Shown: piece by piece, positions 1-64,000 of the stretch
Position numbering within the stretch: the stretch's first letter is position 1
How the letters are laid out: every line of letters begins with the position of its first letter
NCBI RefSeq assembly: GCF_021631985.1
Contig: NZ_CP070225.1
Coordinates: forward strand, 6,200,001 to 6,264,000
Source: Sandaracinus amylolyticus
GTDB taxonomy: Bacteria; Myxococcota_A; Polyangia; Polyangiales; Sandaracinaceae
Length of the DNA: 64,000 nt
Reading direction: 5' to 3'
Notes under the pieces: generated by a model
The model's database searches: none
Told to the model about the DNA's origin: nothing
The model's input: the letters and a program-made list of their open reading frames with translations, nothing else
Position numbers and translations under genes: made by a program

Positions 1-435
1 CGAGGTCGGGTGCCAGTAGGGCTCTTCGGTGGTGTGCAGGCCGAGCCCGCCGACGCGCTCGAGCGTGTCCGCCTCGTACACGATCCACTCGTAGCCGTCG
101 GTCTGCACCATGAGCAGCGTGCGATCGGCGTTCTCGACGACGCGGTGCGAGGGCGTCGCGCTCGCGTCGCCTTCGAGGTCGGTGAGGCGGCGGACACAGG
201 TGCCCCACGTCGGATCGTTCGTGATCGCGCCGAGCGCGGGCATCGACGCGAGCGGGGGCTCGGCGATCGCGATGTCGCCCTCCTGCAGCGTCACGTCGCA
301 GGTGCCGGCGGTCTGCGCGTCGCTCCCGTCGGAGGTGCCGCCGTCACGCGCGAGCAGCGCGGGATCGAAGGACCAGCATCCCGCGATCGTCGAAGCGAGG
401 ATCAGCACCAGCGCGGCGCGCACGGGCCGAATCAT
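1..435 (-). CDS. Lipoprotein, possible beta-propeller, 3' end outside window
   Basis: The reading frame starts at the ATG complementary to 433-435 and stays open to the window edge, so the C-terminus is missing. The first 20 residues form a lipoprotein signal: MIRPVRA, a hydrophobic stretch, then the lipobox-like STIAGC with the acylated Cys at residue 20. A short Gly/Ser/Asp linker follows. After that comes a segment with Thr/Gly/Trp-rich strands ending in EEPYWHPT, which resembles the blades of TolB-like extracellular propellers. The propeller reading is a guess from the visible 145 residues. The gene is divergent from the kinase at 492, with a 56-base spacer that must hold both promoters. 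Confidence 0.75.
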   Translation of the reverse strand, partial: MIRPVRAALVLILASTIAGCWSFDPALLARDGGTSDGSDAQTAGTCDVTLQEGDIAIAEPPLASMPALGAITNDPTWGTCVRRLTDLEGDASATPSHRVVENADRTLLMVQTDGYEWIVYEADTLERVGGLGLHTTEEPYWHPTS

Positions 436-491
436 ACGACGTGCGAGCGTGGCGCTTGGAGCGCGTCGCGCGCGCATGGCATCGTGAGCGC

Positions 492-1880
492 ATGCTCGGG
501 CCGGAGCGGCGAATCCCCGATCTCCCTCGCCCGCCCGCGCGCGTCGATCGCTACGAGCTGGTCGCGGAGGTCGCGCAGGGCGGCATGGCGATGGTGTACG
601 CCGCGCGCCGCCGCGATCTCCACGGGTTCGACAAGCTGCTCGCGCTGAAGCTGCTGCTCCCACACCTCGCGCGCGAGGATCGCTTCGTCGACATGTTCCG
701 CGACGAGCTGCGGATCGCGGCGCGCATCCAGCACGCGAACGTCGTGCAGGTGTTCGACGTCGGCGAGCACGACGGCATGCCCTTCATGGTCATGGAGTAC
801 CTGCGCGGACGCTCGTTCGCGAACGTGCTCCAGCGCTGCGAGGAGCGGCGCGAGGACGTGCCGCGGGAGCTGGTGATCGCGGTGATCGTCGCGGTGGCGG
901 AGGGCCTCCACGCGGCGCACGAGGCGAAGAGCGCGGACGGCGAGCGGCTCGGCGTCGTGCACCGCGACGTGAGCCCGCAGAACGTGCACCTCGGGTTCGA
1001 CGGGCAGATCAAGGTCGTCGACTTCGGCATCGCGGAGGCGCGCGGGCGGCTCACGTCGACGCGCACCGGCGAGGTGAAGGGGAAGATGGCGTACCTCGCG
1101 CCGGAGCAGATCCATCGCGAGCGACCGATCGATCGGCGCACCGATCTCTGGGCCCTCGGCGTGATGGCGTGGGAGGCGCTCGCCGGGCGTCGTCTCTTCC
1201 GCGCCGACACCGATGCGACGACGATGTGGAACGTGATGCACGCACCGATCCCCGATCTGCGCGCGGTCGCGCCCGACGTGCCCGAGGTGGTCGCGGATCA
1301 GGTGATGGCGTGCCTCGAGCGCGACATGGATCTGCGGCCGAGCTCGGCGGCGGAGCTGGTCGGCGCACTGGACGCCCCGGACGGCTGGCGGGTCGCGCAG
1401 GTCGCGTCGTGGACGTCGGCGCTCTTCGCAGACGAGAAGACGCACGAGGAAGAAGCGCTCGCGAACGTGCTCGCGAGCCCGCCGGTCGTGCTCGCGGACG
1501 CGCCGATCGCGAGGCCGCGTCGAGCGGGCATGGGGCTGGTCGCGGCGGCGCTGGTGGTGGTCGGCGCGGGCGGCATCGCGGCGTGGGCGGCGCTCTCGTC
1601 CGATGCGCGCGGAGAAGCGCCGACGGCGGTGATCGCGACGCCGCCCGTGAGCGCGCCCGCGACCACGACACCGCCGGTGGTCGCGCCGCACGAAGAGCCG
1701 GCCGCAGCCGTCGCGGAGCCCGAGCCGGTCGTGGCCGATCCACCGCGCGCCCGACGTGCACGCAGCGCGCGATCGTCGGTGCGAGCGCGCGCCACCGAGA
1801 GCCCGCCGCCCGCGACTCCGCCTCCTCCACCGCGCCCTTCATCGGCGCGCGCCGAGCAGCTGCTCGGCAATCCGTACTAA
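492..1880 (+). CDS. Membrane-anchored Ser/Thr protein kinase (Hanks type)
   Basis: Eukaryotic-like Ser/Thr kinase. Visible motifs are a Gly-rich loop (AQGGMAMVY, near residue 28-36), the ATP-binding Lys in LALKLLL, the catalytic loop HRDVSPQN near residue 157, DFG near 177 and APEQ in the activation segment. All key residues are present, so it should be active. A single membrane helix (near 346-368, GMGLVAAALVVV) follows the kinase domain. The extracytoplasmic tail is Pro/Ala/Val-rich and has no recognised sensor domain. The frame extends upstream to a GTG at 441, but the ATG at 492 removes an unconserved Arg-rich leader and is preferred. The next gene starts on the last base of its stop codon (TAATG), so the two are translationally coupled. 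Confidence 0.9.
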   Translation: MLGPERRIPDLPRPPARVDRYELVAEVAQGGMAMVYAARRRDLHGFDKLLALKLLLPHLAREDRFVDMFRDELRIAARIQHANVVQVFDVGEHDGMPFMVMEYLRGRSFANVLQRCEERREDVPRELVIAVIVAVAEGLHAAHEAKSADGERLGVVHRDVSPQNVHLGFDGQIKVVDFGIAEARGRLTSTRTGEVKGKMAYLAPEQIHRERPIDRRTDLWALGVMAWEALAGRRLFRADTDATTMWNVMHAPIPDLRAVAPDVPEVVADQVMACLERDMDLRPSSAAELVGALDAPDGWRVAQVASWTSALFADEKTHEEEALANVLASPPVVLADAPIARPRRAGMGLVAAALVVVGAGGIAAWAALSSDARGEAPTAVIATPPVSAPATTTPPVVAPHEEPAAAVAEPEPVVADPPRARRARSARSSVRARATESPPPATPPPPPRPSSARAEQLLGNPY

Positions 1881-2566
1881 TGCGCTCGCTCTCCGCGATC
1901 CTCGCGCTGCTCGTCGCGCTCGTCGCGATGCCCGCGCTCGCACAGGACGACGAAGCGCGGCGCGCCGAGGCGCGCGAGGCGTTCCGCTCCGGAGAGGCCG
2001 CGTTCATCGAGGAAGACGATGCGCGCGCGCTCACGCTGTTCCGACGCGCGTTCGAGCTCGCGCCGCACGACGCGGTGCGCTTCAACATCGCGGTGTGCCT
2101 CGAGCGCCTCGGTCGGCCCGAAGAAGCGCTCCAGGAGTACGAGGCGGCGGCGATCAGCACGCAGCTCGACGACACGGCGCGCGCCCGCGCGCGGGCCCAG
2201 GCCGACGCGCTGCAGGCGAGGATCGTCGCGTCCCGCGTGCCTCCGCCCTCACCTCCACCGCCGCCTCCCTCGGCGCCATCGCTCGCGCCGGGATGGCTCA
2301 CCTGGACCGGCGGCGCGCTCGCGATCCTGGGCGCTGCAGGGATCGTCGGCTTCAGCCTCCGCACGAGCGATCTCGAGGCGGCCTACGTCGCCCAGCCGAC
2401 CGTCGCGACGCGCGACGAGGGCCTGCTCATGGCCGGCCTCGCGTACACGTCGATCGGCATCACCGCGCTCGGCGCGCTGCTCGTGGTGCTCGACCTCGCG
2501 TGGCTGCGCACCGGAGGCGAGGCGCAGGTCGCGCTCACCGGATCGGGCGTCGCGATCCGCTTCTGA
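1880..2566 (+). CDS. Secreted/membrane TPR-like protein
   Basis: The protein has 228 residues. It begins with a signal peptide (LLVALVAMPALAQ, cleavage likely after ALA). Alanine-rich helices with TPR character follow (AREAFRSGEAAF, ALTLFRRAFELAP, RFNIAVCLERLGRPEEAL). Then come a run of prolines near residue 115-130 and two hydrophobic helices at the C-terminus. This architecture is very common beside Ser/Thr kinases in myxobacteria, where it probably assembles envelope protein complexes; the specific role is unknown. Its ATG overlaps the stop of the kinase gene, so they form a two-gene unit. It ends exactly against the stop of the convergent regulator at 2567. Confidence 0.8.
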   Translation: MRSLSAILALLVALVAMPALAQDDEARRAEAREAFRSGEAAFIEEDDARALTLFRRAFELAPHDAVRFNIAVCLERLGRPEEALQEYEAAAISTQLDDTARARARAQADALQARIVASRVPPPSPPPPPPSAPSLAPGWLTWTGGALAILGAAGIVGFSLRTSDLEAAYVAQPTVATRDEGLLMAGLAYTSIGITALGALLVVLDLAWLRTGGEAQVALTGSGVAIRF

Positions 2567-3913
<1,347 letters not shown>

Positions 3914-4059
3914 CGGCCCTCAATCTACGCTGCGGACCGCGCGCCGCGCGAGTGTCGGATCCCGCCGACATGGAGGCGCGACCCTCCCACGCAGGGCCAC
4001 GATCGCCCTCGGATCTGCGTATTTTCCGCGCGGTACGCGCGCTGCACTGCGCACCGCGC

Positions 4060-6102
4060 ATGAAGGCGCGTGCTCTCTCGCTCGTCGCGCTCCTGCTCGC
4101 GCTCGCCGCGTGCCGGGGCGGGCTGCTCGACGGTCCCGCGGGGCCGAGCGGTCACGACCCACGACGACCGACCGATCCCACGGATCCCACCGATCCCGGC
4201 CACGCTGCGGTCGCGTCGGTGCGACGGCTCTCGGTGCACGAGCTGCGCAATTCGATCGCGACGGTGTTCGGCGTCGAGAGCGACGCGATCGATCGTGTCC
4301 CGCCCGATCGTCGCGACTTCGTGTTCGATCGCATCGCGCAGTCGCAGACCGCGAGCGCGGTGCACATCGAGGCGTTCGGCGCGCTCGGTCGCGCCGTCGC
4401 GGAGTCGATGATCACCAGCGGCGCGCTCTCGTCGCGCGTGCCCGCGTGCCCGGCCGAGATCCTCCCGCCCGCCGCGGCGAGCGCGACCACGCGGTATCCG
4501 GGCGGCGGCATGGCGCTCGCGCCGACGTGGGCGGTGCACACCGCGACCAGTGGGCGCGTCTACCTGCAGTACCCCGAGGAGGCCACGCTCACCGTGAGCC
4601 ACGGCTTCCCGAGCGCGGGGCGATATCGCTTCACCGCGGAGCTCGATCCGAACGTCGCGGTGAACGTGGTGGTGAGCGTCGACGGGCGCGCGATCACGAC
4701 GTGGTCGCTCGGCCCCTCGTCGCCGCCGCAGACGGTCGAGCTCGAGCACGCGGGAGGCACTGCGATCCTTGAGCTGCGCGTCACCGGCCTGCAGTCGGGC
4801 CTGATGTACGTCGACGGCGCGAGCGTCGAGGGCCCGCTCGATCCCGGCGCGGCGCGCACTGCCGAGCGACGCGCGTGCGCCGAGGGCTTCGTCGACACGA
4901 TCGCACCGCTCGCGTGGCGCCGTCCGCTGCGGGTCGAGGATCGCGCGCGCCTGCTCGCGCTCTACGACGAGGCCGGCGAGTTCCGCGATGGATTCCGCAT
5001 GATCGTCGAGGCGATCGTCGAGAGCCCGCGACACCTCTACCTCGTGGAGATCGGCGAGCCGGTGGCCGATCGCGAAGGGCACCACGCGCTCGACGACTGG
5101 GAGCTCGCGTCGCGCCTCTCGTACCTCGCGTGCGAGTCGCCGCCCGATGCGATGCTGCGCGCCGACGCCGCGCGTCATGCGCTGCGCGACCCCGAGGTGC
5201 TCGCATCGCACGCGGCGCGGCTCTTCGGATCGGAGTGCGCAGAGGCGACGGTGGTGCGCTTCTTCGAGCAGTGGCTCGGCCTCGATCGACTGCCCGAGGT
5301 GAACCGCGATCCCACGATCTATCCCGAGTGGAACGACGATCTGCGGCGCGCGCTGCGCGAGGACGCGTCGCGCTTCTTCGTCGAGATGGTCTTCCGCGAG
5401 CGCGCCGGGCTCGACGCGCTCTACACCGCACGCCGCGCCTGGCCGAGCGCGCAGGTCGCGGCGATCTACGGCGTCGAGAGCGCCGATGGATCCGAGGTCG
5501 CGCTGCCCGAGGCACGCGCCGGCCTCCTCACGTTGCCCGCGCTGATGGCGGTGCACGCGAAGCCGTACGAGACGTCGCCGGTGCATCGCGGCGTGTTCGT
5601 GGTCGAGCGCCTGCTCTGCCAGCACCTGCCGCCCCCGCCCGCCGAGCTCGACATCGTGCCGCCGGTGTTCGATCCGAGCGCGACCACGCGCGAGCGCTGG
5701 TCGCGCCACTCGAGCGACTCGAGCTGCTCGTACTGCCATCGCCTGATCGATCCCGTCGGCTTCGCGATGGAGGACTTCGACGCGATCGGCCGGCACCGCA
5801 CGATGGAAGCGGGCGAGCCGATCGACGCGCGCGGCGGCGCGCCGGCGCTGGGCGTCGGGGACGGATCGATCGAGGGCACGCGCGCGCTCGCCGAGGCGAT
5901 CGCGTCGTCGGAGCTCGCCGCGGACTGCTTCGCGCGGCAGTGGACGCGCTTCGGGCTCGGTCGCCTCGAGGACGAGGGCGACGAAGCGACGATCACCACG
6001 GTGCGCGACGCGCTGCGCACGAGCGCGATCGACGCGATGGTCGCGCTCACGCGCACCTACGCGTTCACGCACCGCGTCGAGCCGATCACGGAGGGCGAGT
6101 GA
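4060..6102 (+). CDS. DUF1592/DUF1588/DUF1585 lipoprotein with CxxCH motif
   Basis: The protein has 680 residues. The ATG at 4060 gives a lipoprotein signal (LVALLLALAAC), so the longer frame from 3952 is rejected. In order there is a DUF1587-like start (VRRLSVHELRN), a beta-sandwich-like central part, DUF1592, DUF1588 containing CSYCH at residues 556-560 within a segment ending LIDPVGFAMEDFD, and a DUF1585 tail (CFARQWTRFGLGR). CxxCH is the covalent haem c attachment motif, so a c-type haem is possible. The family is abundant in Planctomycetes and myxobacteria, is paired with DUF1552, and has no settled function. The next gene starts inside its stop codon (TGATG). Confidence 0.9.
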   Translation: MKARALSLVALLLALAACRGGLLDGPAGPSGHDPRRPTDPTDPTDPGHAAVASVRRLSVHELRNSIATVFGVESDAIDRVPPDRRDFVFDRIAQSQTASAVHIEAFGALGRAVAESMITSGALSSRVPACPAEILPPAAASATTRYPGGGMALAPTWAVHTATSGRVYLQYPEEATLTVSHGFPSAGRYRFTAELDPNVAVNVVVSVDGRAITTWSLGPSSPPQTVELEHAGGTAILELRVTGLQSGLMYVDGASVEGPLDPGAARTAERRACAEGFVDTIAPLAWRRPLRVEDRARLLALYDEAGEFRDGFRMIVEAIVESPRHLYLVEIGEPVADREGHHALDDWELASRLSYLACESPPDAMLRADAARHALRDPEVLASHAARLFGSECAEATVVRFFEQWLGLDRLPEVNRDPTIYPEWNDDLRRALREDASRFFVEMVFRERAGLDALYTARRAWPSAQVAAIYGVESADGSEVALPEARAGLLTLPALMAVHAKPYETSPVHRGVFVVERLLCQHLPPPPAELDIVPPVFDPSATTRERWSRHSSDSSCSYCHRLIDPVGFAMEDFDAIGRHRTMEAGEPIDARGGAPALGVGDGSIEGTRALAEAIASSELAADCFARQWTRFGLGRLEDEGDEATITTVRDALRTSAIDAMVALTRTYAFTHRVEPITEGE

Positions 6103-7358
6103 TGAGGAGAATGGGTCGGCGCATCTTCGCCACCGGCGCCGCGGGCGCCGCGATCAGCCTGCCGCTCTTGCCGAGCCTGCTCACGCGCGCCCAGCCGACG
6201 CCCGCGCCCCTGCGCTTCGTGTGCATCTACACGCCGAACGGGCAGCACCCCGACCAGTGGCTGCCGACCGGCGGCGAGCGCGACTTCGTGCTCTCGCCGG
6301 TGCTCGCGCCCCTCGCGCCGCTCCGCGATCGACTGCTCGTGATGCACGGCGCGCAGGGCTCCCACAACCACCAGCACGGCCACGCCGAGTGCCTCACCGG
6401 CGCCCCGGGCGCGCCCGACAGCTTCGTGCCCACCGGGCCGAGCCTCGATCAGCTGCTCGCGGCACGCTCGTCGCGCGAGACTGCGATCCCGTCGCTCGAG
6501 CTCGCGGTCGGCACCGACAGCAACGCGGCGAGCGTGATCAGCTACGCGCCCGGCGCGCTCCCGGTGCCCCCGGTCGTCGATCCGCGCCACGCGTTCGATC
6601 GTCTGTTCCTGGTCGCGAACGGCGATCCCGCGGTGCTCGAGCGCCTGCGCGCGCAGCGAAGCAGCGTGCTCGATGGCGTGATCGGAGAGTTCGCCGCGCT
6701 CGAGCCCTCGCTCTCGGCGGCCGAGCGACGCGTGCTCGACGCGCACCTCACCGCGCTGCGCGAGCAGGAGCGTCGCCTCTCCGAGCCGGTGATGGTCGAT
6801 GCGTGCGAGCTCCCCGCGGGGCCGAGCGCGCCGAGCGGCGGCACGTTCGCGATGCACGACGCGGTGCGCCACCACGCCGACACGATCGCCGCGGCGTTCG
6901 CCTGCGATCTGACGCGCGTCGCGACCCTGATGATCGGCCCCTCGGGCAGCATCCGCCGTTACGCGTGGGCCGGCGTCGACGAGGACTTCCACGAGATCGC
7001 CCACGGCAACGCGGTGAACGCGTACGACAAGCTGCTGGCGATCAATCGCTGGCACGGCGAGATGGTCGCGCACCTCTGCGCGCGGCTCGACGCGATCCCC
7101 GAGGGCGAGGGGACGGTGCTCGATCACACGATCGTGTTCTGGACGAACGAGCTCGGGCTGCAGCCGTTCGGCCACGCGCGCAGCTCGGTCCCCCTGGTCG
7201 TCGCGGGCGGCACCGACGTGCTGCGCACCGGGCGATTGCTCGATCTGAGCGGCTCGCACTACCACGACGTCTTGCTCACGCTCGCGCGGGTGCTCGGCCT
7301 CGACGTCGACACGTTCGGCACCGAGGGTCGCACGCCGATCTCGACGGTGCTGGTCTGA
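6102..7358 (+). CDS. DUF1552 protein with Tat-type signal
   Basis: The protein has 418 residues. The N-terminus has paired arginines followed by a hydrophobic stretch (GRRIFATGAAGAAISLPLL), consistent with Tat export of a folded, possibly metal-bearing protein. Family features include the early YTPNGQHPDQWLPTG segment, the HGAQGSHNHQHGHAECLTG region and the late VFWTNELG block. DUF1552 proteins are distantly like sulfatase/alkaline phosphatase folds (DUF1501 relatives), but their reaction is unknown. The gene overlaps the upstream DUF1592 gene and the downstream lipoprotein gene by one base each, so all three should be made in fixed proportion from one transcript. Confidence 0.9.
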   Translation: MRRMGRRIFATGAAGAAISLPLLPSLLTRAQPTPAPLRFVCIYTPNGQHPDQWLPTGGERDFVLSPVLAPLAPLRDRLLVMHGAQGSHNHQHGHAECLTGAPGAPDSFVPTGPSLDQLLAARSSRETAIPSLELAVGTDSNAASVISYAPGALPVPPVVDPRHAFDRLFLVANGDPAVLERLRAQRSSVLDGVIGEFAALEPSLSAAERRVLDAHLTALREQERRLSEPVMVDACELPAGPSAPSGGTFAMHDAVRHHADTIAAAFACDLTRVATLMIGPSGSIRRYAWAGVDEDFHEIAHGNAVNAYDKLLAINRWHGEMVAHLCARLDAIPEGEGTVLDHTIVFWTNELGLQPFGHARSSVPLVVAGGTDVLRTGRLLDLSGSHYHDVLLTLARVLGLDVDTFGTEGRTPISTVLV

Positions 7359-8596
7359 TGCGCCGCTGGATCGTGCTCGCGCTGCTCGTCGGATGCTCCG
7401 AGCCCGTCGCACGCGACGAGGACGTGCCCGATGCGTCGTCCCCACCGCGCGATGCGAACGTCATCGTCATCGACGCGGCCGAGCCGCTCCCCGATGCGCC
7501 GATCGCCGACGAGCCCAGCGTGCGCATCGTGTTCCCGCCGTCGGGCGCGACCTCGGCCGATCACATCACGATCCGCGGCACCGCGCAGCACGTCGATCAC
7601 GTACGCGTCGCCGGCGTCGACGCCGAGAGCGACGATGGATTCGCAACGTGGCACCTCGAGGTCCCGCTCGCGCTGGGGTCCCAGACGATCATCGCGGACG
7701 CGGACGGCGCGCGCGCCGAGGTCGTGCTCGATCGCGCGGCGTCCGACGCCGACGTCGCACGCGGCGAGGGCCCGCGGAACCTGCGCATCTTCGGGCTCGC
7801 GATGAGCGACGACGCGCGCAGCGCGTACCTTTGCGACGACATCGACGACGGCGTGATCACCATCGACGTCGCGACCGGCACGCGTGTGCTCGCGACCGGC
7901 GGCGAGTCGGGACGCACCATCGGATACGAGCTGGTGCAGGCGACCGCGATCACGCTCGATCCCACGGCGCATCGAGCGCTGCTGGTCGACGACGGAGCGC
8001 TGGTGAGCGCGGACCTCGACACGCGCGAGCAGCGCATCGTCTCTCCGGCGCAAGGCGACCTCGCGGCGATCGTGCAGGCGGGCGACCGCGTGATCGCGCT
8101 CGACGCCGAGCACGACGCGATCGTCGAGATCGATCCCGCGACCGGCGACCACACCACGCTCACCGACGAGACCAGCGGCAGCGGGCCCTCGATGCGCGTC
8201 GCGTTCCGCATGGACGTCGACCTCGCGACGCGGCGCGCCTACACGACGCTGCAGTACCAGAACGACGTGCTCGAGATCGATCTCGCGACCGGCGCGCGGC
8301 GCGTGCTCTCGGGCTCGGGCGCACCGATGACCGAGCCGGTCGCGCTCGCCGTCGCGCCCGATCGCGGCGAGCTCTTCGTGTGGACCGGCGAACGCACGAT
8401 CGTCGCGATCGATCTCGCGACCGGCACGCGCCGCGCGCTCGGAGGCAACGGTTTCGCGCTGCAGCGAATTCAAGCGCTGGTGATGCGCGAGGGTGTGCTC
8501 TGGGCGTACGAGCGCGGTGCCAACGCATTGCTCGCGATCGACCCCGAGACCGGCGATCGCGTCGTCCTCTCGCGCGGCGACCACCAACCTTACTGA
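7358..8596 (+). CDS. Lipoprotein with beta-propeller repeats
   Basis: The protein has 412 residues. The signal is MRRWIVLALLVGC, with the acylated Cys at residue 13, followed by an Asp/Pro linker. An Ig-like module lies at about 50-115. From about 135 there is a repeated pattern of 40-50 residues containing I-D-(V/L)-A-T-G-T-R (for example ITIDVATGTRVLA, EIDLATGARRVL, AIDLATGTRRAL), typical of NHL/YVTN-like six- or seven-bladed propellers. It is the third gene of the DUF1592-DUF1552 operon, and its ATG overlaps the upstream TGA. A surface-exposed binding protein is a reasonable inference; the ligand is unknown. Confidence 0.82.
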   Translation: MRRWIVLALLVGCSEPVARDEDVPDASSPPRDANVIVIDAAEPLPDAPIADEPSVRIVFPPSGATSADHITIRGTAQHVDHVRVAGVDAESDDGFATWHLEVPLALGSQTIIADADGARAEVVLDRAASDADVARGEGPRNLRIFGLAMSDDARSAYLCDDIDDGVITIDVATGTRVLATGGESGRTIGYELVQATAITLDPTAHRALLVDDGALVSADLDTREQRIVSPAQGDLAAIVQAGDRVIALDAEHDAIVEIDPATGDHTTLTDETSGSGPSMRVAFRMDVDLATRRAYTTLQYQNDVLEIDLATGARRVLSGSGAPMTEPVALAVAPDRGELFVWTGERTIVAIDLATGTRRALGGNGFALQRIQALVMREGVLWAYERGANALLAIDPETGDRVVLSRGDHQPY

Positions 8597-8617
8597 GCTG
8601 ATATCGTCGCGCCCCGC

Positions 8618-10243
8618 ATGGATCGCGATCGCTTCGGCTGGTCGCTCGTCGAGCTCGGCGAGCGGCTCGCGGGCTTCGGCGTGTCGATGCTGACGATCCT
8701 CGTCTGCTACGGCGCCTCGAAGATCGGCACGATCGCGCCGTATCGCCTGCTCCCGCTCACCGCGCTCGATCTCGCGATCCCCTACTGGCCCTGGACCGTG
8801 TGGATCTACGGCACCGCGACGTGGGCGGTCTTCCTCGCGTGGGCGATCGTGCCGAGCCGTCTCGAAGCGCGTCGCCTCTGGACCTCGATCGCGCTCGCGT
8901 CGATCACGTGCGCCGCGATCTTCATGGTCTTCCCCACGACCTATCCGCGCACGCTCTACCCCACGCCCGACGACGGAAGCCTCACCGCGATCGAGCTCGC
9001 CGATCTGCGCGAGGCCGACACGGCGGCGAACTGCGTCCCCTCGCTCCACGTCGCGCTCGCCGCGCTGATGGCGCTCTCGGGCATCTCGTTCCCGTTCCGC
9101 ACCACGCGCGTCCGCCGCGCGCTCGCGGTGCTGTGCGTTGCGTGGGCCACGCTGGTCGCGCTCGCGACGCTCACCGTGAAGCAGCACTACATCGTCGACG
9201 TGCCGAGCGGCGCGCTCGTCGGCGCACTCGCATGGTGGAGCGCGCGTCGTCTTCTCCATCCGCACCGCGCGCCCTTCTGGGCCCGCTACGGCCGACCGCT
9301 CGCGCTCCTCACCGACGCCGATCGCGAGGCCGTCGCGAAGCTGCGCCGCAACGTCGAGTCGCACCAGTGGTCGCTCGACGAGATCGCCTGGCCCGAGCGC
9401 CCGCTGCGCCCGATCTCGCCGCTGATGGAGCGCCTGCTCAACGAGGTCGTCTACATCGAGGAGATCGCGCGGCTCAACTTCGAGCTGCTGCGCGACGGCA
9501 GCCACGACGAGGATCTGCGCGCGCTCTACGACCTCTTCGCCGACGAGGAGCGCCGCCACGCCGAAGCGCTGCGTCGTGTGATCACCGCGCACGGCGGGCG
9601 CATCCTGCCGCCCGGCCTCGGCAACGCGCTCGTGCTCTCGCAGTTCGATCGCCTCGATCCCCGCAGCGACGCCGACGTCGCGCTGGTCGCGCTCTCGACG
9701 CCGGTGTTCGAGACCTTCCTCGACGCCGGCACGATCCCGTTCCTGCGCCACCACCCCGAGGTGAAGGGCGCGCTCTTCGACGCGCTCGAGCAGCGCATCT
9801 CGCGCGACGAGCACGCGCACCTCGCGCTCAACTGGATCGTCAGCCGCCACCTCGCGCGCACCTCGAGCCCGCGGCGCGCGCTCCGCTGGCTCGCGAATCC
9901 GATGATCCATCGCGGCATCTTCGCGGTGCCCTTCATGTCGCTCGACGTCTACGCACTCGCGTACCGGCTCGGCTTCGACTTCCGCTCGCTCCTGCCCGCG
10001 TTCACGCGCCTCTGGCGGCTGCATCACCGGTTCTCCGAGCTCGCGTCGTTCCCGCTGTGGTGGCTCTTCCGGCTCTTCGTCGCGTGCGGGGTGATCGCGA
10101 CCACGACCGTGCTCGCGCTGCACCGCGCGAACCTCGTGATGGGCGCGCTCTGGACGACCTTCTCGCGGGTCACGCGTGCCCTTGCGATCGCGCTCTTCGG
10201 CCGCGACCTGCTCGCGCGCCGCGCGTTGCCTCCCGCACGCTGA
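8618..10243 (+). CDS. PAP2-like phosphatase fused to a diiron ferritin-like domain
   Basis: The protein has 541 residues. The first 210 form a polytopic PAP2/inositolphosphotransferase-like domain, with the second motif CVPSLHV at 139-145 and the third motif as KQHYIVDVPSG at 188. The second half is soluble and helical. It has carboxylate/His motifs spaced as in ferritin-like diiron enzymes: EEIARLNFE, DEERRHAEAL, a Glu in ETFLDAG, and RDEHAHLAL. The C-terminus has two more hydrophobic stretches (PLWWLFRLFVACGVIATTTVL). PAP2 enzymes act on lipid phosphates; diiron domains oxidise, desaturate or hydroxylate. A membrane-lipid modifying enzyme is inferred. The gene starts 21 bases after the DUF1552 operon and may belong to it. 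Confidence 0.72.
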   Translation: MDRDRFGWSLVELGERLAGFGVSMLTILVCYGASKIGTIAPYRLLPLTALDLAIPYWPWTVWIYGTATWAVFLAWAIVPSRLEARRLWTSIALASITCAAIFMVFPTTYPRTLYPTPDDGSLTAIELADLREADTAANCVPSLHVALAALMALSGISFPFRTTRVRRALAVLCVAWATLVALATLTVKQHYIVDVPSGALVGALAWWSARRLLHPHRAPFWARYGRPLALLTDADREAVAKLRRNVESHQWSLDEIAWPERPLRPISPLMERLLNEVVYIEEIARLNFELLRDGSHDEDLRALYDLFADEERRHAEALRRVITAHGGRILPPGLGNALVLSQFDRLDPRSDADVALVALSTPVFETFLDAGTIPFLRHHPEVKGALFDALEQRISRDEHAHLALNWIVSRHLARTSSPRRALRWLANPMIHRGIFAVPFMSLDVYALAYRLGFDFRSLLPAFTRLWRLHHRFSELASFPLWWLFRLFVACGVIATTTVLALHRANLVMGALWTTFSRVTRALAIALFGRDLLARRALPPAR

Positions 10244-10327
10244 GCACCCTGCGCGCGCCGTCGTGCCGCTCGAGGAAGCGCTGCTCGTGACGCGTCGGCG
10301 CTCGCGAGAGTCGATAGACTCCCTCGA

Positions 10328-11062
10328 GTGGCGGCCGCAAAGCGTCGGAACAAGAAGTCGTCCTCGAAGAAGCCCGCGAACGGACCTCCTCCCGAGCCGG
10401 TGGGGATCGTCGCGGCGATCTCGACGATCCCACGACCTTCCGAGCTCCATCGCGAGGCGGTCGCGCTGCATGTCATGGAGGCGATCCGCCGCGCGCGCGT
10501 TCGTACGTTCTCGTACGCCCGACGCGACGGGCACGCGCTCTTCCGGCTCGATCGGGGCAACGGCGATTGGCTGAAGATCGTCTTCGACGCGGGCCGGCAC
10601 CTCGTGCTCGGATTCGATCACGAGTCGCCGATCAGTCCGTTCCAGGTCGGTCACCTCTGGCCCGGTCTCTACGAAGGACTGCCCGACGACCTGCGACCGT
10701 TCGTGCTCGCGCCCGACGGCGAGGAGGCGTTCGCCGAGTCGGAGAGCGGGCCCGCCGTATTCGCCGCGGCGACGTTCGCGGCGTGGTGGACCGAGGGACA
10801 CTGGACGCACGGCGCGCTCACGCTGCCGGAGCTCGACGTGTTCGACTCCGACGGCGCCGAGCTCCTGCTCTCGTGCATGACGCCCCGCATCAAGCTGATC
10901 GAGGAGGGCGGCTGGGACGCCGGGCTCGTGGCGCGAATCGAACGCCACGAGCCGCTGGACGACGCGACGATCCGCGCGCTGCATCGCGACGCCGACGTGT
11001 CCGCGGTGCGCGAGGCGATGCGGACATCGGGGTACGGCGCACCGTTCCCATTCGCCGAGTGA
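10328..11062 (+). CDS. Hypothetical protein, Lys/Arg-rich N-terminus
   Basis: The protein has 244 residues with a GTG start. The first 25 residues are strongly basic and Lys/Ser/Pro-rich (AAKRRNKKSSSKKPANG), suggesting nucleic-acid or polyanion contact. The rest is a compact alpha/beta protein with conserved-looking aromatic patches (FSYARRDGHALFRLD, WWTEGHWTHG). No known family was recognised. There is no signal peptide or membrane helix, so it is probably cytoplasmic. The 84 bases between it and the preceding gene show no clear promoter. The start could be later, but the basic tail is in frame and has codon use like its neighbours. Confidence 0.7.
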   Translation: MAAAKRRNKKSSSKKPANGPPPEPVGIVAAISTIPRPSELHREAVALHVMEAIRRARVRTFSYARRDGHALFRLDRGNGDWLKIVFDAGRHLVLGFDHESPISPFQVGHLWPGLYEGLPDDLRPFVLAPDGEEAFAESESGPAVFAAATFAAWWTEGHWTHGALTLPELDVFDSDGAELLLSCMTPRIKLIEEGGWDAGLVARIERHEPLDDATIRALHRDADVSAVREAMRTSGYGAPFPFAE

Positions 11063-11108
11063 GCGGTGCGGCGCGGCCGCGCGCTCGACCGGGTTATCCT
11101 CGCGCGCG

Positions 11109-12044
11109 GTGAGCGGGACAGAGGGCGACGACGCGTTCGAGGCGCTGAGCGACTGCGCGGCGTGCCGCGTCGAGTCGTCGGTCGTCGAGCTCATCGCGGC
11201 GCGCGGTGGCGCGGGCGTGGTGCTCGAGAGCAAGTGTCGCCTCTGTCTGCGCGAGCAGCGCGAGGGCGCGCTGGTCTTCGAGGGCGAGCGCTTCGAGGGC
11301 GACGAGGCCGCCGCGCGCGCAGCGCTCGCACGATGGGCGCGCAGCGAGGGCGACGACGACGTCGAGCGCTTCGTGCAGGCCCACTTCGCGGCGGTCGGTC
11401 GGGGAGCCGGCGAGGGCGCCTCCGTGATCGCGGCGCGCCTCGCGCGCGGCGAGCCGGTCGAGACGAGCTTCGACGCGATCGCCTGGCTGTTCCCCGGCGT
11501 CGGCGCAGTGGGCGACGGAGGGAACGCGCCCGCGCCCGTCGACGACGAGACGCGCACGACCACGCCCTTCGTGCGCCACGCCCCGCAGGAGAGCGCGATC
11601 TCGATCCGACGCAGCCTCCCGCCGATCATCCCGACCACCCACGAGTCGATCCCGCTCCACAAGCAGCCGCTGCGCGTCTCGGCGCGCGCGCTCTGCGCGG
11701 TGATGCTCGCCGACGGACAGGCGAGCCCCGCGGATCGCGCGTTCCTCGACGCGACGTTGCGCGGGTGGGGCCACCCGCCGCTGCGCGACGACGACCTCGC
11801 GGTGTGGCGCCCGCACGATCTCCGCTGGCCTCACGATCCCCAGCTCGTGATCGAGGCGATGGCGCGCCTCGCGTTCGTCGACGGCGAGCGCGACACCACC
11901 GAGTGGCGCGTCGCGCGCGAGTTCGCGCGGGCCTGGGGCGTCTCCCTCGAGGCGCTCGAAGCACTCGGTGTCCAGCTCGAGCGCGAGCACCAGCGCGGCC
12001 TCCGCCGCGTCGTGTCCTCGCTGACTCGCCTATTCGTCCGCTGA
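11109..12044 (+). CDS. Zinc-ribbon plus TerB-like domain protein
   Basis: The protein has 311 residues and starts at GTG. Two Cys pairs near the N-terminus (CAAC at about 17-20 and CRLC about 30 residues later) form a likely zinc ribbon. A linker rich in Pro and Thr spans about 130-190. The C-terminal 115 residues are helical, with the pattern of TerB/DUF533-type domains (ALCAVMLADGQASPADRAFL and MARLAFVDGERDTTEWRVA), where the Asp-Gly turns usually bind a metal. TerB domains occur in membrane-linked stress and secretion systems. It lies 27 bases before the moxR gene and is probably co-transcribed with it. Confidence 0.7.
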   Translation: MSGTEGDDAFEALSDCAACRVESSVVELIAARGGAGVVLESKCRLCLREQREGALVFEGERFEGDEAAARAALARWARSEGDDDVERFVQAHFAAVGRGAGEGASVIAARLARGEPVETSFDAIAWLFPGVGAVGDGGNAPAPVDDETRTTTPFVRHAPQESAISIRRSLPPIIPTTHESIPLHKQPLRVSARALCAVMLADGQASPADRAFLDATLRGWGHPPLRDDDLAVWRPHDLRWPHDPQLVIEAMARLAFVDGERDTTEWRVAREFARAWGVSLEALEALGVQLEREHQRGLRRVVSSLTRLFVR

Positions 12045-12071
12045 ATCGAACCTCACGGAGCCATTCACCGC

Positions 12072-13046
12072 ATGAATCCTCGTCCCGCCGCCGTCTACGC
12101 GCCCGATGCCGAGCGCGCCGCGCGCGTCGCTGCGTTCCGACAGCAGTTCGACGGCGTCGTCGCCAACGTCGCCCGCGTCATCAAGGGCAAGGACGAGATC
12201 ATCCGGAAGGTCCTCCTCGCGATGACCGCCAAGGGCCACGTCCTCCTCAAGGACGTGCCCGGCACCGGCAAGACGATGCTCGCGCGCGCGCTCGCCGCGT
12301 CGATCGACTGCCGCTTCCGCCGCATCCAGTTCACGCCCGATCTCCTCCCGATGGACATCACGGGCACGAACGTCTTCAACCTCCGCAGCAAGAGCTTCGA
12401 GTTCCAGCCCGGTCCCGTCTTCACCAACCTCCTGCTCGCCGACGAGCTCAACCGCGCGACGCCGAAGACGCAGTCGGCGCTGCTCGAGGTGATGGCCGAG
12501 GGAACGGTCACGGTGGAGGGCACCACGCACCGCATGGAGCCGCCGTTCCTCGCGATCGCGACGATGAACCCGCTCGATCACGAGGGGACCTACGCGCTGC
12601 CCGCGGCGCAGATGGATCGCTTCACGATGCAGCTCTCGATGGGCTTTCCGCCGCCCGACGCGGAGGTCGAGATGCTCGACGTGCACCTCGCCGAAGATCC
12701 GCCGGTCGAGCACCTGCGCCCGGTCGTGCACCGCGAGGACTTCCTCGCGTGGCAGGCGACGGTGCCGCGCATCTTCATCGCGGAGCAGGGCAAGCGGTAC
12801 CTGGTCGAGCTCGCGAACGCGATCCGCGCCGACGCGCGCGCTCTATCGCCGCCCTCGCCGCGCGCGGTGCTCATGCTCGCGCGCACCTCGCAGGCCCACG
12901 CGATGAGCCAGGGTCGCGACTACGTCACGCCGCAGGACGTGCAGGCGATCGCGGCCGACGTGCTCGCGCATCGCATGGTCGTCAGCGGGAGCGACGTCGC
13001 GCACGGCTTCGTGCACGAGGTGCTCGCGAAGGTCCCGGTGCCGTGA
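12072..13046 (+). CDS. moxR: MoxR-family AAA+ ATPase
   Basis: The protein has 324 residues, the normal MoxR length. Walker A is DVPGTGKT (about 61-68) and Walker B is LLLADELNRA (about 120-129), followed by the family hallmark TPKTQSALLEVM. Sensor 1 is IATMNP and the arginine-finger region follows (ALPAAQMDRF). MoxR ATPases act as chaperones that mature or insert metal into partner proteins, typically with DUF58 and von Willebrand-type proteins. The DUF58 gene is the next one on this strand (13627) but is separated by a reversed lipoprotein gene. The upstream zinc-ribbon/TerB gene is 27 bases away. Confidence 0.93.
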   Translation: MNPRPAAVYAPDAERAARVAAFRQQFDGVVANVARVIKGKDEIIRKVLLAMTAKGHVLLKDVPGTGKTMLARALAASIDCRFRRIQFTPDLLPMDITGTNVFNLRSKSFEFQPGPVFTNLLLADELNRATPKTQSALLEVMAEGTVTVEGTTHRMEPPFLAIATMNPLDHEGTYALPAAQMDRFTMQLSMGFPPPDAEVEMLDVHLAEDPPVEHLRPVVHREDFLAWQATVPRIFIAEQGKRYLVELANAIRADARALSPPSPRAVLMLARTSQAHAMSQGRDYVTPQDVQAIAADVLAHRMVVSGSDVAHGFVHEVLAKVPVP

Positions 13047-13059
13047 TCGCAGATCACGG
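13041..13059. terminator. Short perfect hairpin between convergent genes
   Basis: An 8-base perfect stem with a 3-base loop (CCGTGATC-gca-GATCACGG) overlaps the moxR stop and lies just before the stop of the reversed lipoprotein gene. It has no T tract. A bidirectional transcript-end role is plausible from its position only. Confidence 0.4.
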
Positions 13060-13063
13060 CGGA

Positions 13064-13567
13064 TCAGGGGCGAGGCGAGTGGATCTGCAGGTTCCCGCGC
13101 GCGAGCGTGTCGCCCACCTCGTACACGACGACGTCGCCCCCATCGCCGCAGTCGTCGTCGTCGGACTCGCACACGACGAGCTCGTGCTCGTCGTCGTGCT
13201 CACCGCGATCGAGGATCGTGACCTGGTACGCGAAGCCGTCGTGGCCGTTCCAGGTGCCGGTGCCGTGGAACACCGCGATGCTCGGCTCCTCGCCGGGCCC
13301 GACGAGGCACACGACCTCCGACACCGTGCGCCCGTCGAAGCAATCGCCGTCGAACGTCACGTGGGTCCACGCGCCCTCGAAGCCGCCGCGCTCGAACGCC
13401 TTCGCCTGGCCACCGAACGCGCCCCCGACGAGCGCGCCGTCGCCCGGCTCGATCTGACCGCCTCCGGTGATCCAGCACGCGACGTCGCGCGGTGGCGCCG
13501 CCGGTCCCGCCTCGTGCCCCGCACACGCCGCGAGCGCGAGCGCCACGACCCACCGCGATCGCTTCAT
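13064..13567 (-). CDS. Small acidic lipoprotein
   Basis: The protein has 167 residues. The ATG complementary to 13565-13567 gives a lipoprotein signal (MKRSRWVVALALAAC), so the upstream in-frame start is rejected. The mature part is Gly/Asp-rich with the repeated theme ITGGGQIEPGDGA..FGGQAKA and a later GTGTWNGHDGFAYQVTILD. The segment resembles domains found in secreted post-COAP or pre-peptidase-like proteins, but no family was firmly recognised. A strongly acidic stretch (CESDDDDCGDGGD) may bind calcium. Four Cys residues could form two disulfides. The gene sits on the opposite strand between moxR and DUF58, an unusual interruption of that pair. Confidence 0.75.
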   Translation of the reverse strand: MKRSRWVVALALAACAGHEAGPAAPPRDVACWITGGGQIEPGDGALVGGAFGGQAKAFERGGFEGAWTHVTFDGDCFDGRTVSEVVCLVGPGEEPSIAVFHGTGTWNGHDGFAYQVTILDRGEHDDEHELVVCESDDDDCGDGGDVVVYEVGDTLARGNLQIHSPRP

Positions 13568-13626
13568 CACGAGCCGATCTACGTGCGGCGTTCTGCCCAC
13601 CAATCCCTCGGCAGGGGCACGCGAGC

Positions 13627-15387
13627 ATGAGCGCGCGCCCGCATCCGCTGATCTCGATGGCGAAGGTCGCGTTCCACCTCGCGGGGACCTTCGCGCTCCC
13701 GATCGTCGTGGGGCTCGTCGCTGCGCTCTTCCTCGAGGTCTCTCAGGTCGCGGAGACCGCGCCCACGCTCTTGCTGTTCACCGTCGTGTTCCTGTTCCCC
13801 GTCTTCCTGATGCAGCTCGTCGGCATCGTGCGGAAGACGCGCATCGAGGTCGCGCAGCTGCGCGCCGAGCGTCGGGAGCGAGGCGAGCCGATCGCGCTCG
13901 GCTTCGAGCGATGGATGGACGTGCTCGCGCGCCACGCCGCGGTGATCACGCCGCGCGGGTACTCGCTGCTCTTCGCCGGGCTCGCGTTCCTCGTCGCGGC
14001 GCTCGGCTTCCAGTGGGGCGATCTCGGGCTCGTCGCGACGATGGGCTTGCTCCTCTTCTACGGCGTGGTCGGCGTGACCTCGTTCCTCTCCGCGTTCCTC
14101 GTGCGTGGCTTCGCGCGCGAGGCCGAGCGACGTCGGGCGAACGTGCGCCGCGAGATGTCGCCCGCGGTCGTGCTCTCGGGCGAGCCCGGCGAAGAGCGCT
14201 TCCACCTGATCGGCGTGCCGGTGCCGCCCGGCTATCACCTGCTCGTCGAGGACGTGCTGCCCGACGAGCTCGGCACCGAGACGCGCCACGTGATCGGCGC
14301 CGGCGTGCGCACCCAGGAAGCGATCGTCAGCGGCAAGCTGCGCCGCAGCCCGCGCGGCCTCTATCGCCTCGGTCCCGCGACGATCGGCTACCAGGACGTG
14401 CTGGGCCTGACGCGCGTGTCGGTCGCCGCGGTCGCATCGTGTGAGCTCAAAGTACTTCCGCGCTTCCGGCGGCTCGAGATCGTCGAGCCACCGCGCAGCA
14501 AGCACCAGACGCCCGACGTCGTGGTGCGCCCGCATCGCTTCCCGCAGGAGGACTTCTTCCGGTTCCGCGAGTACACGCGCGGCGACGACACGCGACGCAT
14601 CCACTGGAAGCTCTCGGTGCGCGCCGGACGGCTCACACTGCGCATGCCCGAGTCGCGCGAGCAGTCGGTGCGCAACGTGGTGCTGGTGCTCGACTCGTTC
14701 CTTCCCGGGCGCGGGACCGGCGACGACGCGGTGGGCCTCGCCGACGTGCTCGACGCGCTCGTCGAGACGTGGGTCTCGCTCGCGGCGGAGCTCGTCGATC
14801 GCGGCGACGCGGTGACGCTCGTCGCGGCGGTCGACGATGGTCGCGGCGGGCGGCGGATCGAGAGCGTGTCGGGCCGCGCGCCGCGCACGCGCTGGCAGGA
14901 TCTCGGAGCGCGCGCGCGGTGGCAGGATCGTTTCGATCTGCCGGCGCTCCTCGAGAGCGTCGGGCCCGCGACCGACGGCGTCGCGGTCTCCGCGCGCTTC
15001 GATGCACCGCCGCCGCTGCCCTTCCAGGGCCAGCGCTTCACGTGGATCTATCGCAAGCCCGAGGAGGCGCTGGGCCCGCCCGAGCCCGGCTTCTGGACCG
15101 TCCATCTCGGCGGCGCGGGCCTCGGCACGCAGCTGCTCGCGTTGATCCGACTGCCCTTCCCGGTCGGCAGCGACGAGAACACGCTCGGTGCGCGCTGGCG
15201 TCGTTATCGGTTCGAGCGTGCACGCTACGACGCGCGGCAGCGGCTGCGCGCGCGGGTACGTCGCGGCGCGCAGAGCGTCGTCGCCGCGCTGATCGCGCGT
15301 GGGGACGCGGTGTACACGCTCGAGCCCGGGCCGATCGCGCATCGCCTCGTCGGCGTCTCGTCGGGAGCCGCCGGAGGTGTGATGTGA
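13627..15387 (+). CDS. DUF58 domain membrane protein
   Basis: The protein has 586 residues. Two hydrophobic hairpins lie at about 10-60 and 105-165. The diagnostic DUF58 block follows (FFRFREYTRGDDTRRIHWK), leading into a von Willebrand-like segment (VRNVVLVLDSF). DUF58 proteins work with MoxR ATPases. They are thought to be assembled or activated by them and often sit in loci for envelope integrity or protein export. The frame opens at 13492, but the ATG at 13627 follows the natural boundary, as the longer leader is Arg/Pro-rich and overlaps the reversed lipoprotein gene. Its stop overlaps the GTG of the next gene (GTGA), so the two are coupled. Confidence 0.88.
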   Translation: MSARPHPLISMAKVAFHLAGTFALPIVVGLVAALFLEVSQVAETAPTLLLFTVVFLFPVFLMQLVGIVRKTRIEVAQLRAERRERGEPIALGFERWMDVLARHAAVITPRGYSLLFAGLAFLVAALGFQWGDLGLVATMGLLLFYGVVGVTSFLSAFLVRGFAREAERRRANVRREMSPAVVLSGEPGEERFHLIGVPVPPGYHLLVEDVLPDELGTETRHVIGAGVRTQEAIVSGKLRRSPRGLYRLGPATIGYQDVLGLTRVSVAAVASCELKVLPRFRRLEIVEPPRSKHQTPDVVVRPHRFPQEDFFRFREYTRGDDTRRIHWKLSVRAGRLTLRMPESREQSVRNVVLVLDSFLPGRGTGDDAVGLADVLDALVETWVSLAAELVDRGDAVTLVAAVDDGRGGRRIESVSGRAPRTRWQDLGARARWQDRFDLPALLESVGPATDGVAVSARFDAPPPLPFQGQRFTWIYRKPEEALGPPEPGFWTVHLGGAGLGTQLLALIRLPFPVGSDENTLGARWRRYRFERARYDARQRLRARVRRGAQSVVAALIARGDAVYTLEPGPIAHRLVGVSSGAAGGVM

Positions 15388-16709
15388 GCGCGACGCGCGA
15401 GGCGTGGCGGCGCGACGCGAAGGAGCTCGCGCGCCCCGCGCTGACCTACCTCGCGTGGGTCGTCGTGATGCTCGCGATCTTCGACCTCGTGGTGCTCGTG
15501 CTCGACGGGTTCTCGGGCGAGGCGATGGTGATGCTCGTCGTCCTCGGCGTCTCGACGATCATCGGCGTGCTGATCGGTCAGGCGCTCGCGATCGCGCGGG
15601 TGCGCGGCTCCGCGCTCGGCTGCGCGACGATGCTCTGGTACGCGGGCAGCTGCGTCGTGAGCGGCGCGCTCGTCGCGGGCGGTCCGCTCGGCGGGATCGT
15701 GATCGCGCTGCTCTTCATGACGCCGATCTTCGTGAGCGGCGGCGCGTGGAGCCTCGCATCGAGCCGCGCGCTCTTCGCGGCGTGGGTGCCGGTCATCTAC
15801 GGCACCGGCGCGATGTTCGCGATCCTCGAGCGCGACGATCGCGTCGACGTCTGGGAGCAGGGCGACAAGTGGGCGATCTGGAACGTCACCACGTCGTTCA
15901 TCCTGTTCCTCACCATCGCGCTGCTGCTCGTGTACCTCGTGATGCGCGAGCGGCATCGGCTGCATCGATGGAGGAACGCGCCGCGCGCGCTGCTCGCGGG
16001 CACGGTGATCGAGCGCGGTCCCGCGCGCCCTCGGCTCACGGTGATGGGCTGGGCCGCGCTGATCGTCGTCGGGCTGATGCTCACCGCGGGCACGCTCTTC
16101 CTCGCGCCCTATCTCTTCCGCACCGGGCCCGAGGAGGGCGAGGGCGAGGGGAGCTCGCAGTCGCAGCAGCAGGAGAGCGAGCAAGAGGGCGAAGGCGAGC
16201 AGCAGGCCGCGCAGGGCGAGGGAGAAGGAGACGCCGCGGGACAGGCCGAGCGCGCCGCGCGCGCCCTCGCGCAGGCGGTGTGCCCCGCGATGATCGGGCT
16301 CCTCCTGATCGCGGCGATGGCGGCGATCGCGTGGAGGCCGGTGCGGCGCCTCGTGATCATCGAGGTGCTGCGGCGCCCGCGCTGGCGCGTCGCGCCGACG
16401 ACCCGCATCCGCATGGGCTGGCGCTTGATCGAGATCGCGCTCGGCGATCTCGGGATCGACGCCGATCCGAGCGTCGACGCGAGCGAGCTCGTGCGCCGCC
16501 ACGAAGCTGCGCTCGGCGCGATCGACGCCGAGCTCCTCGCGCGGCTGCGCGACGCGGCGACGCTGCGCGATCGGGTCGCGTACGCGCTCGCGCTCGAGCC
16601 CGGCGACGTCGAGCGCTTCGCGAGCGACGCCGAGCGCATCTGGGTGATCGCGTCGAACCGCATCGAGCTGAAGAAGGAAGCGCAGAACGCCTTCCGCGAC
16701 GTCGGCTGA
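15384..16709 (+). CDS. Polytopic membrane protein, DUF58 partner
   Basis: The protein has 441 residues with a GTG start overlapping the DUF58 stop. About seven membrane helices fill the first 240 residues. A Glu/Gln/Gly low-complexity loop follows (EEGEGEGSSQSQQQESEQEG, about 250-285), then another helix (MIGLLLIAAMAAIAW) and a cytoplasmic helical C-terminus. The tail loosely resembles DUF4129, which is common at the end of MoxR-DUF58-transglutaminase loci, but the match is weak and the transglutaminase core is absent. The acidic loop between membrane parts is unusual for the neighbours. Function is probably as a membrane component of the MoxR/DUF58 system. Confidence 0.75.
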   Translation: MSATREAWRRDAKELARPALTYLAWVVVMLAIFDLVVLVLDGFSGEAMVMLVVLGVSTIIGVLIGQALAIARVRGSALGCATMLWYAGSCVVSGALVAGGPLGGIVIALLFMTPIFVSGGAWSLASSRALFAAWVPVIYGTGAMFAILERDDRVDVWEQGDKWAIWNVTTSFILFLTIALLLVYLVMRERHRLHRWRNAPRALLAGTVIERGPARPRLTVMGWAALIVVGLMLTAGTLFLAPYLFRTGPEEGEGEGSSQSQQQESEQEGEGEQQAAQGEGEGDAAGQAERAARALAQAVCPAMIGLLLIAAMAAIAWRPVRRLVIIEVLRRPRWRVAPTTRIRMGWRLIEIALGDLGIDADPSVDASELVRRHEAALGAIDAELLARLRDAATLRDRVAYALALEPGDVERFASDAERIWVIASNRIELKKEAQNAFRDVG

Positions 16710-16766
16710 TCGCGGGGACCGTGAATCCCAGGCACGCCGGCACAGCCGGCACACGGTCACGCCTCT

Positions 16767-16795
16767 GGCGAATTCGCCGCGAATTCCGCAATTCG
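16767..16795. promoter_or_regulatory. AATT-rich repeat patch with 12-bp palindrome
   Basis: The palindrome GGCGAATTCGCC (16767-16778) is followed by two more AATT(C) blocks at about 16782 and 16790, close to one helical turn apart. Such AT-rich phased blocks stand out in this GC-rich DNA. They lie 55-85 bases before the start of the lipoprotein at 16851. A promoter or operator is possible but unproven. Confidence 0.3.
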
Positions 16796-16850
16796 ACGCG
16801 TGGCACGGAGCTCGCTCTGGAGCGCTCGCGACTTCGACAGGAGCTTGCCC

Positions 16851-17624
16851 GTGTCTTCTTCTTCTCGTGCGCTTCTCTTCTCTTCGTTCGCCGCGCTCGC
16901 GCTGGTCGGGTGCAGCTTCGATCTCGCGCTCGACGGCGACTGGTCGCGCGGCGAGCTCGGCCGCTCGCAATGGCAGATCGACGACGGCCTCTGTCCCGGC
17001 CTCGCCGGCGGATGCGCGTTCGACGTGCCGCTCGCGGTCGGCGCCAGCACGCGCGTGCACGTCGTCGGCGTCGACGGAGACACCGTGTTCGCAGAGGCCG
17101 AGGGCAGCGTTCGTCTCGGGCTCTACGACGTGATCGCGAACGACCCCGCCGATGCCTTCTTCGAGATCACGGCGGTGAGCGCGGGCGCCGGGACGCTGCG
17201 GCTGCGCGATCGCCTCACCGGCGAGGAGATCGATCGCATCCACGTCGAGGTGCGTGAGGCGACCGAGCTCGACTGCGGCGCGCTCGCGAACAACGACGAG
17301 GTGCTGTGGGACATGCCGCAGCTCGCGCCCAGCGATCCGATCGAGCTGCTGATGCCGGGCGTCGTCGCGTCGAGCGGGAGCAGCCCCGATGCCCAGCTCG
17401 TGTGCCGGGCGCGCGACGAGCGCGGACCCATGCTCTCGGCCGACGCGATCCGGTGGCAGGTGATCGAAGGAGCCGACGTGATCCAGCTCCGCACCGACGC
17501 GCTCTTCTCGTTCTCGCCGGTGCAGGGCGCGCGCGTCCGCTACGACGTGCTGCAGCGCGGTGACGCACGCCTCCGCGTGACGCTCGGCGACATCTCGCGC
17601 GAGCTCGGCGTGGTCGTGCGATGA
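16851..17624 (+). CDS. Lipoprotein with Ig-like strands
   Basis: The protein has 257 residues. The frame also opens at a GTG at 16800, but the GTG at 16851 has a good Shine-Dalgarno AGGAG seven bases upstream. It also gives a compact signal (a hydrophobic stretch ending LALVGC), so it is chosen. The mature protein has alternating short strands (TRVHVVGVDGDTVFAEAEG, GTLRLRDRLTGEEIDRIHV) typical of Ig-like repeats. Four further Cys residues may pair as disulfides. No family was recognised. It is separated from the DUF58 operon by 141 bases that include an AATT-rich patch, so it probably has its own promoter. Confidence 0.72.
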   Translation: MSSSSRALLFSSFAALALVGCSFDLALDGDWSRGELGRSQWQIDDGLCPGLAGGCAFDVPLAVGASTRVHVVGVDGDTVFAEAEGSVRLGLYDVIANDPADAFFEITAVSAGAGTLRLRDRLTGEEIDRIHVEVREATELDCGALANNDEVLWDMPQLAPSDPIELLMPGVVASSGSSPDAQLVCRARDERGPMLSADAIRWQVIEGADVIQLRTDALFSFSPVQGARVRYDVLQRGDARLRVTLGDISRELGVVVR

Positions 17625-17630
17625 GCCTTT

Positions 17631-17730
17631 GCCGGAGTGCTCGTCCCGAAGGTCCCGGACGGGAGCGCGCCGCGCGCGCGGACGGTAGGGACCGGCGGGC
17701 GAGCCGATGTTTTCGGCAATCTTCGAGCGA
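17631..17730. repeat. Dispersed repeat family B, single reversed copy
   Basis: Read on the minus strand, this stretch matches the 84-base unit repeated at 56244-56493: CGGCTCGCCCGCCGGTCCCT, then TACCGTCCGCGCG, a GC hairpin, CTCCCGTCCGGG and GACGAGCACTCCGGCA. The match also covers about 25 bases of flank before the unit (GATCG-CGAAGA-TG-CGAAAA). The GC hairpin loop differs and a few bases are changed. It sits between a lipoprotein gene and the stop of the Spx/ArsC-like gene. Confidence 0.85.
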
Positions 17731-18093
17731 TCAGCGCTTCGGGAAGAGCGCCTCGTACTGCTCTTCCTTGAACCCGACGAGCACCTTGCCGCCGTGGACG
17801 AGCACCGGGCGCTTCACGAGCTTGCCGTCCTCCGAGAGCCAGCGCGTGATCGTCGCGTCGTCCGTGGCGTCGATCTTCTCCTTGCCCAGCGCGCGATAGC
17901 TCTGACCGCTGGTGTTGAGCCACTTGCGCACCGAGAGCCCGCTCGCGGGGATCCACTTCGCGAGCTCGGCGGGCGTCGGAGGCTGATCGACGATCGGGCG
18001 CAGCGTGATCGCGACGCTGCGATCCGAGAGCCACTTGAGCGCCTTCTTGCAAGTGCCGCAGCCGGCGTACGAGAGCACGAGCGGAGTCGTCAT
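17731..18093 (-). CDS. ArsC/Spx-family thioredoxin-fold protein
   Basis: The protein has 120 residues, the usual size for the ArsC/Spx/YffB group. The N-terminus SYAGCGTCKKALKWL has a CxxC pair (Cys12, Cys15) on the first helix of a thioredoxin fold. Other family landmarks are the middle LSVRKWLNTSGQSYRALG and the late VKRPVLVHGGKVLVGF with its cis-Pro. CxxC members of this group resemble Spx/MgsR regulators, while arsenate reductases of this fold usually carry CxxS; function therefore cannot be fixed. There is no arsenic operon nearby. Its stop lies at the edge of a dispersed repeat, and it diverges from the SpoU gene at 18160. Confidence 0.85.
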   Translation of the reverse strand: MTTPLVLSYAGCGTCKKALKWLSDRSVAITLRPIVDQPPTPAELAKWIPASGLSVRKWLNTSGQSYRALGKEKIDATDDATITRWLSEDGKLVKRPVLVHGGKVLVGFKEEQYEALFPKR

Positions 18094-18159
18094 CGCGCCG
18101 ACTCTAGCTGCACGCCGGCACGCGACAACGCGCGCGATCCGCGGTACCACGGCGCGCCG

Positions 18160-18972
18160 ATGAAGCCGCGCCGTCCTCGCTCGCCCGATCGCCCGCGACC
18201 GCCCGAACGACAGGGCCCGCCTCGTCCCATCGCGGGCGCCGGCGACGAGGTCACGTTCGGGCTGCGGGCGGGCATCGCGCTGATCGCGAAGCGCCCCGGC
18301 GACGTGCTGCGGATCGCGTTCGCGCCCGCCGTGCAGGGCGAGCTCGGCGAGGTCCTCCGCGGGTCTCCGGCACAGCGCGTCGCATCGAGCGCGAGCGACG
18401 CCGAGCTCGCGCGGCTCTCGGGCTCGACGCATCACGAGGGGCTCGTCGTCGTCGCGCGCCCGCGTCGCTGGGTGCCCGCGGCCGAGCTGAGCGAGCGCCT
18501 GGTGCGCGGCAAGGGCGCTGCGGTCGCGCTCGATCGCGTGCGCAATCCCTACAACGTCGGCGCGATCCTGCGCACCGCCGCGTTCTTCGGGATCGACGCC
18601 GCGCTGCTCGGCGCGATCGCGCCGCATCCCGCGCTCGCGTCGGATGCGATCCGCGTGGCCGAGGGCGGCACCGAGCACCTCGCGCTCTCGCGCACCACCG
18701 ATCTCGCCGCGACGCTCGAGCGACTGCGCGGCGCGGGCGTGCAGGTCGTCGGCGCCGACGGCGCAGCGCAGACGGGCGCGCTCGGCTTCGCGTTCCGGCG
18801 CCCCGCGATCCTCGTGATGGGCCACGAGCGCGAGGGCCTCTCGCCGCGCGTGCGCGCGCAGTGCGACGCGATCGTCGCGATCCCCGGCAGCGGCGCGATC
18901 GAGTCGCTCAACGTCGCGGTCGCGGCGGGCCTGCTGCTCGGCGAGCTGGTACGCGATCGGCTGGTGGGCTGA
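18160..18972 (+). CDS. SpoU/TrmH-family RNA 2'-O-ribose methyltransferase
   Basis: The protein has 270 residues. After a basic Pro/Arg-rich tail (1-26) comes a substrate-binding domain, then the SPOUT knot. Motif 1 is LDRVRNPYNVGAILRTA, motif 2 is ILVMGHEREGLS and motif 3 is IPGSGAIESLNVAVAAG. These residues bind S-adenosylmethionine in a trefoil knot. The family methylates rRNA or tRNA; the exact site cannot be told from sequence. The basic tail is a likely RNA-binding addition. It diverges from the ArsC/Spx-like gene with a 66-base spacer. An ATG at 18160 is chosen because nothing upstream in frame looks coding. Confidence 0.9.
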   Translation: MKPRRPRSPDRPRPPERQGPPRPIAGAGDEVTFGLRAGIALIAKRPGDVLRIAFAPAVQGELGEVLRGSPAQRVASSASDAELARLSGSTHHEGLVVVARPRRWVPAAELSERLVRGKGAAVALDRVRNPYNVGAILRTAAFFGIDAALLGAIAPHPALASDAIRVAEGGTEHLALSRTTDLAATLERLRGAGVQVVGADGAAQTGALGFAFRRPAILVMGHEREGLSPRVRAQCDAIVAIPGSGAIESLNVAVAAGLLLGELVRDRLVG

Positions 18973-18977
18973 GAGAG

Positions 18978-19060
18978 CCGTCGCCGTCGCCGACCACGTC
19001 CACGACCACGACGGCGTCGTCGACGTTGACGTGAACGGCGACGTGAACGGCGACGGCACT
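18978..19060. repeat. GTCGCC / GACGTGAACGGC simple repeats with self-complementarity
   Basis: Just after the SpoU stop there is GCCGTCGCCGTCGCCG, and then GACGTGAACGGC occurs twice in tandem followed by GACGGC. The two blocks are partly complementary, so a transcript could fold into a long imperfect hairpin. No coding pattern was found in the plus direction. A terminator-like end for the SpoU gene or a replication-slippage tract are both possible. Confidence 0.5.
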
Positions 19061-19131
19061 TTCCGTCGCGTGCACAGTCCGCTCTCCGGGATCTGGTCCC
19101 CTCGCATCCCCTCCGCGAGAATCCCGCGCCC

Positions 19132-20898
19132 ATGATCTGGCCGACCGAGCTCGAGGGCTTCCTCGTGCCAGGCACCGCGCGGTTGTTCACGCTGGTGCCG
19201 GTCCGCGGCGAGCGCTTCGTCACGCTGCGCCACCAACAACAGCGCGCGTGCAACCTCGCGGAGTGGCTGAGCGAGACGAGCGCGCCCGAGCGCGTGTGCG
19301 TGGTGGGCGCGGGCCTCGCGGGCCTCACGTTCGCGGCCGTCTACCACGAGCTGCGCGGAGGCCGGTGCTCGATCGTCGTGACCGAGCGACAGGCCGAGGT
19401 GCTCGCGAGCCTGCGCGGATGCCGCACGCGCTGGCTGCACCCGCACTTCTTCACGTGGCCCGATCCCTCGTGGGAGCGCCCGCACACGCTCTTCCCCGCG
19501 ATGAACTGGCGCGCCGGCGCGGCGCACGACGTCTACTGCGCGCTCATGCGCGAGTGGAAGCGCTTCGCGCGGACGATCCGCACCGAGGTGCGCACCGACC
19601 TCGTCGGGATCGAAGAGCGCGCGAAGCTCGTGCTGGTGGAGACGACGTGCCCGGGGCGCGAGCCCGAGGAGCGCGACTTCGACGCGCTGGTGATCGCGAC
19701 CGGGCCCGGCCTCGAGCGCCGGATGAGCGGCGCGATGAACGAGTCGTACTGGCACGACGACACGCTCGATCGCGAAGACCCGTACCGCCGCGGCGACGTG
19801 CGGCACTTCGCGGTCGCGGGCAACGGCGACGGTGCGCTCACCGATCTGCTGCGCATCCGCCTTCGCAACCTCGTCGATCACTCGGCGCTCGCGACCCTGG
19901 TGCGGCGGCTCGAGGAGCGATGGCCGGTGACCGAGCCCGACGATCTCGCGACCTGCGTGCGGCGCGCGCAGCGGAGCGGCGACGGAGTGAAGGAGCTCGA
20001 TCGCATCGCCGCGACGCTCCCCGCGCTGCGCGATCTGCTCGACGACGGCAGCGGGCTGCGCGAGGGCACGCGCGCGACGCTGCTCGGCGCGACCGACGCG
20101 CCCCACGGCAATCCGTCGGCGTTCGCGATCAACCGGCTGCTCGTGGCGATGCTCGCCGCGAAGGACGTGACGGGCTTCGCGTACCAGCGCGGCCAGGTGA
20201 TCGGCGCCGCGAAGTGGGTGCACCGCGATCGCGTGCGCGACGGAGATGCCGAGCGCGATCGCATCGTGGTGCTGCGCGACCGTACGCTCTACGCCGACGC
20301 GTTCGTCGCGCGCATCGGCGCGGATCGCGCGGGCCTGCTCCCCGACGACGCCGCGTCGAACGACACCGTCGACGCACTGCGCGCCCACGAAGCGGCACGA
20401 GAGCGGCCCACGAACGAGGCGCGCATCGCGAGTGAGCGCCGCGCCGAGCCGCGGGTCCTTCTGCGCGCGATGCCGGCGCTCGCGGGCAACAAGGTGCGCA
20501 TCCGCTTCCATGCACCGAGCGCATTGTCGATCGAAGGCGCGCTCGTGACGTACGTGGAGGGCGCGGTGTCGGTCGACGGTGTCGGCGCAGCGCCGCTGCC
20601 CATCGTGCTGCGCTTCGACGAAGGTCCCGTGGTCGCGATCGTCCCCGTGGTTGCGAGGCCCGAGAATCCCGCGTCGCACGCGATGATGCGGGTGCTCTGC
20701 GCGTCGGCCGAGCTGATCGTCGCGGGCTCGGTGCTCGACGATCGCGACGAGACCCTCGCCGCGTGGGCGGCTCTCGGTGAGCGCTTCCAGCTGGTGCTCT
20801 TCAGCGAGAGCGCCGAGGAGCTCCGCGCCGAGCACCCGATCGTCGTCGAGCGCGAGCCCGGCGCATGGCCGTTCGAGCTCGACACCAGCGACGCTTGA
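19132..20898 (+). CDS. FAD/NAD(P)-binding Rossmann protein with unassigned C-terminal domain
   Basis: The protein has 588 residues. About 53 residues precede a dinucleotide-binding beta-alpha-beta with VCVVGAGLAGLTFAA at about 54-68. A second nucleotide region appears as VLVIATGPGLERRMSG-like (ALVIATGPGLE) and HFAVAGNGDGALTDLL. Halfway there is a long segment with few known landmarks. The last 150 residues (VRIRFHAPSALSIEGA to the end) form a separate domain that was not recognised. It reads as a flavin-dependent oxidoreductase or an FAD/NAD-binding sensor. It is the first gene of a same-strand set leading to YcaO and TfuA, with 44 bases to the winged-helix gene. Whether it serves that pathway is unknown. 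Confidence 0.7.
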   Translation: MIWPTELEGFLVPGTARLFTLVPVRGERFVTLRHQQQRACNLAEWLSETSAPERVCVVGAGLAGLTFAAVYHELRGGRCSIVVTERQAEVLASLRGCRTRWLHPHFFTWPDPSWERPHTLFPAMNWRAGAAHDVYCALMREWKRFARTIRTEVRTDLVGIEERAKLVLVETTCPGREPEERDFDALVIATGPGLERRMSGAMNESYWHDDTLDREDPYRRGDVRHFAVAGNGDGALTDLLRIRLRNLVDHSALATLVRRLEERWPVTEPDDLATCVRRAQRSGDGVKELDRIAATLPALRDLLDDGSGLREGTRATLLGATDAPHGNPSAFAINRLLVAMLAAKDVTGFAYQRGQVIGAAKWVHRDRVRDGDAERDRIVVLRDRTLYADAFVARIGADRAGLLPDDAASNDTVDALRAHEAARERPTNEARIASERRAEPRVLLRAMPALAGNKVRIRFHAPSALSIEGALVTYVEGAVSVDGVGAAPLPIVLRFDEGPVVAIVPVVARPENPASHAMMRVLCASAELIVAGSVLDDRDETLAAWAALGERFQLVLFSESAEELRAEHPIVVEREPGAWPFELDTSDA

Positions 20899-20934
20899 TC
20901 GGACACTTGACGAACACTTGACCGACGCTCAAGG
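20891..20934 (+). promoter_or_regulatory. CTTGA-type iterons before the winged-helix gene
   Basis: Three direct CTTGA blocks lie in ACGCTTGATC, ACACTTGAC and ACACTTGAC, with the TTGA cores at 20895, 20907 and 20918 (12 and 11 bases apart). An inverted copy, CTCAAG, is at about 20929. The winged-helix gene starts at 20943. Phased direct repeats next to the gene for a DNA-binding protein suggest an autoregulatory operator; TTGAC could also serve as a -35 box. Both are inference. Confidence 0.45.
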
Positions 20935-20942
20935 ATCTGGAC

Positions 20943-22373
20943 ATGAGGTCGGAGCTGAAGAGCAACGAGCGGCGCGCGCTCACCGCGCTCGTCGCCGCCG
21001 ACGCGCCCCTCTCGAAGGGCGACCTCGCGAAGGCGGTGTTCGGCGAGGTCACCGGCTCGACGCAGTCGATGATCTCGCGGATCACCGCGACGTTGCTCGA
21101 GCACGGCCTGATCCGCGAGACCCAGCTCGGCCGTGTGCGCGTGGTCGCGCCGACCGCCGCGGGCCGTGCCGAGATCCAGGTCACGCCGCGGCCCGATGGG
21201 ACGCTGCTGCGCGCGCGGCTGCGCGACCTCGCGGGCACCAACGAGCACCCGCCCCGTGCCCGCAACATCAAGCATCTCCACGGTGCGGCGGCGATCGTCG
21301 CGAGCGAGCTCTCGCGCCGCGCGGAGTGGCGCGACGAGGACGAGCGGTTCGCGCAGGCGATGCTCGCGCTGATCGACGAGGGGCCGGACGAGCGCCGCGA
21401 CGCGCGCGAGGATCGCGCGGCGATCGGCCAGCTGCTCTGGGGCTGGCCCACGCGCGACGCGGCGCGCGGCGCGCTCGTCGACGCGCTCGCTCGCCTCGAA
21501 GATCCGCTGGAGCGCGAGGACCGCGCGCGCGAGCTCGGCTCGGAGCTGGTGCGGCTCGCCGGCAGCGTCGCGGCACATCCCGACCTCGCGCTGCTGTGGT
21601 CGGCCGCGGCGGGCGCGATCCTCGGCGCGCTGCGGACGCGCACCGACGCCACCGACGCGCGGGTGCGCGCCGCGCTCGCGAACGGGCTGCGGAGCTCGCT
21701 CCGCGTGGCGGAGCACACGAGCGAGGAGATGTCGCGCTACTGGCGCGCGCGCAGCTTGACGGCGCTCGGCGCCGACGACGCAGCGGGCGCGGACTGGGAC
21801 GCGCTCGCGCGGATCGTGGTGCCTCCGCGCGACGCGGATCGCTCGGGCGTCGAGGAGCGCGCGCGGCGAGTCGTCCTGGCGGTGCGCGACAGCGCGGTCG
21901 TGAACGCCCCGCTCACCGAGCTCGACGCGCTCGAGCGACGGCTGCTGGCGACGCGCCTCGCGGCGAAGATGAAGTGGCCCGACACGAGCCCCTCGTCGCA
22001 CGTGATCGAAGAGATCGTGGATCGCCGCGATCGCACGGTGAGCGCGCTCGCCGACGTGGAGCGCAAGCTCGGCGACGGAGAGCGCGCGGAGCTGGATCGC
22101 GCCCGCGATCAGGTGCGCGCGGTGCCGGCGAAGCTCGAGAGCGATCCCGCCGCGCGCGAGATCGCGAGCCTGCACGCGCGCCGCGCGAGCATCACGGCCG
22201 CGGGCAGCGCCGCGATCGCCGCGGCGAAGCAGGTCGCGCCGGTCGCCGACGGTGACCTGAAGCGCTTCCTCGCGGACCAGGTCCGGGACAACCTCTGGTC
22301 GTTGCCGATGGTCGTGGGCCACGTCGCGTGGCTCGCGCGCTTCGACAAGATCGTTCGCAACGAGCTCAGCTGA
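20943..22373 (+). CDS. Winged-helix protein with long helical C-terminal region
   Basis: The protein has 476 residues. The first 75 form a MarR-like winged helix (ERRALTALVAADAPLSKGDL, then TQSMISRITATLLEHGLI and the wing GRVRVVAPT). The remaining 400 residues are almost entirely Ala/Arg/Glu-rich helices with few Cys or aromatic residues, probably a helical-repeat or dimerising domain; its family was not recognised. There is no signal peptide. It is preceded by phased CTTGA repeats and followed after only 11 bases by the 49-codon mini-gene, so it is the likely regulator or a component of the YcaO/TfuA locus. Confidence 0.75.
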   Translation: MRSELKSNERRALTALVAADAPLSKGDLAKAVFGEVTGSTQSMISRITATLLEHGLIRETQLGRVRVVAPTAAGRAEIQVTPRPDGTLLRARLRDLAGTNEHPPRARNIKHLHGAAAIVASELSRRAEWRDEDERFAQAMLALIDEGPDERRDAREDRAAIGQLLWGWPTRDAARGALVDALARLEDPLEREDRARELGSELVRLAGSVAAHPDLALLWSAAAGAILGALRTRTDATDARVRAALANGLRSSLRVAEHTSEEMSRYWRARSLTALGADDAAGADWDALARIVVPPRDADRSGVEERARRVVLAVRDSAVVNAPLTELDALERRLLATRLAAKMKWPDTSPSSHVIEEIVDRRDRTVSALADVERKLGDGERAELDRARDQVRAVPAKLESDPAAREIASLHARRASITAAGSAAIAAAKQVAPVADGDLKRFLADQVRDNLWSLPMVVGHVAWLARFDKIVRNELS

Positions 22374-22380
22374 GGAGGAG
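22372..22380 (+). promoter_or_regulatory. Strong Shine-Dalgarno for the 49-codon gene
   Basis: GAGGAGGAG follows directly on the TGA of the winged-helix gene and sits four bases before the ATG at 22385. It is the strongest ribosome binding site seen in this locus and is the main evidence that the tiny gene is translated. Confidence 0.75.
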
Positions 22381-22384
22381 AACG

Positions 22385-22534
22385 ATGAGCGCGCTCGAGA
22401 CGAGCCTGCCGAAGCCGGTGACCCAACCGCGCGGCGCGTACGCCCAGGTCGCGGTGGTGCGCGATGGACGCGCGATCCGCGCGGGCGAGAGCGACGCCGA
22501 TGCGCCCCGGCGCGCCGAGCACGAGCGACGCTGA
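22385..22534 (+). CDS. 49-residue peptide, candidate YcaO/TfuA substrate or RidA-like remnant
   Basis: The sequence runs MSALETSLPKPVTQPRGAYA, then QVAVVRDGRAIRAGES, then a charged tail DADAPRRAEHERR. It has no Cys, three Gly (17, 28, 34) and two Thr. It sits directly behind a very strong Shine-Dalgarno and in front of ycaO, which is where ribosomal-peptide precursors often sit. Against a simple precursor reading, the stretch PRGAYAQVAVVRDGRAIRAG resembles, from memory, the N-terminal strand-turn-strand of RidA/YjgF proteins (GPYSQAV, then GR-I--AG). A truncated RidA gene is therefore the alternative. The last 12 codons overlap the YcaO start in another frame. It is probably translated; its role is open. 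Confidence 0.55.
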   Translation: MSALETSLPKPVTQPRGAYAQVAVVRDGRAIRAGESDADAPRRAEHERR

Positions 22535-23618
22535 TCGCTGGCGCGACGTGCTCGCGTCGCACCGCCGCGCGTTCGGCGTGACGCGCTTCGGCTCGACGAC
22601 CGCGCTCGACGTGCTCGGCATCGAGACCGCGACCGCGCTGCGCGACGACGTCGAGGGCGAGTCGATCTCGGTGGCCAGCGGCAAGGGCCGGACTCGCACC
22701 GAGGCCGAAGCGGGCGCGCTCGCCGAGGCGCTCGAGCGACACGCCGCGGAGCCATGCCGGGCACGCATCGCGACGCACATCGCGCGCGCCGCGGAGCTCG
22801 GCGACGCAGCGCTCGATCTCGCATCGCTCGCGCTCGGGACGTGGGTCGATCGCGACGTGCTGGACGCGCCGCTCGAGTGGTGTCGTGGCGCGTGGCTCGC
22901 GACCGGCGAGCCGGTCTGGGTGCCCGCCGACCTGGTGTTCTTTCCGTTCGTGCCCGCGCCCGATCGCGTGCTGCTCGCAGCACCGAGCACCACCGGTCTC
23001 GCGAGCGGCGAGACGTGGGACCGCGCGGTGCTCCACGGCTTGCTCGAGTGCGTCGAGCGCGACGCGTGGGCGCGGGCCCTCGCGCTGGTGTCGATCGGAC
23101 GTGGCGGTCGCATTCCTCACCTCGATGCCGCCGCGACACCGCTCCTCGAGCGAGTCGCGCGCGCGGGCCTCTCGCTCGTGCTCCACGACCTCACGCACGA
23201 TCTCGGGATCCCCAGCGTGCTCGCGGTGATCGACGATGGATCGCTCGCGCACGTCGGTGCCGCGAGCCACCTGCGCGCCGAGGTCGCGCTCGAGCGCGCG
23301 GTGCTCGAGGCCGCGCAGAGCCGCGTGACCGATCTCCAGGGCGCGCGCGAAGATCTCGCGCCGCGCGGCGAGAGACCGCATCGCTGGTTCGTCGAGCACG
23401 ATCGATCACGCGGCGCGACGTGGCCCGCGAGCGTCGACGACGACGACCTCGACGCGCGGCTGCGCGCGGCCGGCCTGCCCGGTGCGATCACGATCGACCT
23501 CTCGCCGCCCGACGTCCCCGCGTTCGTCGCGCGCGTCGTCGCGCCGGGGCTCGAGTCGTGGGCGCTCGATCCCACACGCGCGGGAGCGAGGCTGCGGTCG
23601 TGGCTGCGCGCGGTCTAG
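22500..23618 (+). CDS. ycaO: YcaO-domain cyclodehydratase/thioamidase-type enzyme
   Basis: The protein has 372 residues. YcaO landmarks are SVASGKGRTRTEAEAGALAE leading into ALERHAAE (ATP/Mg site) near residue 60-85, GLLECVERDAW near 180-190, and the closing region with SRVTDLQGAREDL. YcaO enzymes use ATP to activate backbone amides for azoline, amidine or thioamide formation. The Pro-rich C-terminal tail typical of azoline-forming members is absent (it ends LRSWLRAV), and a TfuA gene overlaps it, which together favour thioamide chemistry. The ATG at 22500 lies inside the preceding mini-gene; a later start would cut into the domain. It overlaps tfuA by 19 bases. Confidence 0.88.
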   Translation: MRPGAPSTSDADRWRDVLASHRRAFGVTRFGSTTALDVLGIETATALRDDVEGESISVASGKGRTRTEAEAGALAEALERHAAEPCRARIATHIARAAELGDAALDLASLALGTWVDRDVLDAPLEWCRGAWLATGEPVWVPADLVFFPFVPAPDRVLLAAPSTTGLASGETWDRAVLHGLLECVERDAWARALALVSIGRGGRIPHLDAAATPLLERVARAGLSLVLHDLTHDLGIPSVLAVIDDGSLAHVGAASHLRAEVALERAVLEAAQSRVTDLQGAREDLAPRGERPHRWFVEHDRSRGATWPASVDDDDLDARLRAAGLPGAITIDLSPPDVPAFVARVVAPGLESWALDPTRAGARLRSWLRAV

Positions 23619-24235
23619 TCTTCATCGGGCCCTCGCTGCCCGATCCGCCGGCGCGGAGCGAGATCGCCTACGCGCCGCCGGCGCGTCGCGGCGACGTGCT
23701 CGAGGCAGCGCGCCGCGGCGTAGACGTGATCGGCTTGATCGACGGAGTGCTCGTCGGAGAGCTCGCGGTCTCGCCCGGTGAGGTGCGCGATGCCGCGCGC
23801 ACCGGCGCGCGACTGATCGGCGGCGCGAGCCTCGGCGCGCTGCGCGCGGTCGAGCGCCCGAACGACGTCGAGGGCGTGGGCGAGGTGTTCGAAGCGTTCC
23901 GCGACGGCGTGCTCACCGACGACGACGAGGTCACCGCGACGTTCGACGCCGAGATGCGCTACGTCGCGCTCCCGCTCGTCACGATCCGCGATCGCCTCTC
24001 GCAGATGATCGCCGCGCGCGCGATCGATCCACGTCACGGCGACGCGATCATCGCGGCGCTCCGCGCCCTGCCCTTCGACCAGCGGACCGAGCGCGCGCTC
24101 CTGCACGCGGCGAGAGCGCAGCTCGGCGACGAGGTGGCGAGCGCGCTCGTCGCGCGGATGCGCACGCTCGAAGACGTGAAGCGCCGCGACGCACGGCGCG
24201 TGATCGACGCCGTCGCGCGCGCGCTCACCACGTGA
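23600..24235 (+). CDS. tfuA: TfuA-domain protein, YcaO partner
   Basis: The protein has 211 residues from a GTG start inside the end of the YcaO gene. The family opens with VFIGPSLP (near residue 6-13), continues with DVIGLIDGVLVGE, and has the signature LIGGASLGALRAVE (conserved GAS-GALRA block). The rest is helical. TfuA proteins partner with YcaO in thioamide installation, in thioviridamide-type peptides and in thioglycine of methyl-coenzyme M reductase, and are thought to deliver sulfur or assist the YcaO step. The frame overlap with YcaO argues for tight co-translation. It runs 11 bases into the end of the convergent RCC1 gene at 24225. Confidence 0.88.
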   Translation: MAARGLVFIGPSLPDPPARSEIAYAPPARRGDVLEAARRGVDVIGLIDGVLVGELAVSPGEVRDAARTGARLIGGASLGALRAVERPNDVEGVGEVFEAFRDGVLTDDDEVTATFDAEMRYVALPLVTIRDRLSQMIAARAIDPRHGDAIIAALRALPFDQRTERALLHAARAQLGDEVASALVARMRTLEDVKRRDARRVIDAVARALTT

Positions 24236-26369
24236 CCGGACGCGGCGCCCCGGCATCCCAGCAGCACACGCCGCCGGTCTGCTGCGCCGCACAGACCTCG
24301 TGATATCCGGGCGCGATCGCGATCACCTGATCGAGCCACTCGATGCGTCGCGGCACCCCCGGCGGCGGCTCGGACGCCGCACGACGCGACGACGACGCGC
24401 CACGACGCGACGACGCGCGACCCCAGCACCACGCGCTGCCGTCGTCGCCCGAGATGCAGATCTCCGCCTCGTACGCTGCGATCGTGCGCGCCGGAGGGAT
24501 GCCCTCGATGCGCACCGCGCGCGCCGACTCCACGCTCTGCGCCGCGCCGAGCTGCCCCTCGGCGCCGCTGCCCCAGCACGACACGCTTCCGTCGTTCAGC
24601 AGCGCACACGCCGCGCCCTGCGCGACCGCGAGCGAGCGCACCGCGCTCCCGTCGACCCCCTCGATCGCGTGCGGCGGCGCCGAGGCGGTCGCGCCGCCCC
24701 AGCACGCGACGTTCCCGCGATCGACCGCGCACGTCGCGTCGGGCCCCGCCGCGATCGCGCTCGCCGCGCCGAGCCCGCGCACCCGCACCGGCGTCGTGCG
24801 CAGCTCGCTCGTTCCGTCGCCGAGCTGCCCGTGATCGTTCGCGCCCCAGCACCACACCTGAGCGCCCTGGGTCCGCGCGCACGCGTGCATGCGCCCGGTC
24901 GCGATCGCCTCGACACGACCGCGCAGCGCGACCTGCATCGGCGTGCTCGAGTTGCGGCGATCGCCTCGCCCGAGCTGCCCGTGACCGCCCTGCCCCCAGC
25001 ACCACAGCGATGCGTCGTCGGTGATCGCGCACGAGAAGTGGAGCCCGGTCGCGATCGTCGTCGCGGGGCGCGGCACGCCGGGCGCGCGCGAGCTCACGGG
25101 ATCGCCCGCCATCGGACCGCCGGTCTGTCCCGACTGGTTGAGCCCCCAGCACCGCACCGCGCCGTCCCCGAGCCGCACGCAGAAGTGCCCGTAGCCCGCG
25201 CTCAGCGCCTCGACCGGGACGCGATCGGGACCGTACCCGCAGACCGGCCCGGCCGCGCTCACGCTCGGCGGCGCCTCGACGCGCGGTCCCCACGCGAGCG
25301 GCGCCCACGATCCGTCGCGCTCCTTGCAGTGCCATCCGCCCTCGGTCGTGCCCGCGCAGATCGCGCCGCTGCGCTCGGTGCTCACGAGCGCGCGCACGTT
25401 CGTCACCGGCTGCACCCGTGCCTCGCGCGTGCCCGCCTCGAAGCACCACAGCGCGCCCTCGCGCGTGAACGCGCAGAGCGTCGCGCCCGCGCTCTCGATC
25501 GCGACCGCGTCCTCGATGCCGCGCACGTCGACCGCGTCGTAGCGATGGCTGCCGCTGCGACGACGATCCTCGGGGCCGCGGATCATCCCGCGCACGTGCC
25601 CGTCGCGCGTGACCCACCACAGGTTCTCGCGCGTGAGCGCGACGTCGATCGCATCGCGGATCGCGCGGTGCTCGTACAAGCCGTCGTCGCGCCGCTCGCC
25701 CATGTGGTGGAAGCGCTCCCAGCCCCAGCACAGGATCTCGTGCGCGCGGGTCAGCGCGCAGCGCGAGAGATCGTACGCGTCGAGCGCGATCACCCCCGCG
25801 AGGCGCGGGATCGTCTCGATCGACGAGAGCGGCAGCGACGTGTGGCCGTTCCACGCGGTGCCCCAGCAGCGCACCGTCCCGTCCTCCACGATCGCGCAGC
25901 CACCGCTCACGCCGAACGCCATCGCGCTCGGCGGCGGGATCGCGAGCACGTCGGGGCGCGACCACCGCGAGCCGCCGACGCCGATCGCGCCCCAGCACGA
26001 CACGCGACCGCCCTCGCCGACGCCGCAGAACGCGCCCTGTCCGCCGTACAGATGCGTGACCGGATCGAGCCCCTCGATGCGCGAGGGCACGCGGTCGCGA
26101 GCGTCGGCGTCCCAGCACCACACGCTTCCGTCGTCGAGCAGCGCGCAGCGCTCTCCGTTCTCGCCGAGCGCGACCTCGCGCGCCCGACCGATGTCGGGCA
26201 GCTCGTGGATCGCACCCTCGGGCGCCCGCGCGACCCGCACACCGCCACGCGTCTCGGGCGCGGTCGCGCGCACCGTGATGTGCGTCTCGTCGCGCACCAC
26301 GCGCTCCTGCGCCGAGCACGCGATCAACGAGAGCAGGACGGCGAGTGAGACGATTGGATGTCGACGCAT
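24225..26369 (-). CDS. RCC1-repeat lipoprotein
   Basis: The protein has 714 residues. The start complementary to 26367-26369 gives MRRHPIVSLAVLLSLIAC, a clean lipoprotein signal, so the longer in-frame start at 26474, inside the repeat element, is rejected. The mature chain has about a dozen repeats of roughly 40-55 residues ending in the RCC1 signature V(W/R/S)CWG (for example GSVWCWD, GRVSCWGAIG, ASLWCWGQGGHGQLG, AQVWCWGANDHGQLG). Such RCC1 propeller lipoproteins are numerous in myxobacteria and are exported; their partners are unknown. It converges with tfuA and overlaps its last 11 bases. Confidence 0.92.
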   Translation of the reverse strand: MRRHPIVSLAVLLSLIACSAQERVVRDETHITVRATAPETRGGVRVARAPEGAIHELPDIGRAREVALGENGERCALLDDGSVWCWDADARDRVPSRIEGLDPVTHLYGGQGAFCGVGEGGRVSCWGAIGVGGSRWSRPDVLAIPPPSAMAFGVSGGCAIVEDGTVRCWGTAWNGHTSLPLSSIETIPRLAGVIALDAYDLSRCALTRAHEILCWGWERFHHMGERRDDGLYEHRAIRDAIDVALTRENLWWVTRDGHVRGMIRGPEDRRRSGSHRYDAVDVRGIEDAVAIESAGATLCAFTREGALWCFEAGTREARVQPVTNVRALVSTERSGAICAGTTEGGWHCKERDGSWAPLAWGPRVEAPPSVSAAGPVCGYGPDRVPVEALSAGYGHFCVRLGDGAVRCWGLNQSGQTGGPMAGDPVSSRAPGVPRPATTIATGLHFSCAITDDASLWCWGQGGHGQLGRGDRRNSSTPMQVALRGRVEAIATGRMHACARTQGAQVWCWGANDHGQLGDGTSELRTTPVRVRGLGAASAIAAGPDATCAVDRGNVACWGGATASAPPHAIEGVDGSAVRSLAVAQGAACALLNDGSVSCWGSGAEGQLGAAQSVESARAVRIEGIPPARTIAAYEAEICISGDDGSAWCWGRASSRRGASSSRRAASEPPPGVPRRIEWLDQVIAIAPGYHEVCAAQQTGGVCCWDAGAPRPVTW

Positions 26370-26427
26370 GGCGCGCGGAGCCTCGCACATTCTCCGCACA
26401 CGGCGCGCAGCGCGTTCCTCGTCGGGA

Positions 26428-26564
26428 TTTCCGAGCCACCAAGGAGAGCAGGAGGGTTGGGAACACCACGGCACCGAGCTCGTCGTGCGACTCGACTCGG
26501 TGCTCGGTGAGTCACACGCGGGCTCGTCGACGTGGTGTTCCTATCCCTCCTGCTCTCCTCGGAA
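26428..26564. repeat. Long inverted repeat, family A copy 1
   Basis: The left arm (TTTCCGAG, a 6-base insertion, AGGAGAGCAGGAGGG, then AACACCAC) pairs with the right arm GTGGTGTT-CCTCCTGCTCTCCTCGG at 26531-26562. Inside is a second hairpin (GCACCGAG at 26471, CTCGGTGC at 26496). The whole forms a cruciform-like element of about 137 bases in the divergent gap between the RCC1 gene and the monooxygenase. Two related elements are at 28731 and 43008. Confidence 0.85.
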
Positions 26565-26581
26565 ATTGTCCTGGACATCTA

Positions 26582-26596
26582 TTGAACTATGTTCAA
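26582..26596. promoter_or_regulatory. 15-base perfect palindrome TTGAAC-TAT-GTTCAA
   Basis: The operator-like palindrome lies 36 bases before the GTG of the monooxygenase and is much more AT-rich than its surroundings. Its size and symmetry fit a TetR- or MarR-type dimer site, and it overlaps where a promoter would be. No such regulator gene is adjacent. Confidence 0.5.
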
Positions 26597-26632
26597 CAGT
26601 CTTGTTGGCAGCTCTGACGACAGGAGGAATGC

Positions 26633-28105
26633 GTGGACCAGCAGCGTCACGAGGAGCTCGAGGTCGCGATCGTCGGCAGCGGGTTCAGCGGCATCGCGAT
26701 GGGCGTGCAGCTCCAGCGCGCAGGCATCGAGCGCTTCCGCATCTTCGAGAAGGCGCACGACGTCGGCGGCACGTGGCGCGAGAACACGTATCCCGGCGCC
26801 GCGTGCGACATCCCCTCGCACCTCTACTCGTTCTCGTTCGCGCCGAACGCGCGCTGGACGCGCTCGTACTCGCGACAGCCCGAGATCCTCGAGTACCTGC
26901 GCGACACCGCGCGCGCGCACGGGCTCTATCGACACATCACGTTCGGCGCGGAGATCGACGACGCGCGCTGGGACGCGACGACCGGCACCTGGACCATTCG
27001 CGCGAAGAACGGCGAGACGGTGCGCGCGCGCTCGCTCGTGCTCGGCTGCGGCGGCCTGCACATCCCGCAGTACCCGTCGATCGAGGGGCGCGACTCGTTC
27101 GCGGGCCCGAGCTGGCACTCCGCGACGTGGAGGCACGACGTCGATCTGCGCGGCAAGCGCGTCGCGGTGATCGGCACCGGCGCGAGCGCGATCCAGCTCG
27201 TCCCGCAGATCGCGAAGGACGTCTCGAAGCTGCACGTCTTCCAGCGCACGCCGCCGTGGATCGTGCCCAAGGCGGATCGCGCGATCCCGCCGCGCATCCG
27301 CGCGCTCTTCGCGCGCTCGCCCGCGCTGATGCGCGCGCATCGCGCGCTGCTCTACTGGCAGCACGAGGCGCGCGCGGTCGGCTTCGTGATGGAGCCGCGC
27401 ATCATGGAGCTCGCGGCGCTGCTCGCGAAGCGATACCTCGAGCACTGCGTGGCCGATCCGGTGCTGCGCACGAAGCTCACGCCGAAGTACGTGATGGGCT
27501 GCAAGCGCGTGCTGCCCTCGAACGACTACTACCCCGCGCTCTGTCGCCCCAACGTCGAGCTCGTCACCGAGGGCATCGCGGCGATCGAGCCGAAGGGCGT
27601 GCGCGCCGGCGACGGCACGCTGCGCGAGGTCGACGCGATCGTGTACGGCACCGGCTTCGCGGTCGCGGAGTACCTGTCGCCGATCACGATCGTCGGCAGC
27701 GAGGGGCAGCGCCTGAACGACGTGTGGCGCGACACCGCGCCCGAGGCGTACCTCGGGATCACGGTGTCGGGCTTCCCGAACCTCTACCTGCTGATGGGCC
27801 CGAACACCGGGCTCGGACACAACTCGATGGTCTTCATGATCGAGGCGCAGGCGCGTTATGCGCGGCAGTGCATCGAGACGCTGCGCGACAAGCGGCTCCG
27901 CGCGCTCGACGTGCGCCCGGGCGTGCAGGCTGCGTTCAACCGCGCGCTCGAGGAGAAGCTTCGCCAGACCGTGTGGTCATCGGGATGTCAGAGCTGGTAT
28001 CTCGCGGCGGGCGACGGAAAGAACGCGCTCACGTGGCCGGGCTTCACGTTCGACTACTGGCGCCGCACCCGCCGCATCGATCTCAGAGACTTCACCGCGA
28101 GCTGA
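26633..28105 (+). CDS. Flavin-containing Baeyer-Villiger-type monooxygenase
   Basis: The protein has 490 residues with a GTG start, AGGAGG seven bases upstream. It has two Rossmann folds: the FAD site AIVGSGFSGIAMG at about 13-25 and the NADPH site VAVIGTGASAIQL at about 177-189. Between them lies the fingerprint FAGPSWHSATW, which matches the class B monooxygenase pattern FxGxxxHxxxW. A late ATG-like motif (IVYGTGF) closes the FAD domain. The reaction is oxygen insertion next to ketones or oxidation of soft heteroatoms, using NADPH and O2; the substrate cannot be told. It stands alone behind a palindrome and a long inverted repeat, so it is probably separately regulated. Confidence 0.9.
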   Translation: MDQQRHEELEVAIVGSGFSGIAMGVQLQRAGIERFRIFEKAHDVGGTWRENTYPGAACDIPSHLYSFSFAPNARWTRSYSRQPEILEYLRDTARAHGLYRHITFGAEIDDARWDATTGTWTIRAKNGETVRARSLVLGCGGLHIPQYPSIEGRDSFAGPSWHSATWRHDVDLRGKRVAVIGTGASAIQLVPQIAKDVSKLHVFQRTPPWIVPKADRAIPPRIRALFARSPALMRAHRALLYWQHEARAVGFVMEPRIMELAALLAKRYLEHCVADPVLRTKLTPKYVMGCKRVLPSNDYYPALCRPNVELVTEGIAAIEPKGVRAGDGTLREVDAIVYGTGFAVAEYLSPITIVGSEGQRLNDVWRDTAPEAYLGITVSGFPNLYLLMGPNTGLGHNSMVFMIEAQARYARQCIETLRDKRLRALDVRPGVQAAFNRALEEKLRQTVWSSGCQSWYLAAGDGKNALTWPGFTFDYWRRTRRIDLRDFTAS

Positions 28106-28145
28106 TCCCCTCGACCTAACGGCGAGCACGCCCCATAGCTCCCGC

Positions 28146-28694
28146 GTGGATCGCGCCACGCTGGACACCCTCGTCGCCTCGCACCGTCAGTTCCTCGCGT
28201 TCGTCGAGCGCCGCGTCAGCTCGCGCGCGGTCGCCGAGGAGATCCTCCAGGACGCGTTCGTCCGCGGCATCGAGCGCGGCGGCGCGCTGCGCGAGGACGA
28301 GTCGGCGACCGCGTGGTTCTATCGCGTCCTGCGCAACGCGATCATCGATCATCACCGCCGCCGGGGCACCGAGGCGCGCGCGCTCGAGGCCCTGGCGCGC
28401 GAGCTCGACGAAGAGGCGCCCGAGGCCGAGGCGCTGCGCGCGACGGTGTGCGGCTGCATCACCGAGATCGCGACCACGCTCAAGCCGGAGTACGCGGAGA
28501 TCCTGCGCGAGGTCGAGGTCGAGGGGCGCAGCGTGAAGGACTACGCGGGCGCGCAGGGCATCACGCCGAACAACGCGGCAGTGCGGGCGCACCGCGCGCG
28601 CGAGGCGCTCCGCGCCCAGGTCGCGCGCGCCTGCGGCACCTGCGCGACCCACGGATGCTTCGACTGCACGTGCAGCAAGGAAGCGCACGGCTGA
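28146..28694 (+). CDS. ECF sigma factor with C-terminal Cys-rich tail (CorE-like)
   Basis: The protein has 182 residues, GTG start. Region 2 is visible as AEEILQDAFVRGIERGG and TAWFYRVLRNAIIDHHRRRG; region 4 as EYAEILREVEVEGRSVKDYA and the recognition helix ending VRAHRAREAL. After region 4 there is a short tail with five Cys (163, 166, 171, 174, 176) arranged CGTC...CFDCTC plus a His at 169. Cys-rich C-terminal tails after region 4 are known in metal-responsive CorE-type sigma factors of Myxococcus, which need no anti-sigma. No anti-sigma gene follows here, which fits. The metal and regulon are unknown. Confidence 0.82.
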   Translation: MDRATLDTLVASHRQFLAFVERRVSSRAVAEEILQDAFVRGIERGGALREDESATAWFYRVLRNAIIDHHRRRGTEARALEALARELDEEAPEAEALRATVCGCITEIATTLKPEYAEILREVEVEGRSVKDYAGAQGITPNNAAVRAHRAREALRAQVARACGTCATHGCFDCTCSKEAHG

Positions 28695-28700
28695 GACCCG

Positions 28701-28727
28701 CTGCGCGCGGATCACGCGCAGATTTTT
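28701..28727 (+). terminator. Intrinsic terminator after the sigma factor gene
   Basis: A 7-base perfect stem (CTGCGCG / CGCGCAG) with a 7-base loop is followed by ATTTTT. This is a rare T run in this genome and starts six bases after the stop codon. Confidence 0.7.
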
Positions 28728-28730
28728 GCC

Positions 28731-28881
28731 GCTGAGGAGAGCAGGAGTTTCAGGAGGGAGCACGAAACACGATCGCATCGTGTTTCGCGATTCAGCGCCT
28801 GGGACGACGATTCAGGGAGCATCTCGTCGAAACACGATGTGCTCGAATCTCCCACTCTCCTGCTTTCCTGCTCTCCTCAGC
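28731..28881. repeat. Long inverted repeat, family A copy 2
   Basis: The outer arms begin GCTGAGGAGAGCAGGA and end TCCTGCTCTCCTCAGC (28866-28881). Inside is a perfect 11-base hairpin, CGAAACACGAT-cgc-ATCGTGTTTCG (28763-28787), and a further copy of CGAAACACGAT near 28825. An extra CTCCTCAGC follows at 28898, where it provides the stop region of the gene that ends at 28902. Shares its terminal motif with the elements at 26428 and 43008. Confidence 0.85.
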
Positions 28882-28901
28882 GGAATCTCTCCTATTCCTC
28901 C

Positions 28902-30227
28902 TCAGCGGCTCTCGCGGCGAGGGGCGTGCTTCTTCGCCTCTGCGACGAACGCTTCGAGCGTCGGCAGCGGAGGCAGCGCGCGCGTGCCCGGCGCGACGAT
29001 CGCGCGCGCCGGCAGGCGCGCGGGCGGGATGCTCGTGCCGCGCTTCGGCTGCGCAAGCGGCGGCAGCGCGTCGAGCGCCGCACGCGCTTGCTCGTGCGAC
29101 GCGTCGAAGCTCAGCACCTGCTCGAGCACGCGGCGCGCGCCGTCGGCGAACCCGTTGCGCGCGTAGAGCTCGGCCAGCGTGAGGTACGTCGGCACCTCGG
29201 TCGCCTCGAGCGGCGGCGCCTTCGCGAACTGGGTGAGCACGCGGTCGAGCTCGAAGTCGAAGCGGCCGAGCTTGCTCGCGACGTCGACGAGCTTCGTGCA
29301 CGCGACGCGATGGCGCTTGTGCTCCGGCGACACGCGCAGCAGCGCGTCCATCGCCTCGGGATAGCGACCGAGGTCGTAGAGCACGGCGCCCGACTCGTAG
29401 TCGAGGCCCGACTCCGCGAACCACTGCGCCGCGTCCTCGAGCCGCCCCGAGTCCCACGCCACGCGCGCCGCGGCGTTCTTCTTCCCCTGCTCGAGCAGCT
29501 GGCGGATCATCTCGTCGGTCGCGCCCGAGCCCTGCGCGCCGCCGCGCCATCCCGATGCGCGTCCCCACTTGTCCGCCGAGCCCGGCGCGCGTGATGCCGA
29601 CGGCGTGATGCTCGCCGCGCGCGGCTGCGACGCGGGCGCGGGCGTGCTCGGGCGCGGCGCGGTGCCCGCCGACGAAGGCGCGACGGAGCGCGACGCGGCC
29701 GGGATGCCGACCATCGACGGCGAAGGCGACGCGACCGGCGGCGCGCTCTCCGGCACCTTCATGCCCGGCGACGACGGCGAGGGCGACGACACGGTCGGCT
29801 TCCGCGACGCGACGGGCGGAGCCGATCCCGGAGGCGGCGCGATGCTCGGCACCGGCTCGGTCTGCGGCAGCACGTCGGGCGCGATCGAAGGACGCGCGGC
29901 CTGGGCCGCGCCCTCGGGCGCACCGAGCGCGCGCCGCACTCGCGCCGCGGTCTCCGCGTCACCGCCGAGCTCGAAGCAGCGCGCGGCCTTCTCGGCGGCC
30001 GCGCGCGAGCGTCCCTCGAGACGCCCCGCGTCGTCCGCGGTCACGCCGAGCGTCTCGAGCATCAGCGTGCCCGCCTCGACGTAGCGCTCCGCGCCGACGA
30101 GCAGACGCACCGCCTCGCCGGGCGCGCCCGCGCGCTTGTACTGATCGATCGCCTTGTCGGCGAAGCCGCGCTGCTCGAGCTCGCGCGCGGTCTGCAGGCG
30201 AATTTCTCGGACGCGCTCGCCGCTCAC
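28902..30227 (-). CDS. Tetratricopeptide-type helical repeat protein, third gene of PilT operon
   Basis: The protein has 441 residues. The GTG start overlaps the PilT stop (GTGA). The N-terminal 110 residues are helix-turn-helix repeats (LQTARELEQRGFADKAIDQY, RYVEAGTLML, AAEKAARCFELGGD). A 150-residue Pro/Ser/Ala-rich, probably disordered linker follows (PSIAPPPGSAPPVASRKP-like). The C-terminal half is again TPR-like (AAQWFAESGLDYESGAVLYD, PTYLTLAELYARNGFADGA). No signal peptide is seen. It is a likely scaffold for the two PilT-type motors upstream. Its stop falls just beyond a family A inverted repeat. Confidence 0.78.
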   Translation of the reverse strand: MSGERVREIRLQTARELEQRGFADKAIDQYKRAGAPGEAVRLLVGAERYVEAGTLMLETLGVTADDAGRLEGRSRAAAEKAARCFELGGDAETAARVRRALGAPEGAAQAARPSIAPDVLPQTEPVPSIAPPPGSAPPVASRKPTVSSPSPSSPGMKVPESAPPVASPSPSMVGIPAASRSVAPSSAGTAPRPSTPAPASQPRAASITPSASRAPGSADKWGRASGWRGGAQGSGATDEMIRQLLEQGKKNAAARVAWDSGRLEDAAQWFAESGLDYESGAVLYDLGRYPEAMDALLRVSPEHKRHRVACTKLVDVASKLGRFDFELDRVLTQFAKAPPLEATEVPTYLTLAELYARNGFADGARRVLEQVLSFDASHEQARAALDALPPLAQPKRGTSIPPARLPARAIVAPGTRALPPLPTLEAFVAEAKKHAPRRESR

Positions 30228-31300
30228 GGCACCGCTCCCTTGCTGACGATCTCCTTCAGCACCGCGGGGTCGTTCGCGTGCAGGAGCGCCTCGCGCTCTT
30301 CGACCTCGCCGCTCAGCACCAGCTCGGCGAGCGCGTGCTCGAGGCTGCGCGTGCCGCTCGCGAGCTGCTCGCCGCTGCGCAGGTACGCATCGATCTGGTG
30401 CAGCTTGTTCTCGCGCACGAGGTGCGAGACCGCGTGCGAAGGCAGCAGCACCTCCATCGCGGCGACACGTCCGTTGCGCGTCGCGAGCTTGCACAGGCGC
30501 TGCGCGACCACGCCGCGCAGCGTCAGCGAGAGCGTGATCCGCACCTGATCCTGCACGTCGCCCGGGCACGCGCCGACCAGACGATCGACGGCCTTCGCCG
30601 CCGATCCCGTGTGCAACGTCGCGATCACGAGCACGCCCGCTTCCGCCGCGCCGAGCAGCATCTTCACGGTGTCGTAGTCGCGCACCTCGCCGACGAGCAG
30701 CACGTCCGGCGCCTCGCGCAGCGCGCTGCGCAGCGCCGATCCGAAGCTCGACGCGTCGCGACCCACCTCGCGCTGGGTGATCACCGAGCGCTGCGACTTG
30801 TGCACGTACTCGATCGGATCTTCGATCGTCAGCACGTGCCGCTCCTGCATGCGGTTCACACGATCGATCAGCGCCGCGACCGTCGTGCTCTTGCCCGACC
30901 CCGTGGGGCCGGTGACGAGCACCAGCCCGTTCGACGCGGTGACGAGCTGCTGCACCGAGTGCGGCACGCGGATCTCTTCGACGCTCGGCACGCGATCGGG
31001 CACGACGCGGAACACCGCGCCCGGTCCATCGGACTGCTCGTAGACGCACGCGCGGAAGCGCGCGAGCCCGTCGACCTCGTACATGAAGTCGATCTGCTGA
31101 TCGCGCTCGAGCTGCTCCTTCTGCGCGGGCGAGAGGATCTCGTCGAGGAACGCGCGCGTGTCGTGCGCGCCGAGGCGGCGATAGGGCAGCCGCACGATGT
31201 CGCCGAGGTGGCGGATCGCGGGGACCTTGCCGGCGTGGAAGTGCACGTCGCTGGCGCGCTGATCCGCGGCGATGCGCAGGAACGTGTCGATGCGCGGCAT
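30224..31300 (-). CDS. pilT: PilT-like type IV pilus retraction ATPase
   Basis: The protein has 358 residues, normal PilT length. The N-terminal PAS-like domain has ASDVHFHAGKVPAIR. The ATPase core has Walker A GPTGSGKST (131-139), the Asp box LTIEDPIEYVHKS, the Walker B region DVLLVGEVRD, and the His box ATLHTGSAAKAVDRL. All catalytic motifs are intact. PilT hexamers depolymerise pili. It lies between a HEAT-PilT fusion and a TPR protein with 4-base or shorter overlaps, so this is a dedicated accessory motor operon rather than the main pilus cluster. Its ATG overlaps the stop of the upstream gene (ATGA). Confidence 0.92.
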   Translation of the reverse strand: MPRIDTFLRIAADQRASDVHFHAGKVPAIRHLGDIVRLPYRRLGAHDTRAFLDEILSPAQKEQLERDQQIDFMYEVDGLARFRACVYEQSDGPGAVFRVVPDRVPSVEEIRVPHSVQQLVTASNGLVLVTGPTGSGKSTTVAALIDRVNRMQERHVLTIEDPIEYVHKSQRSVITQREVGRDASSFGSALRSALREAPDVLLVGEVRDYDTVKMLLGAAEAGVLVIATLHTGSAAKAVDRLVGACPGDVQDQVRITLSLTLRGVVAQRLCKLATRNGRVAAMEVLLPSHAVSHLVRENKLHQIDAYLRSGEQLASGTRSLEHALAELVLSGEVEEREALLHANDPAVLKEIVSKGAVP

Positions 31301-34185
31301 CAGCCGATCCTCCGCGGCGGCCCGCCCGGGGGCGCGACGCTCGGCATCGCGGGCGAGAGGCTCGGTCGCGCGCGCGAGCCCGAGGCCGTCGGGCCTGCGC
31401 CGGGCGCGATCGACGCGCCGCGCACGCTGCGCGCTTCCTCGGCGTCGAGGAACCCGTTCGCGGCGAGCATGCTCGCGAACGCGGGGCGATCGTTGGCCTT
31501 CGAGAGCGCCTCGTCGGGCGCGACGATGCGCTGGGTGACGAGGCGCCCGAGCTCGTCGTCCATCGAGCACATCCCGAGCTCGCGGCTCGTCGCCATGATG
31601 CTCGGGAGCTGGAAGCACTTGTCCTTGCGCACGAGGTTCGAGACCGCGTCGTTCGCGATCAGCACGTCGCACGCGAGCACGCGCCCCGGCTGCCCGTCGA
31701 TGCGCCGCAGGAGCTGCTGGCAGCACACCGCGCGGAGGCTGTCGGCGATCATCGAGCGCACCACGCCCTGCTGTTTGCCCGGGAACGCGTGCACGAGGCG
31801 ATCGATGCTCGCCGCCGCCGACACGGTGTGCACCGTCGCGAACACGAGGTGCCCGGTCTCCGCGGCCTGCAGCGCGAACTCCATCGTCGTCACGTCGCGG
31901 AGCTCGCCGACCAGGATGACGTCGGGATCCTGACGCAGGATGCTGCGCAGCGCGTCGGCGAACGACGCGGTGTGCGCGCCGACCTCGCGCTGGTTCACGA
32001 CGCTCGATCGCGACGGGTGCTGCACCTCGATCGGATCTTCGATGGTCACGATGTGGCGCGGCTCGCTGCGGTTGATCGCGTCGATCAGCGCGGCGAGCGT
32101 GGTCGACTTGCCCGAGCCGGTCGGACCGCCGACCAGCACGAGACCGTGCGGGAAGTCGGCGAAGCTCTTCACGATCGCGGGGAGCCCCAGCGTGTCGAGC
32201 TCGGGCACCGTGCCCGCGATGCGACGCAGCACCGCGGCGAGGCCGCTCGACTGTCGGAAGAGGTTCACGCGGAAGCGGAGATCGAAGCCCTTCACCTCGT
32301 AGGAGAAGTCGACGTCCTCGCCGCGATCGAACTGCTCGGTCTGCCGCGGCGTGAGCAGCGGGATGAGCATCACCGCGAGCTCGTCCCCGGTGATCTCGGC
32401 GCGGGCGAGCGGGAAGACCGCGCCGTGGCGCTTCGCGTGGGGAGGACGCCCCGCGTGGAGCAGCACGTCGTCCGCGTCCTGCCGCGCGGCCGCGACGAGC
32501 AGTCGATCGAGCACGCCGACCGCCGCCGCCGCGTCGCGATCTGGAGAGACCTTCCACTTCGCGAGCAGCTCGCGCGCACGCTTCGCGATCGCGGGGATCG
32601 GGTCGCCCACGCACGCCTGCACGTAGAACGCGGCGCGCGCGCCGTTCCGCGCGCGGTCGAGCAGCTCGAGCATCGTCGAGCGCACGGTCGCGTCGGGATC
32701 GCCCACCAGCTCGCCGAGCTCGACGATCGCATCGTCGGCCTCGAGCAGACCGAGCGCCTCGAGCGCAGCGACGCGCAGATCGTCGCGCTCGCGCGCCAGC
32801 GCCGCGAGGTAGGGGATCGCGCGTGCATCGGCGAGCTCGGCGACCGCGAGCACCGCCTGCTCGCGCACCCACCAGTCGTCGTCGCGCACCGCGACGAGCA
32901 ACATCGCGCCGAGCGTCTCGGGATCGCGCAGCCGCAGCAGCCCGTAGACCGCGTAGCGCCGGATCACCGGCGAGGGATCGTCGAGCAGCTGCACGATCGC
33001 GGGCGCGAGCTCGGGGAAGCGCAGCTCGATCAGCGAGTCGAGCACGCGCTCGCGGACGAACCAGTCCTCGTTGCGCAGGAGATCGAGGAGGCGCCCGGCG
33101 AGATCGATCGCGCCCGACTCGATGTTCTTCGCGAGCGCGACCGCGGTGCGGCGCGCCTCGGGATCGGCGTGCCCGAGGAGCGCGACGAGGATGCGCGCGA
33201 GGTCGACCTTCCGCTCCTCCGCGAGCGCGATCAGCGACTCCATCGCCGCGCGCCGCAGCGAGGGATCACCGCCGTGCGCGATCTCGACGAGGTGCGGGAC
33301 CACCTCGGGGATCGCCATGCGACGCAGCGCGCGGACCGCCGCGAGCCGCTGCGCCGCGCTGCCGGTGCGCGAGCGTCCCGCGAGGAGCGCCGCGGTGCGC
33401 GCCGAGCGCATTCCGCCGAGCGCGTCGATCAGCACCGGATCGGCATCGGGCGCGGAGACGCGCGCCTCGATCTCGTCGAGGATGCTCTCCTCGGGCAGCA
33501 CGTTCCCGAGCGCGGCGAGCACCTCCGCGAGCACCGCCGCATCGCGCACCACGAGCGCGCGGCGCAGGTGCGCGACCACCTCGTCGACGCGCCCGCCCAC
33601 CAGCGCCGGATCGCCGAGATAACGCAGCGCGACGACCTGCTCGCGACGCGTGCCGTGCTCGAGCACCGCGCCGATCAGCGGGATCGCGCGGTGACGCGCC
33701 TTCGGCACCATCACCTGCATCGCCTCTTCGCGGCCCGCGAACTCGCGCTGCGCGACCAGGCGCTGCAGCGCACTCAGCGCCGAGGGACCACCGACCTGCT
33801 CGAGCACCGCCGCCGCGTGGGCGCGCGCATCGGGATCGGGATCGCCGAGCACCTCGCACAACACGCGGTGCGCCTCGACGTCGTTGACGCGGGGGAGCAC
33901 GGCCGCGATGGCGCGACGCGCGACGGGATCGGCGCTGCGCAGGGCGCGCGCGAGGGGTGCGAACAGCGCGGGCTCGACCGACGCGAAGGCGATCGCCTTG
34001 AACGCCGAGCAGCGATTGACGTGACGCGGCCCCTGCGCCGCGAGGCCGGGCTCGGAGAGCACCGCGAGCAGTCGCTCGACCTCGGGCGCGGGCGCGGGCG
34101 CCGCGGCCGCCACGAACCCGCGGAGCTCTTCGGGGGTCGCCCAAGCAGCCTCACGGAGCGCGCGGATCTTCTCGGCCAGCAACAT
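31300..34185 (-). CDS. HEAT-repeat protein fused to PilT-type ATPase
   Basis: The protein has 961 residues. The first 570 are HEAT/PBS-lyase-like repeats of about 30 residues (for example DPDPDARAHAAAVLEQVGG, HADPEARRTAVALAKNI, DPSPVIRRYAVYGLLRLRD, DPDATVRSTMLELLDRA). A PilT-type ATPase follows from about 590, with Walker A GPTGSGKST near 685, IEDPIEVQHPSRSSVVNQRE, VILVGELRD and ATVHTVSAAASIDRL. The ATPase motifs are complete. HEAT repeats usually bind partner proteins, so this could be a retraction ATPase with a built-in docking platform. It is first in a three-gene minus-strand operon. The ATG at 34185 is preferred. Confidence 0.9.
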   Translation of the reverse strand: MLLAEKIRALREAAWATPEELRGFVAAAAPAPAPEVERLLAVLSEPGLAAQGPRHVNRCSAFKAIAFASVEPALFAPLARALRSADPVARRAIAAVLPRVNDVEAHRVLCEVLGDPDPDARAHAAAVLEQVGGPSALSALQRLVAQREFAGREEAMQVMVPKARHRAIPLIGAVLEHGTRREQVVALRYLGDPALVGGRVDEVVAHLRRALVVRDAAVLAEVLAALGNVLPEESILDEIEARVSAPDADPVLIDALGGMRSARTAALLAGRSRTGSAAQRLAAVRALRRMAIPEVVPHLVEIAHGGDPSLRRAAMESLIALAEERKVDLARILVALLGHADPEARRTAVALAKNIESGAIDLAGRLLDLLRNEDWFVRERVLDSLIELRFPELAPAIVQLLDDPSPVIRRYAVYGLLRLRDPETLGAMLLVAVRDDDWWVREQAVLAVAELADARAIPYLAALARERDDLRVAALEALGLLEADDAIVELGELVGDPDATVRSTMLELLDRARNGARAAFYVQACVGDPIPAIAKRARELLAKWKVSPDRDAAAAVGVLDRLLVAAARQDADDVLLHAGRPPHAKRHGAVFPLARAEITGDELAVMLIPLLTPRQTEQFDRGEDVDFSYEVKGFDLRFRVNLFRQSSGLAAVLRRIAGTVPELDTLGLPAIVKSFADFPHGLVLVGGPTGSGKSTTLAALIDAINRSEPRHIVTIEDPIEVQHPSRSSVVNQREVGAHTASFADALRSILRQDPDVILVGELRDVTTMEFALQAAETGHLVFATVHTVSAAASIDRLVHAFPGKQQGVVRSMIADSLRAVCCQQLLRRIDGQPGRVLACDVLIANDAVSNLVRKDKCFQLPSIMATSRELGMCSMDDELGRLVTQRIVAPDEALSKANDRPAFASMLAANGFLDAEEARSVRGASIAPGAGPTASGSRARPSLSPAMPSVAPPGGPPRRIG

Positions 34186-34239
34186 CGCGAGACGAGGCTA
34201 GCACCCCCGCAGATCACGCGGGCGATCCGTGATGCGCCA

Positions 34240-35718
34240 TCACCCGAGCGGGTATTCGATGGTCTCGATCGCCGACCCCGAGGCGTCGTACCACCACACG
34301 CGCGCACGGGTGGTCTCGGGGTCGAGATCGATCACGACGTAGTTGTTCGTCGTGCTCTGGAAGTCGAACTGATCGCCGCCGAGGATCCCGGCGAGCGGAT
34401 TGCCCGACTGCGCGCCCGGGCCGGCGAGGATCTCGATCTGCGAGCTCCCGAGGCCCGAGGGCGACACGCGCTGCGCGCTCGCGAGGTGGAAGTCGCCCGC
34501 GACCCAGAGCACGCCGGTGATCGCCTCGTCGTCGATGAAGCCGAGGATCTCGTCGCGCTGCGCGGCATAGCCCTCCCAGCGATCGTTCGAGGCCGCGTCG
34601 AAGAGCGTCGGGAAGTTCGCGATCGGCACGGAATTCACGAGGATCTTGAACACCGCGTCGCTCGCCGCGAGGCCGGCCTTGAGCCAGTCCATCTGCGCGC
34701 GCGAGAGGTACTCGGCGTCCTCGTCGCGGCGCGTCGATGGCTTCCGCTCGCTGCGGCAGTCGAGCACGAAGATCTCCGCGGTGCGCCCCCAGCGCATCGA
34801 CTTCCACACGCGATCGGGCGCGCTCTCGTCGCGCCGCACCGGCTGGTGCTCGAAGAACGTCTGCTTCGCCGCGGCGAGCTGCGCGGCGTCGAACGTCTCG
34901 GGGTTCCAGTCGTTGTCGAACTCGTGGTCGTCCCACGTCGACAGGCCGCTCGTGGCGCCGCGGATCGCGCGATACCCCGCGCGCGACAGGCTCTCGCCCC
35001 ACTTGTCGCGATACTGCGCGAGCGAGCGCGCGCCGTCGTTGTAGGTCGTGTCGCCGAGATAGAGGAAGACGTCGAGATCCTCGCGCGACGCCGCATGCGC
35101 GAGCGTGGCGACTTCGCGTGAGTTCGACGTGCACGAGCACGCGCCGATGCGCAGCACGTCTGCCACGTCCCCCGCCGGCGCCGCGCGCATGCGCCCGATG
35201 GGACTGCGCGCCACACGCTCGCCGGCCTCGATCTCGAAGAAGACGTAGCGGTGACGCGCACCCGGGGTGAGCGCCTCCACATCGACGCTCACGACGCCGT
35301 GCTCGCCCGGCGTGACCTCCGCGGCGTGCACGGTGCGCGCGTAGCGGTTCTCGTCCATCTCCCAGACGACCAGCTCGAGCGCGCGATCGCCGGTGTAACG
35401 CGTCCAGAAGATCGCGCGCGTGGTGGTCGCATCGCCGCTCGCGACGCCGAGCGGGAAGATCGTGGTCGCGGCCTCGGGCAGGTCGTCGGGCGGCTCGACC
35501 GGCGCGACGCCGCTGTCGGGCGGGCCCGCGTCGATCGCGGTCGCCGCGTCGTCGTCCTGGATGCGCGCGTCGCGCGCCAGCACGCCGCCGTCTGGATCCT
35601 CGCTCGTCGATCCACCGCCGCAGCCGGTGCCGAGGCCCACCGCCGCGACCACCGCCGCGCCGAGGAATTCGCGCCGTGTCTGCTTGGTCTCGTCGTCTCG
35701 ATCGTTCGGACCCGACAT
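34240..35718 (-). CDS. phoD: PhoD-type alkaline phosphatase/phosphodiesterase with Tat signal
   Basis: The protein has 492 residues. A Tat signal (TRREFLGAAVVAAVGLG) leads to a Cys-Gly-rich lipobox-like GTGCGGG, so it may be both Tat-exported and lipid-anchored. An Asp/Pro linker comes next, then a fibronectin-like N-domain (RAIFWTRYTGDRALELVVW). The metallophosphatase core has VFLYLGDTTYND (metal Asp), STWDDHEFDNDWNP and VAGDFHLASA. PhoD enzymes cleave phosphomonoesters and diesters outside the cytoplasm and need Ca and Fe. The start is unambiguous: the frame runs on upstream, but the Tat motif begins at this ATG. Confidence 0.9.
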   Translation of the reverse strand: MSGPNDRDDETKQTRREFLGAAVVAAVGLGTGCGGGSTSEDPDGGVLARDARIQDDDAATAIDAGPPDSGVAPVEPPDDLPEAATTIFPLGVASGDATTTRAIFWTRYTGDRALELVVWEMDENRYARTVHAAEVTPGEHGVVSVDVEALTPGARHRYVFFEIEAGERVARSPIGRMRAAPAGDVADVLRIGACSCTSNSREVATLAHAASREDLDVFLYLGDTTYNDGARSLAQYRDKWGESLSRAGYRAIRGATSGLSTWDDHEFDNDWNPETFDAAQLAAAKQTFFEHQPVRRDESAPDRVWKSMRWGRTAEIFVLDCRSERKPSTRRDEDAEYLSRAQMDWLKAGLAASDAVFKILVNSVPIANFPTLFDAASNDRWEGYAAQRDEILGFIDDEAITGVLWVAGDFHLASAQRVSPSGLGSSQIEILAGPGAQSGNPLAGILGGDQFDFQSTTNNYVVIDLDPETTRARVWWYDASGSAIETIEYPLG

Positions 35719-35925
35719 CGCTCTCACCCCCGCGCGGGACGCTAACAGCGCTCGGTGTCGGCGCGGAAGCAGGGGGGCGTGCGCTGCGTCGCAGGCGCGC
35801 GCCGCGACATCACGCCACGCCGTCACGCAGGGAGGTGGCACGCACGCTGCTGAATCGAGCGCGGCTCGCCGGCGCGCGATTGGACGCGCGGTCGCGACGA
35901 GAGACAAGCAGACGGAGGACAAAGC

Positions 35926-36918
35926 ATGCGTAGCTGGAAGGGCGCCGCAGCAGCCGGCGTGTGGCTGGTCGCCGCGGCGTGCGGTGGTGAGGGAACCGAG
36001 ACGTCGCGTGCCGATCTCGAGAGCGAGAGCATCGGAGGCGAAGCGGTCGCGACCGGCGAGACGCGCCGCACTCTCGAGGACGAGTACTCCGCTGCGCAGA
36101 GCGATGCCTACGGTGTCGATCCCGCGGTCACCCGCGAGATGCAGTCGAGCGGCACCGGCGCGTCGGGCTCGGTCGGCGCCGAGGGCATGGGCACCGGCGC
36201 AGGTGTGAGTGGCTCGATCGACGAGAGCGGCATGCGCGCCGGCACGACCGGCGACATCGGCGCGAGCGGTGAGATCGGCACCGAGGGCGTCAGCGGCTCG
36301 ATGCAGGAGCCCGGCATGGCGCAGTCGGGCGCGATGCAGGAGCCCGGCATGGAGCAGCAGCCCGGCATGGCGCAGGAGCCGGGCATGGAGCCCGAGCCGA
36401 TGGCGCAGGCCAACGTCTGCCCCGCCGACATCGAGGGCCTCAACGTGCGCGTCTCGACGATCCCGCGCGGTGGCGCGCTCGTCTTCACGGTGCGCAACGA
36501 GGAGAACGTCACCGAGCTCCGTGATCGTCTCAACACGTTCGCCGACATGCATCGTCGTCATCACGAGCAGATGCAGCCGGGCGCGACCGGGGCGGCGGAG
36601 ACGACCCAGCCGGGCGCGAGCGCGCAGGCGGACGTCGGCCCGGGTGGCGTGAGCGGCAGCGCGGGCATGGGTGAGCACGAGGGCCACGCCGGGATGACCG
36701 CGCAGGCCGGCACCGAGCAGGAGCAGTTCGCCGATCCGAGCGCGCTGATCCACCAGGCGAGCGAGGTGCGCGTCGTCGAGATCCCGCGCGGTGCGCGCCT
36801 CGAGGTGCGCCTCGACGACTCGACGCAGGTCCGCGATCTCCGCAGCGAGCTGCGCGAGGACGCGACGATGCTGCGCGAGGGCCGCTGCCCGCTCGCGCTG
36901 CAGGTCGAGAGCACCTGA
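35926..36918 (+). CDS. Lipoprotein with Met/Pro/Gly repeats and a duplicated domain
   Basis: The protein has 330 residues. The signal GVWLVAAAC places the acylated Cys near residue 19. The middle is low complexity: Gly/Ser-rich, then tandem MQEPGM/MEQQPGM/MAQEPGM units around 125-160. Two copies of a folded module follow. The first (about 165-215) has LNVRVSTIPRGGALVFTVRN and the second (about 270-325) has EVRVVEIPRGARLEVRLDDS; both continue into a helix with LRDRL / LRSEL and a charged end. The duplication is visible by eye. No family was recognised. A structural role at the outer membrane is a guess. The neighbouring 37119 gene is also an envelope protein. Confidence 0.75.
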   Translation: MRSWKGAAAAGVWLVAAACGGEGTETSRADLESESIGGEAVATGETRRTLEDEYSAAQSDAYGVDPAVTREMQSSGTGASGSVGAEGMGTGAGVSGSIDESGMRAGTTGDIGASGEIGTEGVSGSMQEPGMAQSGAMQEPGMEQQPGMAQEPGMEPEPMAQANVCPADIEGLNVRVSTIPRGGALVFTVRNEENVTELRDRLNTFADMHRRHHEQMQPGATGAAETTQPGASAQADVGPGGVSGSAGMGEHEGHAGMTAQAGTEQEQFADPSALIHQASEVRVVEIPRGARLEVRLDDSTQVRDLRSELREDATMLREGRCPLALQVEST

Positions 36919-37118
36919 TCGCATCGCGCGCGCTCGGCAGAGCGCACGGCGAACACGCGACGCGCTCGCTCCTCGTGGGGCGGGCGCGTTCGCGTTTCGC
37001 GCGCACGTCGCAGCGACGCCACGCCTCGCCACGAGCCGAGCACGGCAAGCGAATTGCTCTTCTCACGTCCGCGCGAGGTCGATGCTCGACCTCGCCATCA
37101 CGCAGAGGAGAGACGCAG

Positions 37119-37739
37119 ATGCAACATCGATCGTGGATGTCGATCGCCGCGCTCGCCCTCGGCCTGGCGGCGACGGCTCCCGCGGCCGCGCAAGAGGTCG
37201 AGGTCGAGCAGAACTACTACTACGAGCCGGTCGTCGTGGAAGAGCCCCACGACTTCGTGCGCTTCCGCTTCGGCATCAGCGGGCTCGGTGGCGGGCAGTG
37301 GGAGTCGGGCCCCGACCTCGGCATGGGCGGCGCCGCGCTCCGTCTGGGCGTGCAGATCGGCGACATCTTCGCGGTCTACTACCAGCCCACCGGCATGATC
37401 GGCTCGATCATCGATCGCGATCCCGGTCGCGACGAGATCGCGGGATTGATGTGGAACACCGCGATGGCGGAGCTGACGCTCGGCAACATGTTCCAGATCG
37501 GCGTGGGCCCCTCGGTCGACTTCATCTGGGGCTGTGAAGAGGACATCCAGGACGAGCTCGAGTGTGCGAACAGCGACGTCTTCTTCGGCCTCGACGGTCG
37601 CCTCGCGCTCGTGCTCGGCGACTACGGTCCCGGCTCGCGCGAGGGCTTCGTGATCGAGGCGCGCATCCATCCGACCTGGTTCTCCGACGACGAGGCGTCG
37701 ATCGCAGTGCTCGGGGGTCTCGGCTTCGAGGTCTATTGA
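37119..37739 (+). CDS. Secreted protein, probable small outer-membrane beta-barrel
   Basis: The protein has 206 residues. The ATG at 37119 has AGAGGAGAG upstream and gives a signal peptide ending TAPAAAQE. The mature part has alternating hydrophobic strands with Gly/Tyr turns (FVRFRFGISGLGGGQW, AALRLGVQIGDIFAVYYQP, MFQIGVGPSVDFIWG, FVIEARIHPTWF) and ends in an aromatic residue (LGFEVY), the usual signal for outer-membrane barrel insertion. Two Cys (CEED...LECA) are close together and may pair. No specific family was recognised. A terminator lies 90 bases downstream. Confidence 0.72.
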   Translation: MQHRSWMSIAALALGLAATAPAAAQEVEVEQNYYYEPVVVEEPHDFVRFRFGISGLGGGQWESGPDLGMGGAALRLGVQIGDIFAVYYQPTGMIGSIIDRDPGRDEIAGLMWNTAMAELTLGNMFQIGVGPSVDFIWGCEEDIQDELECANSDVFFGLDGRLALVLGDYGPGSREGFVIEARIHPTWFSDDEASIAVLGGLGFEVY

Positions 37740-37750
37740 GCCCGCGACGC

Positions 37751-37785
37751 GAGCGACGGTAGGAATCGGCGGGCGAGCCGGTCCC
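37751..37785. repeat. Fragment of dispersed repeat family B
   Basis: GCGACGGTAGG-A-TCGGCGGGCGAGCCG matches the centre-to-end part of the 84-base unit found at 17631 and 56244 (GACGGTAGGGACCGGCGGGC then GAGCCG). The remainder of the unit is not recognisable here. Confidence 0.65.
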
Positions 37786-37830
37786 GAGCGAGGCACGGCG
37801 CGCGCGAGCGCCGCCGGGAGGGAGCCGCGC

Positions 37831-37871
37831 GAGGGTCGCACCACCTGGTGCGGCCCTCGTGTCGTTTTCTT
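37831..37871 (+). terminator. Intrinsic terminator
   Basis: The stem GAGGGTCGCACCA (37831-37843), a 2-base loop and TGGTGCGGCCCTC (37846-37858) have one mismatch. GTGTCGTTTTCTT follows. This is a strong hairpin with a T-rich tail, placed after the gene ending at 37739. Confidence 0.75.
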
Positions 37872-37904
37872 GACGTGCACGGTGGGGCGCGCGCGGATCG
37901 CACG

Positions 37905-38420
37905 GTGAGCGCGGATCGCACGTCGTGGATGGCCCTCGCGCTGGTGCTCGCGTCGATCGCGGTCACGACGTGGATCGCGCGCGCATGGCGTCGCCTCCGC
38001 GCGCGATCGCGGCAGCTGCGCGCTCGGCGCGGAGAGCGCGATGCCGAGCGACTGCTCGCGCGCGCCGGATGGGTCGTCGAGGCACGACAGGTCGCGCGCA
38101 CGCTGCGCTTCGAGGTCGACGGCGCGCCCACCGAAGCGAACGTGCGCTGCGATCTGCTGGTGCGGCGCGGCGCGCGTCGCTGCGTCGCCGAGGTGAAGAC
38201 CGGCGCGCTCGCACCGCGCCTCGATCACGCGCCGACGCGCCGCCAGCTCCTCGAGTACCGGCTCGCGTTCGACGTCGACGGCGTGCTGCTCGTCGACGCC
38301 GAGTCCGGACGCGTGATGGAGGTGCGCTTCCCGCTCGCGATGCCACGACGCATGAGCGTCTTGCTGTGGCTCGTCGCGGGCGCGGCGCTCGGTGCGATCA
38401 CCACGCTGCTCGCGCGGTGA
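37905..38420 (+). CDS. Membrane-anchored nuclease-like (PD-(D/E)XK fold) protein
   Basis: The protein has 171 residues from GTG; an ATG at 37929 is an alternative that loses eight residues. One membrane helix is at the N-terminus (WMALALVLASIAVTTWIA) and one at the C-terminus (SVLLWLVAGAALGAITTLL). The soluble part has AERLLARAGWVV with the acidic helix, then NVRCDLLVRRGARRCVAEVKTG, which fits the PD-(D/E)XK core (Asp in DLL, Glu-x-Lys in EVK). The fold is that of restriction and Holliday-junction nucleases, but membrane tethers at both ends are odd for a nuclease. It may be a non-nuclease member. A terminator precedes it, so it has its own promoter. Confidence 0.7.
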   Translation: MSADRTSWMALALVLASIAVTTWIARAWRRLRARSRQLRARRGERDAERLLARAGWVVEARQVARTLRFEVDGAPTEANVRCDLLVRRGARRCVAEVKTGALAPRLDHAPTRRQLLEYRLAFDVDGVLLVDAESGRVMEVRFPLAMPRRMSVLLWLVAGAALGAITTLLAR

Positions 38421-41400
38421 TCACTCCGCAGCTTGCGCGACGCTCTCGCTCGCGAGCACGTGCGCGAGCCACGCGTCCGCGAGCTTCTCGTGCGCCGAGC
38501 TCTGGCGCAGTCGCTGCCGCAGGAAGTCGAAGTCGACCTCGTCGAGCGGCTGATCCTGCTCGTAGCACGTGTACACGAAGCGCTCCTTGCCGGTCGCCGG
38601 GTCCACGCGCCGCTGCAGGCACTGCCCGCAGATCTCTTTCATCATGCACTGCATCGGCGAGTTGATGCTGCCGAGCGCGACCTTCGCGCGGCCGAGCTGC
38701 ACGAGCGGTCCCTGCCGCGCATCGCGCACCGCGCGCATCATCCCGTCGGAGCCGATCGCGAGCACACGATCGACCTCGCCGAGCGAGAACACGCGCTCGC
38801 CGAGCTCACCGCGCTCGTAGGCCTGCATCGCCTGCACGATGTTCCCGCGGAACTGCCCGTCCTGCGGGCGGCGCGGCGCGATCGACGCGCCGGTGTCGTT
38901 CGCCCAGATGACCTGATCCGAGCTCGCCTCGATCTCGTCCTGCTCGAAGAGCTGCGCGCTGTCGCGATAGCCCGCGAAGTACAGCACGCGCGATCCCGCC
39001 TCGCGCAGCGCGCGACCGATCGAGAAGAGCACCGCGTTGCCGAGCCCGCCGCCGAGCAGGAGCACGTTCTCGCCGTGCCCGATCTCGGTGGGCGCGCCGG
39101 TCGGGCCCATCAGCACGATCGGATCGCCGGGACGCATGCGCTCGCAGAGCTTCGACGACGCGCCCATCTCGAGCACGATCACCGAGACCAGGCCGCGCTC
39201 GAGATCGGTGCGTGCACCGGTGAGCGCGAGGCCCTCGGTGACGAGTGACGTGCCTTGCGCGCGCGACGCCAGGCTCTCGAGGCCCTGCAGTCGATAGAAC
39301 TGCCCGGGCCGGAACGCGCGGGCCGCGCGCGGCGCGTGCACCACGACCTCGACGATGCCGGGCGCGAGCCGCTTCGTCTCGTGCACCCGCGCGAGCAGCT
39401 CGTCGTCGAGCGTCGCGACGAGCGCGCTCCACGACGCGTCGCGCGTGCTCTGGTGCGCGGGATCGAGCGCCGCGATCTCGCGCGCGAAGAGACGCGAGAC
39501 GTGCACGTGCCCGTCCTTCGCGCTCGCCATCGCCTTCACGACGCTGCCCGCGTACTTCGGGTGGTTGTCGCCGTAGTAGCTGACGACGCGCCCGTCCTTC
39601 GCATGGCTCGTGAAGAAGCCCTCGCCGCTCGGCGCGGGCACCAGCGTGATCGCTCCGTCCTCGCCCACCCGCGCGTCGTGGCTCGCGAAGAACCCGCGGC
39701 GATCGATCGCGAACGTGCCGGGGTGCTCGCGCTCGTAGGTCACGTTCGGGCGCGTGCCCGCCGCGACCAGGATCGTGCGCGCCGGCACCTTCACGCGCTC
39801 GCCGGTCCCACGCAGCGCGCCGCCCTCCGCGATCTCCTGGCGCTCGAAGCTGATCGCCTCCGCCGCGCCGAAGCGATCGACGTGCACCTCCGCAGGCGCG
39901 AGGAGCTCGAGGTAGCGCACGCCCTCCTCGAGCGACTTCGCGACCTCTTCGTGGTTCAGGCGGTACGCCGGCGAGTCCGCGAGGCGACGACGGTACGCGA
40001 GCCGCACCCCGCCCCACCCATCGAGCAGCGCCTGGATGCGCGGCGCACGCAGCTCGCGCGCCGCCGCCGCGCGCTCTTCACGAAGCGCGCGCGCGTGCTC
40101 GAGGTGCTCGCGCACCACCTCGCGCTCTTCCTCGTCGAGCCGCGCCAGCACTGCGTCGATCGAGCGCCCGCGCGCCATCGCCTCGACGCGCTCCAGCGTC
40201 TTCTCGACCTGCACCACGTAGTACGCGAGCAGCTCGGTCGCCGCGTCGATCGCGGTCAGACCGCCGCCGATCACGACCGCGGGCAGGCGCACCTGGAGCT
40301 GCGCGAGCGAGTCGCGCTTGAACGCGCCGCCGAGCTGCAAGCCCATCAGGAAGTCGCTCGCCTGGCGCACGCCGCGCGCGAGCCCGTTGGGCACGTCGAT
40401 CATCGTCGGCTTGCCCGCGCCCGCCGCGATCGCGACGTGATCGAAGCCGAGCGACCACGCGTCCTCGAGCGTGATCGTCCCGCCGAAGCGCACGCCGCCA
40501 TACGCGCGGAACGTCGCGCGACGCGCGAGGTTCAGGTGCAGCAGCGCGAGGAACGACTTGTCCCAGCGCACCGTGATGCCGTACTCGCTCACGCCGCCGA
40601 AGCCGCCGATCACGCGCTCCTCGAGCGGCGCGCGCAGCGCGTCCACGTCGCGCACCGGCACCGGCGGACGCTCGCTCGATCCCACCAGCTCGGGCGGCAG
40701 CGGCTCGAGCTTCAGCCCGTCGATCGCGACGACCCCGAACCCCTCGTTCACGAGGTGATGGCAGAGCGTGTAGCCCGCGGGCCCGAGCCCGACGACGAGC
40801 ACGTTCTTCCCGATGTTCGCGCGGGGGTACGGGCGCGTGACCTGGAGCGGGTTCCAGCGCGTCAGCAGCGACCAGATCTCGAAGCCCCAGGGCAGACGCA
40901 GCACGTCCTCGAGGACGCGCGTCTCGATCTCCGGGATGTTCACCGGCTCCGAGGTCTGGAAGACGCACGCCTTCATGCAGTCGTTGCAGATGCGGTGACC
41001 GGTGCCGGGGCACATCGGGTTCGCGATCGTCACCGCCGCGAGCGCGCCGATCACCTCTCCGCCGCGGCGCAGCTCGTTCATCTCGCCGATCGGCTCGTGC
41101 AGCGGACAGCCCGGCAGCTCGACGCCGATGGGGTTCTTCTTGAGCGCGCCGCTCTTGTCCTTGAGGCCCTTGCTGCACGAGTCCTTCTCGCGCGCGTGGC
41201 AGTCGAGGCAGAGATCGACCTCGGTCGCGATCGCACGCGGCGAGCCGCGATGATCGGTGAGCGCGAACGGCTCGACCCGCTCGCGACGATGATCGCGCGG
41301 CCCCTCGAGCTCGCCCGGCGCGCGCGCATCCTTGGGCACCCGCAGCTCGACGAGCTTCTCGTGGTGCAGCTCGTGGCGCGCGCGCAGCGAGGGCCAGCGC

Positions 41401-42095
41401 GACACCGGATCGGCGGCATCGGCGCGACGCGCGTGGATCGACACGACGATCGCATCGATCACCCGCGCCGCGAGCGCTCCATCGTCGAGCGCGCTCACGT
41501 CGTCGGCGAGGGCGACCGACGCCCGCAGCCGCGACGCGTCCTCGCGCAGCGCGTCGGTCCAGCTCGCGCCACCGCCGCGCGCGACCTTGCGCGCGGTGTC
41601 GTCGATCGCGTGCACCCGCAGCCCCGCGATCGCGATCGCGCGCTCTTCGTCCTGGTCGTCGGCGGCGAACGTCGTGCGCGCTGCCGACGCGATCGCGTGC
41701 GCGGTCTCGAGCGCACTGCTCCACGCGGGCGTGGTCTTCGCGTCGATCACCCGCTTCTTGAGCACCGCCTTGCGGAACGCGAACACCGGCTCCTCGAGCG
41801 CGATCGATCGCGAGCGCTCGTCGACCTCGCGCTCGACCCCGAAGAGCCGCGCGACGAATCGACCGACGTAGGGCGCGACCGCGACGATCGTCGCCGACAC
41901 GTCCTTCGCGCCGAGCGCGTCCGGCGCCGCACGCCATGTCTCGAGCCGCGCGTGGGCCTCGCCGTCCTGCTCCGCGAGCCACGCGTCGAAGCGCTCGTGC
42001 AGCGCTCGCAACCCGGTCGGATGGTGCAGATCGGGCCAGGAGAAGCCCTCGATGCCGAGGTGCAACGTCTCGGACTCGTTCAGCAAAGCGCGCAT
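38421..42095 (-). CDS. 1224-residue flavin/Fe-S oxidoreductase (GltD-like plus PyrK/FNR-like)
   Basis: A helical N-domain of about 290 residues leads to Cys-rich electron-transfer motifs (CLDCHAREKDSC near 300-315, CPLH, and CPGTGHRICNDCMKAC near 355-370). A GltD-like FAD/NAD domain follows (NVLVVGLGPAGYTLC near 430, VVIGGGLTAIDAATELL, TILVAAGTRPNVTYE). The last third is ferredoxin-NADP reductase-like (AFRPGQFYRLQGLE, LLLGGGLGNAVLFS) and ends in a PyrK-type cluster motif (MQCMMKEICGQCLQRR). It should pass electrons from NAD(P)H through FAD and Fe-S centres; the acceptor is unknown. It is transcribed alone from a promoter at 42105-42133. Confidence 0.85.
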   Translation of the reverse strand: MRALLNESETLHLGIEGFSWPDLHHPTGLRALHERFDAWLAEQDGEAHARLETWRAAPDALGAKDVSATIVAVAPYVGRFVARLFGVEREVDERSRSIALEEPVFAFRKAVLKKRVIDAKTTPAWSSALETAHAIASAARTTFAADDQDEERAIAIAGLRVHAIDDTARKVARGGGASWTDALREDASRLRASVALADDVSALDDGALAARVIDAIVVSIHARRADAADPVSRWPSLRARHELHHEKLVELRVPKDARAPGELEGPRDHRRERVEPFALTDHRGSPRAIATEVDLCLDCHAREKDSCSKGLKDKSGALKKNPIGVELPGCPLHEPIGEMNELRRGGEVIGALAAVTIANPMCPGTGHRICNDCMKACVFQTSEPVNIPEIETRVLEDVLRLPWGFEIWSLLTRWNPLQVTRPYPRANIGKNVLVVGLGPAGYTLCHHLVNEGFGVVAIDGLKLEPLPPELVGSSERPPVPVRDVDALRAPLEERVIGGFGGVSEYGITVRWDKSFLALLHLNLARRATFRAYGGVRFGGTITLEDAWSLGFDHVAIAAGAGKPTMIDVPNGLARGVRQASDFLMGLQLGGAFKRDSLAQLQVRLPAVVIGGGLTAIDAATELLAYYVVQVEKTLERVEAMARGRSIDAVLARLDEEEREVVREHLEHARALREERAAAARELRAPRIQALLDGWGGVRLAYRRRLADSPAYRLNHEEVAKSLEEGVRYLELLAPAEVHVDRFGAAEAISFERQEIAEGGALRGTGERVKVPARTILVAAGTRPNVTYEREHPGTFAIDRRGFFASHDARVGEDGAITLVPAPSGEGFFTSHAKDGRVVSYYGDNHPKYAGSVVKAMASAKDGHVHVSRLFAREIAALDPAHQSTRDASWSALVATLDDELLARVHETKRLAPGIVEVVVHAPRAARAFRPGQFYRLQGLESLASRAQGTSLVTEGLALTGARTDLERGLVSVIVLEMGASSKLCERMRPGDPIVLMGPTGAPTEIGHGENVLLLGGGLGNAVLFSIGRALREAGSRVLYFAGYRDSAQLFEQDEIEASSDQVIWANDTGASIAPRRPQDGQFRGNIVQAMQAYERGELGERVFSLGEVDRVLAIGSDGMMRAVRDARQGPLVQLGRAKVALGSINSPMQCMMKEICGQCLQRRVDPATGKERFVYTCYEQDQPLDEVDFDFLRQRLRQSSAHEKLADAWLAHVLASESVAQAAE

Positions 42096-42104
42096 TGCTG
42101 AGTA

Positions 42105-42133
42105 AATCTATCGGGAATTGGGGGAAGTCGCAA
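42105..42133 (-). promoter_or_regulatory. Sigma70-type promoter of the oxidoreductase gene
   Basis: Read on the minus strand: TTGCGA (42133-42128), a 17-base spacer, then TAGATT (42110-42105). The -10 ends only nine bases before the ATG, so the transcript would be almost leaderless. Confidence 0.45.
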
Positions 42134-42233
42134 CCGGAGCCACTGGGGAGGTACACACGGGCCGTCCGAATGCGCGTGTCTCCGGCCCGTGATCTCGTCG
42201 TGCCCACACCGCGTCGCCTACGCTGCCCAGCGC

Positions 42234-42998
42234 ATGCGCTCGTTCCATCTGCGCGTCCGCGGCGTCGAGCTCGCGTGCGAAGAGCACGGCGAGGGCGCGC
42301 GGGCGCTGGTGCTCGTCCACGGCTACACCGGATCACGACGCGACTTCGCGTGGGTCGCCCCTGCGCTCGCCGCGCACGAGCGTCGCGTGATCGTGATCGA
42401 GCAGCGCGGGCACGGGCGCTCGACGTGGCTGCGCGACGACGAGGCGTACACGCTCGACGCGCTCACCCACGACCTCGGCGCGGCGCTCGATGCGCTCGAG
42501 CTCGATCGCGTCGATCTCGTCGGGCACTCGATGGGCGGCCAGGTCGCGCTACGGCTCGCGCTCGACGCGCCGCATCGGGTGCGCTCGCTGGCGCTGGTCT
42601 CGACCTGGGGCGGCTGCATCGACGTGTTCCCGAAGCCGCCGCTGCACAGCCGCGTGATCGACGCGTTCCCGCTGCTCCGTCAGGCGGCCGATGCCTACCA
42701 CCGCACCCGCGGCCGCCAGGTCCCCGCGGCGCCGCTCGACGTCGATCCCCACGCGTATCGCGCGCTTCCTCGCACCATGCGCGCGGCCGATCTGCGCGGG
42801 CGCCTCACGTCGCTGCACGTGCCCACGCGCGTGATCGTCGGCGGCGCGGACGCCCGCTTCGTGCCCCACGCGGCCGCGCTCGCGCGCGTGATCCCGGACG
42901 CGACGCTCACGGTGATCGATCACGCCGGCCATCAGGTGATGACCGAGCGCCCGCGCGCATTCGTCGACGTGCTCGAGCCCCACCTCGCCGCGAGCTGA
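42234..42998 (+). CDS. Alpha/beta-hydrolase
   Basis: The protein has 254 residues. The oxyanion region is LVLVHGYTGSRRDF, followed by VIVIEQRGHGRST, and the nucleophile elbow is GHSMGG with Ser near residue 99. The acid is likely the Asp in VIVGGADARFVP, and the catalytic His is in VIDHAGHQVMTE near the C-terminus. All three catalytic residues are present. The family includes esterases, lipases and C-C hydrolases, and the substrate is unknown. The ATG at 42234 is chosen; the earlier frame start at 42189 lacks a ribosome binding site. It is divergent from the big oxidoreductase. Confidence 0.9.
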   Translation: MRSFHLRVRGVELACEEHGEGARALVLVHGYTGSRRDFAWVAPALAAHERRVIVIEQRGHGRSTWLRDDEAYTLDALTHDLGAALDALELDRVDLVGHSMGGQVALRLALDAPHRVRSLALVSTWGGCIDVFPKPPLHSRVIDAFPLLRQAADAYHRTRGRQVPAAPLDVDPHAYRALPRTMRAADLRGRLTSLHVPTRVIVGGADARFVPHAAALARVIPDATLTVIDHAGHQVMTERPRAFVDVLEPHLAAS

Positions 42999-43007
42999 GG
43001 AGATTCT

Positions 43008-43264
43008 TGAGGAAAGCAGGAGGGTTAGGAAGACCACGTCACCGAGCCTTCCTGCCGACTCACCTGCGCACCGTTGATCCCGACGAGACTTCTTCGTTGG
43101 AGCACTGAGCGCGAAGTCGCGGTGCACCACGAACGAAGCACCGTGGTCTTCCTACTCCTCCTGCTCTCCTCAGAAATTCTCTTCGTTCGAGCACCACAGG
43201 CGAAGTTGCGGTGCACCACGCGCAAAGCACCCGTGGTCTTCCTTCTCCTCCTGCTCTCCTCAGA
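43008..43264. repeat. Long inverted repeat, family A copy 3, with duplicated right half
   Basis: The left arm TGAGGAAAGCAGGAGGG leads to AGGAAGACCACG (43008-43038). The right arm, as CGTGGTCTTCC then CTCCTGCTCTCCTCAG, occurs twice: at 43142-43172 and 43232-43262. Each lies within an approximately 89-base direct repeat that also contains CTTCGTT-GAGCAC and GGTGCACCACG. This is the largest of three related elements and fills the gap between two genes. Confidence 0.85.
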
Positions 43265-43281
43265 AGCTCCGGCTCTCCTCG

Positions 43282-43536
43282 CTACATGACGAGCCGCACC
43301 GCCGGATGCGCGACGAGCTCGCGATGCAAGTCGTCGCGCTCCTGCTCGGTGTGGACGATCAGCACCACGTGCAGCGAGATCCAGCGGCCCTCGCGGCTGC
43401 GGCGCGGCTCCGCGACGCTGTGCGCGCGCGAGCCCATCACGGTCACGATCGCGGAGCGGAGCTCCACCTCGTCGGCGCCGATCACCCGGTACTCCCACTC
43501 GAGCGGGTACGTCAGCGTGGGTCGCGCGTTCGACAT
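43282..43536 (-). CDS. DUF493/YbeD-like small protein
   Basis: The protein has 84 residues, the normal family length. Landmarks are YPLEWEYRVIGADEVEL near the N-terminus, the basic loop EPRRSREGRWISLHV, and the final helix DDLHRELVAHPAVRLVM. The fold is a small ferredoxin-like alpha/beta domain; Escherichia coli YbeD belongs to it, and its role is not well defined. It is 29 bases downstream of the pyrophosphohydrolase gene on the same strand, so they form a short operon. Its stop lies 18 bases beyond the family A repeat. Confidence 0.82.
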   Translation of the reverse strand: MSNARPTLTYPLEWEYRVIGADEVELRSAIVTVMGSRAHSVAEPRRSREGRWISLHVVLIVHTEQERDDLHRELVAHPAVRLVM

Positions 43537-43565
43537 GACGTGATCGTAGCGCGGGGCCGCTCGAA

Positions 43566-43922
43566 TCACAGCTCGTCGTACTTCTTCGCGTTGCCGCGCG
43601 CCTTCTCGACCGGGTACTTCTGCGCGTTGAGCTGCATCTTCGCGCGCACCGCGTCGTCGAGCGCGATGCCCGTCGCGTGCGCGAGGAAGAGCAAGTAGAC
43701 CTGCACGTCGGCCAGCTCGTGCGCGACCTTCTCGCGGTACGCGGGATCGCGCAGCGCCTCCGCGATCTCCGCGTCGTCCTTCCACAAGAAGAGCTCCGCG
43801 AGCTCGCCCGCCTCGATGCCGAGCCCCATCGCGAGGTTCTTCGGCGTGTGGAAGCGCCCCCACTCTCGCTCGTCGCGGAAGCGCAGCGCCTCGCGCGCGA
43901 GCTCGTCGAACGTCGTCGTCAT
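43566..43922 (-). CDS. MazG-like nucleotide pyrophosphohydrolase
   Basis: The protein has 118 residues. The four-helix fold of the dCTPase/iMazG group is visible: FRDEREWGRFHTPKNLAMGL, then the metal-binding helix IEAGELAELFLW, KVAHELADVQVYLLFLA with the second acidic pair, and NAQKYPVEKARGNAKKYDEL at the end. These enzymes hydrolyse noncanonical or excess nucleoside triphosphates to monophosphates, cleaning the nucleotide pool. All expected Glu/Asp residues appear present. It is the first gene of a two-gene minus operon and divergent from the gene at 43989. Confidence 0.9.
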   Translation of the reverse strand: MTTTFDELAREALRFRDEREWGRFHTPKNLAMGLGIEAGELAELFLWKDDAEIAEALRDPAYREKVAHELADVQVYLLFLAHATGIALDDAVRAKMQLNAQKYPVEKARGNAKKYDEL

Positions 43923-43988
43923 CTCCGCACCATAGCCGGGAAGCCGACGAACGTTCGTGCGTACGATGCGCCCCGGGAGGGTGCACGA

Positions 43989-44243
43989 ATGCAGCAACCG
44001 GGGCCGCGGGACATCCCGCCGACGATGGGGATGCCGGTGCAGCCGCCGCCTCCGCCCTTCCCTCCGCCGCGCTCGCCCACTCGCGGCAGCGGCGCGCGCA
44101 TCGGCATCATCGCCGGGGTCGTCGCGGGCCTCGGCTGCCTCGGGCTGATCGGCCTCGCGGGCGCAGCCGGCGTCGTGTACTTCGTGCTCTCCGACATCGA
44201 CGCGCCGCCGTACATCGACGCGCCGCCCACGCCGCCTGGGTGA
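43989..44243 (+). CDS. Small Pro-rich single-pass membrane protein
   Basis: The protein has 84 residues. The N-terminal 35 are Pro-rich (VQPPPPPFPPPRSP, then TRGSGAR). One membrane helix follows (IGIIAGVVAGLGCLGLIGLA, with more hydrophobic residues after it), then a short Asp/Pro tail (DIDAPPYIDAPPTPPG). No enzyme or binding motif is visible. Proline-rich cytoplasmic tails with one helix are typical of small myxobacterial membrane proteins. It is divergent from the MazG-like gene. Confidence 0.6.
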   Translation: MQQPGPRDIPPTMGMPVQPPPPPFPPPRSPTRGSGARIGIIAGVVAGLGCLGLIGLAGAAGVVYFVLSDIDAPPYIDAPPTPPG

Positions 44244-44340
44244 TCGGAGGCGGCCCGACGATCGGCGGCGCGGAGCGGAGCGAGACGAGTCGTGCTGCGG
44301 TGCACGCGCGGCCAGAAACCGCTGATCGCCGTAGCACCAA

Positions 44341-46911
44341 ATGGTAGACTCGCGGCCCACTCGCCATCATTCGATGACTTCGGATCCTCACGAGTTGCTG
44401 ACACGGATCGAAGAGCACGCTCGCGCCGCGCTCGAAGGTCGAATCGAGGCATCGGCGGCGCTGGAAGCGATCGCTCGACTCGCTTCGCGGGACACGCCGC
44501 TCGGGCACGGCGATCACGTCGAGTCTTCCGCGAAGCGGGATCACGACCGCGAGAGCTCGAGGGTCCTCAAGAACATCATCGACCACATTCCGTACGTCGT
44601 GTTCTGGAAGGACGTCCGCTCCGTCTATCTCGGATGCAACGCAGCGCTGGCGCGGATCGGCGGCCTCGCGAGCCCCGACGACATCGTGGGTCGAGACGAC
44701 TTCTCGATGCCGTGGACGAGGGAAGAGGCCGAGTTCTTCCGCTCCGTCGATCGCCGTGTGATGGAGTCCGGCCAGGCCGAGCTCGACATCGAGGAGACGC
44801 AGGTCCAGGCCGACGGCCGTCGGCGCGTCATCCTCACGAGCAAGGTCCCGCTGCGCGACGAGTCCAATGCGGTCATCGGGATCCTCGGCATCTTCACCGA
44901 CATCACCGAGCGCAAAGAGCTCGAGCAACAGCTCCTCCAGGCGAAGGAAGCCGCGGAGGTCTCGGCTCGCGTCAAGTCGGACTTCCTCGCGGTCGTGAGC
45001 CACGAGCTGCGCACGCCGCTCACTCTGATCCTCAGCCCGCTCGAGTCGCTGTTGTCCGAGGCGCGAGGGGAGCTGCCGACGCGGGTCATCGGCACGCTCG
45101 AGAGTGTGTATCGGAACGCGCAGCGGCTGCGGATCCTCACCGAGGACATCCTCGAGTTCAGCCGACGAGAAGCCGGGCACCTCGCGCTCGACCCACGACC
45201 TCTCGACGTCGCGGGGCACGTCGGACAGCTCGCGCTCGACCTGGCACCGGCGGCCGCTGCGCGTGGGATCGAGCTCCGCGCGACGACGCTCGATCCCGCG
45301 CTCGGCGTCGCGCTGGTCGACATCGCGAAGCTCGACAAGATCCTGATCAACCTGCTCGGGAACGCGCTGAAGTTCACGCCCGCTGGCGGCGAGATCACCG
45401 TGTCGGCAGAGCTCGTCGACGACACGATGGTGTTCGCAGTGCGCGACACCGGCATCGGCATCGACCCCGCCGATCACGATCGCGTGTTCCGGCGCTTCGA
45501 GCAGATCGAAGGAGGCTCGGCGCGCGCGCACGGGGGAGTCGGGCTCGGGCTCTCGCTGGTCAAGGGGCTCGCCGAAGCGATGCAGGGATCGGTCTCCGTC
45601 GACAGCGAGCTCGGCCGAGGCGCCACGTTCGCCGTGCGCATCCCGCGGCGCGCTGCCGATCGCGGCGCGCTCCCTCTGGTGCGCGATCTCGATCTCACGC
45701 CGCGTGCGCTCGTCGTGGACACTCCCGCCGACTCGCCGGCCCCTGCGCGGGCGCCGGCGGACGCGGCGCGCGTCGTCGTGGCCGAGGACAGCAGCGATCT
45801 GCGGCAGTACCTCACGCAGTTGTTGAGCGCGGAGTTCCAGGTCGTCGCCGTCGCGAACGGACAGCTCGCGTACGAGGTGATCCGGGAGCAGAGGCCCGAC
45901 GTCGTCGTGTCCGACGTCATGATGCCCGTGATGGACGGTTTCGAGCTCGTCCGGCGACTCAAGGCCGACCCCGCGCTCGCGACCATCCCCGTTGTTCTCC
46001 TGACCGCGCGCGCGGGCGCCGAAGCGGCCGCGGACGGGCTCGATCGCGGTGCCGACGACTATCTCAGCAAGCCGTTCAGCCCGCTGGATCTCCTGGCCAG
46101 GGTTCGCTCCGCCCACCGCATGAAGGTGCTGCGCGATCGTCTGCTCGAGGCGCATCGCCGCGCGGCCGACGCAGAGCGAGAGGAGGCGCTGCGAGACACA
46201 CGCGCGGCGCTCGCCGAGATCGGCAAGGTCGCGAGCCTCGGAGAGATGGCCGCCGCCGTCGCCCACGAGATCAACCAGCCGCTGGCAGGCCTGGGCCTCA
46301 GCGCGCGCACGCTGCTCCGGTGGCTGCGCGCGGAGCGACCCGACATGGACGAAGTGCAGGCCGCCGCGGATCGGATCGTCCGCGACGTGAAGCGCGCGGC
46401 GGAGGTCGTCACGCGCATCCGCGAGCTGTTCGGCAATTCCGCGGGCGTGAAGGTGGCAGTCGACGTGAACGACGCCGTGACGGAGGTCATCGCGTTGACG
46501 CGGGACCGCATGCGCGCGGCGGGGGCGTCGATCCGAGCGGAGCTGACGCCGGATCTACCGCCCGCGCTCGGCGATCGCGTGCAGCTCCAGCAGGTCGTCG
46601 TGAACCTCGTGGTCAACGCGGCGGACGCGATGCGCGACGTCACCGGTCGCCCGCGCGAGGTCCGGCTCCGGACGCAGCTCGAGGCGGGGCGGATCCGAGT
46701 CGACGTGAGCGACATGGGCGTCGGCGTGTCGGACGAGGACAAGGACCGCATCTTCAACGCCTTCCACACCACGAAGGCCGGCGGCATGGGGATGGGATTG
46801 TCCATCTGCAAGACGATCGTGGAGAGCCACGGCGGGACGCTCGTGGTGTCGAGCCACGACGGTCCAGGCTCCACCTTCCACTTCGCGCTTCCGCTCTTCC
46901 AGCCGCGATAG
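44341..46911 (+). CDS. Hybrid histidine kinase with two kinase cores around a receiver
   Basis: The protein has 856 residues. The order is a PAS domain (about 70-195, ending [13 protein letters not shown]); kinase core 1 with the H box SHELRTPL (His near 220), N box LLGNALKF and G boxes DTGIGI and GVGLGLSL; a receiver with its phosphoacceptor Asp in [13 protein letters not shown] near 525; then kinase core 2 with the H box AHEINQPL near 641, N box [10 protein letters not shown] and G box [12 protein letters not shown]. No membrane helix is seen, so it is cytoplasmic. Both cores look complete. The start could also be the ATG at 44374. No output regulator is adjacent. Confidence 0.9.
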
Positions 46912-46948
46912 CCCTCGACGCGCGCGGCGCCGGACCACCACGCGTCTC

Positions 46949-47419
46949 TCACCGAAGCGCTTCGGCCAGGGCCACTCGACGCGCCACGATCCCCTCCCAG
47001 TGCGACCCTTTCCAGAACGCTCGAGCGCATCGATCGCAACGCCAGAACTCATCGAACGCCGAGAGCGACATCGCAGGAACTTCGCGAGCGAGCGACTCGG
47101 CGCCGACCGGCACCAGCGCGCCACCGCACGACATGCAGCGCGGATCGATCACCGGCAGCGCGAGCTCGCGCAGCACGAACACCGTCTGATCGAAGAGCGG
47201 CTGGGCGCGCGGCACCAGCAGCGCGCGCACCGTGCCGCTCGTGATCGGACGGCGACGCATCAGCGGCCCGTCGGACGTGAGCAGGATCGCCCCGCTCTCC
47301 TCGGCGCGGATCACGAGCTCGCCGTCGTCGATCGGCCCCGCGAACTCCGCGTCGTACCCCGACGAGCGCAGCCAGCGCGAGAGCCCGCCCAGCATCGAGT
47401 CGCACAGGAAGCGCACCAC
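46949..47419 (-). CDS. Mut7-C RNase domain protein with zinc ribbon
   Basis: The protein has 156 residues from a GTG. A PIN-like core opens with RFLCDSMLGGLSRWLRSSGY, with the first acidic residue in CDSM; ILLTSDGPL carries the later Asp. The C-terminal part has two Cys pairs (CMSCGG and CDRCARAFWKGSHWEG) forming the zinc ribbon typical of Mut7-C. The group is predicted to cleave RNA. The gene begins 38 bases after the stop of the PLP-enzyme gene on the same strand; a second GTG is one codon later and cannot be ruled out. Confidence 0.85.
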   Translation of the reverse strand: MVRFLCDSMLGGLSRWLRSSGYDAEFAGPIDDGELVIRAEESGAILLTSDGPLMRRRPITSGTVRALLVPRAQPLFDQTVFVLRELALPVIDPRCMSCGGALVPVGAESLAREVPAMSLSAFDEFWRCDRCARAFWKGSHWEGIVARRVALAEALR

Positions 47420-47457
47420 GCGATCGTGGGGCCGCGGCCCGAGGGCCGGAACCTCGC

Positions 47458-48576
47458 TCAGGCGACCTCGGGCGCGTCGAGCAGCGCGCGCAGCCGCGGC
47501 GGCAGCTTCTCTCGCGCCTGCGCCGACACCGTGGGGCGCGCGGCGGAGAGCGTGCTCCACATCATCACGTTCTTCCCGCGCCAGCGCGGCTCGGCCGCGA
47601 TCGTGCGCAGCCCGTCGAGCGCCTTGCCGCTGTACGTGACCTCGCCCTCGGCGCCGATGAGCGCGCGCACGTGATCGATCGCGTCGATCGCCGCGGGCGT
47701 CGGGTGGCCGTAGCCCGGTCCGATCGCGCCGTGGTGCAGCGAGAACCGAGCGCGCCCGCGCTGCTTCTTCCAGCGCTCGGGCTCGCGCGCGTGCAGGAAT
47801 CGATCGGTCGCCCCGATCACCCCGCCGATCGTCACGCGATTCGTCGTGAGCAGCGGCGCGATGCGCACGCCGACGATCTCGGTGTCCCAGCCGAGCCACG
47901 CCGCACCGAGCGCGAGCGCGGCGAGCGTCCCCGAGCTCCCGGTCGGCAGCACGATCGCGTCGGGCCGCGGGCACTCGCCGCGCTCCACCTGCTGCGCGAG
48001 CTCGAGCATCGCGTCGACGTACCCGAGGTTCGCGAGCGGGTCCGACGCGCCCGGGAGGATCAGGAAATTCTCGCGGCGATCCCGGAGCAGCGCGTCGATC
48101 GTGCGCAGCGCCGTGGTGAGGTAGTTGCCGCCCCAGATCAGCTCCGCGCCGGAGTCCGCATCGACCAGCAGCGCGTGCTTCGCGAAGCGCGTGATCGGCT
48201 GGTCGTAGAGCACCACGCGCACCTCGAAGCCGAGCGCGCGACCGAAGAGCGCGGTCGCCATCACCTGCGTCGACGCGACGCCACCCGCGGTGACGATGCG
48301 CTTCGCGCCGCGCCGCTCCGCGTCGGCGAGCACGAGCTCGTAGCGGCGCACCTTGTTGCCGCCGTAGAGCGGCGACGCGAGATCGTCGCGCTTGATCCAG
48401 AGGTCGTCGCGGCCGAGCCAGCGCGCCGCGCTCCCGCCGATGCGCTCGACCGGTGTCGGTAGCTTCGCGAGCGGACGCCACGGAATGTCGCGCGCCAGCG
48501 CAGGCAGCGCGTCGAAGAGGAGAGGACGGGTGCGCCCACCGACGTCGAGCGCGAGAGAGGAGGTCGTGGTGGTCAC
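47458..48576 (-). CDS. PLP-dependent enzyme, D-cysteine desulfhydrase/ACC deaminase type
   Basis: The protein has 372 residues. Fold-type II landmarks are LWIKRDDLASPLYGGNKVRR with the PLP-binding Lys in GGNKVRR, GGVASTQV for the substrate carboxylate, and the phosphate-binding loop PTGSSGTLAALALG. The substrate-site residues that separate D-cysteine desulfhydrase from ACC deaminase were not resolved by eye, so the broader name is used. The reaction is probably alpha,beta-elimination, releasing ammonia and, if D-cysteine is the substrate, sulfide and pyruvate. It precedes the Mut7-C gene on the same strand. Confidence 0.85.
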   Translation of the reverse strand: MTTTTSSLALDVGGRTRPLLFDALPALARDIPWRPLAKLPTPVERIGGSAARWLGRDDLWIKRDDLASPLYGGNKVRRYELVLADAERRGAKRIVTAGGVASTQVMATALFGRALGFEVRVVLYDQPITRFAKHALLVDADSGAELIWGGNYLTTALRTIDALLRDRRENFLILPGASDPLANLGYVDAMLELAQQVERGECPRPDAIVLPTGSSGTLAALALGAAWLGWDTEIVGVRIAPLLTTNRVTIGGVIGATDRFLHAREPERWKKQRGRARFSLHHGAIGPGYGHPTPAAIDAIDHVRALIGAEGEVTYSGKALDGLRTIAAEPRWRGKNVMMWSTLSAARPTVSAQAREKLPPRLRALLDAPEVA

Positions 48577-48626
48577 GAGGGGCAGTATCGCCCGTCGTCG
48601 GTCGCTCGTGGCAGGATCGCGCGCCT

Positions 48627-49754
48627 ATGACCGAGCGCGTGGACGAGACACACGACGTGAGCACCAAGGAGCGCGACGCGTTCGCGTTCCTGCGCACGAA
48701 GGGGCGCGCGTCGGTCGTGCGGCTCGCCGATCAGTGGTTCATCGCGTGCGCATCGAGCGAGCTGAAGGAAGCGCCGCGCGCCGAGACGATCCAGGACGTG
48801 CCCCTCGTGCTCTTCCGCGACGAGCGCGGGCGCGCGTCGGCGCTGCTCGATCGCTGTCCTCATCGCAACGTCCCGCTCTCGGGCGGCAAGGTCGTCGCGT
48901 CGGACGGGACGATCGAGTGCCCGTACCACGGCTGGCGCTTCGATCGCGAGGGCACCTGCCGCGCGATCCCCTCGTTCTGCGGCGAGCCGGGCGCGAAGGC
49001 GCGCGCCGCGCCCGCGTTCCCGGTGATCGAGCAGGACGGCTGGATCTGGGTCTACAGCACGCCGTTCGCGCATCCCGGCGCGCCGATGCCGACCAAGCAG
49101 CCGCACCGCTTCGCGCTCGCGAGCGAGCCCGGCTACACGACGGTGCACCAGACCGTCGAGGCCGAGGGCACGATGTACTCGGCGATCGAGAACGCGCTCG
49201 ACGTGCCGCACACCGCGTTCCTGCATCGCGGCTTGTTCCGCTCGGAGAGCCGCGGCGTGACGCTCACCGTGAAGGTGCGGCGCAGCAAGGATCGTGTGGA
49301 GGCCGAGTACGTCGGTGAGCCGCGACCGCCGGGCCTCGTCGCGCGGATCCTCTCGCCCTCGGGCGGGATCGTCACCCACTTCGATCGCTTCATCCTGCCC
49401 TCGATCGCACAGGTCGAGTACCGCATCGGCACCGAGAACCACTTCCTCGCCGACACGGTGTGCACGCCGGTCTCGGACTTCCGCACCAAGCTCCACGCGG
49501 TCGTCAGCTTCCGCTCGCGCGTGCCCGGCCACGTGATCGCGCCCTTCGTGAAGCCGCTCGCGCTGCGGGTGTTCCAGCAGGACGCGGTGGTGCTCAAGCA
49601 GCAGACCGAGACGATCAAGCGCTTCGGCGGCGAGCAGTTCGCGTCGACCGAGATCGACGTGCTCGGAAAGCACATCTGGCGCTTGCTGCGCGCGGCCGAG
49701 CGCGGCGACGCATCGCCTCCGGAAGAAGAAGCGGAGCTCCAGCTCGTCGTGTGA
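48627..49754 (+). CDS. Rieske-type non-haem iron oxygenase (alpha subunit)
   Basis: The protein has 375 residues. The N-terminal Rieske [2Fe-2S] site is CPHRN near 78 and CPYHGW near 98. The catalytic iron site is in ENALDVPHTAFLH near 190-203, which supplies the bridging Asp and two His. Sequence in this region (VHQTVEAEGTMYSAIENALD, PHTAFLHRGLF) is closer to the single-component VanA/PaO or cholesterol-desaturase style than to two-subunit dioxygenases. It needs an external reductase; none is adjacent. The ATG at 48627 is chosen. Its stop overlaps the GTG of the AKR-kinase gene, so the two are translationally coupled. Confidence 0.9.
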   Translation: MTERVDETHDVSTKERDAFAFLRTKGRASVVRLADQWFIACASSELKEAPRAETIQDVPLVLFRDERGRASALLDRCPHRNVPLSGGKVVASDGTIECPYHGWRFDREGTCRAIPSFCGEPGAKARAAPAFPVIEQDGWIWVYSTPFAHPGAPMPTKQPHRFALASEPGYTTVHQTVEAEGTMYSAIENALDVPHTAFLHRGLFRSESRGVTLTVKVRRSKDRVEAEYVGEPRPPGLVARILSPSGGIVTHFDRFILPSIAQVEYRIGTENHFLADTVCTPVSDFRTKLHAVVSFRSRVPGHVIAPFVKPLALRVFQQDAVVLKQQTETIKRFGGEQFASTEIDVLGKHIWRLLRAAERGDASPPEEEAELQLVV

Positions 49755-51469
49755 TCGGCCTCGGCTGCATGCGCCTGTCGGAGATCGACGAGGCGGACGC
49801 GATCGCGGTGCTGCACGCGGCGCTCGGCGCGGGCGTGTCGTTGCTCGACACCGCCGACGTGTACGGCCGCGATCTCCACGACGTGCACGGCAACGAGCGC
49901 CTCGTCGCGAGGGCGCTCGCGTCGTGGTCGGGCCCGCGGCCGATGGTCGTGACGAAGGCGGGCCTGATCCGCACCCGCGGCAAGTGGGCGAACGACGGGC
50001 GTGTCGCCCACCTGCGCGAGGCGTGCGAGCGCAGCCGCGCCGCGCTCGGGGTCGACGCGCTCGATGCGCTGCTGCTCCACGCGCCCGATCCCCGCACGCC
50101 GATCGAGACCAGCGCGCGCGCCCTCGCGGCGCTGCGCGAAGCGGGTCTGGTGCGCGCGATCGGGCTCAGCAACGTGACGCTCTCCGAGCTCGATCGCGCC
50201 CGGGCGGTCGCACCGATCGAGCTCGTCGAGGTCGCGATCGCGCCCGGCCACGACAGCGTGCTGCGCAGCGGCGTGATCGAGCGCTGCGTCGAGCACGGGA
50301 TCCGCGTCCTCGCGCACTCGCCGCTCGGCGGGCCCAAGCGCGCGCCCAAGCTCGAGAGCGACACGACGTTCGCTCCGCTCGCGACCAAGCACGGCGTGAG
50401 CGCCGCGATGATCGTGCTCGCGTGGCTGCGCGATCTCTCGCCCGCGATCGTGCCGATCCCCGGGGTGCGATCGATCGCCCACGCGCTCGAGGTCGCCGGC
50501 GCCGATGCGATCACCCTCGACGACGCGGATCGCGCCGCGCTCGACGCGCGCATCCCGTCGGGCGTGCGCATCCGCGTGCCCGTCGCGGAGCGCAAGCCGC
50601 GCCCCGACGGAACGCGCGAGGTCGTCGTGCTCATGGGCATCCAGGGCGCAGGAAAGTCGACGATCGCACGCGAGCTCGAGGGCCACCTGCGGCTCAACCG
50701 CGACGAGCTCGGCGGCAAGCTGCGCGGGCTCGTGCCCCGGCTCGACGCGGCGCTGCGCGACGGCGTGGAGCGTGTGGTGCTCGACAACACCTACGCGACG
50801 CGCGCCTCGCGCGCCGACGTGATCGACTGCGCGTGGAAGCACCGCGTGCCGGTGCGCTGCGTGTGGCTCGACACGCCGGTCGAGGTCGCGCAGGCGAACG
50901 TCGCGCGCCGCATCGTCGAGGCGCACGGGCACCTCCTCGGGCCCAACGAGATCCTCGCGGTGTCGAAGGACGATCCCGGGGTCGTGCCGCCGCTCGCGCT
51001 CTTCCGCTTCCGGCGGGAGCTCGAGGCCCCGAGCGCGTCGGAAGGATTCGAGTCGATCGAGATCGTGCCCTTCGCGCGGCGCGCGCGCCCCGAGCACACG
51101 CACGCCGGGCGCATCGTGTCGGCCGACGTGATCGCGCGCGACGACGTGCTCGATCGACTGCGCGCCTCGAGCGACGCGTCGCTCTTCGCGTTCGCGTGGG
51201 CGCCCGGCCCGACCGAGCGCGAGGCCGCCGAGATCGCGGTGCAGCGCGCGCGCGAGGCGCTCGGTCGAGAGATCGCGCTGCACGTCTGCGCGCACCCCGC
51301 GGGCCCGCCGATCTGCTGGTGTCGCCCGCCGCTGCCCGGGATCGCGGTGCTCGCCGTGGAGCGCGCGAAGCTCGACGTGTCGCGCGTCGAGCTGATCTCG
51401 CCGCACGGCGCGCACCGCGCGATCGCGGACGCGATCGGCGCGCGCTTCGTGCGCGTCGACGCGCGCTGA
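49751..51469 (+). CDS. Aldo/keto reductase fused to a PNK-like kinase and degenerate HAD tail
   Basis: The protein has 572 residues from a GTG overlapping the Rieske stop. Residues 1-275 are an AKR with SLLDTADVYGRDLHD (Asp and Tyr), VVTKAGL (Lys) and ALLLHAPDP (His), so the catalytic set is present. Residues about 290-430 are a P-loop kinase of the polynucleotide-kinase/zeta-toxin type (VLMGIQGAGKSTIARELE, LNRDELGGKLRG, VVLDNTYATRASRADVIDCA). The last 140 residues end in HVCAHPAGPPICWCRPPLPG, a Cys/His zinc motif as in HisB-type HAD phosphatases, but no DxDGT nucleophile was found. A three-part fusion of these activities was not previously known to the annotator. Confidence 0.8.
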   Translation: MIGLGCMRLSEIDEADAIAVLHAALGAGVSLLDTADVYGRDLHDVHGNERLVARALASWSGPRPMVVTKAGLIRTRGKWANDGRVAHLREACERSRAALGVDALDALLLHAPDPRTPIETSARALAALREAGLVRAIGLSNVTLSELDRARAVAPIELVEVAIAPGHDSVLRSGVIERCVEHGIRVLAHSPLGGPKRAPKLESDTTFAPLATKHGVSAAMIVLAWLRDLSPAIVPIPGVRSIAHALEVAGADAITLDDADRAALDARIPSGVRIRVPVAERKPRPDGTREVVVLMGIQGAGKSTIARELEGHLRLNRDELGGKLRGLVPRLDAALRDGVERVVLDNTYATRASRADVIDCAWKHRVPVRCVWLDTPVEVAQANVARRIVEAHGHLLGPNEILAVSKDDPGVVPPLALFRFRRELEAPSASEGFESIEIVPFARRARPEHTHAGRIVSADVIARDDVLDRLRASSDASLFAFAWAPGPTEREAAEIAVQRAREALGREIALHVCAHPAGPPICWCRPPLPGIAVLAVERAKLDVSRVELISPHGAHRAIADAIGARFVRVDAR

Positions 51470-51503
51470 GACGGGCACGGTTGCGCGCGCAACCGTGCCC
51501 GTC
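51470..51503. terminator. 34-base perfect palindrome between convergent genes
   Basis: GACGGGCACGGTTGCGC and its exact complement lie between the stops of the AKR-kinase gene (51469) and the PheRS-like gene (51507). A perfect stem with no loop gap at the centre is a strong bidirectional hairpin. It has no T tract, so Rho-independent function is uncertain. Confidence 0.6.
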
Positions 51504-51506
51504 AGG

Positions 51507-52637
51507 TCAGCTCGCGCGCGCCGCCCACTGCGCGACGGATCCGCAGTGCACCGCGACGTAGATCTCGTCGCGCAGCCGGTTGCACTCCTCGTGCGTGAGG
51601 GTGCGATCGACGGCGCGCAGCACCACGCGCAGCAGCACGTTCTCCTGGTGCAGCTCGAGCCCGATGCGAGCGCGCGCGATCTCCGGGAGCTCCGCCGCGG
51701 CGGTGCGGCTCTCCTCGGTGATCGACTCGATCATCGACGCGCGCTCAGCGAGCGCCGCGCGCACCCGATCACCGAGCTCTTCGATCGTCGTGCCCGGCTC
51801 CACCGCGATCGAGAGATCGCGCCGCACCGGCGGCATCGACGAGACCGCGTGGTACGGCGAGAGATCCTGCATCTGCGACCCGATGCGCGGATCGTCCGAG
51901 CGCAGCAGGCGGATGTCGGGGATGCCCTTGCGCAGCATGAGCAGTCGATCGAGCCCGAGCCCCATCGCGAGCCCGCTCCACGACGCGGGATCGAGCCCGG
52001 CGCGCGCGAGCACGTCGGGATGGGCGAGCCCGCACTCGCCGATCTCCACCCAGCCGCCGCGTTCTTCGACCTCCACCTGGAGCCCGCCCGTCGTGTAGGG
52101 ATGCACCGCGTCGCTGATCACGTGCCCGCGGCCCGGAAGCGCGGCGCGCACCGCACACGCGATCATGCCCTCGAGATCACGGCGCACCAGCGGCGGTCCG
52201 CGGCGGATGCGCCAGAGATCGAGCTGGTGCGGCTCGCCGGTATGGAGGCGATCGATGCTGTCGCGCCGGTAGGTGATCCCGGGCACCGCGATCAGCACGT
52301 CGTGCGCGGCGTCCTCCTCGGCGAGCGCGCGCAGCGCGCCGGGGATCATCGCGCTGGTGTGGGAGCGCAACATCGTCGCTTCCGACACGTAGCGCGAGTG
52401 GCGCGCGTCCCGCGCGATCGCGTCCTCGGCGTAACCGAGCCGATCGTAGTTGTCGGCGATCGCGACGAGCGGCGCGCCGCGCACCACACGCGCTTCGCAG
52501 CCCCATGCCGACGCCAGCGTCGACACCACGTCGTCGACGATGCGCTGCATCGCGTGCGGGCCCTGCTCGGGGTCGGAGAGATCGCGGATCGAGAGCGCGC
52601 GCCGGAGCGCGTCGAGAGCGAGATGGACCGGAGACAT
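51507..52637 (-). CDS. Single-chain phenylalanyl-tRNA synthetase-like protein
   Basis: The protein has 376 residues. Class II catalytic motifs of PheS are present: motif 1 region EATMLRSHTSAMIPGAL, motif 2 GITYRRDSIDRLHTGEPHQL and motif 3 GLAMGLGLDRLLMLRKGI then DIRLLRSDD. Directly fused behind is a ferredoxin-fold anticodon-binding domain (PPVRRDLSIAVEPGTTIEEL). The long N-terminal tRNA-binding coiled coil of bacterial PheS is missing and there is no PheT. This PheS core plus FDX-ACB plan is that of mitochondrial PheRS. It may charge tRNA or be a paralogue using the adenylate for another amidation. No pheS/pheT pair is in the window. Confidence 0.85.
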   Translation of the reverse strand: MSPVHLALDALRRALSIRDLSDPEQGPHAMQRIVDDVVSTLASAWGCEARVVRGAPLVAIADNYDRLGYAEDAIARDARHSRYVSEATMLRSHTSAMIPGALRALAEEDAAHDVLIAVPGITYRRDSIDRLHTGEPHQLDLWRIRRGPPLVRRDLEGMIACAVRAALPGRGHVISDAVHPYTTGGLQVEVEERGGWVEIGECGLAHPDVLARAGLDPASWSGLAMGLGLDRLLMLRKGIPDIRLLRSDDPRIGSQMQDLSPYHAVSSMPPVRRDLSIAVEPGTTIEELGDRVRAALAERASMIESITEESRTAAAELPEIARARIGLELHQENVLLRVVLRAVDRTLTHEECNRLRDEIYVAVHCGSVAQWAARAS

Positions 52638-52898
52638 GAGAGACCTCGTGCGTGGAGAGAACGAACGGGAGGCGCAGCGCCGCCTGCGCCGGCTGGCGTT
52701 CCCCCGGTCCCTCCGGCCCTCCGTTCGCGACGCGCGATGCGGCTCGCGCGTGCTGGAGGCCTCGTCTCTACATCACCGTCGATCGACGCGATGAAGCCTC
52801 CCGGAGCCCGCTGAGGGGCCGGGGGCCTCGAAATCGACGCGTCGCGAGAGGACGGTGCACGAGGCTCAACGTGGGCGAGCCACGTCGCGCGCGCAACC
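52638..52898. other. Upstream region of the PheRS-like gene, no gene seen
   Basis: This 261-base gap between the peptidase lipoprotein stop and the PheRS-like start holds a GC-rich interrupted palindrome around CCGGTCCCTCCGG (near 52706-52718). No T-box consensus, leader peptide with Phe codons, or convincing promoter was found. Confidence 0.4.
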
Positions 52899-54068
52899 TC
52901 AAGGGGGCTCGACCGCGTCCGACGCCACGACGATCGCGAACGTCGAGGGCTCGGCCTCCGAGACGCGCACGTGGATGTGGTTGTCGTGGTTGGGCCAGTG
53001 CTGCAGGTGCGCTCCGTCGGCGTACATCGGGAGCAGGTCTTCGGCGACGAGCTCCGCGGTGAGCGCCTCGTCCGCCCCCGACACCGTCGGGCCGATCAGC
53101 TCCTGGTCGAGGAAGCAATTCGTCACGCGCCCGGTCGCGAAGAAGTCGCCGAAGAACACTGCGTTCGCGAAGCCGTCGTAGCCGGTGATCGTCCCCGGCA
53201 CGCACTCGCGACCGCGATCGGTGCGCATCACCGTGCAGTAGCTCCGCCACACCGAGCGACCGTCGAGCCCGTAGAGCGAGAGATCGACGTCCTTGCCGCG
53301 CTGATGCGACGCGTGTCGCGGCGCGCCCACGTCCTCGCCCGGCGTGCGGCCATCCCACTGCGAGAGATCTTCGGGCACGAACGGCTGCATCCCGAGCGAC
53401 GCGAGGCGCTGTCCCGCATGGCGCAGGAACATCAGGAGATCGCGGCGCCCGTACTGATAGCGGAACACGGTGCTCGTGGTGGTCGCGTAGCCGTCGCGCG
53501 CGAAATCGTTGGGCAACGGGAGCTGCAGCAGATGTGCGCAGTCGTCGTCGCAGCGCGCGCCGTCCTCGAAGGGCACGCGCGTGATCGTCAGCGTGGCGGA
53601 GAGCTCGCGCGCATCGCTCGTCACGCGCGCCCAGAACGTGCGCGGCTCGCTGGGATCGAACACCGCGAGCGTGCGCAGCCCCGGCCCCGCGTCGGTCACA
53701 CCGAGCGAGACCGCGCGCTCGCCGTCCCAGCGCAGCACCTCGAGCTCGATGCCGGCGCCCGCGCCGTCGAACGTGAGGAAGAACGTGACGTGCTCGTCGG
53801 GCGCGGCGTCGACGCGCACCACGGCGGGCGCATCGGGGGCGAGCGCGAGCTCGTTCGCGCCGTCGGTGCCGGCGATCTCGTCGCCCTCGGGCGCGATGCC
53901 GCCGGGCGCGACCGCGGCGTCGATCTCGATCGGTGGAGGCGCATCGATCGCGACCTGTGCATCGATCGGGATCGACGCATCGACGGGCGAGACATCGTCG
54001 TCGCCCGCGCATCCCGCGAGCACGACCAGGGCCACCCAACACACGGGATCGCGGAGCGAGATCGTCAC
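52899..54068 (-). CDS. Lipoprotein with MepA-like (LAS) peptidase domain
   Basis: The protein has 389 residues. The signal MTISLRDPVCWVALVVLAGC gives a lipidated Cys at residue 20. A Asp/Pro-rich linker with ID/PPP runs follows, then a carbohydrate-binding-like beta domain (about 65-165). The C-terminal half has a zinc peptidase of the LAS type: HASHQRGKDVDLSLY supplies His and Asp, and NHDNHIHVRV supplies the last His. This matches MepA, a penicillin-insensitive murein endopeptidase, though MepA lacks this N-domain. It probably trims peptidoglycan from the envelope side. It converges towards nothing on its 3' side except the PheRS-like promoter region. Confidence 0.82.
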   Translation of the reverse strand: MTISLRDPVCWVALVVLAGCAGDDDVSPVDASIPIDAQVAIDAPPPIEIDAAVAPGGIAPEGDEIAGTDGANELALAPDAPAVVRVDAAPDEHVTFFLTFDGAGAGIELEVLRWDGERAVSLGVTDAGPGLRTLAVFDPSEPRTFWARVTSDARELSATLTITRVPFEDGARCDDDCAHLLQLPLPNDFARDGYATTTSTVFRYQYGRRDLLMFLRHAGQRLASLGMQPFVPEDLSQWDGRTPGEDVGAPRHASHQRGKDVDLSLYGLDGRSVWRSYCTVMRTDRGRECVPGTITGYDGFANAVFFGDFFATGRVTNCFLDQELIGPTVSGADEALTAELVAEDLLPMYADGAHLQHWPNHDNHIHVRVSEAEPSTFAIVVASDAVEPP

Positions 54069-54107
54069 CGCGCGATGATAACGTGGCCGTCCAGTCCGCT
54101 TATCTCC

Positions 54108-54141
54108 GCGCAGCTCGCGCCCTCGAGCGCACGAGCTGCGC
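54108..54141 (-). terminator. Hairpin downstream of hpd
   Basis: GCGCAGCTCG (54108-54117) pairs perfectly with CGAGCTGCGC (54132-54141), and CGC/GCG inside the loop extends it. It lies just beyond the hpd stop on the transcribed strand. There is no T tract, so Rho-independent termination is not certain. Confidence 0.45.
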
Positions 54142-54146
54142 GCCTC

Positions 54147-55187
54147 TCAGACCACGCCGCGGCGCTCCTGATCGCGCTCGATCGACCGGAACAGCGCGCC
54201 GAAATTGCCCTCTCCGAAGCTGCGGTGATTCTCGCGCTGGATGAGCTCGAAGAAGATCGGACCGATCACGTTCTCGGTGAAGATCTGGAGGAGATATCCC
54301 TCCTCGTCGCCGTCCACGAGCACGCCGCGTCCCCGGATCGCCTCGTGGTCCTCGCGCACGCCCGGCACCCGCGCGAACGCGGAGTCGTAATACGAAGGAT
54401 CGATGTCGAGCGTCGCGACGCCCGAATCGCGCATGCCCTCGAGACTGCTCAGCAGATCACGCGTCAGCAGTGCGACGTGCTGGATCCCCGCGCCGCGATA
54501 CTCGCGCAGATATTCTTCGATCTGACTCCGATCCTCACTGCCCTCGTTGATCGGGATGCAGAACGTCCCGCACGGCGAACGCAGCGCGTACGACGTCAGT
54601 CCCGTCGCGTTCCCGCGGATCTCGAACGAGCGCACGTCCTCGAAGCCGAAGACCTCGCGATAGAACGCACGATGCGCGGCGAGCGTCCCGCGCGGCACGT
54701 TGTTCGTCAGGTGGTCGATCGCGAGGAACCCGCGATCGCGCACCACCTCGGGCCGCTCGAGCGCGACGTAGTGGCGCTCCTCCCACCCGCGCCGGCGATC
54801 GACGAGGTAGATGCGCGAGCCGCCGATCCCCTCGAGCGCAGGCGCGCCACCGAACACCGAGTCGCCCGCGACCTCCACCGCGCCGCGCCGCACCGCCTCG
54901 CGCAGCGCGTGCTCCGCGTCCGCGACGTACCACGCCATCGACGCGATCGAGGGCCCGTGCTCGCGCGCGAACGACGCCGCGAACGAGCGCGGATCGCGGG
55001 TCACGACGAAGCGCACCCCGTGCTGCGACCAGAGCTCGACGTCGCGCGTCGCGTGACGCCGTGTCCGCGAGCAGCCGAGCGCGCGGAAGACGTCGCCGAG
55101 CGCGTCGAGCTGCGCCTCGGTGGGCGCGCCGTACTCCAGGCACGCGATGCCCTCGAGGCCCAGCGGGTTGCGATCGTTCGCGCTCAT
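54147..55187 (-). CDS. hpd: 4-hydroxyphenylpyruvate dioxygenase
   Basis: The protein has 346 residues, normal for bacterial HPPD. It has two vicinal-oxygen-chelate domains. The second carries the iron ligands: His in FLAIDHLTNNV near 165, His in GIQHVALLT near 240 and Glu in FFELIQREN near 315. The C-terminus GFGEGNFGALF is represented as SFGEGNFGALFRSIE. It converts 4-hydroxyphenylpyruvate to homogentisate in tyrosine catabolism. A clean AGGAG precedes the ATG. It is divergent from a LysR regulator, and their intergenic region has an inverted repeat. Confidence 0.92.
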   Translation of the reverse strand: MSANDRNPLGLEGIACLEYGAPTEAQLDALGDVFRALGCSRTRRHATRDVELWSQHGVRFVVTRDPRSFAASFAREHGPSIASMAWYVADAEHALREAVRRGAVEVAGDSVFGGAPALEGIGGSRIYLVDRRRGWEERHYVALERPEVVRDRGFLAIDHLTNNVPRGTLAAHRAFYREVFGFEDVRSFEIRGNATGLTSYALRSPCGTFCIPINEGSEDRSQIEEYLREYRGAGIQHVALLTRDLLSSLEGMRDSGVATLDIDPSYYDSAFARVPGVREDHEAIRGRGVLVDGDEEGYLLQIFTENVIGPIFFELIQRENHRSFGEGNFGALFRSIERDQERRGVV

Positions 55188-55228
55188 CGTCGTCTCCTCC
55201 GTTCCTGGCGGAGGTACGCCCGCGGCTC

Positions 55229-55265
55229 GTTCGAGTACACTGCACGGATTCGAACATCTCGTTCA
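55229..55265. promoter_or_regulatory. Operator-like inverted repeat between hpd and LysR gene
   Basis: GTTCGA (55229-55234) and TCGAAC (55250-55255) are separated by 15 bases, and GAAC-atctc-GTTC (55252-55264) gives a second, closer pair. LysR proteins bind such spaced, partly symmetrical sites (T-N11-A type). The placement between divergent genes supports control of both. Confidence 0.45.
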
Positions 55266-55268
55266 AGA

Positions 55269-56201
55269 ATGTCGAACGTGTCGCTGGAGTCGATCGACGG
55301 GCTTCGCGCGCTCGACGCGATCGATCGCGCGGGCAGCTTCACCGCCGCGGCACGCGAGCTCGGCCGCGCGACGTCGGCCGTGAGCTACGCGATCGCCGCG
55401 CTGGAGCGCGATCTCGCGCTGCGTCTCTTCGACCGCACCGGGCACAAGGCGGAGCTGACGGTCGAGGGCCGCCGCGTCCTCGAGGCAGGCCGTCGTGTGC
55501 TCGAGCGGACCGCCGAGATGGAGACGCTCGCGCGCACGCTGCGCGACGAGTGGGAGCCCACGCTCGGCATCGTCGTCGACGGACTGCTCCCGCTCCCTCC
55601 GCTGCTCGGCGCGCTGCGCCGCTTCTCGCGCGAAGGGCTGCCCACGCACGTGCAGCTCCGCGTCGAGCACCTCGCCGGCGTGCGCGAGCGGTTCCGCACG
55701 TCATTGCCTGGGAGTGTGCGCGCCGACTTCATGATCGTGCTCGACTTCGTGGGTGACGAGCGCCTGATCGCGCGCCCGCTCGCGCCGGTGGTGCTGCGGC
55801 TCTGCGCGCACCGCGATCACCCGCTGGTCGCGGGGCGGAAGGCGCGCGCGCGGGTCGATCGCGCCGAGCTCGCGCAGCACGTCGAGCTCGTCGTCGAGGA
55901 CTCGCGCCGCGATGCGCCGCCGGGCCCGGGGCGGCTCTCGCTGGGCTCGCCGCACGTGGTGCGGCTCTCGGACTTCCACAGCAAGCGGCTCGCGCTGCTC
56001 GCGGGCGTCGGGTTCGGGTGGATGCCGCTCCACCTCGTGCAGCAGGACCTCGCGCGCAAGCGCCTGGTGCCGCTCGGGTTCGTCGAGGGCGACGAGCACG
56101 TGTTCGTCCCGCACCTCGCGTGGCGTCGCACCGTCCCGCTCGGGCGCGCCGCACAGCGCTTCCTCGCGCTGCTCGAGGACGCGATGGGCGCACCGCGCTG
56201 A
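55269..56201 (+). CDS. LysR-family transcriptional regulator
   Basis: The protein has 310 residues. The N-terminal winged helix has the signature LRALDAIDRAGSFTAAAREL and SAVSYAIAALERDLALRLFD. A linker helix follows (ETLARTLRDEWEP), then a two-lobed effector domain (VVDGLLPLPPLL to the end). It is divergent from hpd with 81 bases between starts, so it probably controls tyrosine degradation in response to an aromatic intermediate and represses or activates itself. It ends before the repeat cluster at 56244. Confidence 0.9.
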   Translation: MSNVSLESIDGLRALDAIDRAGSFTAAARELGRATSAVSYAIAALERDLALRLFDRTGHKAELTVEGRRVLEAGRRVLERTAEMETLARTLRDEWEPTLGIVVDGLLPLPPLLGALRRFSREGLPTHVQLRVEHLAGVRERFRTSLPGSVRADFMIVLDFVGDERLIARPLAPVVLRLCAHRDHPLVAGRKARARVDRAELAQHVELVVEDSRRDAPPGPGRLSLGSPHVVRLSDFHSKRLALLAGVGFGWMPLHLVQQDLARKRLVPLGFVEGDEHVFVPHLAWRRTVPLGRAAQRFLALLEDAMGAPR

Positions 56202-56243
56202 TCGCCGCATCGCGCCACGGGTGCGGCGATCGAAGACTGTCGA

Positions 56244-56493
56244 AAATCGGCTCGCCCGCCGGTCCCTACCGTCCGCGCGCTTCGCGCGCTCCCGTCCGGG
56301 GCCGCCGGGACGAGCACTCCGGCAGACAAATCGGCTCGCCCGCCGGTCCCTACCGTCCGCGCGCTTCGCGCGCTCCCGTCCGGGGCCGCCGGGACGAGCA
56401 CTCCGGCAGACAAATCGGCTCGCCCGCCGGTCCCTACCGTCCGCGCGCTTCGCGCGCTCCCGTCCGGGGCCGGCGGGACGAGCACTCCGGCAG
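56244..56493. repeat. 84-base unit repeated three times (family B)
   Basis: Units start at 56244, 56328 and 56412, exactly 84 bases apart. Each reads AAATCGGCTCGCCCGCCGGT, then CCCTACCGTCCGCGCGCTTC, GCGCGCTCCCGTCCGGGG, CCGCCGGGACGAGCACTCCG and GCAGAC. Differences are a few bases (the third has GCCGGCGGG for GCCGCCGGG). Each unit has a GCGCGC-TTC-GCGCGC hairpin in the middle. A single copy in the opposite orientation is at 17631, with a fragment at 37751. Because 84 is a multiple of three, several frames stay open across it, but no real gene is seen. Confidence 0.92.
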
Positions 56494-56497
56494 GGAC

Positions 56498-57128
<631 letters not shown>

Positions 57129-57162
57129 GACGCAGTGTCGGTGCACGCCCGATGCCCGAGAC

Positions 57163-58461
57163 TCAGGAATAGAGCAACGCGCGCAGATCACCGCGCGTGA
57201 CGATGCCCACCAGCGCGCCCTCGCGCGTGACCGGGAGCCGTCCGACGCGGTGCTCGGTCATGCGATCGAGCGCCTCCTCGACCGGCGCGCACACGTCGAT
57301 GGTGCGCACCGGCGCGGACATGCAGCTGCCCGCGCTCAGGTGGAGACGCCCCTCGCGCTCGGCGCGCTCGACGTCGTCGCTCGACACGATGCCGACCAGC
57401 GCGCCTCCGTTCACGACCGGGACGCCCGAGACGCGCCACGACGGGAGCTCGTCGCGCAGCCGCACGAGCGGATGATCGGGCGCGATGGTGCGGACCGGGC
57501 TGCGCATCACGTCGATCACGCGGAGCGGGCGCGGCGCATGGCGCGCGATCGCGTCGCGCAGCGCGTGCACGATCGCCTCGCGCGTAGTGTCGCGCATGGA
57601 GAGCGACGCCGCGGTGGGATGGCCGCCGCCGCCCATCGCACCGAGCAGCGCCGCGACGTCGATCGTGCCCTCGCGGGCGCGCGCGATCACGTTCGCGCGA
57701 CCTCGATGCGGCACCGTCGCGACGAGGAAGAGCGCGTGCGGCAGCTCGATCCGGAAGAGCTCCGACGCGACCTCGTCGAGGCCCTCGCACGGCGTGTCGA
57801 GCTCGATCGCAGCGATGGCGACGCGCAGCCCCGACGCGCGCGTGGTCTCGATCGCGTCGAGCGCGGACGCGAGCGCGACGCGCTGGGCCTCGGTGAACGG
57901 CACCGAGAGGAAGCGGCTCATCACGCGCATGCTCGCGCCGCGGGAGAGCAGGTAGGCCAGCGCCTCGGCGTCGCGCGAGGTCGTGCTCGCGTACTGCATC
58001 GAGCCGGTGTCGGAGTGGATCCCGAGCGCGAAGAGCGTCGCCTCGACCTCGTCGATCTCGATGCCGCGCGCACGCATCGCCTCGATCAGCAGCGTGGTCG
58101 CGGAGCCGACCGGCTCGACGTGCACGACGTCGGCGCGCACGTCGTCGTCGGACGCAGGATGGTGATCCCAGACGTGCACCTCGAGCTCGCGTCGCTCCAC
58201 GCGCGCGAGCAGCGCGGGGATCGCGCGCAGTCGCGAGGCACGCCGCACATCGACGATCACCAGGCGCGTCACCGCGGACGCGTCGACGTCGGCCGGCGCG
58301 AGCCACGGGAAGCGATCGCGGTGCAGCGATGCGAACTCCCGCACCCCGCGCGCGAGCCCGCTCGTCATCACCACCGTCGCGCCGGGGTGGAGCTTGCGCG
58401 CCGCCATCGCCGACGCGAACGCGTCGAAGTCCGCCGAGGCGTGGGTGACCACGAGCTCCAC
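57163..58461 (-). CDS. DHH/DHHA1 phosphoesterase with two CBS domains
   Basis: The protein has 432 residues. The DHH motifs are HASADFDAFASAMAA (motif 1), LVIVDVRR (motif 2) and VWDHHPAS (motif 3). DHHA1 ends in MGGGGHPTAAS near 285-295. Two CBS domains occupy about 312-430 (IDVMRSPVRTIAPDHPLV and MSAPVRTIDVCAPVEEAL). In many deltaproteobacterial relatives the same DHH-CBS module is fused to a poly(A)/CCA nucleotidyltransferase; here that part is absent. It should hydrolyse small phosphodiesters such as oligonucleotides or cyclic dinucleotide products, with control by adenosyl ligands on CBS. First gene of the minus operon. Confidence 0.88.
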   Translation of the reverse strand: MELVVTHASADFDAFASAMAARKLHPGATVVMTSGLARGVREFASLHRDRFPWLAPADVDASAVTRLVIVDVRRASRLRAIPALLARVERRELEVHVWDHHPASDDDVRADVVHVEPVGSATTLLIEAMRARGIEIDEVEATLFALGIHSDTGSMQYASTTSRDAEALAYLLSRGASMRVMSRFLSVPFTEAQRVALASALDAIETTRASGLRVAIAAIELDTPCEGLDEVASELFRIELPHALFLVATVPHRGRANVIARAREGTIDVAALLGAMGGGGHPTAASLSMRDTTREAIVHALRDAIARHAPRPLRVIDVMRSPVRTIAPDHPLVRLRDELPSWRVSGVPVVNGGALVGIVSSDDVERAEREGRLHLSAGSCMSAPVRTIDVCAPVEEALDRMTEHRVGRLPVTREGALVGIVTRGDLRALLYS

Positions 58462-58523
58462 GGTGCATCATCTAAGCGCGCTCGCCCGGAGGGCCCGTCG
58501 CGAGTGTGATCAGGAGAACGAGG

Positions 58524-58901
58524 ATGAACGGAAGACCACTTCGTGCGCTCGTGACTGCCGCCTTGGCTTGCGCCGTCGCGCCCGGGTGCGGGCCGCTGGT
58601 GTGCACCGAGGAGGCACGCTTCTCGGTGCAGCTCGAGGTCCGCGACCCGTCGGGCGCACCGGTGGTGCCCGACGAGGTGGAATTCACCGTGGACGGCGGG
58701 GACCCGACGATCGTCGATTGCGCGATGGCGGACCGCTTCCGCTGCGACGATGGCAACGTCGCAATCGGCATCGAGGAAGAAGGAGAGTTCGACATCATCG
58801 TCCGCCGCGGGGACGACAGCGCGCGCACGACGGTCGTCGTCGGCGCCAATCACTGTCACGTGAACACCGAGCGAGTCACGGTGACGCTGCCCTCGCCCTG
58901 A
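58524..58901 (+). CDS. Small secreted lipoprotein
   Basis: The protein has 125 residues. The ATG at 58524 follows AGGAGAACGAGG and gives a signal with LAC at residue 16 and PGC six residues later; either Cys could be lipidated. The mature part is a beta-rich domain (FSVQLEVRDPSGAPVVPDEV) with three more Cys (VDCAM, FRCDD, NHCHV). No family was recognised. Divergent from the DHH-CBS gene. Confidence 0.72.
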   Translation: MNGRPLRALVTAALACAVAPGCGPLVCTEEARFSVQLEVRDPSGAPVVPDEVEFTVDGGDPTIVDCAMADRFRCDDGNVAIGIEEEGEFDIIVRRGDDSARTTVVVGANHCHVNTERVTVTLPSP

Positions 58902-58956
58902 CCGGCCGTGGTCGCGAACTTTGGCGTCACCGAGCCCACGCCTATGCTGAGAGGCC

Positions 58957-60354
58957 GTGGCATCGAAGACCGAGAAGCGAGTGCTCGAGATCGCGGGCCG
59001 CGAGGTCGCGATCTCGAATCCGTCGAAGGTCTACTTCCCCGACGCACGGATCACGAAGATCGACGTCGTCGAGTACTACCTCGCGGTCGCCGAGGGCGCG
59101 CTGCGCGGCGCGGCGGGACGGCCCAACGTGCTCGTGCGCTACGTCGACGGGATCGGCGGCGAGGTGTTCTGGCAGAAGCGCGCGCCGACCTCGCGGCCCG
59201 AGTGGCTCGAGACGGTCGAGCTCAGCTTCCCGTCGGGGCGCACCGCGGAAGAAGTGGTGCCGCGCGATGCCGCCGCGCTCGCGTGGATGGTGAACCTCGG
59301 GTGCATCGAGCTGCACCCGCACCCCGTGCGCGCCGAGGATCTCGATCATCCCGACGAGCTGCGCGTCGATCTGGATCCGGTGCCGGGTGTGCCGTGGTCG
59401 CAGCTGCGCGACACCGCGCGGGTGGTGAAGGCGACGCTCGACGACCTCGGGCTCGTGGGCTGGCCGAAGACCTCGGGCTCGCGCGGCATCCACGTGAACG
59501 TGCGGCTCCATCCGCGCTGGACGTTCTCGCAGGTGCGTCGCTGCGCGCTCGCCCTCGCGCGCGAGGTGGAGCGGCGCGCGCCGACGATCGCGACGAGCAA
59601 GTGGTGGAAGGAAGAGCGTCACGGCGTCTTCCTCGACTACAACCAGAACGCGAAGGATCGGACCGTCGCGAGCGCGTACTCCGTGCGCCCCAAGCCCGAC
59701 GCACGAGTGTCGGCGCCGGTCACGTGGGAAGAGCTCGAGGACTGCGACCCCGCGGACTTCACGCTGCGCACGATGCCCGCGCGCTTCGCGAAGATCGGCG
59801 ACCCCCACGCGAAGCTCGACGAGACACGGTGCACGCTCGACGCGCTGCTCGAGCTCTCGGCGAAGCAGGAAGCCGAAGGACAAGGCGATGCGCCGTGGCC
59901 GCCGCACTACGCGAAGCAGCCGGGCGAGCCGCCGCGGGTGCAGCCCTCGCGCGCGAAGTCCGGCGCGAAGCGCGCCGCGAAGAGCGCGACGGAAGGCACG
60001 ACCGGCACCGGCCGTCGCCAGTCGACGAAGCCGCTGATCGAGATCGCGCGCGCCGCGAAGAAGGACGAGGCGCTCGCCGCGCTCGAGCGCTGGAAGGCGA
60101 AGCACCCCGAGGCCGCGTCGCACCTCGCGCCCGCCGACGTCCTGGTCGATGCGATGCGCGGCAAGAACACGACGTGGACGCGCATCCGCGTGAACCTCGA
60201 GCACGTGCCCGAGGCGCTTCGCCCGGCGCAGGAGGCGCTGGAGGTCGACTACGATCCGTGGGCCGCGCACGGCGGCGCCGACGCGATGCGCGCCCACATG
60301 CGCGAGGTGTCGCGCGCGCGCAGCGCGAACCGCAAGAAGAAGAGCGAGAGCTGA
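58957..60354 (+). CDS. LigD-type primase-polymerase domain protein
   Basis: The protein has 465 residues, GTG start. The primase-polymerase core (about 1-300) has SNPSKVYFPDARITKIDVVE at the start, RVDLDPVPG with the metal-binding acidic pair near 137, TSGSRGIHVNVRL, and the third acidic site in HGVFLDYNQNAKDRT. A Lys/Arg/Ala-rich, disordered tail of about 165 residues follows. In bacterial nonhomologous end joining this polymerase fills broken ends, usually fused with ligase in LigD. Here the ligase is a separate, overlapping gene (ATGA at 60354). No Ku gene lies in the window. Confidence 0.88.
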   Translation: MASKTEKRVLEIAGREVAISNPSKVYFPDARITKIDVVEYYLAVAEGALRGAAGRPNVLVRYVDGIGGEVFWQKRAPTSRPEWLETVELSFPSGRTAEEVVPRDAAALAWMVNLGCIELHPHPVRAEDLDHPDELRVDLDPVPGVPWSQLRDTARVVKATLDDLGLVGWPKTSGSRGIHVNVRLHPRWTFSQVRRCALALAREVERRAPTIATSKWWKEERHGVFLDYNQNAKDRTVASAYSVRPKPDARVSAPVTWEELEDCDPADFTLRTMPARFAKIGDPHAKLDETRCTLDALLELSAKQEAEGQGDAPWPPHYAKQPGEPPRVQPSRAKSGAKRAAKSATEGTTGTGRRQSTKPLIEIARAAKKDEALAALERWKAKHPEAASHLAPADVLVDAMRGKNTTWTRIRVNLEHVPEALRPAQEALEVDYDPWAAHGGADAMRAHMREVSRARSANRKKKSES

Positions 60355-61487
60355 TGGCGACCGCACGTGCCCCGCGCTCGAAGCGCACGTCGGCCGAGGC
60401 GCCGCCTCCGCCGGACGGGCTTCCGATCACGCCACCGATCGAGCCGATGCTCGCGAAGCTCGGCGACGCGCTCCCGCCCGAGGGCGCGGGCTGGATCTAC
60501 GAGCCCAAGTGGGACGGCTTCCGCGCGATCGTCTTCCGCGATGGCGAGCGCCTCTACATCCAGAGCCGTGATCTGCGCCCGCTCGATCGTTACTTCCCCG
60601 AGCTGAGCGAGCCGCTGCGCGCGCACCTGCCCGAGCGCTGCGTCGTCGACGGCGAGATCGTGATCGCGAGCGCGTCGGGCCTCGACTTCGATCGCCTGCA
60701 GCTGCGCCTGCATCCCGCGGCGTCGCGCGTCGCGAAGCTCGCGGCGGAGATGCCCGCCTCGTTCGTCGCCTTCGATCTGCTGTGGGAGGGCGATCGTGAT
60801 CTCCGCGATCGCCCGACCTCGGAGCGACGCGCCGCGCTGGAGCGCGCGCTCGCGAACGCGAAGGCGCCGATCCACCTCACGCCCGCGACCCGCGATCGCG
60901 CGCTCGCCGACGAGTGGTTCCATCGCTTCGAGGGCGCGGGGCTCGATGGCGTGATCGCGAAGGCCGAGTCGACGAAGTACGAGCCCGGCAAGCGCGCGAT
61001 GCTGAAGATCAAGCACGCGCGCACCGCGGACTGCGTGGTCGCGGGCTTCCGCTGGCACAAGCAGGGCGACAACGAGCTGGTCGGCTCGTTGCTGCTCGGG
61101 CTCTACGACGAGAAGGGCGAGCTCCACCACGTCGGCGTGACCTCGTCGTTCACGATGGCGAAGCGGCGCGCGCTCGCCGAGGAGCTCGCTCCGCTGCGAA
61201 GAGGCGCGATCGAGGCCCATCCATGGCGTGAATGGGCTGCCGCGATGTCATCCACCCAGCGAATGCCGGGCGGACAGAGCCGATGGAGCGCGGGCAAGGA
61301 TCTCTCGTGGGAGCCGCTGCGGATCGAGCGGGTCTGCGAGGTGAAGTACGACCACCTCCAGGGCTCGCGCTTCCGCCACGCGACGACGTTCGTGCGCTGG
61401 CGCGACGACAAGCGACCCGAGGACTGCCGCTACGATCAGCTCGAGGTCACGCCGCCCTACGAGCTGCAGCGCATCTTCGGGGGCTGA
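60354..61487 (+). CDS. ATP-dependent DNA ligase (LigC/LigD ligase type)
   Basis: The protein has 377 residues. The adenylated Lys is in EPKWDGFRA (Lys52). Further nucleotidyltransferase motifs are CVVDGEIVI, FVAFDLLWE, GLDGVIAKAES and MLKIKHARTADCVVAG, covering motifs I, III, IIIa, IV and V. An OB-fold follows and ends VKYDHLQGSRFRHATTFVRW. It seals nicks with ATP, most likely with the polymerase encoded just upstream. Its ATG overlaps the stop of that gene. Length is typical of LigC rather than a replicative ligase. Confidence 0.92.
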   Translation: MATARAPRSKRTSAEAPPPPDGLPITPPIEPMLAKLGDALPPEGAGWIYEPKWDGFRAIVFRDGERLYIQSRDLRPLDRYFPELSEPLRAHLPERCVVDGEIVIASASGLDFDRLQLRLHPAASRVAKLAAEMPASFVAFDLLWEGDRDLRDRPTSERRAALERALANAKAPIHLTPATRDRALADEWFHRFEGAGLDGVIAKAESTKYEPGKRAMLKIKHARTADCVVAGFRWHKQGDNELVGSLLLGLYDEKGELHHVGVTSSFTMAKRRALAEELAPLRRGAIEAHPWREWAAAMSSTQRMPGGQSRWSAGKDLSWEPLRIERVCEVKYDHLQGSRFRHATTFVRWRDDKRPEDCRYDQLEVTPPYELQRIFGG

Positions 61488-61609
61488 CACCGGCGCAAGA
61501 TGCCCCGCCGCCCCAGCGGGATGGGCGCGTGGTGCTCACGATCGCCCCACGCCGGCGGACGTCGCACGCGCCGTGTCGGGGGCATCGCCATTGCAATCCC
61601 GTGCTCGAG

Positions 61610-62629
61610 ATGCGGATGGGCACGAGGTTCTGCGCGGCGGGCGCGGTCGTGGTCGCAACGTTCATGGCGAGCGGCTGCGCGCACACGGCGGGCACGGTCG
61701 CGGGCGAGGTCGCCGAGGAGATGCCCGAGCCGCTGATCGAGTCGACGCTCGACGAGCTGCGCGACGAGGACACCCGGCGCGCGTTCGTCGAGGTGCTCTC
61801 GAACCCCGAGGTGCAGGAGGCGACCCGCGCGCTGATCGCCAACGTGACCGACGGCACGCTCGACGCGCTCTCCGACGAGGAGCGCGCGGCGCGCATCGCC
61901 GACGTCTCCAACCGATTCGTCGCGAGCGTGTCCGACGCGCTCGCGGGCTCGCTCGAGCGCGACATCGGCCCTGCCCTCGCGCAGACGATGTCGCGCGCGC
62001 TGGACGCGAGCCTGCGCCGCATCCTCGACGAGGAGAGCACGCAGCGGATCGCGGCCGCGGTGTCGCGCGTCGCGCAGGAGAGCGCCGTGGCGCTCGCGGT
62101 CGCGATGCGCGAGGAGATCGGTCCCGCGATGCGCGCCGCGCTCACCGACGCGATGCACGATCCCGAGGCGCAGCGCGCGATCGCGGTCACGATGCGCACG
62201 CTCTCGCGCGAGGTGGTGCTCGGGGTGCAGGACGCGTTCGAGGAGATCGAAGCGCGCGACCGCGCGCAGCGCCCCGACACGCCGCTCACCCGCATCCAGG
62301 ACTGGGCCGAAGAAGGCGCGGGCACGCTGCAGATCGTGCTCGTGGTCGCGGTGCTCGCGCTGCTCGCGCTCGTCGCGTGGCAGGTGCACACGACGGCGCG
62401 CGCTCGCGCGCAGGAGGCACAGGCCCAGCGCCGCGAGGCCGCGATCGTCGCGCTCACCGAGGCGCTGCGGAACGCGCAGTCGCGCCCCGAGAGCGCGCAG
62501 CTCCTCGAGAGCCTCGAGCGCGCGTTCGGTCGTCGGCGCGGTCGCGAGTTCTTGCGCGAGCTGCTCGAGCGCAGCCGTCGCGGACCGGGTGGTGGGCCCG
62601 GCGGACCGCTCGAGCCCGCCGGGACGTGA
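61610..62629 (+). CDS. Lipoprotein with helical domain and C-terminal membrane helix
   Basis: The protein has 339 residues. An ATG at 61610 (or 61616) leads to a signal ending ATFMASGC, lipid Cys near residue 23. A mostly helical domain follows with repeated acidic/Arg patterns (ALIANVTDGTLDALSDEERA, IAAAVSRVAQESAVALAVAM). A hydrophobic helix at about 240-256 (LQIVLVVAVLALLALVAWQV) and a basic, Glu/Arg-rich coil come after, ending in Gly/Pro. A lipid anchor and a second membrane segment on one chain is unusual and suggests spanning or folding back. No family was recognised. It ends against the convergent SDR gene. Confidence 0.72.
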   Translation: MRMGTRFCAAGAVVVATFMASGCAHTAGTVAGEVAEEMPEPLIESTLDELRDEDTRRAFVEVLSNPEVQEATRALIANVTDGTLDALSDEERAARIADVSNRFVASVSDALAGSLERDIGPALAQTMSRALDASLRRILDEESTQRIAAAVSRVAQESAVALAVAMREEIGPAMRAALTDAMHDPEAQRAIAVTMRTLSREVVLGVQDAFEEIEARDRAQRPDTPLTRIQDWAEEGAGTLQIVLVVAVLALLALVAWQVHTTARARAQEAQAQRREAAIVALTEALRNAQSRPESAQLLESLERAFGRRRGREFLRELLERSRRGPGGGPGGPLEPAGT

Positions 62630-63490
62630 TCACCGGATCGCGAAGTCGGCGATCCACGCTTCGCTGCGCGACCACAGCTCGCGCGCCAGCGCGGGATCGT
62701 TCGCCAGCTTGCTCGGCTCCTTCTCGCGGCACGCGTCGTAGTAGCGGCCGGTGTGCGACGCGCACTCGGGCGACGCCGCGCAGTAGAGCGAGGTCTCCGC
62801 GCCCTCGTCGGTCGAGCGCATGAAGCGCGTCATGATCGGACGGATCGGCCAGGGCACGGAGCGCCACACGTCCGACGCGATCACCCCGGGATGCAGCGCG
62901 TAGGTGTGGACGCGCCCTTCGCCGAGCCGGCGCGCGAGCTCCTTCGCGAAGAGCACGTTGCACAGCTTGCTCGTCTGGTACTCGGGCAGCCCCGTCGTCG
63001 TCGCGGTGGTGCGGCGCAGCGCGTCCCAGTCGATCGGCTTCGCGCGGTAGTGCCCGACGCTCGAGACCACGACGATGCGCGCCGGCGCACGTCGCTCGGA
63101 CGCGCGCTCGAGCAGCGGGAGCAACGCGGTCGTGAGGAGGAAGTGCCCGAGGTGGTTCACGCCGAACGTCAGCTCGAAGCCCTGCGCCGTGAGCCCGCGC
63201 TGGCCCGCGAGCCCCGCGTTGTCGACGAGCACGTCGATCGGCTCGTCGCGACCGCGCAGCACCTCGGCGCACCGGCGCACCGACGCGAGATCGGCGAGCT
63301 CGAGCGCGACGAAGTCGGCGCGCCCGCCCGCGCGCGTGATCTCGTCGATCACCGGGCGTGTCTTCTCCTCGGAGCGCGACGCGATCGTCACCGCGGCACC
63401 ACGCTTCGCCAGCTCGATCGCGGTGACGCGACCGATGCCGGTGTTCGCGCCCGTGATCACCATCCGCGTGCCCTCGAGGTCCCGCTGCAT
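62630..63490 (-). CDS. Short-chain dehydrogenase/reductase
   Basis: The protein has 286 residues. The ATG complementary to 63488-63490 has AGGAG upstream; a longer frame to 63547 adds an Arg-rich leader and is rejected. SDR motifs are ITGANTGIGRVTA (TGxxxGIG), NAGLAG, the catalytic Ser in VVSSVGHY and YQTSK with the catalytic Tyr and Lys. The sequence style (LTFGVNHLGHFLLTT) matches retinol-dehydrogenase/oxidoreductase-like SDRs of uncertain substrate. NADP or NAD is the cofactor. It converges on the lipoprotein gene with the two stops adjoining. Confidence 0.88.
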   Translation of the reverse strand: MQRDLEGTRMVITGANTGIGRVTAIELAKRGAAVTIASRSEEKTRPVIDEITRAGGRADFVALELADLASVRRCAEVLRGRDEPIDVLVDNAGLAGQRGLTAQGFELTFGVNHLGHFLLTTALLPLLERASERRAPARIVVVSSVGHYRAKPIDWDALRRTTATTTGLPEYQTSKLCNVLFAKELARRLGEGRVHTYALHPGVIASDVWRSVPWPIRPIMTRFMRSTDEGAETSLYCAASPECASHTGRYYDACREKEPSKLANDPALARELWSRSEAWIADFAIR

Positions 63491-63606
63491 CGTCGTGCTC
63501 CTTTCGTCGCGCGGCGCGACTCTCGCGCGGCGCGGGACGATCCGCAAATGCGGGGGCGGACCGGGAAGTGGTGCATCCGACGACGGGAGGTGAGTATCCT
63601 GCGAGC

Positions 63607-64000
63607 GTGACGGCGCTCCGCGATCGCCTTCTCGATGTCACCTCTGCGCTCGCGGGCGCGGCGTCGATCGAGGACATCACGCGCATCGTGCTGGTGCACG
63701 CGCGTCACGCGGTCGCCGCGGATGCGGCGGCCATGTGGCTCGCCGACGGAGCGCTGCTGCGGGTGGTCGCGCAGGATGCGGCGCGCGCCGAAATCCTCGC
63801 GGCATTCGCCACGATGCGCCTCGACGCGGAGCTTCCGCTCGCCGATGCGGTGCGCCGTCGCGAGCCGGTGTGGATCGCATCGCGCGCGCAGCAGGCCGAG
63901 CTCTACCCCGAGGCGGAGCGACTTCTCTCCTCGCGGCCCAACGTCGGGCGCTTCGCGGCGGCGTGTGTGCCGCTGATCACCGACGTGGACGCGCTCGGCG
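63607..64000 (+). CDS. GAF-domain protein, 3' end outside window
   Basis: The frame starts at a GTG at 63607 and stays open to the window end, giving 131 residues. The visible part is a GAF domain start: LRDRLLDVTSALAGAASIED, then IVLVHARHAVAADAAAMWLA and LPLADAVRRREPVWIASRA. GAF domains bind small ligands or cyclic nucleotides at the start of kinases, phosphatases or regulators; the output domain is not visible. It is divergent from the SDR gene. Confidence 0.75.
   Translation, partial: MTALRDRLLDVTSALAGAASIEDITRIVLVHARHAVAADAAAMWLADGALLRVVAQDAARAEILAAFATMRLDAELPLADAVRRREPVWIASRAQQAELYPEAERLLSSRPNVGRFAAACVPLITDVDALG

Follow-up and report, generated by a model that had tools for sequence, protein, structure and literature searches.

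YcaO and TfuA proteins are enzymes that exchange oxygen for sulfur in peptide backbones. Few TfuA-dependent thioamide peptides have been characterized, and in a survey from 2021 every one of them was actinobacterial. The same survey predicted hundreds of TfuA-YcaO cluster families, the large groups of which include myxobacterial families of Corallococcus (PMC8120280). In the thiovarsolin pathway of Streptomyces varsoviensis (varA-varY-varT(-varO)), a precursor, YcaO and TfuA suffice, there is no dedicated protease or exporter, and release of the product has been proposed to be brought about by ordinary peptidases (PMC6511847). Other points of reference are the YcaO-TfuA pair of methanogens that forms the thioglycine of McrA (PMC5589413; structures 6pe3/6peu and 6xp8), the thioamitides such as thioviridamide and thiostreptamide, and an operon of rhizobia.

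The stretch of DNA analysed here, referred to as the window, comprises 64,000 nucleotides and is located at 6.20-6.26 Mb on the 10.75-Mb chromosome of Sandaracinus amylolyticus (assembly of 10.96 Mb, two contigs). The host is a soil myxobacterium. The window contains five genes in the order flavoprotein, winged-helix protein, 49-codon mini-gene, ycaO and tfuA (Table 1). They are bordered on the left by a TrmH-family gene that ends at window position 18972 and on the right by an RCC1-repeat gene that ends at 24225. In G008, a genome of the same genus, these flanks are collinear and ~90% identical, but an ~90-bp spacer with a hairpin is found between them where the window has 5.25 kb. All five genes are therefore missing from G008 as one block with intact flanks and are present or absent together, and we conclude that they are one co-inherited unit. 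An earlier reading of the DNA, based on the letters and their open reading frames (the sequence-only reading), had placed the locus at 22385-24235; this was right for the last three genes and missed the two upstream ones that are inherited with them, the first of which begins at 19132. Genes for a transporter, a protease, a transposase or an integrase were not found within the block. We give about an even chance to the interpretation that the unit is a minimal, thiovarsolin-like operon for a thioamidated (RiPP-type) peptide with the 49-mer as its predicted substrate. Seen more broadly, it appears to add a further member, unique in sequence, to a large and mostly uncharacterised class of thioamide-peptide operons.

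Table 1. Features of the accessory block, with coordinates in the window.
Feature	Position	Strand	Size	Evidence	Remark
Accessory block	18973..24224	.		Flank comparison	Here but not in same-genus G008
FAD/NAD(P)-binding flavoprotein	19132..20898	+	588 aa	Pyr_redox_2, E 9.8e-11	First gene of the unit
Protein with probable N-terminal winged helix, then all-helical	20943..22373	+	476 aa	Weak HTH profiles, low-confidence model	
Shine-Dalgarno AGGAGGAG of mini-gene	22373..22380	+		Sequence	Overlaps stop codon of preceding gene
Basic peptide (mini-gene)	22385..22534	+	49 aa	Codon statistics, composition	Proposed thioamidation substrate
ycaO	22500..23618	+	372 aa	PF02624, E 4.9e-61	ATP-dependent backbone amide activation (family-based role)
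tfuA	23600..24235	+	211 aa	PF07812, E 3.1e-25	GTG start; putative sulfur-delivery partner

Similarly to the thiovarsolin cluster, the locus combines a small gene with YcaO and TfuA, has no dedicated protease, may include an oxidative enzyme and has APR, the tripeptide core of the thiovarsolins, once in the 49-mer. In contrast to the thiovarsolins, there is no repeated core and no homology to the precursor, and the oxidase, which is heme-oxygenase-like there, is a flavoprotein here. APR was rejected as a marker of a thiovarsolin core, as it occurs as a single copy that about 16% of shuffled 49-mers have by chance and no core is repeated. With the methanogen pair the window enzymes share the best-scoring subfamily and the side of the tree, and the YcaO is likewise compact without extra domains; however, they score below the equivalog cut-offs, the methanogen substrate is a large enzyme, and the handful of methanogen loci inspected gave no convincing small gene ahead of ycaO. 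Among four such loci, which were picked non-systematically and searched with a Shine-Dalgarno rule that suits bacteria better, three had no small gene ahead and the fourth had a chance-like frame of 29 codons. The rhizobial operon, which is conserved on plasmids (L011 3484-7883; L202 1481-5738), has the same order of an HTH/helical-repeat regulator, a peptide of ~48 residues, YcaO and TfuA, the peptide of Rhizobium being a 47-mer behind a BTAD regulator, but regulator and peptide are unrelated in sequence to those of the window and the YcaO is ~35% identical. As in the thioamitides, YcaO-TfuA is located beside a small gene; unlike in these, the block has no kinase/lyase, flavin decarboxylase or methyltransferase tailoring genes. 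This absence, already remarked upon in the sequence-only reading, was confirmed by scanning the neighbouring genes against Pfam and NCBIfam, and the block ends at tfuA.

The 49-codon frame is very probably a genuine protein gene. Open frames of this length are common in DNA of 72% G+C, and length alone is therefore uninformative; the conclusion is drawn from codon scores together with a rare, strong Shine-Dalgarno sequence. The latter, AGGAGGAG, is located 4 nt upstream of the ATG at 22385, and a site of such quality at suitable spacing precedes 7 of the 908 ATGs in the window. A log-odds model of codon use was trained on 17 genes of the window, and 2,974 stop-free off-frame segments served for comparison. 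Codons 1-26 of the mini-gene, the part outside ycaO, score +17.8 bits, which is close to the median for segments of real genes and is reached by 0.13% of the off-frame segments. The entire frame scores +20.2 bits, a value reached by 1.3% of the off-frame segments, and the other five frames are negative. Thus, the strong Shine-Dalgarno sequence and the coding small gene ahead of ycaO that had been proposed from the letters are both supported, as are the proposed overlaps along mini-gene, ycaO and tfuA. The translation of 22385-22534, MSALETSLPKPVTQPRGAYAQVAVVRDGRAIRAGESDADAPRRAEHERR, is a protein of 5.34 kDa with a pI of 9.9, without cysteine and without a GG motif or any other recognisable leader or cleavage site. 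A role of the mini-gene product as a ThiS-like carrier was considered and rejected, since it has neither a Pfam match nor a C-terminal GG.

YcaO and TfuA are clear members of their families by sequence comparison, in agreement with the earlier assignment of the pair: the genes are adjacent, and both products exceed the Pfam cut-offs. In an alignment of 49 YcaO-TfuA pairs, YcaO retains 39 of the 46 columns that are kept in at least 90% of the relatives, including all of the Glu, Arg and Gln residues of the ATP motifs. TfuA retains nearly all near-invariant residues (D47-G48, E60, S76-x-G-A-x-R, D107-D108-E109-V110, R161, K193 and D196). TfuA-associated YcaO proteins prefer Met in ATP motif 1 and His in motif 2 (PMC8120280); in the window YcaO the His is present (LHGLLECVERD) and the Met is replaced by Ala. 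The best matches among solved structures are MJ1094 for YcaO (PDB 6pe3, E 1.5e-28) and a TfuA-domain protein for TfuA (PDB 6xp8, E 1.3e-24). The C-terminus of YcaO, ...PGLESWALDPTRAGARLRSWLRAV, has no Pro-rich tail, just as the sequence-only reading had stated. Both enzymes should be active, and from their family membership we infer that the pair carries out backbone thioamidation.

Neither ycaO nor tfuA was found in the same-genus genomes G008 and G009, and 23 of 379 Myxococcota genomes encode TfuA. None of the Myxococcota YcaO proteins is more than ~36% identical to that of the window, and the nearest relatives found overall are ~35-38% identical, so that no close relative was identified in the sets searched. 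An alignment-based scan with YcaO returned, among the matches listed, mostly methanogen enzymes at 28-39% identity, and close relatives outside the Myxococcota could exist beyond these matches; a pattern scan of genome contigs with YcaO alone gave no match. In a combined YcaO and TfuA tree, the window falls outside the main clade of Myxococcota and joins the enzymes of methanogens together with a small number of deep lineages of bacteria (SH-aLRT 97.3, ultrafast bootstrap 82), on a long branch whose exact place is not fixed. It might be proposed that the pair thioamidates a folded cellular protein, comparable to methyl-coenzyme M reductase or ribosomal protein uL16, and that the 49-mer serves as an adaptor or regulator or has nothing to do with the pair. 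This would fit the methanogen-type side of the tree and the best NCBIfam models of both enzymes, which are those of the McrA-glycine thioamidation pair (TIGR03266 for YcaO and NF033432 for TfuA), and E. coli provides an established case of a YcaO that thioamidates a protein (PMC13063428). However, both enzymes stay far below the equivalog cut-offs (200.1 bits against 365 for YcaO, 139.6 against 235.2 for TfuA), a coding small gene is located directly ahead of the pair, and the same-genus genome lives without the pair, which makes a conserved housekeeping target unlikely. We regard a protein substrate as unlikely on balance.

The start of ycaO bears on the role of the mini-gene. Codon scores in the ycaO frame are -7.0 bits over 22464-22499, +1.1 bits over 22500-22547 and +24.7 bits afterwards; the negative score of the first segment indicates that translation probably starts at ATG 22500 rather than at ATG 22464, from which YcaO would have 384 residues. 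The overlap with the mini-gene accordingly amounts to 35 nt from ATG 22500 or 71 nt from ATG 22464, while the GTG of tfuA at 23600 lies inside ycaO and produces an overlap of 19 nt. All candidate starts of ycaO (22464, 22500 and 22548) lack a Shine-Dalgarno sequence and lie inside or just past the mini-gene, suggesting that its translation is coupled to that of the mini-gene. It might thus be argued that this coupling is the main task of the 49-codon frame, which would be a translated leader with a functionless product, and the orphan status of the 49-mer would be in line with this. We consider such a leader a rather improbable explanation, as the composition of a selected gene, which is displayed by the first 26 codons, is not needed by a coupling leader, and as a direct coupling of ycaO to the gene before the mini-gene would also have been possible.

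As a check, the sequence-only reading had named a conserved small frame ahead of ycaO in relatives, of which the position was recovered and the sequence was not. A search of 283 other Myxococcota genomes gave no homologue of the 49-mer above chance level, tblastn gave none in plasmids, and none of the small proteins of other ycaO-tfuA loci is significantly similar to it. As the 49-mer is an orphan in the sets searched, neither a conserved core or leader nor membership in a precursor family with a conserved core can be demonstrated. In the related genomes G007 and G006, which have ycaO and tfuA, the search immediately ahead of the pair yielded no coding small gene. Short genes directly 5' of ycaO-tfuA are nevertheless frequent in other bacteria and belong to unrelated sequence families: besides the rhizobial 47-mer, Asanoa has a gene for a 45-mer there, an Acidobacteriaceae bacterium has one that overlaps ycaO and encodes a 103-mer, and Myxococcota have genes for a 52-mer, a 64-mer, a Nif11-like 109-mer and a family whose members end in C[YT]x[LV]N[LP]. 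By these comparisons, the sequence of the 49-mer is private and the position of a small gene ahead of ycaO-tfuA recurs.

Several further observations were made on such loci. The motif C[YT]x[LV]N[LP] occurs near the C-terminus of otherwise different proteins of 96-454 residues that directly precede ycaO-tfuA in several Myxococcota (L016, L049, L050, L051, L052, L055, L057 and L060; weakly L058), and these proteins are candidates for a family of substrates sharing a conserved core. At L066 (6301-13526), a likely peptide cluster encodes two near-duplicate peptides of 70 residues ending in SS[AN]KEWQ[DE] and, as assigned by eye, a probable oxygenase of the DUF692/MNIO type and a subtilisin-like fusion protein in addition to YcaO and TfuA. 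YcaO and TfuA are joined in one frame of ~870-930 residues twice in tandem on one myxobacterial contig (L069 826-3615 and 4911-7676) and apparently also once on the megaplasmid of Streptantibioticus cattleyicolor (L196 7001-9607).

For the two upstream genes, guesses at a function can be offered. The 476-aa protein is a probable regulator or sensor, as suggested by weak HTH profile matches (E 0.04-0.06) and a single-sequence AlphaFold model of low confidence (mean pLDDT 42.5); no homologues were found in 56 other genomes, plasmids or the PDB. Residues 27-400 of the flavoprotein match the LmuA profile of PADLOC (E 1.5e-42). Relatives of ~30% identity occur on rhizobial plasmids, and relatives are labelled ABC-three-component proteins. 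A Lamassu system was rejected because no SMC partner is located beside the LmuA-like flavoprotein. That the five genes are a conflict module (anti-phage or competition), in which a winged-helix sensor together with a Lamassu-FMO-like flavoprotein controls a thioamidated small effector or antidote, would agree with this match, with the label of the relatives and with the sharp bounds of the accessory unit, but is improbable, given that the block has no LmuB (SMC/ABC) or other defence gene, that the match is limited to the flavin-binding part and that the plasmid relatives stand alone. Less probable still is the reading that winged-helix sensor, Lamassu-type flavoprotein and thioamidated 49-mer together represent backbone thioamidation in a conflict or signalling system and not in the making of a secreted natural product.

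Returning to the minimal thioamide-peptide operon, it might be hypothesized for this block, gained or lost as one unit, that the 49-mer is translated from its own strong Shine-Dalgarno sequence, translation continuing through the overlapping starts into YcaO and TfuA. Using ATP, YcaO would phosphorylate a backbone amide of the 49-mer, and TfuA, described as a hydrolase of a thiocarboxylated carrier (PMC13063428), would free sulfide from the thiocarboxylate of a ThiS/MoaD-like carrier whose gene lies outside the block. Three ThiS-family proteins are encoded elsewhere in the genome, and any of them could provide the sulfur. One or a few backbone amides of the 49-mer would thereby become thioamides, and general peptidases would release the product as proposed for the thiovarsolins, while the winged-helix protein may regulate the operon and the flavoprotein may oxidise the product or have a separate function. 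The 49-mer as a substrate is favoured by its coding signature and strong Shine-Dalgarno sequence, by the overlapping order of mini-gene, ycaO and tfuA, which puts a small precursor-like gene beside the pair, and by the small genes at other loci. The operon reading as a whole also draws on the family assignment and retained residues of both enzymes, on the joint absence of the five genes from G008, on the thiovarsolin precedent and on the three ThiS-family proteins. Arguing against it are its orphan status, the absence of cysteine and of a leader or cleavage site, a block without protease or transporter, the position on the tree side of the methanogen McrA enzymes with their large protein substrate, and the Ala of YcaO in place of the preferred Met. 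With its small size, sharp natural boundary and one obvious candidate substrate, the operon is a clean test case for what bacterial YcaO-TfuA pairs near the methanogen type really modify.

With regard to the history of the block, its sporadic occurrence favours a gain here over a loss in G008, a comparison of two genomes only; its G+C content is 73.7%, and neither G+C nor tetranucleotide use is unusual. An RNA element in the operon region was rejected, as an Rfam search of window positions 15000-30000 gave no match. Across the TrmH-family gene from the operon, G008 has ~2 kb extra (contig 1, ~1462383-1464434; L195) at the site that matches window 18091-18093, a second insertion or deletion beside the operon. 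Finally, a GC-rich, hairpin-forming repeat of ~88 bp is located at window 17622-17730, with three further copies at 56227-56492, and G008 has more than 60 copies of it, often in head-to-tail arrays.
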